Shown here piece by piece: positions 1-46,966 of a stretch of DNA of 46,966 bases. The notes beneath the pieces are model-generated. The model saw only the letters and a program-made list of their open reading frames with translations. It was not told where the DNA came from and did no database searches. The stretch comes from Nitrosomonas sp. (GTDB lineage Bacteria > Pseudomonadota > Gammaproteobacteria > Burkholderiales > Nitrosomonadaceae): assembly GCF_024282095.1 (NCBI RefSeq), contig NZ_JAMWZS010000021.1, positions 1 to 46,966 on the forward strand. The letters are read 5' to 3'. Each line of letters begins with the position of its first letter. The stretch's first letter is position 1. The position numbers and the translations under genes were made by a program.

Positions 1-1443
1 TTTTCTGTCACTCAATTCCAGTTGACGGTCAAATGCGATACCGCTGTCCAGGCTGACAATAGGAATCGTGCGGTCTATATTTTCTCCTTTATTATCAACG
101 GGAGAAGCCAAGCTATAGTGTGTATAGTGCAGACCGAATTTAGGTGTGATGTAACCATATTCATTACGAAATGGGGCGCTGACACTGGGGTAAAATACTG
201 TGCGGTTTCCATTGACCTGCGTTGGATGATAAAAATTTGTCCAACTGCTGTTGAGTTCAAAATCCAATTTTCCGATATTGCGCTTAATGGCATTCATGGA
301 AAAGTGCGGTAAGCGCTCGTAAGGAGAAACAATTTGAGCACCCGGAAAACCATCCTGAAGGGTTTGGAAGCGTTGCGCGAAACCGGTAAAACTGACAGTG
401 CCATTCGTGCCTAATCGGCCATTATAGGTGGCTCCGCCTTGTTGCGACAGGTTGGTCAAGCTGGTCTGAGCAAGATTGGGAGTCAGTTCGCGAAAATAGC
501 GATCATCTGAAACCTGGTTATAGTTCATAAAGCCTAACCAGCCTTTACCGAGACTTTGCGTATGCGTGTATAAAATACCCCATCGTGTTTGGTCGGTTTT
601 GATATCCATGGGGAGGATGTCAAGCAGCAGATGACCATTCATGTTGTTATTGCCGATGTATCGTAATTCATTACTTAGCAAGAAACCGCGTTCAGTCATA
701 ATGCGCGGTGCGATGGTGGCATCGATGTTGGGTGCAATATTTAAATAAACCGGAAGCGCCACGTCAAACCCGGTTCTTACGTTATAACCCGCAACAGGCG
801 CCAGTAATCCTGTTTTGCGTTTGCCGCTATAGGAAAAATCGATCCACGGCGAATACAGTATAGGCGTGTCTTTAAACATAATACTGACATGGCGTGCCGT
901 ACCGACTTCTTTTTTGTTATCAATTTCCAGTTCTTTGGCGCGCACATACCAATCATGATTGCCTTCAGGACAGGTGGTGTAATTCGCATCTTTCAGGCGA
1001 TAATTATCCTTGCCTTCAAATAACAACAGGCTACCTGCGCCACGCCCTTTGCCATTTTTAATATAGTAACGCGGTTCAGACATGCGGCCTTCTTCAGTCT
1101 GCAAGTTGAGCTCAAGGTTATTTCCTTTCAAAGTATCTTTGGGCCGATCTAAGCGAACATTGCCTTCCACTTCAGTATCTTCTGTCGTTTGAAAGTACTT
1201 CATGCGATCGGCAGTTAGGATATTATCGCCGTGATGCAATTCTGCATTACCGGTTGCTTCTATTTCCTGTTTGTAATAGCCTGTGATGCGATCGGCTTCA
1301 ATAAATATTGGTTTTCTTTGAGGTTTAATCACTGGTTTTTGTTCATTTCCCGGTTGAATAGATAATTCATTACCCGATCCTGTCAATGGAAAAATAAGTA
1401 ATAATAATGAAATGAATAGATTGCGAATGAATTGTATATTCAC
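1..1443 (-). CDS. lptD: LPS-assembly protein LptD, 3' end outside the window
   Basis: LptD is the outer-membrane beta-barrel that, with the lipoprotein LptE, inserts lipopolysaccharide into the outer leaflet. The open frame begins at a GTG at 1443 with a signal peptide (MNIQFIRNLFISLLLLIFPL). An OstA/LptA-like periplasmic domain follows (IEADRITGYYKQEIEATGNA, ILTADRMKYF, EVEGNVRLDRP). Next comes the TTCPEG segment with the conserved cysteine, then barrel strands such as DTPILYSPWIDFSYSGKRKT. About 481 codons are present and the frame is open at base 1 in a barrel region reading RTIPIVSLDSG, so the C-terminus lies to the left. The gene is divergent from the helicase gene. The GTG start is chosen because the signal peptide follows directly; an in-frame TTG lies further upstream. 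Confidence 0.93.
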   Translation of the reverse strand, partial: MNIQFIRNLFISLLLLIFPLTGSGNELSIQPGNEQKPVIKPQRKPIFIEADRITGYYKQEIEATGNAELHHGDNILTADRMKYFQTTEDTEVEGNVRLDRPKDTLKGNNLELNLQTEEGRMSEPRYYIKNGKGRGAGSLLLFEGKDNYRLKDANYTTCPEGNHDWYVRAKELEIDNKKEVGTARHVSIMFKDTPILYSPWIDFSYSGKRKTGLLAPVAGYNVRTGFDVALPVYLNIAPNIDATIAPRIMTERGFLLSNELRYIGNNNMNGHLLLDILPMDIKTDQTRWGILYTHTQSLGKGWLGFMNYNQVSDDRYFRELTPNLAQTSLTNLSQQGGATYNGRLGTNGTVSFTGFAQRFQTLQDGFPGAQIVSPYERLPHFSMNAIKRNIGKLDFELNSSWTNFYHPTQVNGNRTVFYPSVSAPFRNEYGYITPKFGLHYTHYSLASPVDNKGENIDRTIPIVSLDSGIAFDRQLELSDRK

Positions 1444-1834
1444 TATGGGATCATTAGCTTGGAAACCAGAAAACTTAGACAAAATGTACTTTTCCTATAT
1501 CTACCAGTATTTCACATCGTTTGACGGGGTTGATCACACACCATCAATCGAATTGAAATTGACGTGAATCCGGTACATGCAGGCGACATCTATTGGGGTG
1601 ATTCAATTGTCGATACTCCGTTTTCACCATTATAAAATCATACTAACTGATTGGTAAGTATTATTTATTCAAATTAATTAATTGCGCATTGTACTATTTC
1701 TCTTGGCAAGTTATCTATCGAAGAAACATTTATGTCAAGAAAACAGATCAAAGTTGGTTATTATGAATAAACTAGCCGGTTGAAATTCTGTAAATTCATA
1801 GGTTCTGTTTGGGAATCCACAGCTTTGTTATTTT
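1444..1834. other. Divergent intergenic region, lptD / helicase
   Basis: This is a 391-bp AT-rich spacer between two divergently transcribed genes and must hold both promoters. I see no convincing small gene, RNA or repeat in it, and no promoter boxes strong enough to place. Confidence 0.5.
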
Positions 1835-3769
1835 ATGTTTGATCTAAAATCGATTTTTTCTTCGGATGGCATTCTTTCCAAGCAAATCACAGGATTTCGC
1901 ACGCGTCCTCAGCAATTGGAAATGGCGCAGGCAATTGCCGATACGATTGAAAAGCATCAGACGCTTGTTGCTGAAGCAGGCACCGGGACGGGAAAAACAT
2001 TGGCTTACCTGGTGCCTGCGTTGTTGGGGGGCGGTAAAGTCATTATTTCCACCGGAACAAAGACATTGCAGGATCAACTGTTTAAACGCGACATTCCCAG
2101 TGTGCGGGCAGCGCTCAAGGTACCGGTGACGGTTGCATTATTAAAAGGCCGCGCCAATTATATTTGTCATTATCATTTGGAAAGAAGTGTACAAGATACA
2201 CATCTCAGTTTTATTAATCGAGATGAGATTCAATATCTGCAACAAATAGAACGCTATGCCGGCATCAGCAAAGATGGCGATAAAAGCGGGCTCAGTGAAG
2301 TGCCTGAAAATGCAGCTATCTGGCAGCAAGTCACTTCAACGCGCGACAGTTGCCTCGGTTCCGAATGCCCCAGCTATAAAAAATGTTTTGTGATGGAAGC
2401 GCGTAAGCAAGCCTTGATGGCGGATATCGTGGTGGTTAATCATCATTTGTTTTTTGCGGATGTCATGCTACGCGATGAAGGCTTGTCCGAATTATTGCCT
2501 GCCTGCAATACCGTTATTTTTGATGAAGCGCATCAATTACCGGAAACGGCCAGTTTGTTTTTCGGTGAATCCATCAGCACCGGCCAGTTATTGGACCTGG
2601 TGCGTGACGCCAAAATCGAAGCCATACAGGCTGCCGGAGATTTTTTGGAATTGCCGGATGCCATTGCTGCGATGGAAAAAGCTGCACGTGATTTGCGCTT
2701 GACGATTACGGAAGACAATACGCGATTATCGCTGGCGGCAATTAAGCAGAATTCGGGGTTTTGTAGCGCGCTGGATAACTTGCTGGAGAAACTGAATGAT
2801 CTGACAAAATTGTTGGAGCATCAGGCAGAACGATCCGAGGGATTGGAAAATTGCCGGCAGCGGGCAGCCAGTCATTTGTACCTCATACAGCGCTGGCGCG
2901 ATGAAACTGAAATGCAAGATCATGTGCGCTGGATTGAAGTCTATCATCAGGCATTGCAATTGAATGCGACGCCGCTATCCATTGCCGACATTTTTCAGAA
3001 ACAAATGATCGCATCGCCGCGCGCTTGGATTTTTACGTCTGCCACGCTATCGGTTAAAAAGAATTTTACCCATTACAGTGACGAAATGGGATTGACTGCC
3101 GCGCAAACAGCGTGCTGGGATAGCCCCTATCATTTTGCCGAGCAAGCATTGCTGTATGTACCGACCGGATTGCCGGAACCGCATCATAAAACCTATACCG
3201 ATCAAGTCGTGCAGGCGGCGCTGCCGGTACTGCGCGCGAGCCGGGGGCGCGCTTTTTTCCTATGCACGAGTCTGCGGGCGATGCAACGTGTGTATGAGTT
3301 ATTGCTCGCAGCCGATGCGTTTGGTTTTCCATTGCTGCTGCAAGGGCAGGGTTCGCGTTCTTATATGCTGGAGCGTTTTCGCGCACTGAATAATGCTGTG
3401 CTCATTGGCAGCCAATCCTTCTGGGAAGGCGTGGACGTACGTGGCGAAGCATTGTCATTGGTAATCATCGATAAGCTGCCGTTTGCACCGCCTGATGATC
3501 CGGTGCTGTCGGCCCGCATTGAGAAAATAAATAGCGAAGGCCGTAACGCCTTTATGGAATACCAATTGCCGCGTGCTGTCATTAATTTGAAGCAAGGCGC
3601 CGGACGTTTGATTCGGGATGAAACGGATCGCGGTGTATTGATGATTTGCGATCCGCGCTTGACTACCAAAGCGTATGGTAAACAAATATGGCAAAGCTTG
3701 CCGCCGATGAAGCGCACCCGTGAACTGGCGGAAGTTGTGCGTTTTTTCAGTGTTGATAGTGGCGCATGA
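1835..3769 (+). CDS. yoaA: ATP-dependent DNA helicase, YoaA/DinG (XPD-like) family
   Basis: Superfamily 2 helicase of the XPD/DinG group, predicted to unwind DNA 5'-3' in replication-associated repair. The 644-residue protein has a Walker A motif GTGTGKT (residues 49-55), a DEAH box (230-233), and a C-terminal motif NLKQGAGRLIR (near residue 588) typical of motif VI. Four cysteines between motifs Ia and II (C111, C173, C178, C184) match the [4Fe-4S] cluster ligands of this family. Length and cysteine layout fit YoaA better than DinG, but the two are hard to separate by eye. The gene stands alone on the plus strand; the next gene starts about 70 bp downstream. The ribosome binding site is weak. 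Confidence 0.88.
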   Translation: MFDLKSIFSSDGILSKQITGFRTRPQQLEMAQAIADTIEKHQTLVAEAGTGTGKTLAYLVPALLGGGKVIISTGTKTLQDQLFKRDIPSVRAALKVPVTVALLKGRANYICHYHLERSVQDTHLSFINRDEIQYLQQIERYAGISKDGDKSGLSEVPENAAIWQQVTSTRDSCLGSECPSYKKCFVMEARKQALMADIVVVNHHLFFADVMLRDEGLSELLPACNTVIFDEAHQLPETASLFFGESISTGQLLDLVRDAKIEAIQAAGDFLELPDAIAAMEKAARDLRLTITEDNTRLSLAAIKQNSGFCSALDNLLEKLNDLTKLLEHQAERSEGLENCRQRAASHLYLIQRWRDETEMQDHVRWIEVYHQALQLNATPLSIADIFQKQMIASPRAWIFTSATLSVKKNFTHYSDEMGLTAAQTACWDSPYHFAEQALLYVPTGLPEPHHKTYTDQVVQAALPVLRASRGRAFFLCTSLRAMQRVYELLLAADAFGFPLLLQGQGSRSYMLERFRALNNAVLIGSQSFWEGVDVRGEALSLVIIDKLPFAPPDDPVLSARIEKINSEGRNAFMEYQLPRAVINLKQGAGRLIRDETDRGVLMICDPRLTTKAYGKQIWQSLPPMKRTRELAEVVRFFSVDSGA

Positions 3770-3838
3770 CCCAGTGCAGCGAGTCAACGAATGCTATGAA
3801 AACATCGCTTTGTTCAAAGGATTATGAGAGCTGATGCT

Positions 3839-5512
3839 ATGAGTAATGTATTGGTTATTTTATTGGGCATGATAATTTTTGCATGCAGCAGTCATGCCGG
3901 TGCCGATGGGTTGCCATTTGCTGCCAATGAACACGCATTAAAAAAAGAACAGGCTACCGTCAAGCTCAATGACATTATTAAAAACATCAAGCTGCAAAAA
4001 GAGGAAGTCGATGCAAAATTAAAATCCTTGATGAAAGCAAAAACTGAACAGGAAAAGGTTAGGATTCAGGCGGAATTGAATGAAATAAGCGCTGCCATTG
4101 TTGAGCAGGAATCTTCATTCGAAATGATACTGACTGCCGGTTTTGAACTCAACAAAGAGGATGCGGCAGAAAAAAGGGACTTCGATTGGCAGAGGGATTT
4201 GCTTGAAATTGTACAACCGATCATGAGCGAGCTGCGTCAGCTGACAGAAAACAAACGTAAACTGGACAATTTACACAAAAAGATTGCTTTTTATGAATCC
4301 CAAATCAGGGACATTGGCGAGGTACTTGCGCACCTCGCGAAAATTAACAAACAAGGCTTTGAGAAGGAAGCGCTGATTGAATTTGAGCGTATTGACAAGA
4401 AATGGAAAGATCAGCAAGAAGACACGAAACACCTGCTGGAAGTTGCACAGCTACAACTCGATGAAATGATTAAATCTCAGTCTGCCAGGGAAATTTCACT
4501 GAGTGAGCATGCCCGACAATTTGCAACCGGGCGGGGTGCTACGTTATTGATGGCGCTAGCAGCCTGTGTCGCAGTGTATGCTTCGATGTTGTTGTTGCTG
4601 AAGCTCTTGAAATGGATCAGCAATCGCAAGGGAGAGGAGAAAAGTACCTATTATCAGCGCATTATTACACTTTCTTATCATTTTTTGATGGGCGTATTGG
4701 CGATCACCGCCATGTTTTATGTGCTGAGTGTACGTGATGATCAAGTGCTGATTGGTATTACAGTATTACTGCTGTTGAGTATCATTTGGTTACTCAAAAG
4801 CTCTATCCCAAGTTATATCAATGAATTAAGAGTATTGCTCAATGCCGGTCCGGTGAGGGAAGGCGAATGCATCATATACAATGGCATTCCCATGCAGATC
4901 GAGAGCTTGAATTACTACACCAAACTGGTTAATCCGGTACTCCCCGAATTAGAAATACGCTTGACATTGGCGGAATTAGCCCATTATGTTTCCCGGCCAT
5001 TTTCAGAAAATGAGCCTTGGTTTCCATGCAAAGTAGGAGACTATGTGATGCTTTCCGACGATATCTATAGTATGGTTAAATGTATTACATTGGAACATAT
5101 TGTATTGTCCTTATCTGATGGTACTATGCCAAGAACGTATACCGTTGCCGATTTCTTGGCGGCTAAACCGAGAAATTATTCACAAGGATTTGTTGCGGCA
5201 ACTGATTTTGGCATTGATTATAAGCACCAAGCGAACTGTATCACCGATGTGCCTAACTTGATGTGTGCAGGAATCCGGCGTGGATTACTGCAGGAAACCT
5301 ACGGTACCTCATTAAAAGATGTGTCAGTCCATTTTGCCAAAGCCAACACTTCCTCGTTGGATTATAAGATTATTGCCACCTTTGACGGTGCGGCGGCAGG
5401 TGAATTCCATTCGATTACACGTGCCTTGCAGCGCTATGCCGTTGAAGTTTGTAATCAGCAGCAATGGACGATACCGTTTGCACAATTAGTGATTCATGGC
5501 GGAAAAGATTAA
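3839..5512 (+). CDS. MscS-like mechanosensitive channel family protein
   Basis: Predicted inner-membrane protein related to small-conductance mechanosensitive channels. It has a signal-like N-terminus (MSNVLVILLGMIIFACSSHA) and a long charged coiled-coil stretch rich in K, E and Q (about residues 30-225). Hydrophobic segments follow near residues 232-258, 279-296 and 302-320, then a beta-rich part (VREGECIIYNGIPMQIESLN, KVGDYVMLSDD). The C-terminal alpha/beta part ends in WTIPFAQLVIHGGKD, recalling the IPFPQ ending of MscS proteins. The usual glycine/alanine-rich pore helix is not clear. I prefer the ATG at 3839, spaced well from GAGAG; an in-frame ATG at 3824 is possible. It precedes two regulator genes on the same strand. 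Channel function is inferred only from weak family resemblance. Confidence 0.6.
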   Translation: MSNVLVILLGMIIFACSSHAGADGLPFAANEHALKKEQATVKLNDIIKNIKLQKEEVDAKLKSLMKAKTEQEKVRIQAELNEISAAIVEQESSFEMILTAGFELNKEDAAEKRDFDWQRDLLEIVQPIMSELRQLTENKRKLDNLHKKIAFYESQIRDIGEVLAHLAKINKQGFEKEALIEFERIDKKWKDQQEDTKHLLEVAQLQLDEMIKSQSAREISLSEHARQFATGRGATLLMALAACVAVYASMLLLLKLLKWISNRKGEEKSTYYQRIITLSYHFLMGVLAITAMFYVLSVRDDQVLIGITVLLLLSIIWLLKSSIPSYINELRVLLNAGPVREGECIIYNGIPMQIESLNYYTKLVNPVLPELEIRLTLAELAHYVSRPFSENEPWFPCKVGDYVMLSDDIYSMVKCITLEHIVLSLSDGTMPRTYTVADFLAAKPRNYSQGFVAATDFGIDYKHQANCITDVPNLMCAGIRRGLLQETYGTSLKDVSVHFAKANTSSLDYKIIATFDGAAAGEFHSITRALQRYAVEVCNQQQWTIPFAQLVIHGGKD

Positions 5513-5553
5513 ACTGCATGATACATATATAAAAATATCAATAAGGGGAGAAT

Positions 5554-6084
5554 ATGCAACCTATCACTATGGCAGTCGTTGAGATTGATCAGGATCAGCA
5601 TGTGCCGGTTGGTGAGTTATTGCGACATAAAGAAACGCCTGTAGAGTTACTCACTGATACGCGATCGGATCGTGCGCATACGATAGAACGAAGGCGGGTA
5701 CCGCGTGACGACATTACGCCGATTGAGAACGCCATCGCCAGGATAAAGCGCCTGAATCCACACATTTTATTGGTTAATGCGAACAAATTGCTGGATGAAT
5801 ATTGTGATTTGTTGATCGCGCTGCAGTATCAATGTCCGGACACACAAGCAATTTTAGTCGTCAATGAACCCATCGAAGAGGACTATCTCTTGAGAGCACT
5901 CACCTGCGGTGCTCGGGGATTCATCACGAATAACCTGGATTCGTTCGATTTCTCTAAAGTGGCCATGGCGGTTCATCGCGGCGAAGCCTGGCTGTCACGT
6001 AAGATGACCGGGAAAGTCATGCATCAGATCGTTTCAGCAGCACAGTGCGATTCTTCCGAGGCTAATCTTGATTCTCTTGGCTAG
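5554..6084 (+). CDS. Receiver-like protein without output domain (degenerate)
   Basis: A 176-residue protein resembling the receiver half of a NarL-type response regulator. The segment PHILLVNANKLLDEYCDLL aligns with the usual phosphorylation strand, but the acceptor aspartate is replaced (VNANK). CGARGFITNNL matches the later part of the fold but lacks the conserved lysine. The tail (WLSRKMTGKVMHQIVSAAQ) resembles the receiver-HTH linker and then ends, so no DNA-binding domain follows. A ribosome site (AGGGGAG) precedes the ATG. Its end overlaps the next regulator gene by 17 bp, so the two are probably co-translated. It may be a phosphorylation-independent partner or modulator of the downstream LuxR-type protein; this is inference. 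Confidence 0.6.
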   Translation: MQPITMAVVEIDQDQHVPVGELLRHKETPVELLTDTRSDRAHTIERRRVPRDDITPIENAIARIKRLNPHILLVNANKLLDEYCDLLIALQYQCPDTQAILVVNEPIEEDYLLRALTCGARGFITNNLDSFDFSKVAMAVHRGEAWLSRKMTGKVMHQIVSAAQCDSSEANLDSLG

Positions 6085-6712
6085 CGCTAATAAAGAAATT
6101 CTATTGCGCTGGGAGCAAGGCTTGTTCGGTTTTTCTGCTGTGTACACCACGCATGGCTTTATGCCGCTGACTAAAAAAATAATCAAACTGCAACCCGAAT
6201 TATTGTTTCTTGATTATGAATTACCGGGTTTGAAACATCAGCGGTCCATTGCGGAATTGGTAACGCTAAGAAAAGAAACCAGAATTGTGGTATTTGGCCC
6301 GGAATTATCCGATGAGATTGAGTGGAGATTATTTAAGACAGGTATCAAAGGGTGTTGCTTGAGTACGATGCAGCCTGAGCGCATCAAGCGTGTTGTTGAT
6401 GCGATCCTGCAGGGAGAACTGTGGATTCGCCGCACGCTGACCAACCAAATATTGAATGAACTGGTCAAAGTGACTTACGAAAGAAATCGAATTAAGCGAG
6501 TCATTAATGATTCGCTGGAGGATCTCACGCGCCGCGAGTATGAAATTGCCATGCTGGTTCGGCGCGGAGAAAGTAACAAGAAGATTGCGCAGCAACTGGA
6601 CATTACCGAACGAACCGTCAAAGCACACTTAACTGAAATTTTTCGCAAACTGCATGTTTCAGATCGCATCAAACTGGCATTGATTATGAAGGATGCCATC
6701 AAGTCGCTATAG
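6068..6712 (+). CDS. LuxR/NarL-type transcriptional regulator with atypical receiver
   Basis: The 214-residue protein has an N-terminal receiver-like domain and a C-terminal LuxR-type HTH (LTRREYEIAMLVRRGESNKK, then ERTVKAHLTEIFRKLHVSDR, about residues 153-205). A candidate phosphoacceptor aspartate is present (LLFLDYELPG, D49). The acidic pair normally near the N-terminus is missing (MILLASANKE), and the conserved lysine position reads GIKGCCL, so phosphorylation may not work normally. The start is a TTG at 6068, preceded by GAGG at good distance and overlapping the end of the upstream receiver gene by 17 bp. It lies about 670 bp upstream of the polyketide synthase on the same strand and is a candidate regulator of that cluster; no operator supports this yet. 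Confidence 0.78.
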   Translation: MILLASANKEILLRWEQGLFGFSAVYTTHGFMPLTKKIIKLQPELLFLDYELPGLKHQRSIAELVTLRKETRIVVFGPELSDEIEWRLFKTGIKGCCLSTMQPERIKRVVDAILQGELWIRRTLTNQILNELVKVTYERNRIKRVINDSLEDLTRREYEIAMLVRRGESNKKIAQQLDITERTVKAHLTEIFRKLHVSDRIKLALIMKDAIKSL

Positions 6713-7077
6713 CGATCAAAGATAAATGACGAGGCATTGATTCCGTCCGGATTGATCCGATCAGTCGGCTCACAGCCTACAGTCTGCTAAAGTTTAAATC
6801 CATTGGTGTTCTATTCCCCGCTGCTTGGCGGGATTCTCTATTTCCTGTGTTTTCATGGTCTTGCATGGCTATTTTTACATGCGGATGCCTATGGAGCACT
6901 CAATTCAACTGTCGATCGCGACATAGTCAAGATCAATCCTGTTTTTCTTTTTTTGAGTCTCGTGAGTTTTATCACATTATTTTTTCAGTAGAAAATTTAA
7001 GCTACACCCAGAATTGAGCAGTCAGATAGGACTGGGTTGTTATGACACGATACCCGATAGAATCAAAGGAAGGCGAT
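6713..7077. other. Intergenic region before the PKS cluster
   Basis: This is the first part of a 670-bp low-coding region between the regulator pair and the polyketide synthase. A 62-codon hydrophobic frame at 6803-6991 begins with TTG and has no clear ribosome site, so I do not call it. No clear terminator or repeat is visible. The promoter for the PKS genes probably lies somewhere in 6713-7384. Confidence 0.4.
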
Positions 7078-7236
7078 ATGCAAACTACTATTATTGATGG
7101 TAACGATCGACATTGTACTATTGGCGCAACTCTCTGCGGTTTTGTGCCAGCGCGATCCCTTGTGACACTTGATTTATCAGCAGATGTTTTTGAACACCAT
7201 GTCTTGTGTCAGTCGCAGAGGACTTCATCGCAGTAA
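7078..7236 (+). CDS. Possible 52-residue small protein or leader peptide
   Basis: A short frame starts at an ATG preceded by a very good ribosome site (AAGGAAGG, 4 to 6 bases away) and reads MQTTIIDGNDRHCTIGATLC onward for 52 residues. It ends about 150 bp before the PKS start. It has no transmembrane segment, signal peptide or motif I recognise. The strong ribosome site and position make a real small gene or leader peptide possible, but length and composition would also fit chance. An in-frame ATG at 7042 is less likely. Confidence 0.3.
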   Translation: MQTTIIDGNDRHCTIGATLCGFVPARSLVTLDLSADVFEHHVLCQSQRTSSQ

Positions 7237-7384
7237 GAAATTATCCCGATTTGTAACCAAAAAGCACTACACAGCTCGCGTAGCGCATTTCGCTGGTTTA
7301 CCCGTGGGCTACAACACAATCAAGTAAGTCTCAAACAGCATTTGAAAAGTGATCAACATTTTATCTTTCTAGGGAGCATATAGC

Positions 7385-10300
7385 ATGAGAAAAAAGAAAC
7401 TAAAAATCAGTAATAATGAGGCTTACGAACCGATTGCACTGGTCGGGATTGGTTGTCGCTTCCCAGGAGGATCGCATGATCCGGAAAGCTTCTGGAATTT
7501 GTTGGTTACGGGGAGTGACGCCATTGTGGATATCCCTCCGGAGCGTTGGAATCTACGGCGTTTTTATGATGCCGATCAGAATAAACCCGGAAAAATGTAT
7601 GTCAAACAAGGAGGATTCCTGCAGCAGCGTGTCGATGAATTCGATGCACTATTTTTTGGAATTACGCCACGTGAAGCCGAGTGTATTGATCCACAACAAC
7701 GCTTGTTACTAGAGACCAGCTGGGAAGCCTTGGAAGATGCCGGCATTCCGCATGAGTCGGTGGTCGGTTCAAATACCGGTGTTTTTATTGGGGCATTCAC
7801 CCTGGATCACAAACTGACCCAGATGGGTAAGATGAATCGCGATCTGATCGGTACGCATACCGCGATCGGTTCGACCATGACCATACTGTCCAATCGTATT
7901 TCATATATTCTGGATCTGCATGGTCCCAGCATGAGTGTCGATACCGCTTGTTCTTCTTCGTTGGTCGCATTACATCTGGCCAGTCAGGCAATCTGGAGTG
8001 GTGAATGTAATTTGGCACTGGCGGGCGGTGTCAATGTCATGATGCGTCCGGAATACCCGATTGCCATGTGCAAAGGGGGTTTTCTTGCACCGGACGGACG
8101 CAGCAAAAGTTTCGATGCCGGTGCGAATGGCTATGGCCGTGGCGAAGGCGCGGGAGTGGTTGTGCTGAAGCCTTTATCAGCCGCCTTGAGAGATGGTGAC
8201 TCCATTTATGCCTTGGTGCGAGGCACGGGTGTCAATCAGGATGGCAGGACCAATGGAATTACTGTTCCTAATCCGGTTTCACAAACTGCACTCATTCGTT
8301 CCGTGTGTACCAAGTACGGTGTCGATGCCAGCGATATCAGTTATTTTGAAGCGCACGGTACCGGAACACCTGTGGGCGACCCGCTTGAAGCTAAAGCATT
8401 GGGTGAAGTGATTGATGCAACAACCAAGCGTGCCAAAGCGTGCTTGATGGGTTCTGTCAAAGGCGCTATCGGACACCTGGAAGCTGCTGCCGGTATTGCA
8501 GGGATCATTAAAACATCGCTGTGCTTATCGCATCGCCAGGTACCGCCCCAGGCTAATCTGGAGACGCCGAATCCGAATATTCCTTTTGATGAATTGGGAT
8601 TGCGCTTGCCAATAAAACTGGAATCTCTGACTTCCGCTTCGCAGCAGATTTATGCCGGTGTGAATTCATTCGGATATGGCGGAACAAACGCCCATGTGGT
8701 GCTGGAAAATGCGCCGCCATTGCCCAAATTGCTGCGCGAAGACGATATGCCCGGCACAGTGTACCTGCTGCCATTATCAGCGCGCAGTGAAGCGGCGCTC
8801 ACGGATTTAGTCAAAGCCTGGCTTGCCAAGTTTCCTGCAGATTACCCGGGCGCATTAAAAGATTTGTGTTATTCGGCAGCGTGCCGCCGCGGCCATCATG
8901 ATTATCGATTGGCAATCATGGGGGATTCATGGAAAGCCATGCATGAAAAACTCACCGCGTTTGCAGCAGGGCAACCGGATTCTGGCTGGGTATCCGGTAA
9001 GGCTGACAGCAAGGCATCGTCAAAACCGGTATTCGTGTATACCGGCATGGGGCCGCAATGGTGGGCGATGGGACGGGAATTGTATGAACAGAATGCCATT
9101 TATCGTAAAGCCGTCGAAGCATGCGATGCGATTTTCCGTGATTTATCGGGCTGGTCGATTCTTGACGAGATGTTGGCGGATGAGAAAGATTCAAAAATAA
9201 CCGCGACTGAAATCGCTCAACCTGCTAACTTTATGATTCAAGTTGGATTAACTGCCATGTGGCGTGCTCAGGGTATTGAACCGGGCGCTGTTGTCGGACA
9301 TAGCGTTGGTGAGATCAGTGCCGCCTATGCTGCGGGTGCGCTCAGCTTGGAAGATGCGGTCAAAGTGAGCTATGAGCGCAGCCGCATCCTGAAGAAAGCA
9401 GCCGGTTATGGAAAAATGCTGGCGGTTGGCGTGAGTATGGAAAAATGCATTGAGTTACTGACCGCTTTGACCCAAGACAATGTTTCCATTGCTGCAGTGA
9501 ACGGCCCTTCACTGGTAACTCTCTCAGGCGATGGCGATGCACTGGAAAAGATATCAGCGCATTTGACGCAACAAGGAGAATTCAATCGTTTCCTGCAAGT
9601 TGAAATGGCTTATCACAGCATGTTTCTGGAACATCTCAAGCCGGAGATCAGAACCAGTTTGGCTGATCTGCATCCTGTCATGCCGCTGGTGCCGTTGTAT
9701 TCGACAGTGACCGGCGAGCTGACGGATACCGTGAGCTACGATGCCGAGTACTGGTGCGATAACATTCGTGAGCCGGTGTATTTTGCTCAGGCCATGGCGA
9801 GCCTGTTGCGTGACGGGCATCGTGTTTTTCTCGAAATCGGCCCGCACCCTGTGCTGTCGAGCGCGATCAAGGAGTGTTGTCAGCAGCAAAATATCAAGCC
9901 GCAGACATTTGCTTCATTACGCCGTGAGCAACCTGAGCAGCATACCTTCAATATGGCGCTGGCCGGGCTTTATACCGCGGCTTGTCAAATCGATTGGCAG
10001 CATTTGTATCCCAGTGATTCCGTTTACATCAAATTGCCCACGTATCCTTGGCAACGGGAAACTTATTGGCACGAGGATGAAGATTCGATCACCGATCGCA
10101 CCGGCATACCGTTGCATCCGCTATTGGATCGCCGTTTATCCGGTCCTCGGCCTGTATGGCAAAGTGCGGTGAATCGTCAATTCCTGCCTTTTTTGAATGA
10201 CCATCAAGTGGATGGACTGGTGGTTATGCCGGGTGCGGCTTATGTGGAAGCCTCATTGGCTGCCCATCATCAAGTGACCGGAAATGCCGCGTGTGTCATC

Positions 10301-13300
10301 GAGCAATTACATTTTCATCAGGCATTGGTGTTGAATGATCATCAGAGTGAGCCTTCTATTCATGTTAGTTTTGATCAGCAAAGCGGCCAATATGCTTTTC
10401 ATAGCCATCAGCAGGATACCGCTACGAATTGGAATATGCATGCATCTGCCAGGATCATGTCGGTAACACCAACAGAATCGACCAGTATCGAACGTCACGA
10501 TATTGAACACCGCTGCTCCGAAAAGGTGAATGTCGGCGATTTGTATGCCGAGCTCAAGGAGCGTGGTTTGTTTTATGGCCCTTATTTTCAGACCATTCAG
10601 CAGCTGCAACGCTGCCACGGTGAAGTGTTGGCGCGCATTGAACTGCATGCTGATTTAATCAGTGAAAGTACGGATTATTTACTGCACCCCAGCTTATTGG
10701 ATGGCTGTTTTCAGTCTTTGATCGCGGCAATCAGCGACGATGATAGTTTTTACATGCCGGTTGTCATCAAACGTATCAGCTACCATGCAAAACCGGGCAA
10801 TGCGGTCTGGTGTCACGGCAAGCTCACTCAAGTCAATGAACATTCGATTGAGGGTGATTTAAGGCTATTTGACGATCTGGGCAATCTGCTGGTCGAAGTC
10901 GCTGGTTTACGCTGCCGTGCTTTAACCACGGAAAAGAAAAATCCAATCGAACAATTAGCCGAATGGGCTTATGCATGGCAATGGCAGCAAAAGCCGCTAC
11001 AACCTCAGGGTAAGCGCACAGGTTGCTGGCTGGTGTTCACTGATCACAGCGATATTAGCGAATCCTTATGTCAAACATTGGAAAATGGTGGAAATCAGGT
11101 AATACGCATAGCCATCGATGAGGTGTATCAGCAGGAGTGTGTGCATATGCAACCACTCAATGCCAATGAGCTTGAGTATCTGGAAAAGGTGATACAAAAA
11201 GTCAAGGAAAAATCACTGAGTTGCGTGGGTGTATCTTATTTATGGGGATTATCCACGACTTCTCAGGATGATCCTGTCGGTATCGCGCAAATCAGCGTGG
11301 CGCTTCAAGTCATCCAGTTGCTGGGTAAAGTATTCACCACCCATGCACCGCGGTTGTATATGGTTACCCAGGGTACGCAACCGGTGATGGCTAACAGTGA
11401 TATACAAAACGTCGCACTCACATCGCTGACCGGACTGGCTCGCGTTGCATTCAACGAATATCCGCTGCTGCGCTGCACGCAAGTGGATTTGGATCCGGTC
11501 AATCCGCTGGAGCAGATACGTATGCTGGCGAAAGAACTGGTGTCGGATGATCGGGAAGATGATGTGGCTTTGCGTGGAAACAATCGAATGGTACATCGTT
11601 GGGAACGTTATCGCGTTGAATCTTCGGTCCATGACGCATCGATTTCATACCGCGGTGAAGACGTCGAGGCATTTCAACTCAAATGGAAAAATCATGCGGA
11701 ATTTTGCTTGATGCCGGCGCTCATGCCGCAAGCCGATGAAGTGACCATTGCCGTGGAATGCATCAATTTAACCGGTTACCGATTCTCTGAGGCTGAAGAC
11801 AATACTCCGCGCGGCTACTTTGCGGTGGGCGTCATCGACAAAGTCGGCAGCAACGTGACCGACCGGTGCCCGGGAGACCTGGTGATGGTGGCGACTACCG
11901 GAAACATTGCTTCGCATATTGTCAGCCCGGCTACTAGCGTTTTCTCAGTCGATTATTTGCCGCTTTCTCATGAACAGATCGCTGCGTTGGCAACAACATT
12001 GATTCCTACATATTATGCGTTGAATTATATTGCCCGCGTGGTGCCTGGAGAAGCCGTATTGATTGATGCTGAATTAGGCGCCACGGCTTTAGCGGCACGT
12101 GGTATTACAGATTATTTAGGTGCATCACCCATTTTCTATCATGGTCATGATATCGAGGAACAGGAGGGTGAGCAAAGTGTAGCCTCGGTGCGCGCCTGGA
12201 TTCATGGTGCAAGTACTGCTAAACCTGAAGGATTGGATGGTTTGTTGGCGCCGGATACGCATGAAATTGCTGTCACACAGAGCAATGCTGACAATGTGTC
12301 AGGTCATGCATCCAGTAGCAGCTTTACTCACTTGGATGCGCTGAAACTTGCATTGACCGCGCCAGGATTGTTTGAGCAGTTGTTACAGGTGGTTGCGCGC
12401 TTGCTTGCGACGCATCAGATTACCGGTATCCCTCCAACAAAATCATTCACGTTTGTGGAAGATCTGACACGATTGGCGGATCACACTCAGACTACGCAAG
12501 ACACACACATCTTATCGCTTAAGGATAAAGCGGCAATTGTGGTAACGGATAAGCAAAAACGCCCGGCACTGTTTGACGCACAGGCTGCTTACTTGATTAC
12601 CGGCGGATTCGGTGGTTTTGGTCTGGAAGCGGCAAAATGGATGGCAAAACATGGCGCGAAGAATTTGATTCTAGTCAGTCGACGTGGTGCTGCCGATAGC
12701 GCTGCACAAGCAGTATTGACGATGTTGGCGGGAAATGGCGTGCACGTGTTGTCCATCGCCGCAGATCTTACAGATAAAGCGCAAGTACAAGCATTGTTCG
12801 ATCAGATTGCAACCCAAGGCGCGCCATTAAAAGGTATCTTGCATACGGCTGCCGTTCTGGATGATGCGCCGATTGCGGAACTGAATCCTGAGCGCGTGGC
12901 CCAGGTGATGCGGGCCAAAGCATTGAGCGCCTGGTATTTACATCAATTCACACAGAATCTCTCATTAGATTTCTTGGTATTATTTTCATCGGTTTCCGGG
13001 ATTATCGGCAATGCCCGCCAAGCCAATTATTCTGCCGCCAATGCGTTCCTGGATGCGCTGGCAGCCAAACGCAGATCTGTCGGACTGGCCGGTACCAGCA
13101 TCAACTGGGGTGCCATTGCAACAGGCATGGCGGTGAATAGCGAAGAGGTGAGGAAACATTTGGATCTCATGGGCATGTACATGTTGACCGCCAATCAGGC
13201 GCTGGATTCGTGGGCGCATATGCTGGATGTTGCGCTGCCGCAATATGGTCTGATGAACTGTGACTGGGAAAAGTGGCAGGCATTTGAACCGACGGGGGGC

Positions 13301-13792
13301 AATTCTCCCAGGTTTGCAAGCCTGGTAAAAAGCTCCGGCCAGAAACAACAAGCGTCACTGACTCCAATATGTTTGGAGATCAGTCAATTGCCGGAAGATC
13401 AACGGCGCGCGGCCATGTGCCGTGCGTTAACCGAGCAGATCGCAAGCGTTCTGCGCATACCGGCGGAGAGAATCGATATGGAACAGTCATTAATTCAGAT
13501 GGGGGTCGATTCGCTGATGTCCGCAGAATTACAGGCAGGCATCAATAAAACCTTCGGCGTTAGGATTTCCACGCTGGAATTCATGCGCAGCCCTAATTTG
13601 GGATATTTGGCCGACATGCTCATGGACAAAGCGATTGTATCGGTTGCACCGCCAGCTTCAGAAACGATCATCCAGGAAAATTCAGTGATTGATCGTATGT
13701 CCGAGGCGGATGTTGATCTATTACTCAAGCAGTTGTTGGCACAAGCTGCTGATGTGACGGCAGGAATCAGTAGCGGAACTGCCGGCGCTTAA
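7385..13792 (+). CDS. Type I polyketide synthase, KS-AT-DH-(inactive ER)-KR-ACP
   Basis: A 2135-residue single-module reducing polyketide synthase. The ketosynthase has the full triad: C189 in DTACSSS, H324 in EAHGTGTP, H364 in GHLEAAAG. The acyltransferase has GHSVGE (S640) and H744 in MAYHS, closer to malonyl-type than methylmalonyl-type signatures. The dehydratase has the HxxxGxxxxP motif (H940) and D1106 in HPSLLDG. A structural KR half follows (about 1200-1410). Next is an enoylreductase-like region (about 1415-1720) that lacks the glycine-rich NADPH motif, so it is probably inactive. The ketoreductase has GGFGGFG (1740-1746), LDD (1825-1827, B-type) and Y1882. The ACP carries S2043 in GVDSLMS. 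There is no thioesterase, which fits release by the downstream oxoamine synthase. Ribosome site AGGGAG. Confidence 0.95.
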   Translation: MRKKKLKISNNEAYEPIALVGIGCRFPGGSHDPESFWNLLVTGSDAIVDIPPERWNLRRFYDADQNKPGKMYVKQGGFLQQRVDEFDALFFGITPREAECIDPQQRLLLETSWEALEDAGIPHESVVGSNTGVFIGAFTLDHKLTQMGKMNRDLIGTHTAIGSTMTILSNRISYILDLHGPSMSVDTACSSSLVALHLASQAIWSGECNLALAGGVNVMMRPEYPIAMCKGGFLAPDGRSKSFDAGANGYGRGEGAGVVVLKPLSAALRDGDSIYALVRGTGVNQDGRTNGITVPNPVSQTALIRSVCTKYGVDASDISYFEAHGTGTPVGDPLEAKALGEVIDATTKRAKACLMGSVKGAIGHLEAAAGIAGIIKTSLCLSHRQVPPQANLETPNPNIPFDELGLRLPIKLESLTSASQQIYAGVNSFGYGGTNAHVVLENAPPLPKLLREDDMPGTVYLLPLSARSEAALTDLVKAWLAKFPADYPGALKDLCYSAACRRGHHDYRLAIMGDSWKAMHEKLTAFAAGQPDSGWVSGKADSKASSKPVFVYTGMGPQWWAMGRELYEQNAIYRKAVEACDAIFRDLSGWSILDEMLADEKDSKITATEIAQPANFMIQVGLTAMWRAQGIEPGAVVGHSVGEISAAYAAGALSLEDAVKVSYERSRILKKAAGYGKMLAVGVSMEKCIELLTALTQDNVSIAAVNGPSLVTLSGDGDALEKISAHLTQQGEFNRFLQVEMAYHSMFLEHLKPEIRTSLADLHPVMPLVPLYSTVTGELTDTVSYDAEYWCDNIREPVYFAQAMASLLRDGHRVFLEIGPHPVLSSAIKECCQQQNIKPQTFASLRREQPEQHTFNMALAGLYTAACQIDWQHLYPSDSVYIKLPTYPWQRETYWHEDEDSITDRTGIPLHPLLDRRLSGPRPVWQSAVNRQFLPFLNDHQVDGLVVMPGAAYVEASLAAHHQVTGNAACVIEQLHFHQALVLNDHQSEPSIHVSFDQQSGQYAFHSHQQDTATNWNMHASARIMSVTPTESTSIERHDIEHRCSEKVNVGDLYAELKERGLFYGPYFQTIQQLQRCHGEVLARIELHADLISESTDYLLHPSLLDGCFQSLIAAISDDDSFYMPVVIKRISYHAKPGNAVWCHGKLTQVNEHSIEGDLRLFDDLGNLLVEVAGLRCRALTTEKKNPIEQLAEWAYAWQWQQKPLQPQGKRTGCWLVFTDHSDISESLCQTLENGGNQVIRIAIDEVYQQECVHMQPLNANELEYLEKVIQKVKEKSLSCVGVSYLWGLSTTSQDDPVGIAQISVALQVIQLLGKVFTTHAPRLYMVTQGTQPVMANSDIQNVALTSLTGLARVAFNEYPLLRCTQVDLDPVNPLEQIRMLAKELVSDDREDDVALRGNNRMVHRWERYRVESSVHDASISYRGEDVEAFQLKWKNHAEFCLMPALMPQADEVTIAVECINLTGYRFSEAEDNTPRGYFAVGVIDKVGSNVTDRCPGDLVMVATTGNIASHIVSPATSVFSVDYLPLSHEQIAALATTLIPTYYALNYIARVVPGEAVLIDAELGATALAARGITDYLGASPIFYHGHDIEEQEGEQSVASVRAWIHGASTAKPEGLDGLLAPDTHEIAVTQSNADNVSGHASSSSFTHLDALKLALTAPGLFEQLLQVVARLLATHQITGIPPTKSFTFVEDLTRLADHTQTTQDTHILSLKDKAAIVVTDKQKRPALFDAQAAYLITGGFGGFGLEAAKWMAKHGAKNLILVSRRGAADSAAQAVLTMLAGNGVHVLSIAADLTDKAQVQALFDQIATQGAPLKGILHTAAVLDDAPIAELNPERVAQVMRAKALSAWYLHQFTQNLSLDFLVLFSSVSGIIGNARQANYSAANAFLDALAAKRRSVGLAGTSINWGAIATGMAVNSEEVRKHLDLMGMYMLTANQALDSWAHMLDVALPQYGLMNCDWEKWQAFEPTGGNSPRFASLVKSSGQKQQASLTPICLEISQLPEDQRRAAMCRALTEQIASVLRIPAERIDMEQSLIQMGVDSLMSAELQAGINKTFGVRISTLEFMRSPNLGYLADMLMDKAIVSVAPPASETIIQENSVIDRMSEADVDLLLKQLLAQAADVTAGISSGTAGA

Positions 13793-13799
13793 TCCAATA

Positions 13800-13822
13800 C
13801 CCCACCGGTTGCTCCGGTGGGG
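13800..13822 (+). terminator. Hairpin after the PKS gene
   Basis: A perfect 9-bp GC-rich stem (CCCCACCGG / CCGGTGGGG) with a 5-base loop starts 8 bases after the PKS stop codon. Only three T residues follow directly, so termination may be partial. It could reduce the level of the downstream genes relative to the PKS or stabilise the 3' end of the PKS message. Confidence 0.65.
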
Positions 13823-14268
13823 TTTCCATGAAACTTCCCAGATCAATAGATTCCCTTCTTTATTTCATTGCCGGAGCATAGCAAATCGTTGAAAAACGAT
13901 TCTAGCAGGCCGACTTAGGGAAACTCTGAATAACTGTCATTTCGAGCGCAGCGAGAAATCTATGACATTGATTCACAAAGATTCCTCACTTTGTTCGGAA
14001 TGACAAACATGAATTATTCAGAGTTTCCTTAGAAGTTCAGGTGTTAACTCTGACCTTCCTTTAGCGCTCTCAGGCAGCAATCCGGTAAGCAAATTTTTCA
14101 TTATGGGAATGGGCGGTAGTCATACAAGGGCACGCTGCTGGCGCGGCATTTCTTTACCAAGGTGATTTTTGTCACAGATTTGCTGGCTGATAACACTTAT
14201 TCTGAGCAAGTATCAGTGATTCATCCAAGTATATACAACAACATTGGCTTACAAAGGTTACCACTACT
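13823..14268. other. Intergenic region, PKS / oxoamine synthase
   Basis: This 446-bp non-coding gap splits the cluster. It holds a small hairpin with a 7-bp stem and GAAA loop at 13884-13901, the MITE at 13919-14028, and about 240 bp (14029-14268) without a recognisable gene. The last part probably carries a separate promoter or the untranslated leader of the oxoamine synthase gene. Confidence 0.5.
13919..14028. mobile_element. Non-autonomous IS5-like MITE (110 bp)
   Basis: The element has perfect 15-bp terminal inverted repeats: GGAAACTCTGAATAA at 13919-13933 and its complement at 14014-14028. Both sides carry TTAG (13915-13918 and 14029-14032), a 4-bp target duplication of the YTAR type made by IS5-family elements. 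The termini also resemble the IS5 end as I recall it (GGAAGGTGCGAA...). Inside are two converging copies of a dispersed motif (TGTCATTTCGAGCGCAGCG at 13935 onward, and the related complementary unit ending at 14005). There is no room for a transposase, so it must be mobilised in trans. Confidence 0.82.
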
Positions 14269-15657
14269 ATGAAGAATGAAACAGGTGTGCTGGCGAATAT
14301 GTCACCCGAAGAGAAGCGCGATCTTCTGAAGCAATTGATATCCAAAAAGGAAAATGATCAGAAAGCCGGATCTGATTCCGATTCAGAATCGATTCCTGAT
14401 GCATGGTATCGCTTTGATAAATTCCCCGACTACAACATGCTGATGGAGCAGGCGAAGATATTCAAAACGTTATCGATGGATAATCCCTATTTCAGCCCGC
14501 ATGAAGGTGTGAGCGATCATATTACACGCATCGATGGCAAAAATTTCATCAATTATTCCGGTTATAACTATCTCGGATTATCAGGCCACCCGGAAGTATC
14601 CGCAGCCGCTAAAGCAGCGGTGGATCGGTATGGCACTTCAGTATCCGCCAGCCGGATCGTGTCCGGGGAAATACCGCTGCATCGTGACCTGGAAGCGATA
14701 CTGGCCGAGATTCACGGCACTGAAGATGCATTGGCTTTGGTGAGCGGTTATGCAACCAATGTATCGGTTATCAGCCATTTATTTGGACCCAACGATCTAT
14801 TGATACACGATAGCCTGATTCACAACAGCGTCATCACGGGATGCAAGCTCTCCGGCGCAAGGCGCATGACTTTTCCGCATAACGACTGGGAAGCCCTGGA
14901 TAAGATATTGGAAGAAAACCGCCATGCGTATCAACGTACCCTGATTATCATTGAGGGTGTTTACAGCATGGATGGTGATATTCCCGACTTGCCGCGTTTT
15001 ATAGCAATCAAGCAAAAACACAAGTGCCTGTTGATGGTTGATGAAGCACATGCTGCAGGCGTCATCGGTCCACGCGGATTTGGTTCGCATGATCATTTTG
15101 GCATCGATGCTGCGGATGTGGATATCTGGATGGGCACGTTGAGCAAGGCGTTTGCCAGTTGCGGCGGTTATATCTGCGGTTCACGTGCATTGATAGAAAA
15201 TCTTAGATACAACGCAGCCGGCGCCATATTATTCAGCGTCGGTATCTCGCCGGCTAACACTGCGGCGGCTTTGACCGCTGCGCGTATTTTGCAGCGTGAA
15301 CCCGAACGCGCCGAGCGCTTGCGTGCCCGATCATCTTTGTTTTTGCAGCAAGCGCGGATGCGCGGGCTTGATACAGGCTTGGCCAGCGGCACAGGCGTTG
15401 TTTCGATCATACTGGGTGATTCAGTGCTGTGTCTGAAGCTCGGGCAGAAATTATATCAAGCGGGCATCAATGTTCATCCCATCATGTATCCGGCAGTACC
15501 GGAATCGGCTGCCAGATTGCGCTTTTTCATAACGTGCAATTTATCGGAAGAAGAAGTTGTGCATACCATCGACACGCTCGCGACAGAGTTGCAGCGCTTG
15601 CATGGAAAAGCCGGGCGTGTGATCGCGCATACCGAATCTGGGGCAGTTTCATACTAA
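14269..15657 (+). CDS. PLP-dependent alpha-oxoamine synthase (SPT/KBL/BioF family)
   Basis: The 462-residue protein belongs to the fold-type I enzymes that join an acyl thioester to an amino acid with loss of CO2, giving an alpha-amino ketone. Family hallmarks are the D258-E-A-H261 motif that holds PLP, the Schiff-base lysine K293 in LSKAFASCGG, the HDSLIHNS segment, and the opening YLGLSGHPEV. Compared with BioF (about 385 residues) it has about 75 extra N-terminal residues, beginning with MSPEEKRDLLKQLI, which looks like a short docking helix. Directly downstream of a PKS that lacks a thioesterase, it is expected to take the chain from the ACP. The amino acid (serine, glycine or alanine) cannot be read from the sequence. 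Biotin synthesis is unlikely because no bio genes are nearby. Confidence 0.9.
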   Translation: MKNETGVLANMSPEEKRDLLKQLISKKENDQKAGSDSDSESIPDAWYRFDKFPDYNMLMEQAKIFKTLSMDNPYFSPHEGVSDHITRIDGKNFINYSGYNYLGLSGHPEVSAAAKAAVDRYGTSVSASRIVSGEIPLHRDLEAILAEIHGTEDALALVSGYATNVSVISHLFGPNDLLIHDSLIHNSVITGCKLSGARRMTFPHNDWEALDKILEENRHAYQRTLIIIEGVYSMDGDIPDLPRFIAIKQKHKCLLMVDEAHAAGVIGPRGFGSHDHFGIDAADVDIWMGTLSKAFASCGGYICGSRALIENLRYNAAGAILFSVGISPANTAAALTAARILQREPERAERLRARSSLFLQQARMRGLDTGLASGTGVVSIILGDSVLCLKLGQKLYQAGINVHPIMYPAVPESAARLRFFITCNLSEEEVVHTIDTLATELQRLHGKAGRVIAHTESGAVSY

Positions 15658-15761
15658 TGTTATCAAGGCTGAAAATGGTGATGCTGGTGATCGTCGCCCA
15701 CGGAGCATGGGCAACAGTTGCGTCAGCCACCCCATTAATAGAGAGGATTAGCTCATGTTAA
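15657..15761 (+). CDS. 34-residue exported-type peptide between oxoamine synthase and exporter
   Basis: The ATG at 15657 shares a base with the oxoamine synthase stop (TAATG), and its own TAA overlaps the start of the RND gene (ATGTTAA), so it is coupled at both ends. The product begins MLSRLKMVMLVIVAHGAWAT and looks like a complete signal peptide: positive n-region, hydrophobic core, and VASA as a cleavage box. This would leave a 10-residue tail, TPLIERISSC. It may be a real secreted mini-peptide, a membrane anchor-like accessory, or only a coupling leader that keeps ribosomes moving into the exporter gene. I know no family for it. Confidence 0.5.
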   Translation: MLSRLKMVMLVIVAHGAWATVASATPLIERISSC

Positions 15762-18094
15762 ATCAATATACCCACCAGGTTTTGCGGTTCCGCTGGTTGA
15801 CCGTGCTTGTCAGTGCCGTGTTAATCGCCGTTGCTGGATACGGTATACAGTTCCTGCACTTCAAGAGTGATTACCGGATGTTTTTCAGCGATGATAACCC
15901 GCAACTCATGGCTTTCGAATCGTTGAATAAAACCTACGTTAAGGACGACAATATTCTGATGGTTGTCACACCCGCCAACGGCGATGTGTTTACCAAAGAA
16001 AATCTTGTCATCGCTGAGAAACTGACAAAGCGTCTTTGGCAAACGCCTTATTCGATCCGCGTAGATTCGATTACCAATTTTCAGCACAGCCATGCCACAG
16101 GCGATGATCTTTTTGTGGAAGATCTGGTGAGAAACGCTGATCAACTGACTGTGACGGAAATCGAACAGAGACGTCGCATCGCATTGAACGAACCGCTCTT
16201 GGTAAATCGGCTTATTTCACCCAATTCAAAGGTGATGGGGTTCAATATTGTCGTTCACAGGCCCGGTCTGGATCAAGATATGGAAACCGTGGAAGCCATT
16301 GAATTTACTCGTGGATTAGTGGATGAACTTAAAAGAGATCATGCTGATCTGGATGTACGCCTTACCGGCTCACTCATCATGGACATATCGTTCGCGGAAT
16401 CGTCAAAACAGGATATGAGTACGCTGACGCCTGCCATGCTGACGATCATTTGTATTGCGCTCTGGCTGTTTCTGAAGTCCGCGTGGGGAACACTTGCCAT
16501 CGTCATGATGATGACAATGGCTGTGAGTGCGGCCGTTGGTTTGGCCGGCTGGATGGACATTGCGTTTTCTCCTTCCAGTATTCCGGCGCCGACCATATTG
16601 CTCACCGTGGTTGTCGCTGATGCCGTGCATATCCTGACCAGCTATTACAGCGCGTTGGCGCGCGGTCAAGCACGACAAGAAGCGATGATCGAAAGTATCC
16701 GGATTAATTTCAAAGCGGTTTTCTTTACAAATTTGACCACCGCGGTCGGTTTTCTGTCGATGAATTATAGTGAAGTTCCGCCTTTTCAGGATCTTGGGAA
16801 TATTACTGCCATGGGTGTCGGTGTTGCATTTTTATTGACGATTACCTTCCTGCCGGCAGTGATGATGCTTTTGCCCATGCACCAAGGGCGCGCTGAAATC
16901 AGCGGTAGCAAGACACTGGCGCGATTGGCGCAATTCATCATCGCACATCGCACGGCTACCTTGAGTTCTCTCATCCTGGGAACCATTGTGCTGATTGCCT
17001 GTATTCCTCTGAATACACTGGATGATGAGTATGTTAAGTATTTTGACGATTCCGTAGCCTTCCGCCGCGATACCGATTACACCACGAGTCACCTTACCGG
17101 TGTTTATCGCATCGATTATTCGTTAGGGCGGGAAATCGATGGCGGTATCAGTGATCCTGAATTCTTGCAGCAGGTTGATGCGTTTGTGCAGTGGTACCGG
17201 GAGCAACCGGAAGTGATGCATGTGTATTCCGCTACGGACATTTTGAAACGGCTGAACCGTAATATGCATCAGGATGATCCGGCATGGTACCGCCTGCCTG
17301 ACACACAGGAATTGAGCGCACAGATTCTGCTCATGTACGAAATGTCTCTGCCGTACGGGCTCGATCTCAATGACCGGATCAATGTAGGCAAGTCGGCAAC
17401 GCGGGTGACCGTAACGTTGCATAGCATTTCCAGTCAGCAGGTTATTGATCTCGAAACGCGTGCACAGGCATGGCTGGCGGCAAATACCACAGCCATGAAA
17501 CACAATGATGGCACCGGTCCGACCTTGCTGTTTGCACATATCGGGCAGCGTAACATTACCAGCATGATTGCCGGAGAGCTCGTTGCCATAGGGATTATCT
17601 CGTTGATTCTGATATTCGTGCTGCGCTCGGTCGGCCTGGGGTTGATCAGTTTGATTCCCAATCTGGTTCCTGCGGGAATGGCTTTTGGGTTGTGGGGATT
17701 GATTGTCGGACAAGTAGGGCTTGCCGCTTCGGTCGTTGCGGCAATGACACTGGGGATTCTGGTGGACGACACGGTGCATTTTCTCAGCAAGTACCAGTAT
17801 GCCAGAAAACAACTCAATCTCGAGCCTGAACAGTCCATTCAATATGCGTTTGCTACTGTCGGCAGTGCGTTATGGATTACTTCCGCAGTGCTGATTATGG
17901 GGTTCTCTCTATTCACTTTTTCCAGTTTCAAAATCAATCATGAAATGGGCTTGCTCACCGCTGCGATCTTTGCGTTGGGCTTGTTCGCAGAATTCCTGTT
18001 ACTTCCACCGATTCTACTGGCGCTGGAGTCATGGAAGCGGCGGATAGTTTTACCTTCGAAACCTGTCGTTACTAAATTAGGAGAAATCAAATGA
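15755..18094 (+). CDS. RND-superfamily exporter, MMPL/HpnN type
   Basis: A 779-residue inner-membrane protein with the duplicated RND layout: one N-terminal helix (about residues 12-30), a large periplasmic loop, a bundle of helices (about 220-380), another helix near 400-420, a second periplasmic loop and a final bundle (about 610-760). Motifs ILLTVVVADAVHILTSYY and LGILVDDTVHFLSKYQ mark the two transmembrane halves and resemble the DxxxH segments of MMPL proteins. This branch moves lipids or lipid-like products, for example hopanoids (HpnN) or mycobacterial lipids (MmpL). The start overlaps the small peptide gene and the end overlaps the LolA-like gene (ATGA), so they form an operon. I expect it to export the PKS product. 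Confidence 0.87.
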   Translation: MLNQYTHQVLRFRWLTVLVSAVLIAVAGYGIQFLHFKSDYRMFFSDDNPQLMAFESLNKTYVKDDNILMVVTPANGDVFTKENLVIAEKLTKRLWQTPYSIRVDSITNFQHSHATGDDLFVEDLVRNADQLTVTEIEQRRRIALNEPLLVNRLISPNSKVMGFNIVVHRPGLDQDMETVEAIEFTRGLVDELKRDHADLDVRLTGSLIMDISFAESSKQDMSTLTPAMLTIICIALWLFLKSAWGTLAIVMMMTMAVSAAVGLAGWMDIAFSPSSIPAPTILLTVVVADAVHILTSYYSALARGQARQEAMIESIRINFKAVFFTNLTTAVGFLSMNYSEVPPFQDLGNITAMGVGVAFLLTITFLPAVMMLLPMHQGRAEISGSKTLARLAQFIIAHRTATLSSLILGTIVLIACIPLNTLDDEYVKYFDDSVAFRRDTDYTTSHLTGVYRIDYSLGREIDGGISDPEFLQQVDAFVQWYREQPEVMHVYSATDILKRLNRNMHQDDPAWYRLPDTQELSAQILLMYEMSLPYGLDLNDRINVGKSATRVTVTLHSISSQQVIDLETRAQAWLAANTTAMKHNDGTGPTLLFAHIGQRNITSMIAGELVAIGIISLILIFVLRSVGLGLISLIPNLVPAGMAFGLWGLIVGQVGLAASVVAAMTLGILVDDTVHFLSKYQYARKQLNLEPEQSIQYAFATVGSALWITSAVLIMGFSLFTFSSFKINHEMGLLTAAIFALGLFAEFLLLPPILLALESWKRRIVLPSKPVVTKLGEIK

Positions 18095-18873
18095 AAAAAT
18101 TAACTTACCTGATCTGCCTTTTTTTCAGCATGGCCACTACGCTGTATGCATCCACTGATGAGGAAAAAGGCTATGCAGTCCAGTCGGAAGTCGAGCGCCG
18201 TGACACTGGCTTCGGCGACTCTATCAATGACTCTTTAATGATTTTGCGTAATGCACAGGGCGCAGAAAGTAAGCGGGAGTTTACGTACAAAACGTTGGAA
18301 ATTAAAGGGTCTGGCGACAAGGAACTGGGTGTTTTCCATCGACCTGCAGATGTGAAAGGAACAGCCATATTAACGTTCTCCCATGGACTGAAGCCTGATG
18401 ATCAGTGGCTATATTTACCCGAACTGAAAAGAGTAAAACGTATTTCTTCAGTGAACAAGTCTGGCCCGTTCATGGGCAGTGAATTCGCATACGAAGACAT
18501 CGCTTCATGGGAATTGGAGAAATACACCTATAAATATTTACGTGATGAGGCTGTGGATGGTAACGATAGCTTCGTTATCGAGAATACACCGGCATACGAA
18601 CATTCCGGTTACGTTCGTCAAGTGGAATGGATTGATAAAACCATTTATCAACCCCGCAAAATTGAATTTTATGATCGTAAGAACACGTTGCTTAAGACAC
18701 TGACTTTCCATGATTACAATCAATATTTAGGCCAGTATTGGAGAGCCGGTCGGCTCGAAATGGTCAATCATCAAAACGGTAAGAGCACTACTTTGTTACG
18801 CAACAACTATCGTTTTCGTGTCGGGCTGAGTGACAATGATTTTTCTGAAAACTCACTCAAGAACGTTCAATAA
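18091..18873 (+). CDS. Periplasmic LolA-like (outer membrane lipoprotein-sorting) protein
   Basis: A 260-residue protein with a cleavable signal peptide (MKKLTYLICLFFSMATTLYA). The rest matches the LolA-like family usually annotated outer membrane lipoprotein-sorting protein: LPELKRVKRISSVNKSGPFM, GSEFAYEDI, and the later YDRKNTLLKTLTF and YWRAGRLEMVNHQNGKST segments. Such proteins have an open half-barrel that binds acyl chains and are commonly encoded next to MMPL/RND exporters. The gene overlaps the exporter stop by four bases (ATGA), indicating coupling. Likely role: carry the lipid product across the periplasm. Confidence 0.85.
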   Translation: MKKLTYLICLFFSMATTLYASTDEEKGYAVQSEVERRDTGFGDSINDSLMILRNAQGAESKREFTYKTLEIKGSGDKELGVFHRPADVKGTAILTFSHGLKPDDQWLYLPELKRVKRISSVNKSGPFMGSEFAYEDIASWELEKYTYKYLRDEAVDGNDSFVIENTPAYEHSGYVRQVEWIDKTIYQPRKIEFYDRKNTLLKTLTFHDYNQYLGQYWRAGRLEMVNHQNGKSTTLLRNNYRFRVGLSDNDFSENSLKNVQ

Positions 18874-18997
18874 ACATTGGTTCTTGCTATGTTTTGACTC
18901 AATCGGAGTCAGTAAAGGATTGATCTCAGGAAATAATTTCATGACAATCCAATATTCCTGATGAGTTGCTCATTAACAGAAAAAAGTCATTGCAGTA

Positions 18998-19035
18998 AAT
19001 TTAATCCGGCATTCATCGAGGTGCCGGATTAAATT
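18998..19035 (+). terminator. Strong hairpin between LolA-like and outer-membrane genes
   Basis: A perfect 14-bp inverted repeat (AATTTAATCCGGCA at 18998-19011, complement at 19022-19035) surrounds a 10-base loop. The AT-rich stem base could act as a weak intrinsic terminator, although no long T run follows. It may also be an mRNA-stability element separating expression of the exporter operon from the porin-like gene. Confidence 0.5.
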
Positions 19036-19086
19036 GCCAAGTCATTCATAGAATCATCTAAGGAATTGTTGTTAAGGGTAATTGTC

Positions 19087-20304
19087 ATGCTGTTAAGAGT
19101 AATGCTCGCCATCTTGGGAATGATCGTTGCCGTAACCAATATTCAGGCTGCTGAGTGGTCTGGTTTTGCAGCTATCGATCTTCGCGCGTATGTAAAAGCG
19201 CCAGCATTTCCTGAGCAGAATAATCTTCTTTTTGTGCCATCAGGCGTGGCACAGCCCGAATTTCGTCATGAATGGAACGGGGGGACAGATCGTTTGACCG
19301 TTGTCCCGTTTGCCAGGATTGATGCGATTGACGAGAATCGCACCCATTTTGATATTCGCGAGTTTAACTGGCTGCGTCAGAATCAGAATTGGAGTTTGCG
19401 AGCCGGTGTTGGCAGGGTATTTTGGGGGGTGACTGAGTCACGACACTTGGTCGATATCATCAACCAGGTCGATTTTGTGGAAAATATTAATGGCGAGGAG
19501 AAATTGGGTCAGCCGATGCTGAATTTAAATGTACCCAGTACGTACGGAAATTTTAATTTCATATTGATGCCTTATTTTCGGGATCGCACCTTTCCGGCAA
19601 CGGGGGGAAGGCTTAGGTTTGTACCGCCGGTAGACCAGAATGCCTCGGAATTCAGTGACGCCGGTCGCTGGCATCCGGATTGGGCGATACGCTGGAGCCG
19701 TACTTTCGGTAACGTCGATATTGGTATTGCTCATTTTATGGGCATAGGACGAGAGCCTAGATTGTTACCGCGCTTCGATCATGGTCTGAATGCCGCGCCG
19801 ACGGCCTTGATCCCGGTTTATGATTTGATTCAACAAACCAGTTTGGACGCTCAGGCTTCTCTGGGAAACTGGCTTTTTAAGCTGGAATCCATTACGCGCA
19901 GTGGCCAGGGTAAACGCTTTGCAGCAGTGGTGGCAGGTGTTGAGTACACCCACTATGGTTTGTTGAACAGTGATATCGATCTTGGCCTGTTGGCGGAATA
20001 TCTGTATGACGGCCGTGACAAAGCGGCTCCGCCTACGCCTTTCAACAATGATGTTTATTTTGGTGTGCGTTTGGCCTTTAACGATACGCAGAATTCACAG
20101 ATATTGGCGGGTGTTACCACAGACGTGGAGACGCAGGCTAAGGTCGGCACCATAACGGCTAGCCGCCGCATTGGTGAAAAGTGGAAAATTGAGCTGGAGT
20201 CCCGGTTCTTTTCACACATCGCCCCAGATAGACCCAGCAGCGAGATTCTGACGGGGTACCGGCAGGACGATTATATTCAGCTCCGTATCGCCCGCTATTT
20301 CTAA
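19087..20304 (+). CDS. Outer-membrane beta-barrel protein of unknown family
   Basis: After a signal peptide (MLLRVMLAILGMIVAVTNIQ, cleavage near AA-EW) the 405-residue product is made of alternating strand-like segments. It ends in IARYF, with the C-terminal phenylalanine typical of outer-membrane barrels. Segments such as SLRAGVGRVFWGVTESRHLV and GNWLFKLESITRSGQGKRFA are reminiscent of DUF1302-like or phosphate-selective porin-like proteins. I choose ATG 19087, spaced eight bases from AAGGG; TTG codons at 19066 and 19069 are in frame. It follows the LolA-like gene and could be the outer-membrane exit or receptor of the pathway. Function not established. Confidence 0.72.
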   Translation: MLLRVMLAILGMIVAVTNIQAAEWSGFAAIDLRAYVKAPAFPEQNNLLFVPSGVAQPEFRHEWNGGTDRLTVVPFARIDAIDENRTHFDIREFNWLRQNQNWSLRAGVGRVFWGVTESRHLVDIINQVDFVENINGEEKLGQPMLNLNVPSTYGNFNFILMPYFRDRTFPATGGRLRFVPPVDQNASEFSDAGRWHPDWAIRWSRTFGNVDIGIAHFMGIGREPRLLPRFDHGLNAAPTALIPVYDLIQQTSLDAQASLGNWLFKLESITRSGQGKRFAAVVAGVEYTHYGLLNSDIDLGLLAEYLYDGRDKAAPPTPFNNDVYFGVRLAFNDTQNSQILAGVTTDVETQAKVGTITASRRIGEKWKIELESRFFSHIAPDRPSSEILTGYRQDDYIQLRIARYF

Positions 20305-20332
20305 GCATTTCGCAAGTTACAAAAATCAACCT

Positions 20333-21055
20333 ATGCAAACAAGAGTATTTGACGGCTTTGTACCCGATCAGGTCATGTCGTCAATGTGGCCATCGCCGAC
20401 TTTCCATTTTGAAATTTGCGAAACTTCCAAAGATCAACAGGTACTTCATTTTGCTGAGCGATCGTTGATCGAAGGTGCTAATTTAAAGCGCCAACAGGAT
20501 TTTTGCTCCGGTCGATATTGCGCACATCGGATTCTGGACAAACTGGGGTATCGTGAGGTGCCCGTCTTGTCTGACCCCTATGGTGCGCCATGCTGGCCTG
20601 CTGATATTGTCGGCAGTATCAGCCATAGTGGGGGAATGGCGATGGCCGTTGCTGCTTACCAGCAACATGTCAGGACTTTGGGATTCGACATCCAAGCCTA
20701 TGAGAGGCCTTTTCCTTATGACACGCTGGACATGCTTTTTCGCCCCGAAGAAAAACAGAGCATTCTGTCAATTGCGCCAGAACTCATGGATCTTTACGCT
20801 TATAGTATTTTTTCCGCGAAGGAGAGCGTTTTTAAATGCTGTTACAGCGCATTCGGTTGCTTGCTCGAGTGGTGTGATATTGCTATCACGCTGGACTGGG
20901 TGAAAGGAATTTTTGTTGCCCGCACACCGCAACATCCGATATGTGAGTCCTTCTTTGACAATTCCGGATTAACTGGAAGTATCTTTATCGATAATTCATG
21001 CATTTATACTGGAATCTGGTTGTCGGCGGCACCCTATACTCGATCCAACGGATAA
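20333..21055 (+). CDS. 4'-phosphopantetheinyl transferase, EntD-like
   Basis: A 240-residue Sfp/EntD-type enzyme expected to convert the apo-ACP of the PKS to its holo form by adding phosphopantetheine from CoA. Recognisable parts are FCSGRYCAHRILDKLG, the GSISHSGG strand (usually GSISH/GSLTH), GFDIQ (D119 to Q121) and FSAKESVFKC (K163, E164). The usual GxDxE metal-binding motif has Q121 in place of E, which is unusual, although the KE motif is intact. It begins 28 bp after the outer-membrane gene and probably shares its transcript. The ribosome site is weak. Confidence 0.85.
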   Translation: MQTRVFDGFVPDQVMSSMWPSPTFHFEICETSKDQQVLHFAERSLIEGANLKRQQDFCSGRYCAHRILDKLGYREVPVLSDPYGAPCWPADIVGSISHSGGMAMAVAAYQQHVRTLGFDIQAYERPFPYDTLDMLFRPEEKQSILSIAPELMDLYAYSIFSAKESVFKCCYSAFGCLLEWCDIAITLDWVKGIFVARTPQHPICESFFDNSGLTGSIFIDNSCIYTGIWLSAAPYTRSNG

Positions 21056-21262
21056 TCCTTGTGGTTTCTAGTTTCTATTCGCGTGATTCTAACGTCACTC
21101 AGGGTAAGTGACTATATTTGCTAATAATATTAGCTGTGGCATTTATCACAGCGTACCTGCAGCCGGTGGTGATAAATTTTAGTCGTGCTTTCGATCTGGA
21201 CCCTGTCCGGAAGAACACAGAAAGTAAACAAGCAGTTTATTAATTTTATAAAAGGATTGGAA
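21056..21262. promoter_or_regulatory. Leader region of the secreted-protein gene
   Basis: About 200 bp separate the PPTase from the next gene. It contains AT-rich stretches and a good ribosome site (AAAGGATTGG) before ATG 21263. I cannot place promoter boxes firmly. Confidence 0.3.
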
Positions 21263-21898
21263 ATGAAGAAATTATTATGGATTGCCTTAACAGTTATTCT
21301 GGGTAATGTGCATGTTGCGATGGCTACTCAGGATCACAATCATGGGGGTGCCACAGATAAAGTTGATTTTTCTTTTGCTGGTGATGGTTATTTTTTTAAA
21401 ACTTCCATAGATGTTAATCAGGATGGCACTTTTGCAACTCTTATGAATTTCACCGGTAGAAGTAAAGAGTTAGGCAGAGTATCTGCCAGTGTTCTTACAG
21501 ATATCCGAGTTGAATTGGATGCCAACGGAATACCAAAAAGTTGTGTAACTCCTGATGGCTTTCAAGGGATAGTCGTTGGTCTTGTGAAATCCAAAGGTAT
21601 TATTCAACTGAAAAATGGTGATCAACTTTTTACTGAAGCCACTTCACTATCTTCGTGTCTCAGCATCAGTGAGTGCGTTGATGAACAAGGGAAAGTGAAG
21701 GAAGGATGTGCATTCCAGTCAATAACTGCTGCCAAGATTATTGGTGGTACTGGGAAATTTACTTGTGCATTTGGAGACTCGCAGCACGAACATACTCGCA
21801 CAGTCCTAGCAGTCGACCCGCAAGTAGATGTTTTTGGCAGTGTTTCGAATTTTACAATGCGTGGTACAGTGCATATCCCCAGAAGTTGTAGCAAATAA
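21263..21898 (+). CDS. Secreted protein of unknown function, possible AOC-like barrel
   Basis: The product starts MKKLLWIALTVILGNVHVAM, a clear signal peptide. The upstream in-frame start at 21185 would place this inside the protein, so 21263 is the better start. The mature part (about 190 residues) has an N-terminal HNHGG stretch, six cysteines including ECVDEQGKVKEGC, and IIGGTGKFTCAFGDS, which recalls the GGTGxFxxAxG pattern of allene-oxide-cyclase-like beta barrels. Its base composition is more AT-rich than the PKS genes. It may be the last gene of the cluster or an unrelated neighbour. Confidence 0.6.
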   Translation: MKKLLWIALTVILGNVHVAMATQDHNHGGATDKVDFSFAGDGYFFKTSIDVNQDGTFATLMNFTGRSKELGRVSASVLTDIRVELDANGIPKSCVTPDGFQGIVVGLVKSKGIIQLKNGDQLFTEATSLSSCLSISECVDEQGKVKEGCAFQSITAAKIIGGTGKFTCAFGDSQHEHTRTVLAVDPQVDVFGSVSNFTMRGTVHIPRSCSK

Positions 21899-21985
21899 GC
21901 TATCGCCTTTGCTAGACGTATTGAAATTTATTGTGCGGTTGTGGCGGCGTTGAGTCATGCGTCGCCAAAGCAATTTGACAGGCTG

Positions 21986-22720
21986 TTAAAACTTGTATCC
22001 CCGATGCAACGCCACAATTCCCGCAGTCAAATTGAAGTATTCCACGCGTTCAAAGCCCACTTGCTGCATCAGTTCCTGCAATTCAACCTGGGAAGGGTGC
22101 ATGCGGATGGATTCGGCCAGATAGCGATAACTTTCTGCATCATTGGTAATGACTTTTCCCATCGTGGGAAGTAACTTAAATGAATAAGCGTCATAGGCTG
22201 GTTGCAGCGGTTTCCAGACCTTGGAAAATTCCAGCACAATGACGGTTCCGCCCGGTTTGATGACGCGCAGCATTTCTTTGAGCGCAATATCCTTGTGCGT
22301 CATGTTCCTGAGACCAAATGCGACGCTGACGCAATTAAAGTAATTATCCGGAAAGGGCAATTTCTCAGCATCGCATTGCGCCGCCGGGGTAGGCGTGCCC
22401 TCATCAATCAGGCGATCGCGGCCGATGGACAACATGGAATTGTTAATGTCGGTCAACCAGACTTCTCCGGATTTCCCCACTTTCTGCAAAAACAGTGCAC
22501 TTAAATCACCGGTGCCGCCTGCAATATCCAGCACCTTATCGCCTTGCCTTACACCGCTGGTTTCAATGGCAAAGCGCTTCCATAAGCGATGCAGACCTAC
22601 GGACATCAGATCGTTCATCAGATTGTAGCGTTCTGCTACGGAATGAAAGACTTCGGCGACTTTGCCGGCTTTTTCATCTTCAGCAACTGTGTTAAAGCCA
22701 AAATGCGTAGTTTTAGTCAT
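21986..22720 (-). CDS. ubiE: Ubiquinone/menaquinone C-methyltransferase UbiE
   Basis: SAM-dependent methyltransferase that adds the C-methyl group of the quinone ring in ubiquinone synthesis. The 244-residue length is normal. It has the opening [20 protein letters not shown], the SAM-binding motif [12 protein letters not shown] (residues 63-74), [10 protein letters not shown], and the C-terminal [11 protein letters not shown], all typical of UbiE. It is convergent with the secreted-protein gene and lies directly downstream of the DUF971 gene, the usual arrangement in Betaproteobacteria. Confidence 0.96.
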
Positions 22721-22777
22721 GGTAATAATTAAGTTTGAGTGTGATGTGGCTTATATTAGGTGATTGTCGATGGCAAT

Positions 22778-23188
22778 TTATTGACAGGAATGCTTCATTG
22801 TCGGGTTTTTGGTTTCATGCTCGCGGCTTGCTCCGGCTTCTTCCATACACTGCAGATAGCGTTGCCACATTTTATCCTGATTCAGGCCATAGTTATAGAG
22901 CAAGTCCCATGAGTACAGTCCGGTGTTATGGCCGTCGGTAAAATTAAGTTGTATGGCATAATTACCAACGGGCTCGATTTTCCGGATATTGACCATTTTC
23001 TTACCGGTTTGCAGTACTTCCTGCCCTGGGCCATGACCGCTTACTTCGGCTGACGGTGAATGGACACGTAAAAACTCACATGAAAATTGAAAAGTCTTGC
23101 CATCAGAGAAGGCAATATCCAGTACTCTGGATTGCTGGTGTAACTTGATTTCTGTGGGGTGCGGTGTGTCTTTGGTTAAACCGGCCAT
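22778..23188 (-). CDS. DUF971 protein (gamma-butyrobetaine hydroxylase N-terminal-like domain)
   Basis: A 136-residue protein with the DUF971 pattern: PTEIKLHQQSRVLDIAFSDG, SCEFLRVHSPSAEV, NYAIQLNFTDGHNTGLYSWD and LLYNYG. The DGHxTGxYxW segment is the family hallmark. The exact biochemical role of free-standing members is unclear. The gene lies immediately upstream of ubiE and is probably co-transcribed with it. The C-terminus after ASREHE is variable. Confidence 0.87.
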   Translation of the reverse strand: MAGLTKDTPHPTEIKLHQQSRVLDIAFSDGKTFQFSCEFLRVHSPSAEVSGHGPGQEVLQTGKKMVNIRKIEPVGNYAIQLNFTDGHNTGLYSWDLLYNYGLNQDKMWQRYLQCMEEAGASREHETKNPTMKHSCQ

Positions 23189-23293
23189 AATAGGTTATTT
23201 AATGTAAGTGAGTTAACAGGCTGTTAAAAGTAATCGATGGGCCCATTGTAACAAACTGTGCAGGAAAAATTTAATCGATACAGGAATACGCGC

Positions 23294-24013
23294 ATGGCTG
23301 CAAAAATACTGATCGTGGAAGATGAAGCTGCTATACAGGAATTGATTACTTATAATCTGCAGCAAGCCGGTTATGAAAGCGTTTGCGCAGAGAATGCCGA
23401 GAAGGCACTGGCACTGATCAATGCTGCACTGCCGGATTTGATTTTGCTGGATTGGATGCTGCCGGGCGTGAGCGGTATCGAGCTTGCAAAGATGTTGCGG
23501 CGTAATGAGCGTACACGCTTAATTCCCATCATCATGCTGACGGCGCGCACACAGGAAGCGGATAAGGTGGCCGGCCTGGAGATTGGCGCGGATGATTACA
23601 TCACCAAACCTTTTTCGCCACGTGAATTGATCGCTCGTATCAATGCAGTGCTACGCCGGTTGATTCCGGAAGCTTCTGACGAAGTGGTTGAAATGGATGG
23701 TCTGCGGCTGGATCCGGTCAATCATCGCGTCACTGCCGGAAATAAGGAAATTGAACTGGGACCTACCGAATATCGCTTGTTGCATTTTATGATGACGCAT
23801 ACCGAGCGTGTTTATTCGCGCAGCCAATTATTGGATCGGGTATGGGGTGATCATGTGTTTGTCGAAGAACGCACTGTCGATGTGCATATTCGCCGGTTGC
23901 GTAAAGCATTGGAGTTGGCAGGCAAGGATGAGTGGATACAAACTGTCAGAGGCGCAGGTTATCGGTTTTCGGCGATTGCTTTATCGCCTAAGGATTCGGA
24001 TGTCGAAATTTGA
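23294..24013 (+). CDS. phoB: Phosphate regulon response regulator PhoB
   Basis: OmpR-family response regulator for phosphate starvation. The receiver has the acidic pair (VEDE), phosphoacceptor D53 in LLDWMLPG, the T of MLTART and K of YITKPFSP. The winged-helix output domain includes [30 protein letters not shown] and [13 protein letters not shown] start it at ATG 23294, preceded by AGGAA at seven bases; the in-frame GTG at 23258 would add 12 unlikely residues. It is followed by phoR and divergent from the DUF971 gene. Confidence 0.95.
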
Positions 24014-24094
24014 CTAAAATGCAATATTTGAACTCTAAAAGCCATGTCAATCAGCATTTCCCTCCAGACAACCATCTTTTTCAGGGTTATTTAA

Positions 24095-25390
24095 GTGTCT
24101 GATATCTGGCAACGTTCCTCTAATATCTTACTTGTTATTGTTATCGCCGCAGTGCTATGGATGATTTTTGGCGCTGTGAAAGCCTTGATTTTTTTTAGCG
24201 CTGCTTTGCTATGGATGGTGTTTCATCATGTGCGCCATTTGGTCGCATTAGAGCGTTGGTTACAGCGTTCCGACCATTCACCTGCCAGTATTCCGGCTGG
24301 TTTCGGTGCATGGGATGATGTGTTCGCGCATTTGGCACGCTACGTGCGCCAGCATAGCCAGAGCCAGGAATTACTGAGCCTGGCGCTGGAGCGCATGCGC
24401 AATGTCACGTCAGCGATGCCTGACGGCATTGTCATCCTGGATGAAGTGGATCGGATTGAATGGTGTAATCGAGTCGCTGAACAGCACTTAGGCATTCACT
24501 TGTCACTGGATGCTGGTCAACAAATCACTTATCTGGTGCGACAAATACCGTTTGTTGAATATCTGGCGGCACGTCAATACAGCAGTCCTCTGATTCTGAA
24601 ACAAACGCGCCTGAAAGGTTTGATCATTTCTTTACAGTTGGTACCTTATGGTTATAACCAGAAGCTTCTGATCAGTCGCGATATTACGCGCTTTGAGAAA
24701 ATAGAAACCATGCGGCGCGACTTTATTGCAAACGTTTCTCATGAATTACGCACACCGCTCACGGTGATTGGCGGCTTTCTCGAGACTTTATCAGCGGATG
24801 ACAATGTCAATACCGGCTTCAACAAACGTGCCTTGGCATTGATGACTGAACAAACCACCCGTATGCAACGGCTGATCGAGGATTTGCTGATTCTGTCGCG
24901 ACTGGAAAATGAACAGAATAAAATCAATGAAAAAGCGGTTGATGTGGTCAGCTTGTTACATAAAATCCTGCAGGATGCGGAGTCGCTCAGCGCAGGGCGT
25001 CATCAAATCAAATTGAATATTGCCGCGCAAGACCAGTTAATGGGCAGCGAAGAAGAATTACGCAGTGCTTTTGGTAATTTGATCAGCAATGCGATTCGCT
25101 ATACGCCGGACAGAGGTGAGATCAGTATCAATTGGGAGAAGCATAATGGGCAAGGCCTGTTCTTTGTGCAGGATAGCGGAATCGGTATCGAAGCGGAGCA
25201 TATTCCGCGTTTGACAGAACGCTTTTATCGTATTGATAGCAGCCGTTCACGGGAAACCGGCGGAACAGGACTCGGACTTGCCATCGTCAAACATGTCCTG
25301 AATCGGCATGAAGCGCGTCTGGAGATTACCAGCCAGGTAGGCAAGGGTAGCCGGTTCAGTATATGGTTTCCTGCCGAGCGGCTGATTTGA
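24095..25390 (+). CDS. phoR: Phosphate regulon sensor histidine kinase PhoR
   Basis: Membrane histidine kinase partner of PhoB. The 431-residue protein begins with a GTG and has two close N-terminal hydrophobic segments (residues about 10-50), a PAS-like region (SAMPDGIVILDEVDRIEWCN), the H-box NVSHELRTPLT with H216, an N-box NLISNAIRYTPDRG, and ATP-binding glycine boxes (DSGIGI, GTGLGLAIVKHVL). The short periplasm-free N-terminus is typical of PhoR. No pst transport or phoU genes lie in the window. Confidence 0.94.
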   Translation: MSDIWQRSSNILLVIVIAAVLWMIFGAVKALIFFSAALLWMVFHHVRHLVALERWLQRSDHSPASIPAGFGAWDDVFAHLARYVRQHSQSQELLSLALERMRNVTSAMPDGIVILDEVDRIEWCNRVAEQHLGIHLSLDAGQQITYLVRQIPFVEYLAARQYSSPLILKQTRLKGLIISLQLVPYGYNQKLLISRDITRFEKIETMRRDFIANVSHELRTPLTVIGGFLETLSADDNVNTGFNKRALALMTEQTTRMQRLIEDLLILSRLENEQNKINEKAVDVVSLLHKILQDAESLSAGRHQIKLNIAAQDQLMGSEEELRSAFGNLISNAIRYTPDRGEISINWEKHNGQGLFFVQDSGIGIEAEHIPRLTERFYRIDSSRSRETGGTGLGLAIVKHVLNRHEARLEITSQVGKGSRFSIWFPAERLI

Positions 25391-25520
25391 TGAAATCAAG
25401 TGGCGCAGAGAATCTGTACTTCTCTGGTTATTCAATGCGTATCGCGGAAATATTGCGATGTAGGGTAAGCCCGAAGCGTACAGTTCTATCAATCCTGTAC
25501 GGTTATTGTTAAAAATTAAA

Positions 25521-25544
25521 AAACCACCGGCTAGCCGGTGGTTT
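25521..25544. terminator. Bidirectional terminator, phoR / small periplasmic gene
   Basis: A perfect 24-base palindrome centred on CTAG (stem AAACCACCGG) has A-rich sequence on its left and T-rich sequence on its right. It can therefore stop both phoR (plus) and the convergent gene at 25586-25975 (minus). Confidence 0.88.
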
Positions 25545-25585
25545 TCTTGTAATGATTGCAGAATCGTTTGTTGCGGCAATATGTT

Positions 25586-25975
25586 TTACTTGACTGCTGC
25601 GATGGGATCACGATCTTGTTTGATTTCCGCTTTCTCTGCCGAATGATCTTCCTGAGCCATCATTTTTTTGTGATCTTCAGCATGGTGCAGGTCTTCTTCT
25701 ATCGTTTTCTCGTGTTCGTGGATATTGGCCAAAGTATGGGATTGGATATCCTGACCATGTCTGCCAAAATAATAAGGATGCTCTTCGTATTCTTTAAGTA
25801 ATTCTTCATTCTCATGCAGCATATCTTCTTCTTCATGAGCATGGTTTTCATAATACTTTATTAAAGCAGCGTGATCGTTATCATCAATTCCTTCAACCTC
25901 ATTTGCAAATGCGGATGGAACGGATAAGCTCAGTGCCAGCAAAGATAACACTACTAAAAGTTTTGATGTTTTCAT
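25586..25975 (-). CDS. Small His/Glu-rich periplasmic protein, paralogue A
   Basis: A 129-residue protein with a signal peptide (MKTSKLLVVLSLLALSLSVP..SAFA). The mature part is highly charged, predicted helical, and rich in Glu and His. It contains the core EYEEHPYYFGRHGQDIQSHT followed by ANIHEHEK. The core is nearly repeated in the protein at 29794-30174 (EYEEHSFYYGRQGQDVQSHT), so the two are paralogues. I do not recognise a characterised family. The many His and Glu residues could bind metal, but that is speculation. Its upstream region matches that of the paralogue. Confidence 0.75.
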   Translation of the reverse strand: MKTSKLLVVLSLLALSLSVPSAFANEVEGIDDNDHAALIKYYENHAHEEEDMLHENEELLKEYEEHPYYFGRHGQDIQSHTLANIHEHEKTIEEDLHHAEDHKKMMAQEDHSAEKAEIKQDRDPIAAVK

Positions 25976-26028
25976 GAGAGGCGCTCCTAAGATACAGATG
26001 AAATGGACAGTAGCATCATAATTTAGCC

Positions 26029-26083
26029 GGTGCGTTGAATATATTGGGGAAACCCTGGTTTTTTACTGAGAGAAACCATTAGA
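26029..26083 (-). promoter_or_regulatory. Conserved upstream region of paralogue A
   Basis: This stretch aligns with 30228-30277 upstream of paralogue B. Shared blocks on the plus strand are GGTGCG, ATATTGGGGAAAC, TTTTTTACT and TTAGA, at nearly the same distance from each start codon. Here the dyad is imperfect (CTGAGAGAAACCATTAG). It probably contains the promoter and a regulator site. Confidence 0.6.
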
Positions 26084-26090
26084 TGATATT

Positions 26091-26122
26091 GGTTGCACTG
26101 GCAGAAACGACCAGTGCCAACC
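26091..26122 (-). terminator. Hairpin downstream of ppsR
   Basis: GGTTGCACTGG and CCAGTGCCAACC form an 11-bp stem with one bulged base and a 9-base loop just after the ppsR stop codon. No T run follows on the minus strand, so it may terminate weakly or stabilise the message end. Confidence 0.5.
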
Positions 26123-26143
26123 GCATGCACGTGAATTTCCGAC

Positions 26144-26974
26144 TCAACCGTATAACTGCCGCTTCAAGCCGCAACGATTCAGTATCGTGGCGCTGATTTC
26201 CTCAATTGAAATGTGTGTGGTATCCAAATAAGGAATATTGAATATATGAAATAGCGATTCCTGCCACTGAATTTCCTGTTGGCATTGCGCCAGAGAGGCG
26301 TATTGACTGTTCGGGCGGCGTTCCTGCCGGATGAAATGCAGCTGTGCAGCACTGAGCGTCAGTCCAAATAATTTGCTGCGTACATTTTCCAATACTTTCG
26401 GTAGTTGCAGTGCAGACATATCTTCTTCTGTCAGCGGATAATTTGCCGCGGCAATGCCATATTGCAATCCCAAATACAGACAAGTCGGCGTTTTGCCGGA
26501 GCGGGAAATGCCGATCAGGACGATATCCGCCTCAGCAAAATTTTTTGGATTGATGCCGTCATCGTGCGCCAATACATAATTGATTGCCGCAATGCGCTTG
26601 GAATACGCCAGATGATGCTGTACGCCGTGCGAACGCCCGGCGATGCGCGCGAAGGGCTGACTGAGTTCTGCTTCGATGGAACGGATAAAGGTTTCAAAAA
26701 AATCATAGACGCGGCAGTTTGCCTGTTTGATGACTTGCAGGATTTCCGGTTTAAGCAGCGTGCTGAACACCAAGGGCCGATGGCCGTCGTGTTCGGCAGC
26801 ATGATTAATCTGCGCTGACACGATTTCGGCTTTTTCGATGTCGTCCAGAAACGGCACGTTGACGGTTTGCCATGCAATGCCGTCAAACTGAGTCAGTAAA
26901 CTGTGTCCAAGCGTTTCCGCCGTGATGCCGGTACCGTCCGACAAATAAAAAACCGTGCGTTTCTGTTCTGTCAT
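26144..26974 (-). CDS. ppsR: PEP synthetase regulatory protein (kinase/pyrophosphorylase)
   Basis: DUF299-family bifunctional enzyme that switches PEP synthase off by ADP-dependent phosphorylation of a threonine and on by phosphate-dependent removal. The 276-residue product starts [20 protein letters not shown] and has the P-loop-like [14 protein letters not shown], both typical. ATG 26974 overlaps the ppsA stop by four bases (ATGA), which supports this start over the one 27 bp upstream. It is co-transcribed with, and acts on, the ppsA product. Confidence 0.95.
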
Positions 26975-29346
26975 TTGCCGATTTTTGCTAAATGCAACCA
27001 CGTATCCATTATTGAATCGGGATTGAGCGATAAGCTGCTGATGCCTTGTTCATATAGCCAGACGGCGAAATCCGGGTAGTCGGAAGGTCCTTGTCCACAG
27101 ATGCCGATATATTTTCCCTGTTTGCGGCAAGCCGCAATGGCCATTTTGAGTAATTGCTTGACGGCGGGATTACGTTCATCGAACACATGAGCGACCAGGC
27201 TGGAGTCGCGATCGATACCGAGCGTGAGCTGAGTCATATCATTGGAGCCAATGGAAAAACCATCAAAGTACTGTAGAAATTCTTCTGCGAGCAGCGCATT
27301 GGAAGGAATTTCGCACATCATGATCAAGCGTAAGTCGTTCTTGCCGCGCACCAGTCCGTACGAGGCGAGTAGTGCGGTCACTTGTTCGGCTTCTTCCAGT
27401 GTGCGGCAAAAAGGAATCATGATTTCCACATTGGTGAAACGCATATCGTCGCGCACCTTGCGCAAAGCGCGGCATTCCAGCTCAAAGCAATCACGAAAAG
27501 CGGCCGAAAGATAGCGCGATGCGCCCCGAAAACCAATCATGGGGTTTTCTTCATGCGGTTCATAGCGATTCCCCGCGATTAAGTTGGCATATTCATTGGA
27601 TTTAAAATCGGAGGTGCGCACGATGACAGGGTGCGGATAAAACGCTGCCGCCAGCGTTGCGATACCCTCGACCAATTTGTCGACGTAAAAGTCGACCGGA
27701 CTTTGATAGCCTGCGATGCGGCTATTGATTTCATTTTTCAAATCATCGGGTAATTGATCGAACGCCAACAGTGCTTTGGGATGAATGCCGATCATGTTGT
27801 TGATGATGAATTCCAATCGGGCGAGTCCGACTCCCTGATTGGGGATGAGCGAAAATGCAAAAGCATGGGAAGGATTGCCGACATTCATCATGATTTTAAC
27901 CGGCAAATCAGGCAGTTTCCCCGTGTCAGTGGTAGTGTGCTCGAATGGCAGCAAGCCGGCATACACATAACCTGTATCGCCTTCAGCACAAGAAACCGTA
28001 ACTTCCGCTCCATCCTTGATCAGCGTGGTCGCATCACCGCAGCCGACTACCGCGGGAATGCCCATTTCCCTTGCGATAATCGCTGCATGACAAGTGCGCC
28101 CGCCACGATTGGTCACAATCGCAGCGGCCCGCTTCATAATGGGCTCCCAGTCCGGATCGGTCATTTCGGTAACGAGCACATCACCGGGCTGAATTTCATG
28201 CATCTGATTCGTACTCATGATCAGGCGGGCGGTTCCCTGACCAATTTTATGTCCGATCGCCCGGCCTTCTGCGAGCACTGCTCCCGTGCCGTTTAATTTG
28301 AAACGTTCCAGCACCGCATTGGCGCGACTTTCAACGGTTTCAGGACGGGCCTGCACGATGTACAGTTGTCCATCCAGTCCATCCAGCGCCCATTCGATAT
28401 CCATCGGGCGGCCATAATGCTGTTCAATGATCAAAGCCTGACGCGCTAATGCTTCAACTTGAGCATCCGACAGAGAAAATCGCATGCGCCGCTCAGCGTC
28501 CACATCACGGGTCAGTGTGAATGCATCGTTAGTGCTCTTTTTATCGCCATAAATCATTTCAATGGCTTTAGTGCCTAAACGCCGGGAGAGAATCGCAGGG
28601 TGTCCTAAAGTCAAGCCGCGTTTATAAACATAGAATTCATCGGGATTGACAGTACCCTGCACAATTGTTTCGCCTAAACCATACGCGGCGGTAATAAAAA
28701 TAGCATCCCGAAAACCGGATTCAGTATCCAGCGTGAACATCACACCGCTGGCACCCAGGTCGCTGCGCACCATTTTTTGAATGCCGGCCGATAGATATAC
28801 TTTATCGTGCGGAAATTTTTGATGAACGCGATAAGCAATCGCCCGATCGTTATACAGTGAAGCAAATACGATTTTGATCGCTTCGAGAATCTGATCGCGT
28901 CCGCGTACATTCAATAATGTTTCCTGCTGGCCCGCAAACGATGCATCTGCGAGATCCTCAGCGGTCGCAGAGGAGCGCACTGCAAACGAAATTGCAGTCT
29001 GATCACTGCTCGCTACAAGTTTTTCGTAAGCCTGTGACACTGCGGCTAAAATAGTATCCGGCAGTATGGCACTGAGTATCCAACCGCGAATTGTCTTGCC
29101 TGCGGTTGTCAGCGCATTGATATCGTCAACATCCAAAGCATCTAATACATGATTGATACGATCAACCAATCCATTAGCAATCAGAAATTCCCGGTAAGCT
29201 TGAGTCGTGGTGGCAAAACCTGTCGGTACGTTAACGCCTGCTTGTGAGAGGTGGCTGATCATTTCCCCCAGCGAAGCGTTTTTACCGCCAACCAAGCCCA
29301 CATCTTTCATCGTCAACTGATCAAACCAGGCGATATATTCTGTCAT
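26971..29346 (-). CDS. ppsA: Phosphoenolpyruvate synthase
   Basis: Converts pyruvate, ATP and water to PEP, AMP and phosphate; in autotrophs it feeds gluconeogenic and biosynthetic routes. The 791-residue length is standard. The N-terminal ATP-binding domain begins [14 protein letters not shown]. The central swivelling domain has the phosphohistidine H420 in [13 protein letters not shown]. The C-terminal PEP/pyruvate domain includes [25 protein letters not shown] and [13 protein letters not shown]. It overlaps ppsR, its regulator, by four bases. Confidence 0.97.
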
Positions 29347-29734
29347 GGTAACAAAATCCTTCTCAATTCATCGTGATTGCTATCATTATAACCTCGGACG
29401 CTATCAGTTTTTGACAAAGGTGATGGTGGTCGTTGCTGTGCAGCAAGACTGCTTGGCTGCAGGGTAGGTTATCAAAGGCACAAGTAGCGCTAGTTATTTT
29501 TCATGATGGGCTTTTGTGTGCTCAATGACTGAAAAATCACAAAGATCAAGCTGCGGTGTGTATTGAATTACAATGCAAAGCGTGGTGAATAGCGACGTGT
29601 GATATTGATGAACCGGATCTCTTAGACGAGATTAGTAGAATTATGAAAATGAAAAAACACCGGCACGCTGGTGATTGATTGACACTCTCTGACTGATGGG
29701 TTTTGAATCCAAATGGACATTGGATGTGTGAAAT
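29347..29734. other. Intergenic region upstream of ppsA
   Basis: About 390 bp between the ppsA start and the terminator of paralogue B. It should carry the ppsR-ppsA promoter on the minus strand. I see no plausible gene, RNA or repeat. Confidence 0.45.
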
Positions 29735-29740
29735 AAAAAA

Positions 29741-29766
29741 GCGACCACAGATTAATCTATGGTCGC
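29741..29766 (-). terminator. Terminator of paralogue B gene
   Basis: GCGACCA and TGGTCGC form a stem around an AGATTAATCT inner palindrome. On the minus strand it is followed by six T residues (A run at 29735-29740), a standard intrinsic terminator for the gene at 29794-30174. Confidence 0.88.
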
Positions 29767-29793
29767 TCAGTTTCTATTCTTAATTCTTTTGTC

Positions 29794-30174
29794 TTATCTT
29801 ACTGCGCTGGAGTCATCGCCTACATTGAGTTTGGCTTTATTGATCACATTATTTTGCTGTTCCATCGCCAATTTTTTGTGTAGATTAGCATTGTTCAGAT
29901 TTTCGCTTAATTGTTTCTCGTATTCGCGAATATTTGCAGTTGTGTGCGACTGAACATCCTGGCCTTGACGTCCATAATAGAAAGAATGTTCTTCATATTC
30001 TTCGAGTGCTGCTTTGTTTTCTTGTAATTTTGCTTCGGCTTCTTTGGCCAGGTTTTCGTAATGGCTTGCCAAAGCAAAGTGATCTTCGTTATCAATTGCG
30101 TTTTGTGCAAATGCAGATGATGTGAATGAGCCTAATACAAACAAAGATGCGATTAAGAGTGTTGATGTTTTCAT
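29794..30174 (-). CDS. Small periplasmic helical protein, paralogue B
   Basis: The product starts MKTSTLLIASLFVLGSFTSS with cleavage near AFA-QN. The in-frame start 36 bp upstream would place residues before a clear signal peptide, so 30174 is preferred. The mature chain of about 105 residues is charged and probably helical, with EYEEHSFYYGRQGQDVQSHT and ANIREYEK. It is a clear paralogue of 25586-25975 but much poorer in histidine. Function unknown to me. It has its own terminator and an upstream region shared with paralogue A. Confidence 0.76.
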   Translation of the reverse strand: MKTSTLLIASLFVLGSFTSSAFAQNAIDNEDHFALASHYENLAKEAEAKLQENKAALEEYEEHSFYYGRQGQDVQSHTTANIREYEKQLSENLNNANLHKKLAMEQQNNVINKAKLNVGDDSSAVR

Positions 30175-30227
30175 GATGAGTATCCTGTAGTGATGAACGA
30201 ATGGTGCCATCTTAATCCAGTCAATCA

Positions 30228-30277
30228 GGTGCGTATATTGGGGAAACTATTGTTTTTTACTAAGGGTAACCCTTAGA
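30228..30277 (-). promoter_or_regulatory. Conserved upstream region with perfect dyad, paralogue B
   Basis: This matches 26029-26083. It contains the dyad CTAAGGGTAACCCTTAG (30260-30276), symmetrical around one base. On the minus strand the dyad is followed by TAAAAAAC, GTTTCCCC and AATATA. If AATATA is near the -10 box, the dyad would centre near -40, a usual activator position. The GGGT/ACCC form resembles LuxR/NarL-type operators, but no regulator is identified. Confidence 0.55.
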
Positions 30278-30362
30278 CGCTGGTGATTTTGTCTGACAGC
30301 CACACCGGAAGCCGTATACAGGTGAATAATCTCGATCAGTTGATTGAATATTTTTATCGTTT

Positions 30363-31196
30363 TCAACGTTTTTTGCGCTTGCGTGAATGGTTATTCTGCG
30401 GATTCGGATTACTGGTGGTTTGACGCTTGGACCAGATCAACATACCTATCCCCGCCAAAATCATTGGAATGGATAGCCATTGACCCATGGTAACCCCTAA
30501 AGTCAGTACACCCATGAATCCATCTTCCGGTTCGCGGTAGAACTCGGCGAACGAACGTAAAACGCCGTAACCGATCAGGAACATACCGCTAACCGCACCG
30601 GTTGGGCGTGATTTGGCCGAATAAATCCAAATAAATATAAAAAAAACTATGCCTTCAAGCGCAAATTGATACAGCTGGGAGGGGTGGCGAGGTAGTTCGT
30701 CGACATATGGAAAAACCATGCCCCAGGGAACATCGGTGGGACGTCCCCATAATTCTGCATTGATGAAATTGCCAATTCGACCGGCACCGAGTCCTAAAGG
30801 TACCAATGGTGCAATAAAATCGGTTACTGATAGCCATTTCAGTTGGTGTTTATGTGCAACAAGTGACATGGCGATGATGACACCGAGGAATCCGCCGTGA
30901 AAAGACATGCCGCCCTCCCAGATGGCGAAAATTTGCAACGGATGCTCCAGGTAATAACCGAACTGGTAAAACAACACATGTCCCAGGCGTCCACCCAGGA
31001 TCACGCCCAGCATGCCGTAAAACAGCGTATCGTCGAGTATCTCATGGGTAAACACAGAGTGCGGATTATGTTTGATGCGATAACGTCCCAGCAGGATGAA
31101 CAGCGTAAAGCCGAGCAGGTACATCAATCCATACCAATGGACGGAAAGTGGTCCCACTGAAATGGCAACGGGATCAATTTGAGGATGAACGAGCAT
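30363..31196 (-). CDS. lgt: Prolipoprotein diacylglyceryl transferase
   Basis: Inner-membrane enzyme that moves a diacylglyceryl group from phosphatidylglycerol to the lipobox cysteine of prolipoproteins. The 277-residue protein has several hydrophobic segments and the signatures MSFHGGFLG and [20 protein letters not shown], the Lgt family motif. The basic C-terminal tail ([10 protein letters not shown]) is usual. It stands divergent from ilvD. Confidence 0.96.
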
Positions 31197-31302
31197 AGTT
31201 TCGGCCTTATTTACGGTAAAATACTGAGCATTATACCAAGTGCGTTTGTGATAATCGTACGCCTTGTCATAAATTGTATTTTTATCTTATTCAGGAGCAA
31301 GC

Positions 31303-32976
31303 ATGCCAGACAATAAACGTAGCCAGGCCATTACCCAAGGCGCCCAGCACGCACCGAGCCGTGCGATGTTGCGTGCGGTCGGATTTAACGATGGAGATTT
31401 CAACAAGCCGATTGTGGGGGTTGCCAATGGTTACTCTACCATAACACCGTGTAATAAAGGGCTGAATGAACTGTCATTACAAGCGGAATCGGCACTGAGA
31501 CAGGCAGGTGCCATGCCGCAGATGTTCGGTACCATCACGGTGTCGGATGGGATTTCCATGGGTACGGAAGGCATGAAGTATTCGCTGGTGTCGCGCGAGG
31601 TCATTGCTGATTCGATTGAGACCTGCGTACAGGCGGAAAGCATGGATGGCGTGATTGCCATTGGCGGCTGTGACAAGAATATGCCGGGGGCGATGATCGC
31701 CATTGCACGTATGAATGTGCCGGCGATTTTTGTATATGGTGGCACGATTAAACCGGGACATTATAAAGGCCAGGATCTGACCATCGTCAGCGCCTTCGAG
31801 GCAGTCGGGCAGCATAGCGCGCATAAGATAGACGATGAGGAATTGCTGCAGATTGAACGCCACGCCTGCCCCGGCGCTGGTTCTTGTGGTGGCATGTTCA
31901 CGGCCAATACCATGTCATCCGCTTTTGAAGCGATGGGAATGAGTCTGCCGTATTCTTCAACGATGTCCGCTGAAGACAATGAAAAGCTGGTGAGTGCAGG
32001 ACAGTCCGCCGAAGTATTGGTCAACGCCATCAGACAACAAATTCTGCCGCGCGACATCATTACCCGCAAATCGGTGGAAAATGCCATTGCGGTGATCATG
32101 GCGGTGGGTGGTTCTACCAATGCGGTACTGCATTTTCTGGCGATTACGCACGCGGCGGAAATTCCATTCAGTATCGATGATTTCGAGCGGATTCGCGGCA
32201 AAGTACCGGTGTTGTGTGACCTGAAACCTTCCGGGCGCTATGTCACGGCTGATCTGCACCAAGCGGGTGGTATTCCGCAAGTGATGAAAATGCTGCTGGT
32301 GCATGGCTTACTGCATGGGGACTGCATCACCATCAGCGGACAAACCATCGCAGAAGTCTTGCAAAATATTCCGGATACACCACGCGCCGATCAGAATGTG
32401 ATCCGCCAATGGGATAATCCGATGTATGCGCAAGGACATCTGGCGATTCTGAAAGGCAATCTGTCCACCGAAGGTTGCGTGGCGAAAATTTCAGGAATCA
32501 AAAATCCCAAAATTACCGGACCTGCGCGCGTGTTTGAGTCGGAAGAAACCTGCATGGCGGCGATTCTGGCGCGCAAAATCCAACCCGGCGATGTGGTGGT
32601 GATCCGTTATGAAGGACCCAAAGGCGGACCCGGCATGCGCGAAATGCTGTCGCCGACTTCGGCCTTGATTGGTGAAGGCTTGGGCGATTCCGTCGGATTG
32701 ATTACCGATGGGCGTTTTTCCGGTGGTACTTATGGCATGGTGGTCGGACACGTTGCACCGGAGGCCTTTGTTGGTGGCACCATTGCACTGGTACAAGAAG
32801 GTGACTCGATTACCATTGATGCGGAGCAGCGATTGCTGCAATTAAATGTAGCGGATGCAGTGCTGGCACAGCGGCGCGCAGCCTGGCAGCCGCCGCAACC
32901 GCGTTATTCACGCGGGGTGCTGGCCAAGTATGCGAAACTGGTATCCAGCGCCAGCGCCGGTGCGATAACGGATTAA
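31303..32976 (+). CDS. ilvD: Dihydroxy-acid dehydratase
   Basis: Dehydrates 2,3-dihydroxy-isovalerate and its isoleucine-pathway homologue to the keto acids in branched-chain amino-acid synthesis. The 557-residue protein has cysteines in TITPCNKG (C50), GGCDKNMPG (C123) and [11 protein letters not shown] (C189, C195), the iron-sulfur and active-site region of IlvD/Edd proteins. [19 protein letters not shown] near the C-terminus is typical of IlvD. The ribosome site AGGAGC precedes the ATG. Confidence 0.97.
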
Positions 32977-32993
32977 TCTCTGTGAGTTCATTT

Positions 32994-33013
32994 CCTCGTC
33001 CCTTGGGGCGAGG
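32994..33013 (+). terminator. Probable ilvD terminator hairpin
   Basis: CCTCGTCCC and GGGGCGAGG form a stem with a minimal TT loop 18 bp after the ilvD stop, followed by TGTTTC. The GC-rich stem is strong but the T run is short. Confidence 0.6.
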
Positions 33014-33268
33014 TGTTTCATTGGCAGAACACGTTGCAGCGTCAGTACCCGTACCTGCTTATTTTAACGCTTGTACCGGAACTAATTAATTTACCATCAA
33101 GTCTTAGCAAAGCCGCTTCATCAGAGGCAGCAGCGGGTTCTGTAGGCGCTTGGGTATGCACGGCAACAGGTTGCATGCCGGAAATAACAAATCTGCAGGA
33201 TTTGATGCACATATGTAAAGTTCAGGGTAGAATGAAAACCCTTTTATAATTTTAATAAGGAAAAAAAT

Positions 33269-33580
33269 ATGAAAAGAGTGTTAATAGGAGCCGTTGCTGC
33301 GTCAGCCTTATTATTGGCTGGTGTTGCACAAGCAAATGCAGATCTGGCAAAAAATAGTGGCTGTTTGAATTGCCATGCTGTTGAAACCAAGTTGGTCGGT
33401 CCAGCGCTGAAAGAAATCGCCGCTAAATATGCAGGTCAAGCTGATGCTTCTGCGTATTTGGCAGACAAAATCCTGAAGGGAAGCAATGGTGTTTGGGGTC
33501 CAATTCCAATGCCACCTAATGCTGCTGTTAGCCCAGAAAATGCTAAAGTATTAGCAGATTTTATTCTGACACTGAAGTAA
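33269..33580 (+). CDS. Periplasmic cytochrome c-552 (class I)
   Basis: A 103-residue precursor with a signal peptide (MKRVLIGAVAASALLLAGVA..QANA). The mature chain of about 80 residues has one heme site CLNCH and a methionine ligand in GPIPMPPN. It closely resembles Nitrosomonas europaea cytochrome c-552 (VETKxVGPALKxIAAKYA, GVWGxIPMPPN, ILTLK), which carries electrons between the hydroxylamine-oxidation branch and terminal oxidase. It has its own ribosome site (AAGGA) and terminator. A TATAAT at 33245-33250 is too close to the start to be trusted as the -10 box. Confidence 0.95.
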   Translation: MKRVLIGAVAASALLLAGVAQANADLAKNSGCLNCHAVETKLVGPALKEIAAKYAGQADASAYLADKILKGSNGVWGPIPMPPNAAVSPENAKVLADFILTLK

Positions 33581-33600
33581 GTCATTTAGGTTACAGAAAA

Positions 33601-33627
33601 GCCGACGCGTAATAACGTCGGCTTTTT
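33601..33627 (+). terminator. Terminator of the cytochrome c-552 gene
   Basis: GCCGACG and CGTCGGC form a 7-bp stem with an 8-base loop followed by five T residues, 20 bp after the stop codon. It is a standard intrinsic terminator. Confidence 0.92.
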
Positions 33628-33669
33628 ATTTGGATAATTATTTTTATTTTTGTACCCGCCGGGGGTGAG

Positions 33670-34083
33670 ATGAAAACTCGAATCAAGTGGAAAGGCAATG
33701 TCAGTTTTTTAGCTGAATCAGGCAGCGGTCATTCGGTATTGATGGATGGTGCGCCGGAGGCGGGCGGACAGAATCTCGGGCCACGCCCGATGGAAATGCT
33801 GTTGATGGGGCTGGGCGGTTGTACCACGTTTGATGTGGTACTGATTTTGAAAAAAAGCCGCCAGGATATTACGGATTGTGTTGTAGAGATTGAAGCCGAA
33901 CGCGCACCCGTTGATCCAAAGGTGTTTACGCACATTCACCTGCATTTCATCATTACTGGCAACAACTTGAATCCGCAACAGGTTGAGCGTGCGATTAATC
34001 TGTCATCTGAGAAATATTGCTCGGCATCAATCATGCTCAAAGAGACAGTTAAAATAACGCATGATTTTGAGATTATCCATTGA
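33670..34083 (+). CDS. OsmC/Ohr-family protein, YhfA-like
   Basis: A 137-residue OsmC-fold protein. Both redox cysteines of the family are present, one in GLGGCTTFDVV and one in EKYCSASIML. The GPRPMEMLLMGLGGC segment is typical of the YhfA subgroup. Members reduce organic hydroperoxides in some cases, but the substrate of this subgroup is unclear. It is a single gene with ribosome site GGGGGTGAG, convergent with lipA. Confidence 0.87.
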   Translation: MKTRIKWKGNVSFLAESGSGHSVLMDGAPEAGGQNLGPRPMEMLLMGLGGCTTFDVVLILKKSRQDITDCVVEIEAERAPVDPKVFTHIHLHFIITGNNLNPQQVERAINLSSEKYCSASIMLKETVKITHDFEIIH

Positions 34084-34118
34084 TAACGATGTGATTTGCT
34101 GAGTAATCAGCATCGCTG

Positions 34119-35063
34119 TTATAACAAACCGGATTCATGGGCCTGCTGGTCTGCATGATAGCTGGAGCGTACCATCGGTCCGCAGGCAGCATGACTGAAA
34201 CCCATCGCCAACGCTGCTTGCTCAAACACTTTGAAACCTTCGGGTGTGACATAACGCATGACCGGCAAATGACCGATACTGGGTTGTAAATATTGACCAA
34301 TGGTCAGCATTTCCACATTGTGTTCACGCAAATCACGCAATACCGCCATAATTTCTTCATCGGTTTCACCTAATCCAAGCATGAGTCCTGATTTAGTCGG
34401 AATGTGAGGAAAATCCGCTTTAAAGTCTTTCAGAAGTTTCAGCGAATTCGCATAATCAGCCCCTGGACGGCATTGTTTGTACAATCTCGGTACAGTTTCC
34501 AGATTATGGTTCAGGACATCCGGCGGGCAAGCGGCGAGCTTTTCCAACGCAACTTCCAGGCGGCCTCTGAAGTCCGGCACCAGCGTTTCGATTTTTGTGT
34601 GTGGCGAGTGCGTGCGTATTTCACGGATACAATCGGTAAAGTGTTGCGCGCCACCATCGCGCAGATCGTCGCGATCAACGCTGGTAATCACGACGTACTT
34701 CAACTTCATGGCCGCAATTGATTGCGCCAGATGCAGCGGTTCGTCGGCATCCGGTGGTTTGGGTCTGCCATGTGCAACGTCGCAGAACGGGCAGCGGCGG
34801 GTACATAGATCACCCAGAATCATGAATGTGGCGGTACCTTTACCAAAACATTCGCCAATGTTGGGGCAGGAAGCTTCTTCGCAGACGGTGTGCAGTTTAT
34901 GCTCCCGTAATAGCCGTTTGACCTCGTAATACTGCTCACTGTTGGACGAGCGAACGCGAATCCATGAGGGTTTACGCAGTAGATCGCTACGTGACTGCGG
35001 GGTGATTTTTACGGGATTGCGTGCCGTTTTGTCGGCGCCTTTTTGGCGAGTATCAGTGGTCAT
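34119..35063 (-). CDS. lipA: Lipoyl synthase
   Basis: Radical-SAM enzyme that inserts two sulfurs into octanoyl-protein to make lipoyl groups. The 314-residue product starts [16 protein letters not shown]. It has the auxiliary cluster motif C61-x4-C66-x5-C72 and the radical-SAM motif C87-x3-C91-x2-C94 (CTRRCPFC). ATG 35063 overlaps the lipB end by 11 bp; an upstream in-frame start would overlap lipB more and lacks family residues. It acts directly after lipB in the pathway. Confidence 0.96.
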
Positions 35064-35724
35064 GATGGTAAGTTGATATTCCTTTGAGAAGTTTTTCTTG
35101 TAATTGATCGGCAAGTTTACTGCTTAAAATTTCCAATCCGTCGGTGATCCCCAAATCTTTGGTTTGTGTGACTCGTAAGCCTTGATAACCGCACGGGTTG
35201 ATATAGGAGAAAGGCGTTAAATCCATATCCACATTGAGTGCGATGCCGTGGTAGCAATAATTCTTTTTGATTTTGAGTCCCAGTGCCGCAATTTTCGCAT
35301 TATCGACATAGACCCCGGGCGCTTCAATGCGGCCAATTGCATGAATACGATAGGATTTTAGCAAGTCTATCACGGCGTTTTCCATACTTCTGACCAATTC
35401 CCGCACGCCAAACTTCAAGCGACGTATATCCAATAGTAAATAAGCGATGACTTGCCCTGGCCCATGATAAGTGATCTGGCCGCCCCGGTCTGTTTTAATC
35501 AAATCAATGCCATGGTTGTGCAACAAATGTTCCGGTTTTCCCGCAATGCCTTGAGTAAACACGGGGAAGTGCTGTAATAACCAAATTTCGTCGCAAGTTT
35601 CCGCTGTGCGTGCATGGGTAAAATCTTTCATAGCCTGCCAGGTTGTTTGGTAATCGGACAATCCGAGTGTTCTGACGATGAAGTGCTGATATCCGTCCGG
35701 TGCTGAGGAATAATTTTGCAGCAT
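35053..35724 (-). CDS. lipB: Octanoyl-[ACP]:protein octanoyltransferase
   Basis: Transfers octanoate from ACP to the lipoyl domains of 2-oxoacid dehydrogenases and GcvH. The 223-residue protein has [20 protein letters not shown] and the catalytic dyad: the cysteine in [12 protein letters not shown] and the lysine in [12 protein letters not shown]. It overlaps lipA and begins 6 bp after the ybeD-like gene, forming the operon dacA-dat-ybeD-lipB-lipA. Confidence 0.96.
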
Positions 35725-35730
35725 GACCGA

Positions 35731-36003
35731 TTACAATACCACGGCGACCATGGGATGATCCGATAGTGCCTGATAGAGTGCATCCAGTTGTGGCCGGGAA
35801 GTGGCGCGAATGGTGCAGGTGATACTTAAATAAGTGCCGTTTTTGCTGGCCCTGACCGACATGGTTGCGGTGTCGAAGTCAGGAGCGTGATATTTGACGA
35901 TGGCCAGCGCGGTTTGAGTGAAGTCCTGCTGCGCTTTTCCCATAATTTTGATGGGAAAATCACAGGGGTACTCAATTAAAGAAGGCTGCTCTGTCATGTG
36001 CAA
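35731..36003 (-). CDS. ybeD: DUF493 protein YbeD
   Basis: A 90-residue member of the DUF493/YbeD family (IEYPCDFPIKIMGKAQQDFT, SKNGTYLSITCTIRATSRPQ, LDALYQALSDHPMVAVVL). The fold resembles a small ACT-like regulatory domain; the role is unknown, though it is usually found beside lipB as here. Confidence 0.92.
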   Translation of the reverse strand: MHMTEQPSLIEYPCDFPIKIMGKAQQDFTQTALAIVKYHAPDFDTATMSVRASKNGTYLSITCTIRATSRPQLDALYQALSDHPMVAVVL

Positions 36004-36042
36004 AATTGAAAACTGCTTAAGTTCAAATATCCCAGGCGATTC

Positions 36043-36912
36043 TTAGCGACTTGCAGCATCCGAAGGGCGGCCACGCATGTCTGTGGCTTTATATTGCTGA
36101 TACAGCGCATGCAGCTGAGTAAACATGGCGCCTGGTTTTCCATTGCCTACGGGGTTGTTGTCCAGCGATGTGATCGGCATGATTTCCTTGGTGGACGATG
36201 TCAGCAGGATTTCATCGGCTGTGCGTACTTCCGCTTCTGAGATTTCTCTGATTTCATGCGGGATTTGATTGGCTGCCGCCAGTTCCAGAACGACATCATA
36301 CGTGATCCCAGGTAACATCAGATGGCTCTTCGGCGGCGCCAACAGCACTTTGTTTTTGACCACAAACATGTTGCTGGCCGCGCCTTCCGTGAGAAATCCA
36401 TCCCGAATCAGGATGGTCTCAAGCGCCTGCACATCCACTGCCAATTGACGCAGCAGCACATTGGGCAATAGTGATATGGCTTTGACGTCGCAGCGTATCC
36501 AGCGATTATCCATGGCGGTAATGGCAGCTGCGCCGCTGATCAGCAGTTCTGCGGGTGGCGGCAATAACGGATTGCTCATGATAAAGACAGTGGGGGGGAC
36601 ATTAGCGGGAAAAGCGTGATCCCGTTTTGCCACGCCGCGCGTGATGTGCAGATAAAGATACTGATCTTCGCCTGCGTTTTTGGCGATGATTTGCTCCAGT
36701 AAATTCTGCCATGCTTCATTACTGAACGGATTTTTCAGGCGAATTCCATCCAGGCTGTGCTGCAGCCGATCGAGGTGATTGGTGAGGCGGAATGGTTTGC
36801 GTGAATAAGCGGGAATCACTTCATACACACCGTCACCAAAAATAAAGCCACGATCCAGAACAGGAATGTATGCTTCTTCAATGGGCATAAATTTACCGTT
36901 CAGATATATCAT
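36043..36912 (-). CDS. dat: Class IV aminotransferase, D-amino-acid transaminase type
   Basis: A PLP enzyme of the branched-chain/D-alanine aminotransferase family, predicted to interconvert D-alanine and D-glutamate with their keto acids. The 289-residue product starts MIYLNGKFMPIEEAYIPVLD with RGFIFGDGVYEVIPAY following. The PLP lysine is expected within RGVAKRDHAFP or the later segment around FLTEGAASNMFVVKNK, whose EGAxSN is typical. ATG 36912 follows AAAAGGG at good distance. Next to dacA, a role in cell-wall D-amino acids is likely. Confidence 0.87.
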   Translation of the reverse strand: MIYLNGKFMPIEEAYIPVLDRGFIFGDGVYEVIPAYSRKPFRLTNHLDRLQHSLDGIRLKNPFSNEAWQNLLEQIIAKNAGEDQYLYLHITRGVAKRDHAFPANVPPTVFIMSNPLLPPPAELLISGAAAITAMDNRWIRCDVKAISLLPNVLLRQLAVDVQALETILIRDGFLTEGAASNMFVVKNKVLLAPPKSHLMLPGITYDVVLELAAANQIPHEIREISEAEVRTADEILLTSSTKEIMPITSLDNNPVGNGKPGAMFTQLHALYQQYKATDMRGRPSDAASR

Positions 36913-37010
36913 GCGAGCCCTTTTGATAGTTTGAATAGAATTAGGATATTCCAAAAATTCAAGATTCTAAACACAGCGAGTAACAAAACGTTGTGGCGAA
37001 ATCCGGATTT

Positions 37011-38132
37011 TTAGTTAAAGAGTAATTTTACACTATCCCATGTACGGCCGAAGATATTTGCTATTTCAACGTTTTCTAAGGCAACTAATGGATAGGTTTC
37101 GATCACTTTGTCATCCAGTGTGAATTTGACCGTGCCGACTTCCTGACCAAGCTGAACAGGTGCAATCAGCGGTTGCTTATATTCCATGGTGGCTTTGAGT
37201 TTGTCAGACTGGCCTTTGGGCAGCGTAAAATAAACATCACGGTCAAATCCGGCTTTCAATTCATTTTGAGCGCCTTTCCACAAATGGATCGTAGTCAACG
37301 GGTCATTCTTCTTGTATAAATGCAGCGTATCGTAAAACTGGAAGCCGTAATTGAGTAATCGCTGGCTTTCGACACTCCGCGCATTGGCGGATTTAGCACC
37401 GATGACCACCGATATCAAGCGTCTTTTGTCGCGAATCGCCGATGTAATCAGGCAATACCCTGCATTCTGAGTCCACCCTGTTTTCATGCCGTCGACATGC
37501 GGGTCCAGCCATAACAGGCGGTTTCTGTTGGGTTGTGTAATATTGTTATAGGTATATTCTTTTTGTGAATACAGTGGGTAAAATTCAGGAAAATCCCGGA
37601 TGATGGCAGTTGCCAATACCGTGAGATCATATGCCGTGGTGTAGTGATTGGGATCGGGTAATCCGGTGGAGTTGGTGAAATGCGTGTTTTTCATTCCCAA
37701 ACGCCCGGCTTCTTTATTCATGATATCTGCAAAACTGGCTTCCGAGCCGGAAACTGCTTCTGCCAAAGCGATACACGCATCATTTCCGGATTGCACGATC
37801 ATGCCTCGAATCAATTCGTCGATGGTAACCTGTTTATTAGGTTCGATAAACATGCGTGAGCCAATCATTTTCCAGGCGGTTTGAGATACCGGCACTACTT
37901 GATTCAATGTCAGGTGATTTTGCTTTAACGCTGAAAATACGACATAAGCTGTCATCAGCTTGGTGAGAGAGGCCGGTTCTATGCGCTCATGTTCATTTTG
38001 GCTTGCTAACGGCTGTCCCGTCTGGAAATCCGAAAGCATATACGCTTTAGCTGCTATGGATATACCTTGCTGTTGGGCAAATGCCGAAGATACAGCGAAG
38101 CACAATAGCAATGATAAAAATAAATGCTTCAT
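37011..38132 (-). CDS. dacA: D-alanyl-D-alanine carboxypeptidase (PBP5/6 type)
   Basis: Periplasmic penicillin-binding protein that trims the terminal D-Ala from peptidoglycan peptides. The 373-residue precursor has a signal peptide (MKHLFLSLLLCFAVSSAFA), the catalytic SLTK (S55, K58), SGN in QSGNDACIAL and KTG in DGMKTGWTQNAG. A C-terminal domain (LKATMEYKQPLIAPVQLGQE) ends in an amphipathic stretch for membrane attachment. ATG 38132 gives the signal peptide directly. Confidence 0.95.
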   Translation of the reverse strand: MKHLFLSLLLCFAVSSAFAQQQGISIAAKAYMLSDFQTGQPLASQNEHERIEPASLTKLMTAYVVFSALKQNHLTLNQVVPVSQTAWKMIGSRMFIEPNKQVTIDELIRGMIVQSGNDACIALAEAVSGSEASFADIMNKEAGRLGMKNTHFTNSTGLPDPNHYTTAYDLTVLATAIIRDFPEFYPLYSQKEYTYNNITQPNRNRLLWLDPHVDGMKTGWTQNAGYCLITSAIRDKRRLISVVIGAKSANARSVESQRLLNYGFQFYDTLHLYKKNDPLTTIHLWKGAQNELKAGFDRDVYFTLPKGQSDKLKATMEYKQPLIAPVQLGQEVGTVKFTLDDKVIETYPLVALENVEIANIFGRTWDSVKLLFN

Positions 38133-38221
38133 AGAAGGTTTGTAAAAAATAATCATTATATCCTGCCCTAGGAGAATCTAAAAACATCGTTTTTTTATAT
38201 GGACATCCCTATGAATACTCA

Positions 38222-38767
38222 TCAAGTATTGCTTGACGGTCGATCAATCACGCCCATGTGAAAACCCAGTTTACCTTGATTGCGTTCTTTAAAGTACTGC
38301 TTTAAGGGATCATGAATGACTCGAAACGCCATTTCTTCCCAAGGGATTTCTTGCTCGGACATCAGTTTGACTTCCAAGCTTTCAATGCCCGGACTGAAGT
38401 CAAGATCAAGCAGTCGTGCGCGGAATAGAAAATACACCTGGCTGATATGGGGAAGGCTGTAAATCGCATACAGGTCGCCGATTTCCACCCTCGCATTGGC
38501 TTCTTCCAGCGTTTCACGCGCAGCAGCCTGTGCTAGTGTTTCATTATTTTCCATAAAACCGGCGGGTAAAGTCCACCAACCCAGGCGCGGTTCTATGGCG
38601 CGGCGGCACAACAAAACCTTGTCCTCCCACTCGGGAATGCAGCCTACAACCATCTTGGGGTTTTGATAATGGATGACATGGCATGTGGTGCATACGTATC
38701 GTGGCAGGGAATCGCCTGCGGGTATCAGTAATTCGACCGTGGCGCTACAGTTACTGCAGTATTTCAT
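38222..38767 (-). CDS. Nudix hydrolase with N-terminal zinc ribbon
   Basis: A 181-residue protein with a CxxC...CxxC zinc ribbon (C4, C7, C26, C29), followed by a Nudix box GFMENNETLAQAAARETLEE with the usual glutamates. The layout resembles the YfhP/NudC-like ADP-ribose or NAD-type pyrophosphatases, but the substrate cannot be set from sequence. Same strand as dacA and the DUF2914 gene. Confidence 0.9.
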   Translation of the reverse strand: MKYCSNCSATVELLIPAGDSLPRYVCTTCHVIHYQNPKMVVGCIPEWEDKVLLCRRAIEPRLGWWTLPAGFMENNETLAQAAARETLEEANARVEIGDLYAIYSLPHISQVYFLFRARLLDLDFSPGIESLEVKLMSEQEIPWEEMAFRVIHDPLKQYFKERNQGKLGFHMGVIDRPSSNT

Positions 38768-38796
38768 ACGGAATCCTTAAATTTCCTGAATGCGTT

Positions 38797-39672
38797 TCAG
38801 CGTTCGGTGACAGTGAAGCTCCGCGTTGCTAATCGGCTGCCGGATTCATCCACCAATTCAACACGCCATGCACCCAGTCTTTGATGATCCAATTGCTTGC
38901 TTGCCTGGGTGCGCCAGTTGTCGAGGCGAATATCCAGAAATAATTGCGAGTCCAGTTTATTGTTGCGATACCACAAAATGCCGACGCGCTTACCTTGCAA
39001 ATTCTTTAAGTGTAAATAAAAGTAAATCGGTTGGGATTCACCCTGCCGCAATTGCACGGAATCAATGACATCCACCGGTTCACGCGCTTTGACGTCATGG
39101 CTCAATTGCGCTCGCAGTACTTGGGGATGATCCGATGTATTTTGGGATTCTGATGGTAATATTGATTTCGTAGATTCCGGTTTATTGCGAGGGATTGCAA
39201 CCGGTTTATGGATTATGGGCTCAGGTTTCGATTTGACTACCGGTACAGCAGTTGGGCCGGCCGGATTCATTGTTTTTTCAGGTTGAATCCTGTCCTTAGG
39301 TTGAGTGATATCCGCAGAATTATTCTGCTCAGCGGGTGATTGACTGAGTTCGGTTTTGACGGATTGATCTGTTACCGCAGATTCCGGTACAACTTTTTCC
39401 AGCGGAATTTTGTTTTCTTGCAAGGTAGTCGTCTGGTCAGTCGCTGCTACAGCTTCTCCACTTACAGAGGATTGGGTTTTATCGGTACCCAATACTAAAT
39501 AACCGATCAAAGCAAGAATGGATAGCAGCAACAGAATGGCAGCACTGATTTTTTTCCAATCCAACGAGTATTCATAGACGATTTCTGGTTCAGGCAAATC
39601 GGGGTAGGTCTGTTCTATGGCTTGTTGCGGTTGCTGAATTTGGATGCGGATTTTTAATGTATTGTCGCTCAT
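38797..39672 (-). CDS. DUF2914 membrane-anchored protein
   Basis: A 291-residue protein with a cytoplasmic N-terminus, one transmembrane segment (residues about 43-62), a low-complexity Thr/Ser/Pro/Gln-rich linker, and a C-terminal DUF2914 domain: YLHLKNLQGKRVGILWYRNN, WRTQASKQLDHQRLGAWRVE, SRLATRSFTV. DUF2914 is thought to be a periplasmic beta-sandwich; function unknown. Confidence 0.88.
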   Translation of the reverse strand: MSDNTLKIRIQIQQPQQAIEQTYPDLPEPEIVYEYSLDWKKISAAILLLLSILALIGYLVLGTDKTQSSVSGEAVAATDQTTTLQENKIPLEKVVPESAVTDQSVKTELSQSPAEQNNSADITQPKDRIQPEKTMNPAGPTAVPVVKSKPEPIIHKPVAIPRNKPESTKSILPSESQNTSDHPQVLRAQLSHDVKAREPVDVIDSVQLRQGESQPIYFYLHLKNLQGKRVGILWYRNNKLDSQLFLDIRLDNWRTQASKQLDHQRLGAWRVELVDESGSRLATRSFTVTER

Positions 39673-39902
39673 AAAAGAATATCTTAAGACATGCTGATGT
39701 CTGAAAGTTGGTTTGCGGGCTTTTATTCAGTATAAAGGATTTTTTAGAAATAACAGAATCACGCTTTACAAACCTTCATCATGGATTTTGTTGGAACAGT
39801 TAAATATGCAGTAAGCTATCCGTCGGGTAACAATATCATTTTTGGCATAAGTCGGATATTTCCTATATCGATAGTCAGTGAAAGTGTGATAGCAGCAAAT
39901 GA

Positions 39903-41936
<2,034 letters not shown>

Positions 41937-41942
41937 AATATT

Positions 41943-42488
41943 ATGATGACTCAACAACAAGTGCAGCAAATCTTAGATACCGCCGAACTAATCCATTCAG
42001 AGCAAGTGGTAACGCGAACGGTACATCGTTTGGCGGCGGATATCACGCGGGAATTATCGCAACAGTATCCATTGGTTTTATGTGTGATGGGCGGAGCGGT
42101 GGTGTTTACCGGGCAATTGCTGCCGCAACTGCGGTTTCCACTGGATTTTGATTATCTGCACTTGACGCGCTATGACAAGAAAATGACGGGGGGTGAAGTT
42201 CACTGGCAGGCGGAACCGAAAGAAAATATGCAGGATCGCGTTGTCTTGGTGCTGGATGACATTCTGGATGAAGGCATTACGCTGGCCACCATTCGAGACA
42301 AAGTATTGGAAAAGGGTGCGAAAGCATTTTATAGTGCGGTTCTTGCAGAAAAAGAAACGGGCAAACCCAAGCCATTCAAAGCTGATTTTGTTGGATTGAC
42401 CGTGCCGGATCGCTATGTGTTCGGTTTTGGCATGGATATCCACGGCGCCTGGCGGAATTTGCCCGCCATTTATGCAGTGAAAGATTAA
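41943..42488 (+). CDS. hpt: Hypoxanthine-guanine phosphoribosyltransferase
   Basis: A 181-residue type I phosphoribosyltransferase with the PRPP-binding motif VVLVLDDILDEGITL and the early VMGGAVVFTGQLL. It would convert hypoxanthine (and guanine) with PRPP to IMP or GMP. It starts six bases after ligA and is followed by the methylthioinosine phosphorylase gene, which would supply hypoxanthine, giving a short salvage unit. Confidence 0.9.
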   Translation: MMTQQQVQQILDTAELIHSEQVVTRTVHRLAADITRELSQQYPLVLCVMGGAVVFTGQLLPQLRFPLDFDYLHLTRYDKKMTGGEVHWQAEPKENMQDRVVLVLDDILDEGITLATIRDKVLEKGAKAFYSAVLAEKETGKPKPFKADFVGLTVPDRYVFGFGMDIHGAWRNLPAIYAVKD

Positions 42489-42507
42489 ACCTGGCAATGG
42501 AGGAATA

Positions 42508-43254
42508 ATGCTTGCAATCATTGGCGGCAGTGGCATGACGCAATTGCCCTGCCTGGAAATATCACACCGGCAGATCATACGCACACCGTATGGTGAGCCT
42601 TCCGGCCCATTGACGTTTGGTAAAATCGGAGATCAGGACATCGTTTTTCTGGCGCGGCATGGGCACGGTCATACGATTCCGCCGCACGCCATCAATTACC
42701 GCGCGAATTTATGGGCATTGCATTCGCTGAAACCGTCCCATGTCATCGCCGTGGCCTCGGTGGGGGGTATTCGATCCGATTTGGCGCCGGGCCGACTGGT
42801 GGTTCCCGATCAGATCATCGATTACACCTACGGACGTAGCTTCACCTATTTTGATAGCACGGAAGAACGCGTGACGCATATTGATTTTACCTTGCCGTAC
42901 AGTCAACAAACCCGTGCGCTGTTACTGCAAGGCGCTAACAATGCACATGAAGCAATTATCGATGGCGGCATTTATGCCGCGACACAAGGACCCAGGCTCG
43001 AAACGGCCGCTGAAATCAATCGGCTGGAACGCGATGGCGCGGATATGGTGGGCATGACCGGCATGCCGGAAGCCGCACTGGCCAGGGAATTGGAATTGAA
43101 TTACGCCACCATTGCCGTGATTGCCAATTATGCCGCCGGCCGCGGCGCTAACGTGAATGGCATACCGCTCAAGGAGATTTATGCGGTGCTGGAACAAGCG
43201 ATGGTGCGCGTCAGAAACATATTGGAACATGTGGTGAGCTGCCATGGCCATTAG
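42508..43254 (+). CDS. S-methyl-5'-thioinosine phosphorylase (MTAP family)
   Basis: A 248-residue member of the PNP/MTAP phosphorylases ([48 protein letters not shown]). The TGMPEA segment fits the methylthioinosine-specific branch as known in Pseudomonas aeruginosa better than MTA phosphorylase. It would split methylthioinosine to hypoxanthine and methylthioribose-1-phosphate, feeding the adjacent Hpt. The ribosome site GGAGG is very good. It overlaps def by 11 bp. Confidence 0.85.
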
Positions 43255-43777
43255 ACCGGTACTTAAAATGGGCGATCCCGTATTGCTGCAAGTCGCTGAA
43301 AAAGTCGATCGATTCGATACCCCCGAACTGCACGCGTTAATCCAGGATATGCACGATACCATGGCGTCGCTGAATGGCGCAGGCCTGGCGGCACCGCAGA
43401 TTGGCGTGAGCTTGCAAGTGGTGATTTTCGGCTTTGACAAGAATCAACGCTATCCCGATGCCGACGAGGTGCCTTTTACGGTTTTGCTTAACCCTGAGTT
43501 GACACCGTTATCCGATGAAATGGAAGATGGTTGGGAAGGCTGCCTAAGCGTACCCGGAATGCGGGGTGTAGTGCCGCGCTATGCGCACTTGCGCTATCAA
43601 GGTATGGATCAATATGGCACAGCGATCGACCGTATGGTCAGCGGCTTTCATGCGCGCGTGGTGCAGCACGAATGCGATCATTTGCAGGGGATTCTGTATC
43701 CGATGCGGATCAAGGATTTTAGGCAGTTCGGGTTTACCGATGTGCTGTTTCCGGGGCAGGTGGTTGTGGATGATTAG
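43244..43777 (+). CDS. def: Peptide deformylase
   Basis: Removes the formyl group from new proteins. The 177-residue enzyme carries motif [13 protein letters not shown], motif [11 protein letters not shown] and motif [12 protein letters not shown] with the two metal-binding histidines and catalytic glutamate. Starts inside the end of the phosphorylase gene (11-bp overlap), so it is coupled to it. Without a fmt gene beside it, this is probably one of several copies. Confidence 0.96.
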
Positions 43778-43834
43778 ATTTATTCAAATATTTAAGTTTC
43801 TTTGCGGTCTATTAAATTTTAGTTAGTTATCCTT

Positions 43835-44641
43835 ATGCGTACAGAAGAGAGTGATAACAATCATCTTTTTTTTCAATCAATGAAAGAAGATAGGGGATGG
43901 TACTTCGTTGAGTATCGTCCTCCAGTTCATGATTATAAATTTTCAACCTTGCAGCTTGTTATTCTCAGTAAGGAGAAAAAATTAGAAGAGATTGCTGAGT
44001 CGATGGAAGCTGAGTCGGTGATTTGGTTAGAGCGCTATCCTATTCCGATAATGATATCTGCCTTTGACGACAAAGGTGATCATATAATATTGAAGGAAAT
44101 TCGGGGATGTGATCACTTAATTGGATTTATCGATAGACAAACGCACAAAACTGTTCGTGAGTGGCGCCTATTTTCGGATGAGGAACTACCTTCTGATGCG
44201 CTTGATGCATCTTATTTAAAAAAGATATATTCTGAAATTCCATTTAAAACGAAGCAGCAACTCAGAGACGAAGCTCAACAAAAGGCAAAGCATTGGCAAT
44301 TTGGATGGTGGATTGTATTCATTTGGGCTGTAGTTGTGCCAGCTGGCATCGCGATATTGGAGTGGTGGAGTGATTGGTTGGGTGTCGTAGTGCTAATATA
44401 TAGTCTTTGGAAAGCGATAGAAAATTCTCTTAGACTTATGGGTAAATGGCCAAAATCAGAATTTGAGATTGAGAAAGAATCTGAAGAAACAAGAATGCGC
44501 CATCATCACTACCATTGTGAACGTAATCCTGAAGGATTTAATCGCTTGAAAGTAGAAAATTTCGAGCGATGGGAGCGTGAGGAGCTTCATAAAGAAGCTA
44601 TGTCACTAAAACAATCAATTGAGCAAGGTACAAAATTGTGA
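43835..44641 (+). CDS. Membrane protein paired with an XRE regulator, unknown function
   Basis: A 268-residue protein I do not recognise. The N-terminal half (about 1-150) is soluble and mixed; two hydrophobic segments lie near residues 159-178 and 184-200 (WIVFIWAVVVPAGIAILEWW, WLGVVVLIYSLW). The C-terminal tail is highly charged with a His-rich RMRHHHYHCER stretch. Its stop overlaps the start of the XRE gene by four bases (GTGA). The DNA is more AT-rich than the flanking housekeeping genes, suggesting acquisition. The layout recalls a toxin-antitoxin or stress module, but no known toxin fold is visible. Confidence 0.6.
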   Translation: MRTEESDNNHLFFQSMKEDRGWYFVEYRPPVHDYKFSTLQLVILSKEKKLEEIAESMEAESVIWLERYPIPIMISAFDDKGDHIILKEIRGCDHLIGFIDRQTHKTVREWRLFSDEELPSDALDASYLKKIYSEIPFKTKQQLRDEAQQKAKHWQFGWWIVFIWAVVVPAGIAILEWWSDWLGVVVLIYSLWKAIENSLRLMGKWPKSEFEIEKESEETRMRHHHYHCERNPEGFNRLKVENFERWEREELHKEAMSLKQSIEQGTKL

Positions 44642-44922
44642 GTGACTTAAAAAAATATATCAGCAAGCGGAAGGCGGTTGATGCTGCATTTAATGAGAAT
44701 TATGAAGAAGGCTATCAGGCTTTTAAAATAGGCGTGCTGCTTCGGCAAGCCAGAGAAGCTTCCGGGCTAACGCAAGAGCAGATTGCGGAGAAACTCAATA
44801 CCAAAAAATCAGCCATTTCGAGAATTGAAAACCATGCGGAAGATATCAAACTATCGACTTTAGAGAAATTTGCTTCGGTGCTTGGTTGCAAGATTGAGGT
44901 TTCTATTACGCAAGATAGTTAA
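44638..44922 (+). CDS. XRE-family HTH regulator, HigA-like
   Basis: A 94-residue protein with a Cro/CI-type helix-turn-helix (GVLLRQAREASGLTQEQIAE, KLNTKKSAISRIENHAEDIK) and an ending KFASVLGCKIEVSI, like many antitoxins of the HigA type. It starts with GTG and overlaps the membrane-protein gene by four bases, so the two are made together. HigA partners are normally small RelE-like toxins encoded upstream; here the upstream partner is a membrane protein. Confidence 0.8.
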   Translation: MSDLKKYISKRKAVDAAFNENYEEGYQAFKIGVLLRQAREASGLTQEQIAEKLNTKKSAISRIENHAEDIKLSTLEKFASVLGCKIEVSITQDS

Positions 44923-44933
44923 CAATAAGTAGT

Positions 44934-44993
44934 AGATTTCTCCCTCCGGTCGAAATGACAAAGCTGTCATTCCGAACGTACGTGAGGAATCTT
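44934..44993. repeat. Dispersed repeat pair, diverging arrangement
   Basis: Two imperfect complementary arms (44934-44960 and 44965-44993) meet at AATGACAAAGCTGTCATT. Each arm is the same motif found inside the MITE at 13935-14005 (TGTCATTTCGAnCG.. and TGTCATTCCGAACG..), but there the arms point toward each other and here they point apart. No IS-like termini flank this copy. It reaches into the last codon of hemJ. Confidence 0.7.
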
Positions 44994-45429
44994 AAAGCTC
45001 AGAAATCACCGCAACTAAATCCGGCTTAACCACCACCAATATCACCACCGCAAACAGAACCAGCACCGGAAATTCATTGAACCAGCGGTAAAACACGTGA
45101 CCATGCGTGTTGCTGTCGGTTTTGAATGCGGTGACAAATTTTCCGCAGTAATAATGGTAAATGATCAATAGTAATACCAGAGCCAACTTGGCATGCAGCC
45201 AACTGCCGGAGAAGCCGTAACCCAGCCACAACCATACGCCGAAAACCACGGTCAGCACCGCGCCGGGGGTCATGATGCCATAATACAGCTTGCGCTCCAT
45301 GATTTTGAAGCGTTCCTTGCCGGGTTGATCTTCGCACATAGCGTGATAAACAAACAAACGCGGCAGGTAGAATAGTCCCGCGAACCAGGTGACCATGAAA
45401 ATGATGTGCAGTGATTTTATCCAGAGCAT
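44992..45429 (-). CDS. hemJ: HemJ-type protoporphyrinogen IX oxidase
   Basis: A 145-residue inner-membrane protein with four hydrophobic segments and the HemJ features LHIIFMVTWFAGLFYLPRLF, ERKLYYGIMTPGAVLT, GSWLHAKLALVLLLIIYHYY and a C-terminal RWFNEFPVL. It oxidises protoporphyrinogen IX to protoporphyrin IX in heme synthesis. The stop codon (44992-44994) falls at the edge of the repeat at 44934-44993. It is convergent with the XRE gene and divergent from the carboxypeptidase gene. Confidence 0.88.
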   Translation of the reverse strand: MLWIKSLHIIFMVTWFAGLFYLPRLFVYHAMCEDQPGKERFKIMERKLYYGIMTPGAVLTVVFGVWLWLGYGFSGSWLHAKLALVLLLIIYHYYCGKFVTAFKTDSNTHGHVFYRWFNEFPVLVLFAVVILVVVKPDLVAVISEL

Positions 45430-45544
45430 GGCAGTGTGAATGATTGGTGGTAAAGTTGTTATGATACTGGGCTTGGGATTTTCGCGCTATCCCTTGCGGT
45501 CGGGTGAATTAAGCGCAATGTTCGGCATTGTAAGATTAAGCGAG

Positions 45545-46966
45545 ATGACTATGAATCAACATTATGAGAATTTAGTTCACAAACTGGAAGAAATCGCCCA
45601 TTTGGGCGGCGTTATGAGCACGTTGGGTTGGGATCAGGAAGTGATGATGCCGGCGGGTGCGAGTGATGCGCGTGCCAAGCAAATTTCAGCGCTGGCCGGG
45701 GTTATTTATGAGCGCATGACGGATCCTGCGCTGGGAGATTGCCTGAATGAGTTAAACGCGCAGGATCTTGCCGCGTTGGGCGAAGCGGAGCGCTGCAATA
45801 TCCGTGAAGCGCAGCGCAGCTATGAATTGGAAACCAAGGTGCCGAAACGATTGGTGCAGGAGTTGGCGGAACTGGGTTCGCGCGGGCATGGTGTTTGGGT
45901 AATGGCGCGCCAAGACAATAAGTTTGCCGATTTTGCGCCGGTGCTGAAATGTTTTCTGCAATTGAAGACGGAATGGGCGCAGTGCGTTTCCCCCGAAATG
46001 GCGCCTTATGATGCGAACATCGATTTGTTTGAGCGCGGCACCACGATGACCATGATTACGCCGATATTCGAGCGCCTGAAGCAGGAATTGATACCGCTGA
46101 TTCATGCCATTCAAGACCATTCCTATCAACCGGACACGTCGTTTCTGCAAGGCCGGTTTGCATTGGATAAACAGTGATTCATGCCATTCAAGACCATTCC
46201 TATCAACCGGACACGTCGTTTCTGCAAGGCCGGTTTGCATTGGATAAACAGGAAGCGTTGGCGCGCAAAATCAGCCGGGATATGGGTTTCAATTTTGAAC
46301 AGGGGCGCATCGATGTGTCGGTGCATCCGTTTTGCGGCGGCAGCCATCCGACCGATGTGCGCATCACCACACGCTATAAGGACAGCAATTTTATCGAATC
46401 ACTGTATTCGGTGATTCATGAAACCGGCCATGCGCTCTATGAGCAGGGGCGACCGCATGAGTTGGGCGATTTGCCGGCGTCGGAATCGTTGACGATGGGC
46501 ATACATGAATCCCAGTCGTTATTCTGGGAACGCATGATCGCGCAGAGCAAACCTTTTTGTGCGCACTATTTCGATACCATACGCGCGGCGTTTCCGGAGA
46601 ATCTGCAATCCGCTACGGTGGATTCGTTTTATCGCGCGATCAATACCTGCAAGGCGGATTTTATCCGCGTGGAGGCGGATGAAGTGACTTATCCGCTGCA
46701 TATCATCCTGCGCTATGAAATCGAGAAAGGTCTGTTTGACGGTTCGATGCAGGTTGATGATTTGCCGCACATCTGGAATGAATCGATGCAGAAATACTTG
46801 GGAATCAAGCCGCCGACCGACACGCTCGGTGTGTTGCAGGATTCGCATTGGAGCGGCGGGGCGTTTGGGTATTTTCCTTCGTACACGCTGGGTGCGATGT
46901 ATGCGTGCCAGTTTTATAAAACGCTGCTGCGTGAACAACCGGAGACGGAAGCAAATATTGCCAAAG
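45545..46966 (+). pseudogene. M32 carboxypeptidase (Taq type), split by a 77-bp tandem duplication, 3' end outside
   Basis: Metal-dependent carboxypeptidase of family M32. The first frame starts at ATG 45545 (or 45551) with HKLEEIAHLGGVMSTLGWDQ and stops at 46175-46177 after RFALDKQ. The exact duplication 46098-46174/46175-46251 shifts the frame. The second frame is then open from 46174 to the window end and contains the zinc motif HETGH (SVIHETGHALYEQG), HESQSLFWE and YPLHIILRYEIEKGLFDG. Removing one 77-bp copy gives one continuous normal protein. A GTG at 46174 overlaps the stop (GTGA), so reinitiation of a C-terminal fragment is possible. It could also be an assembly error. Confidence 0.85.
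46098..46251. repeat. Exact 77-bp tandem duplication (two copies)
   Basis: Bases 46098-46174 and 46175-46251 are identical by direct reading. Since 77 is not a multiple of three, the duplication shifts the reading frame of the carboxypeptidase gene. The absence of any difference between the copies points to a very recent event or an artefact. Confidence 0.95.

What the first reader, a model, noticed from the sequence alone, without database searches (positions are those of the whole stretch)
7385..21055. PKS plus oxoamine synthase plus lipid-export cluster: candidate new amino-lipid system
One strand carries a single-module reducing PKS without thioesterase, an alpha-oxoamine synthase, an MMPL/RND pump, a LolA-like carrier, an outer-membrane barrel and a PPTase. 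Seen directly: domain motifs and gene overlaps. Known: oxoamine synthases can release acyl chains as amino ketones (serine palmitoyltransferase, the PigH and Fum8 types), and MMPL/LolA-like pairs move lipids. Inferred: the cell makes a long-chain amino ketone or sphingoid-like lipid and places it in the outer membrane. I cannot name a described cluster with this exact set.
Basis: partly seen in the sequence, partly recalled or inferred. Interest (0 to 1): 0.87.

Follow-up and report, generated by a model that had tools for sequence, protein, structure and literature searches.

The report
Ammonia oxidizer's exported amino-lipid gene cluster
A nitrifying bacterium carries an enzyme line that probably builds an unsaturated, amine-ended lipid and a linked set of genes that probably ships it to the cell surface; the enzyme core is a recently described kind, but the built-in exporter and the disabled reduction step look like a new variant.

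Summary
Window 7385-21055 encodes, on one strand, a monomodular type I PKS, an alpha-oxoamine synthase (AOS), an MMPL pump, a LolA-like protein, a probable outer-membrane barrel and a PPTase. Of 125 family genomes, 12 have this AOS type; all 12 carry MMPL, LolA and barrel beside it, and 11 of 12 have the PKS in the same locus. The core is not unprecedented: PKS+AOS making sphinganines was published in 2025 (PfSgaAB). The window's AOS is 50% identical to a Pseudomonas sga relative but lies in a different clade. MMPL-LolA-barrel is itself a widespread trio, not seen with PKS or AOS in 20 contexts examined. Best reading: an iterative PKS makes a conjugated polyenoyl chain, the AOS releases it as a polyenyl alpha-amino ketone, and the trio carries it to the outer membrane. 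Amino-ketone release is likely; the polyene chain and outer-membrane destination are inferred; no product is known. New variant of a known kind.

The parts
7385..13792 (+). Monomodular type I PKS, KS-AT-DH-(structural KR region)-degenerate ER-KR-ACP, no thioesterase
   Evidence: Pfam domains; active-site motifs of KS, AT, DH, KR, ACP intact
11657..12568 (+). Degenerate enoyl-reductase domain (residues 1425-1728): lacks the NADPH loop and the segment holding the NFRD motif
   Evidence: No GVG[IL]AA and no N[FY][RK]D, against 34 and 36 of 36 PKSs outside Nitrosomonadaceae type A; same loss in 11 of 11 Nitrosomonadaceae rows; no ER Pfam hit at E 0.001 where L034, L048 and L039 give clear ones; AlphaFold model still matches PKS ER folds, CurK 5dp1 first
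14269..15657 (+). PLP-dependent alpha-oxoamine synthase (BioF/SPT/Kbl type), 462 aa
   Evidence: Pfam/NCBIfam; PDB hits AONS/Kbl 8s1y, SPT 3a2b, Kbl 1fc4
15755..18094 (+). MMPL/RND (HAE3-like) inner-membrane transporter, 779 aa
   Evidence: Pfam MMPL 2e-35; TIGR00921 1.5e-54, below its cut-off; distant RND/HpnN and MmpL4/5 structures
18091..18873 (+). LolA_like periplasmic carrier (PF17131), 260 aa
   Evidence: Pfam 1.9e-62; solved homologue 3bk5 3e-87
19066..20304 (+). Probable outer-membrane beta-barrel, 412 aa, no Pfam family
   Evidence: Third gene of the trio; signal-like N-terminus; aromatic last residue in 27 of 28 complete homologues; fold not confirmed
20333..21055 (+). 4'-phosphopantetheinyl transferase
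   Evidence: Pfam 4PPT_N 3.2e-24, ACPS 4.8e-11
21185..21898 (+). Possible further member: 237-aa signal-peptide-like protein, no Pfam family
   Evidence: 46% homologue downstream of the PPTase on the same strand in L031 (N. oligotropha), 1 of 15 loci searched
5554..6712 (+). Two overlapping response-regulator/LuxR-like genes upstream; possible regulators, link not shown
   Evidence: Weak MadR hit for 5554-6081; GerE and NarL-like hits for 6068-6709

Best explanation
A biosynthesis-plus-export cluster for an unsaturated amino-lipid. The PPTase arms the ACP. The single-module PKS works iteratively (inferred from its one module), reducing and dehydrating each beta-keto group with KR and DH; because its ER domain has lost its catalytic motifs, the chain should keep its double bonds and become a conjugated polyenoyl-ACP (inferred). 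The AOS condenses that acyl-ACP with an amino acid with loss of CO2, freeing it as a 2-amino-3-keto polyene (likely; amino acid unknown, serine the first guess from PfSgaB). MMPL takes the lipid from the inner membrane, the LolA-like protein shields it across the periplasm and the barrel receives or exposes it at the outer membrane (inferred from protein families). Shown here: gene content, conserved linkage, loss of ER motifs, relaxed evolution of ER.
For: Domains. Other PKS motifs intact, ER motifs lost in 11 of 11 rows, against 34 of 36 with GVG[IL]AA and 36 of 36 with N[FY][RK]D in other PKS-AOS enzymes; ER Pfam hits in the Pseudomonas sga relative and in Thiomargarita. ER identity to the window 30-89% against KS 77-98% over 9 relatives, whereas between the Pseudomonas PKS and 7 other sga-type PKSs ER is 60-73% and KS 52-69%; ER dN/dS 0.15-0.19 against KS 0.02-0.04 in 4 pairs. 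PDB neighbours of the AOS include SPT, Kbl and AONS. Co-occurrence and order. PfSgaB, an AOS of this superfamily, makes 3-ketosphinganines from L-serine (PMC12134224 sections 8-9). ER-less iterative PKS RerA makes polyenes to C22 (PMC11563203). RND plus LolA-like genes are the proposed outer-membrane route for aryl polyenes (PMC8253772 passages).
Against: A trans-acting ER could restore saturation, as known for some PKSs (recalled); each of the 12 type A genomes has 2-5 PF13602 matches, none in the cluster, and other enoyl-reductase families were not searched. The retained ER fold under purifying selection (dN/dS well under 1) shows the domain still matters, possibly as a docking site. Three of 12 genomes add an amino-oxidase/phytoene-desaturase-like FAD enzyme that could alter the chain. 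In one genome the PKS lies apart from AOS and exporter. The trio exists widely without PKS/AOS, so its substrate is not fixed, and it shows no significant BLASTP similarity to the aryl-polyene exporter. No product, expression or localisation data; I know of no such Nitrosomonas lipid (recalled).
Confidence: 0.5

Rival explanations
1. Saturated sphingoid/amino ketone: an enoyl reductase acts in trans at the degenerate ER, giving a normal long-chain 3-ketosphinganine-like lipid as in PfSgaAB, then exported.
For: ER fold retained and under purifying selection, as would suit a docking scaffold; PF13602 reductases exist in all 12 genomes; the Pseudomonas sga products are C24-C28 sphinganines.
Against: No reductase gene recognised by Pfam among the 19 window proteins scanned around the cluster, apart from the PKS's own KR; the Thiomargarita relative keeps its own ER motifs, so loss was not needed for the cluster.
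Confidence: 0.27
2. A partly reduced or short-chain product: the PKS uses KR/DH selectively or makes few extensions, and the AOS releases a small amino ketone (signal, antibiotic or pigment precursor); MMPL exports it outside.
For: MMPL proteins also export siderophores (MmpL4/5 structures are distant hits); PLP relatives include CAI-1 synthase; an FMO-like gene next to the PKS in 7 of 12 genomes hints at further oxidation.
Against: A LolA-like carrier and a barrel suit a lipid; the PfSgaAB precedent is very long chain.
Confidence: 0.18
3. Two neighbouring, functionally separate modules: a PKS-AOS lipid pathway and an unrelated MMPL-LolA-barrel hydrophobe exporter that merely sits beside it.
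For: The trio is common without PKS/AOS: a LolA match in 143 of 369 class genomes (window's included), and 0 of 20 fetched contexts with PKS or AOS. TOL_3187/3188 (MMPL and LolA-like domains, then a porin-like protein) rise on n-C28 alkane in Thalassolituus (PMC6304351 passages; homology to this trio not tested).
Against: AOS and trio stay together in 12 of 12 type A family genomes and in Thiomargarita, even where the PKS lies elsewhere; trio trees split the AOS-linked members from the free ones (MMPL 100/99, LolA 96/94).
Confidence: 0.15

Closest known systems
PfSgaAB, PKS-AOS sphingolipid cluster of Pseudomonas fluorescens MYb115 (PMC12134224)
   Same: Monomodular PKS next to an AOS; AOS 50% identical to that of the sga relative L048 (P. 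putida), whose PKS start matches the published sgaA primer 22 of 22.
   Different: Compared with L048: ER motifs and ER Pfam hits lost, KS only 44% and AT 39% identical, AOS in another clade (100/98). Exporter trio and PPTase linked; the paper's main text names no exporter. No SgaC-like SDR found beside it.
MMPL-LolA_like-barrel trio of Gammaproteobacteria
   Same: Same three genes in the same order; LolA up to 63% identical over nearly full length.
   Different: No PKS or AOS in the 20 contexts fetched; of two upstream neighbours scanned, one is a TetR regulator and one had no hit; substrate unknown.
Aryl polyene (APE) clusters, ApeL/ApeM/ApeN export (PMC8253772, passages)
   Same: Acyl-chain pathway joined to an RND pump and a LolA-like carrier; predicted polyene for the outer membrane.
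   Different: APE uses separate type II enzymes and an aryl starter, with no AOS; no significant BLASTP similarity of MMPL to ApeM (E 0.089) or LolA to ApeL (E 9.2).
Canonical SPT sphingolipid genes aasR-acpR-spt, as in Nitrosomonas eutropha C91 (PMC9386255, passages)
   Same: AOS-family enzyme making an amino ketone, there from a specialised carrier protein.
   Different: Here the chain should come from a PKS; the AOS scores 206-293 bits on SPT models with cut-offs of 500-670.
RerA iterative polyene PKS of Rhodococcus (PMC11563203, part 1 of 2 read)
   Same: Single PKS with KR and DH and no ER, needing a PPTase.
   Different: Enediyne-type KS, tandem ACPs, partner thioesterase; no AOS.

Membership tests
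PKS-AOS sphingolipid cluster (PfSgaAB kind) | Monomodular type I PKS next to an AOS | tested here: met
   same locus in 11 of 12 type A family genomes
PKS-AOS sphingolipid cluster (PfSgaAB kind) | AOS in the clade of the Pseudomonas sga relative | tested here: not met
   61-row AOS tree puts it with Thiomargarita, a Flavobacteriales row and mostly cyanobacterial rows, across a 100/98 split from the L048 row
PKS-AOS sphingolipid cluster (PfSgaAB kind) | Intact ER, as in the sga relative L048, giving saturated sphinganine | tested here: not met
   ER motifs absent where L048 has them; a trans ER is not excluded
PKS-AOS sphingolipid cluster (PfSgaAB kind) | L-serine-specific SPT activity | not testable with these tools
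   Needs an enzyme assay
PKS-AOS sphingolipid cluster (PfSgaAB kind) | SgaC-like KDS reductase (SDR) in the cluster | tested here: not met
   No stand-alone SDR among the 19 window proteins scanned between 1835 and 30210; rest of the genome not searched
MMPL-LolA_like-barrel trio | Three genes in that order with detectable homology | tested here: met
   17 of 20 LolA contexts show MMPL and 16 of 20 the barrel with profiles from this cluster; lower bounds because of ORF filtering; the 20 were taken from the best LolA matches
Aryl polyene cluster | Discrete type II KS/KR/DH set | tested here: not met
   Type I multidomain PKS
Aryl polyene cluster | ApeM/ApeL-type exporter | tested here: not met
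   No significant pairwise BLASTP similarity; same broad families by annotation only
Canonical serine palmitoyltransferase | NCBIfam SPT equivalog cut-off | tested here: not met
   292.7 against 640 bits, 249.9 against 500, 206.3 against 670
Alpha-oxoamine synthase superfamily | PLP enzyme with conserved Lys, Asp/His and C-terminal Arg | tested here: met
   K293, D258, H261, R418 invariant in 14 relatives and aligned with SPT 3a2b and Kbl 1fc4; residue roles recalled

The most novel reading that the evidence does not exclude
Ammonia-oxidising bacteria make a hitherto undescribed lipid class, a conjugated polyenyl alpha-amino ketone (a 'polyene sphingoid'), by an iterative PKS that lost its ER, and install it in the outer membrane through a dedicated MMPL-LolA-barrel route.
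Probability: 0.38. Interest if true: 0.78.

Novelty: new variant of a known kind. Interest (0 to 1): 0.6.

Why it matters
The 2025 paper on PfSgaAB calls itself, to its authors' knowledge, the first PKS cluster shown to make sphingolipids, and its main text names no exporter. This variant ties such a pathway to a candidate outer-membrane export machine, in nitrifiers and a giant sulfur bacterium. It offers a candidate substrate for a widespread transport trio of unknown role and a testable case of lipid diversification by loss of one PKS domain.

Tried and rejected
Fumonisin/Fum8, PigH and CqsA analogies: kept only as AOS relatives. Simple BioF/Kbl housekeeping gene: rejected, below the BioF and glycine C-acetyltransferase cut-offs and beside a PKS. 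swf sponge PKS clusters (PMC3908369, passages): rejected, reductase/sulfotransferase partners. Aryl polyene membership: rejected. Structure of the barrel: model too poor for a fold search, so none was run on it. Amino-acid specificity from active-site residues: not attempted, no reliable rule at hand. AT substrate from the AYHS motif: ambiguous, not claimed. No remnant of the FAD gene was found in the window by tblastn. TOL_3187/3188 homology to the trio: not tested, sequence not held. Literature: the listings of searches showed no paper that I could identify as describing this cluster in Nitrosomonas; PMC9765116 (passages) reports no NRPS or NRPS-PKS hybrids in sludge Nitrosomonas. The 6101 SgaAB homologues of PMC12134224 are in a supplement that I did not open (no such look-ups allowed), so a listing there is possible.

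Full report
What is there. The window (contig G000:C70) carries on the + strand a PKS (7385-13792), an AOS (14269-15657), an MMPL transporter (15755-18094), a LolA_like protein (18091-18873), a 412-aa probable barrel (19066-20304) and a PPTase (20333-21055). Spacings are 476, 97, -4, 192 and 28 bp.

How often it recurs. Of 125 family genomes, 16 have an AOS at E <= 1e-60: 12 with 70-100% identity (type A, window included) and 4 with 51-54% (type B). All 12 type A genomes have MMPL, LolA and barrel beside the AOS, one barrel being cut by a contig end. The PKS is in the same locus in 11 of 12 (in one on the opposite strand); in G112 it lies on another contig. Independent searches agree: all 12 have a LolA at 67% or more and 11 of 12 a KS-AT match at 67% or more; in the twelfth, G070, only the C-terminal half of the PKS precedes the contig end. 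Of the other 113 genomes, one 76%-complete genome (G039) has close LolA and PKS but no AOS match, and 10 have only a LolA of 54% or less. A PPTase of the window's kind follows in 8 of 12; L032 has a different PPTase there.

The two parts are each known. My ORF script found a PKS somewhere in the fetched stretch in 39 of 80; 56 of 80 have at least 4 kb downstream of the AOS; the MMPL profile hit only 2 of 80, N. oligotropha L038 and Candidatus Thiomargarita nelsonii L039. So AOS with PKS is common and AOS with this exporter is rare in that set. Conversely the LolA-like protein has a match in 143 of 369 class genomes, window's included, and in 20 contexts taken from the best matches MMPL was seen in 17, the barrel in 16 and PKS or AOS in none (ORF filtering makes the first two lower bounds).

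Link to the described system. PMC12134224 (abstract, passages, sections 8, 9 and 15) shows that PfSgaA (iterative PKS) and PfSgaB (AOS with serine palmitoyltransferase activity) make C24-C28 sphinganines, and reports 6101 homologous clusters. A P. putida locus (L048) matches the published sgaA primer exactly at its PKS start and with 4 mismatches at its end. The window AOS is 50% identical to its AOS. In a 61-row tree (ORFs of 420-540 aa only, so long or fused AOS were dropped) the window AOS groups with Thiomargarita (99/96), then with a Flavobacteriales row (90/75) and mostly cyanobacterial rows, across a 100/98 split from Pseudomonas, Bordetella and N. europaea type B rows. In four cyanobacterial loci (L040, L041, L043, L049) a small carrier-protein-like ORF or domain precedes or is fused to the AOS, and L041, L043 and L049 have ligase-like ORFs upstream (read by eye, not tested).

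The degenerate ER. Pfam finds no ER in the window PKS, although a type B PKS (L034), the sga relative L048 and Thiomargarita give clear ADH_zinc_N hits. L034 also has a methyltransferase domain; L048 shows none at E 0.001, so that is not a constant difference. Alignment shows the window's ER region is present but has lost the NADPH loop and a segment of roughly 12 residues holding the N-F-R-D motif in 11 of 11 Nitrosomonadaceae rows that cover it (the PKS of G066 is cut before it). In 38 PKS rows (window plus 37 from named genomes), both Nitrosomonadaceae type A rows lack both motifs; of the other 36, 34 have GVG[IL]AA (exceptions L064, L092) and 36 have N[FY][RK]D. ER is the least conserved domain among type A enzymes and has dN/dS 0.15-0.19 against 0.02-0.04 for KS in 4 pairs; a fifth pair was saturated. 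A model of the domain (pLDDT 70.8, 17 sequences) still matches PKS ER structures best, with modest TM-scores of about 0.6. The catalytic motifs of KS, AT, DH, KR and ACP are intact where covered (in L027 the ACP motif reads X). Because Thiomargarita shares the gene order and keeps its ER, the loss most simply fell on the Nitrosomonadaceae side.

Exporter history. In unrooted trees of MMPL (30 rows) and LolA (29 rows), the Nitrosomonas and Thiomargarita copies separate from the free trio copies (100/99 and 96/94; the MMPL bootstrap had not fully settled; G112 was not included). This fits one recruitment carried with the AOS, though rooting was not tested.

Tailoring genes. An FMO-like gene sits next to the PKS in 7 of 12 type A genomes (72-100% identity to the G034 copy) and has no match at E <= 1e-40 in the window's genome. 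One search counts stops inside the match in G035 and G050; their position was not settled, and the G035 frame is open for 459 aa. An amino-oxidase-family FAD gene lies between PKS and AOS in 3 of 12, with no trace in the window. Its likeness to phytoene desaturase and retinol saturase is my recollection.

Mechanism and literature. Precedents are RerA, an ER-less iterative PKS that makes polyenes (PMC11563203, part 1 of 2 read), and the proposed RND/LolA-like export of aryl polyenes (PMC8253772, passages). From these and the anatomy I infer polyenoyl-ACP, amino-ketone release and outer-membrane delivery. Against it: a trans-acting ER is possible, the amino acid is unknown, the barrel fold is unconfirmed, the exporter is not detectably similar to the aryl-polyene one by pairwise BLASTP, and no product is known.

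Verdict. Observation confirmed; interpretation partly supported. The PKS-AOS idea is already described; the linked exporter and the conserved loss of ER motifs make this a new variant of a known kind.

Noticed in passing
L025:14061-14749, L026:14247-14938, L027:138-826: The PPTase gene is split between two frames at a run of 9 A in three Nitrosomonas genomes; L028 has 8 A there and one frame, the window no run. Phase variation, slippage or sequencing error.
   Followed up: partly
L034-L037, L084 (N. europaea): A second, sga-like PKS plus AOS in 4 of 125 family genomes; in L034 (the one scanned) it has MT and ER and is followed by Poly_export, ABC-2 permease, ABC ATPase and a weak GNVR protein: another PKS-AOS cluster with its own putative export set.
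   Followed up: partly
L057, L062, L065, L069, L076-L078, L087, L098, L100 and others: Many planctomycete (and some other) AOS lie in open frames of about 1,130-1,210 aa, suggesting a fusion with an uncharacterised N-terminal part.
   Followed up: no
L040, L041, L043, L049: Cyanobacterial AOS relatives next to carrier-protein-like, ligase-like (L041, L043, L049) and SDR-like (L040, L043) ORFs: possible PKS-free sphingoid pathways (by eye).
   Followed up: no
G075:C1:3102433-3102903: A short piece 78% identical to the type A KS N-terminus in a genome with no AOS match, perhaps a relic of loss.
   Followed up: no
L039:4382-19519: Thiomargarita nelsonii carries a second, broken copy of the barrel gene downstream, and the N-terminal part of its PKS is in a separate, truncated frame.
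   Followed up: partly
one search list: A different PKS of about 1,540-1,640 aa (35-38% identical over KS-AT) is widespread in the family, mainly among the 43 of 59 matching genomes that are neither type A nor type B.
   Followed up: no
window 3824-5512: 562-aa protein with signal-like N-terminus and membrane-like stretches, no Pfam match over its cut-off, upstream of the regulators.
   Followed up: no
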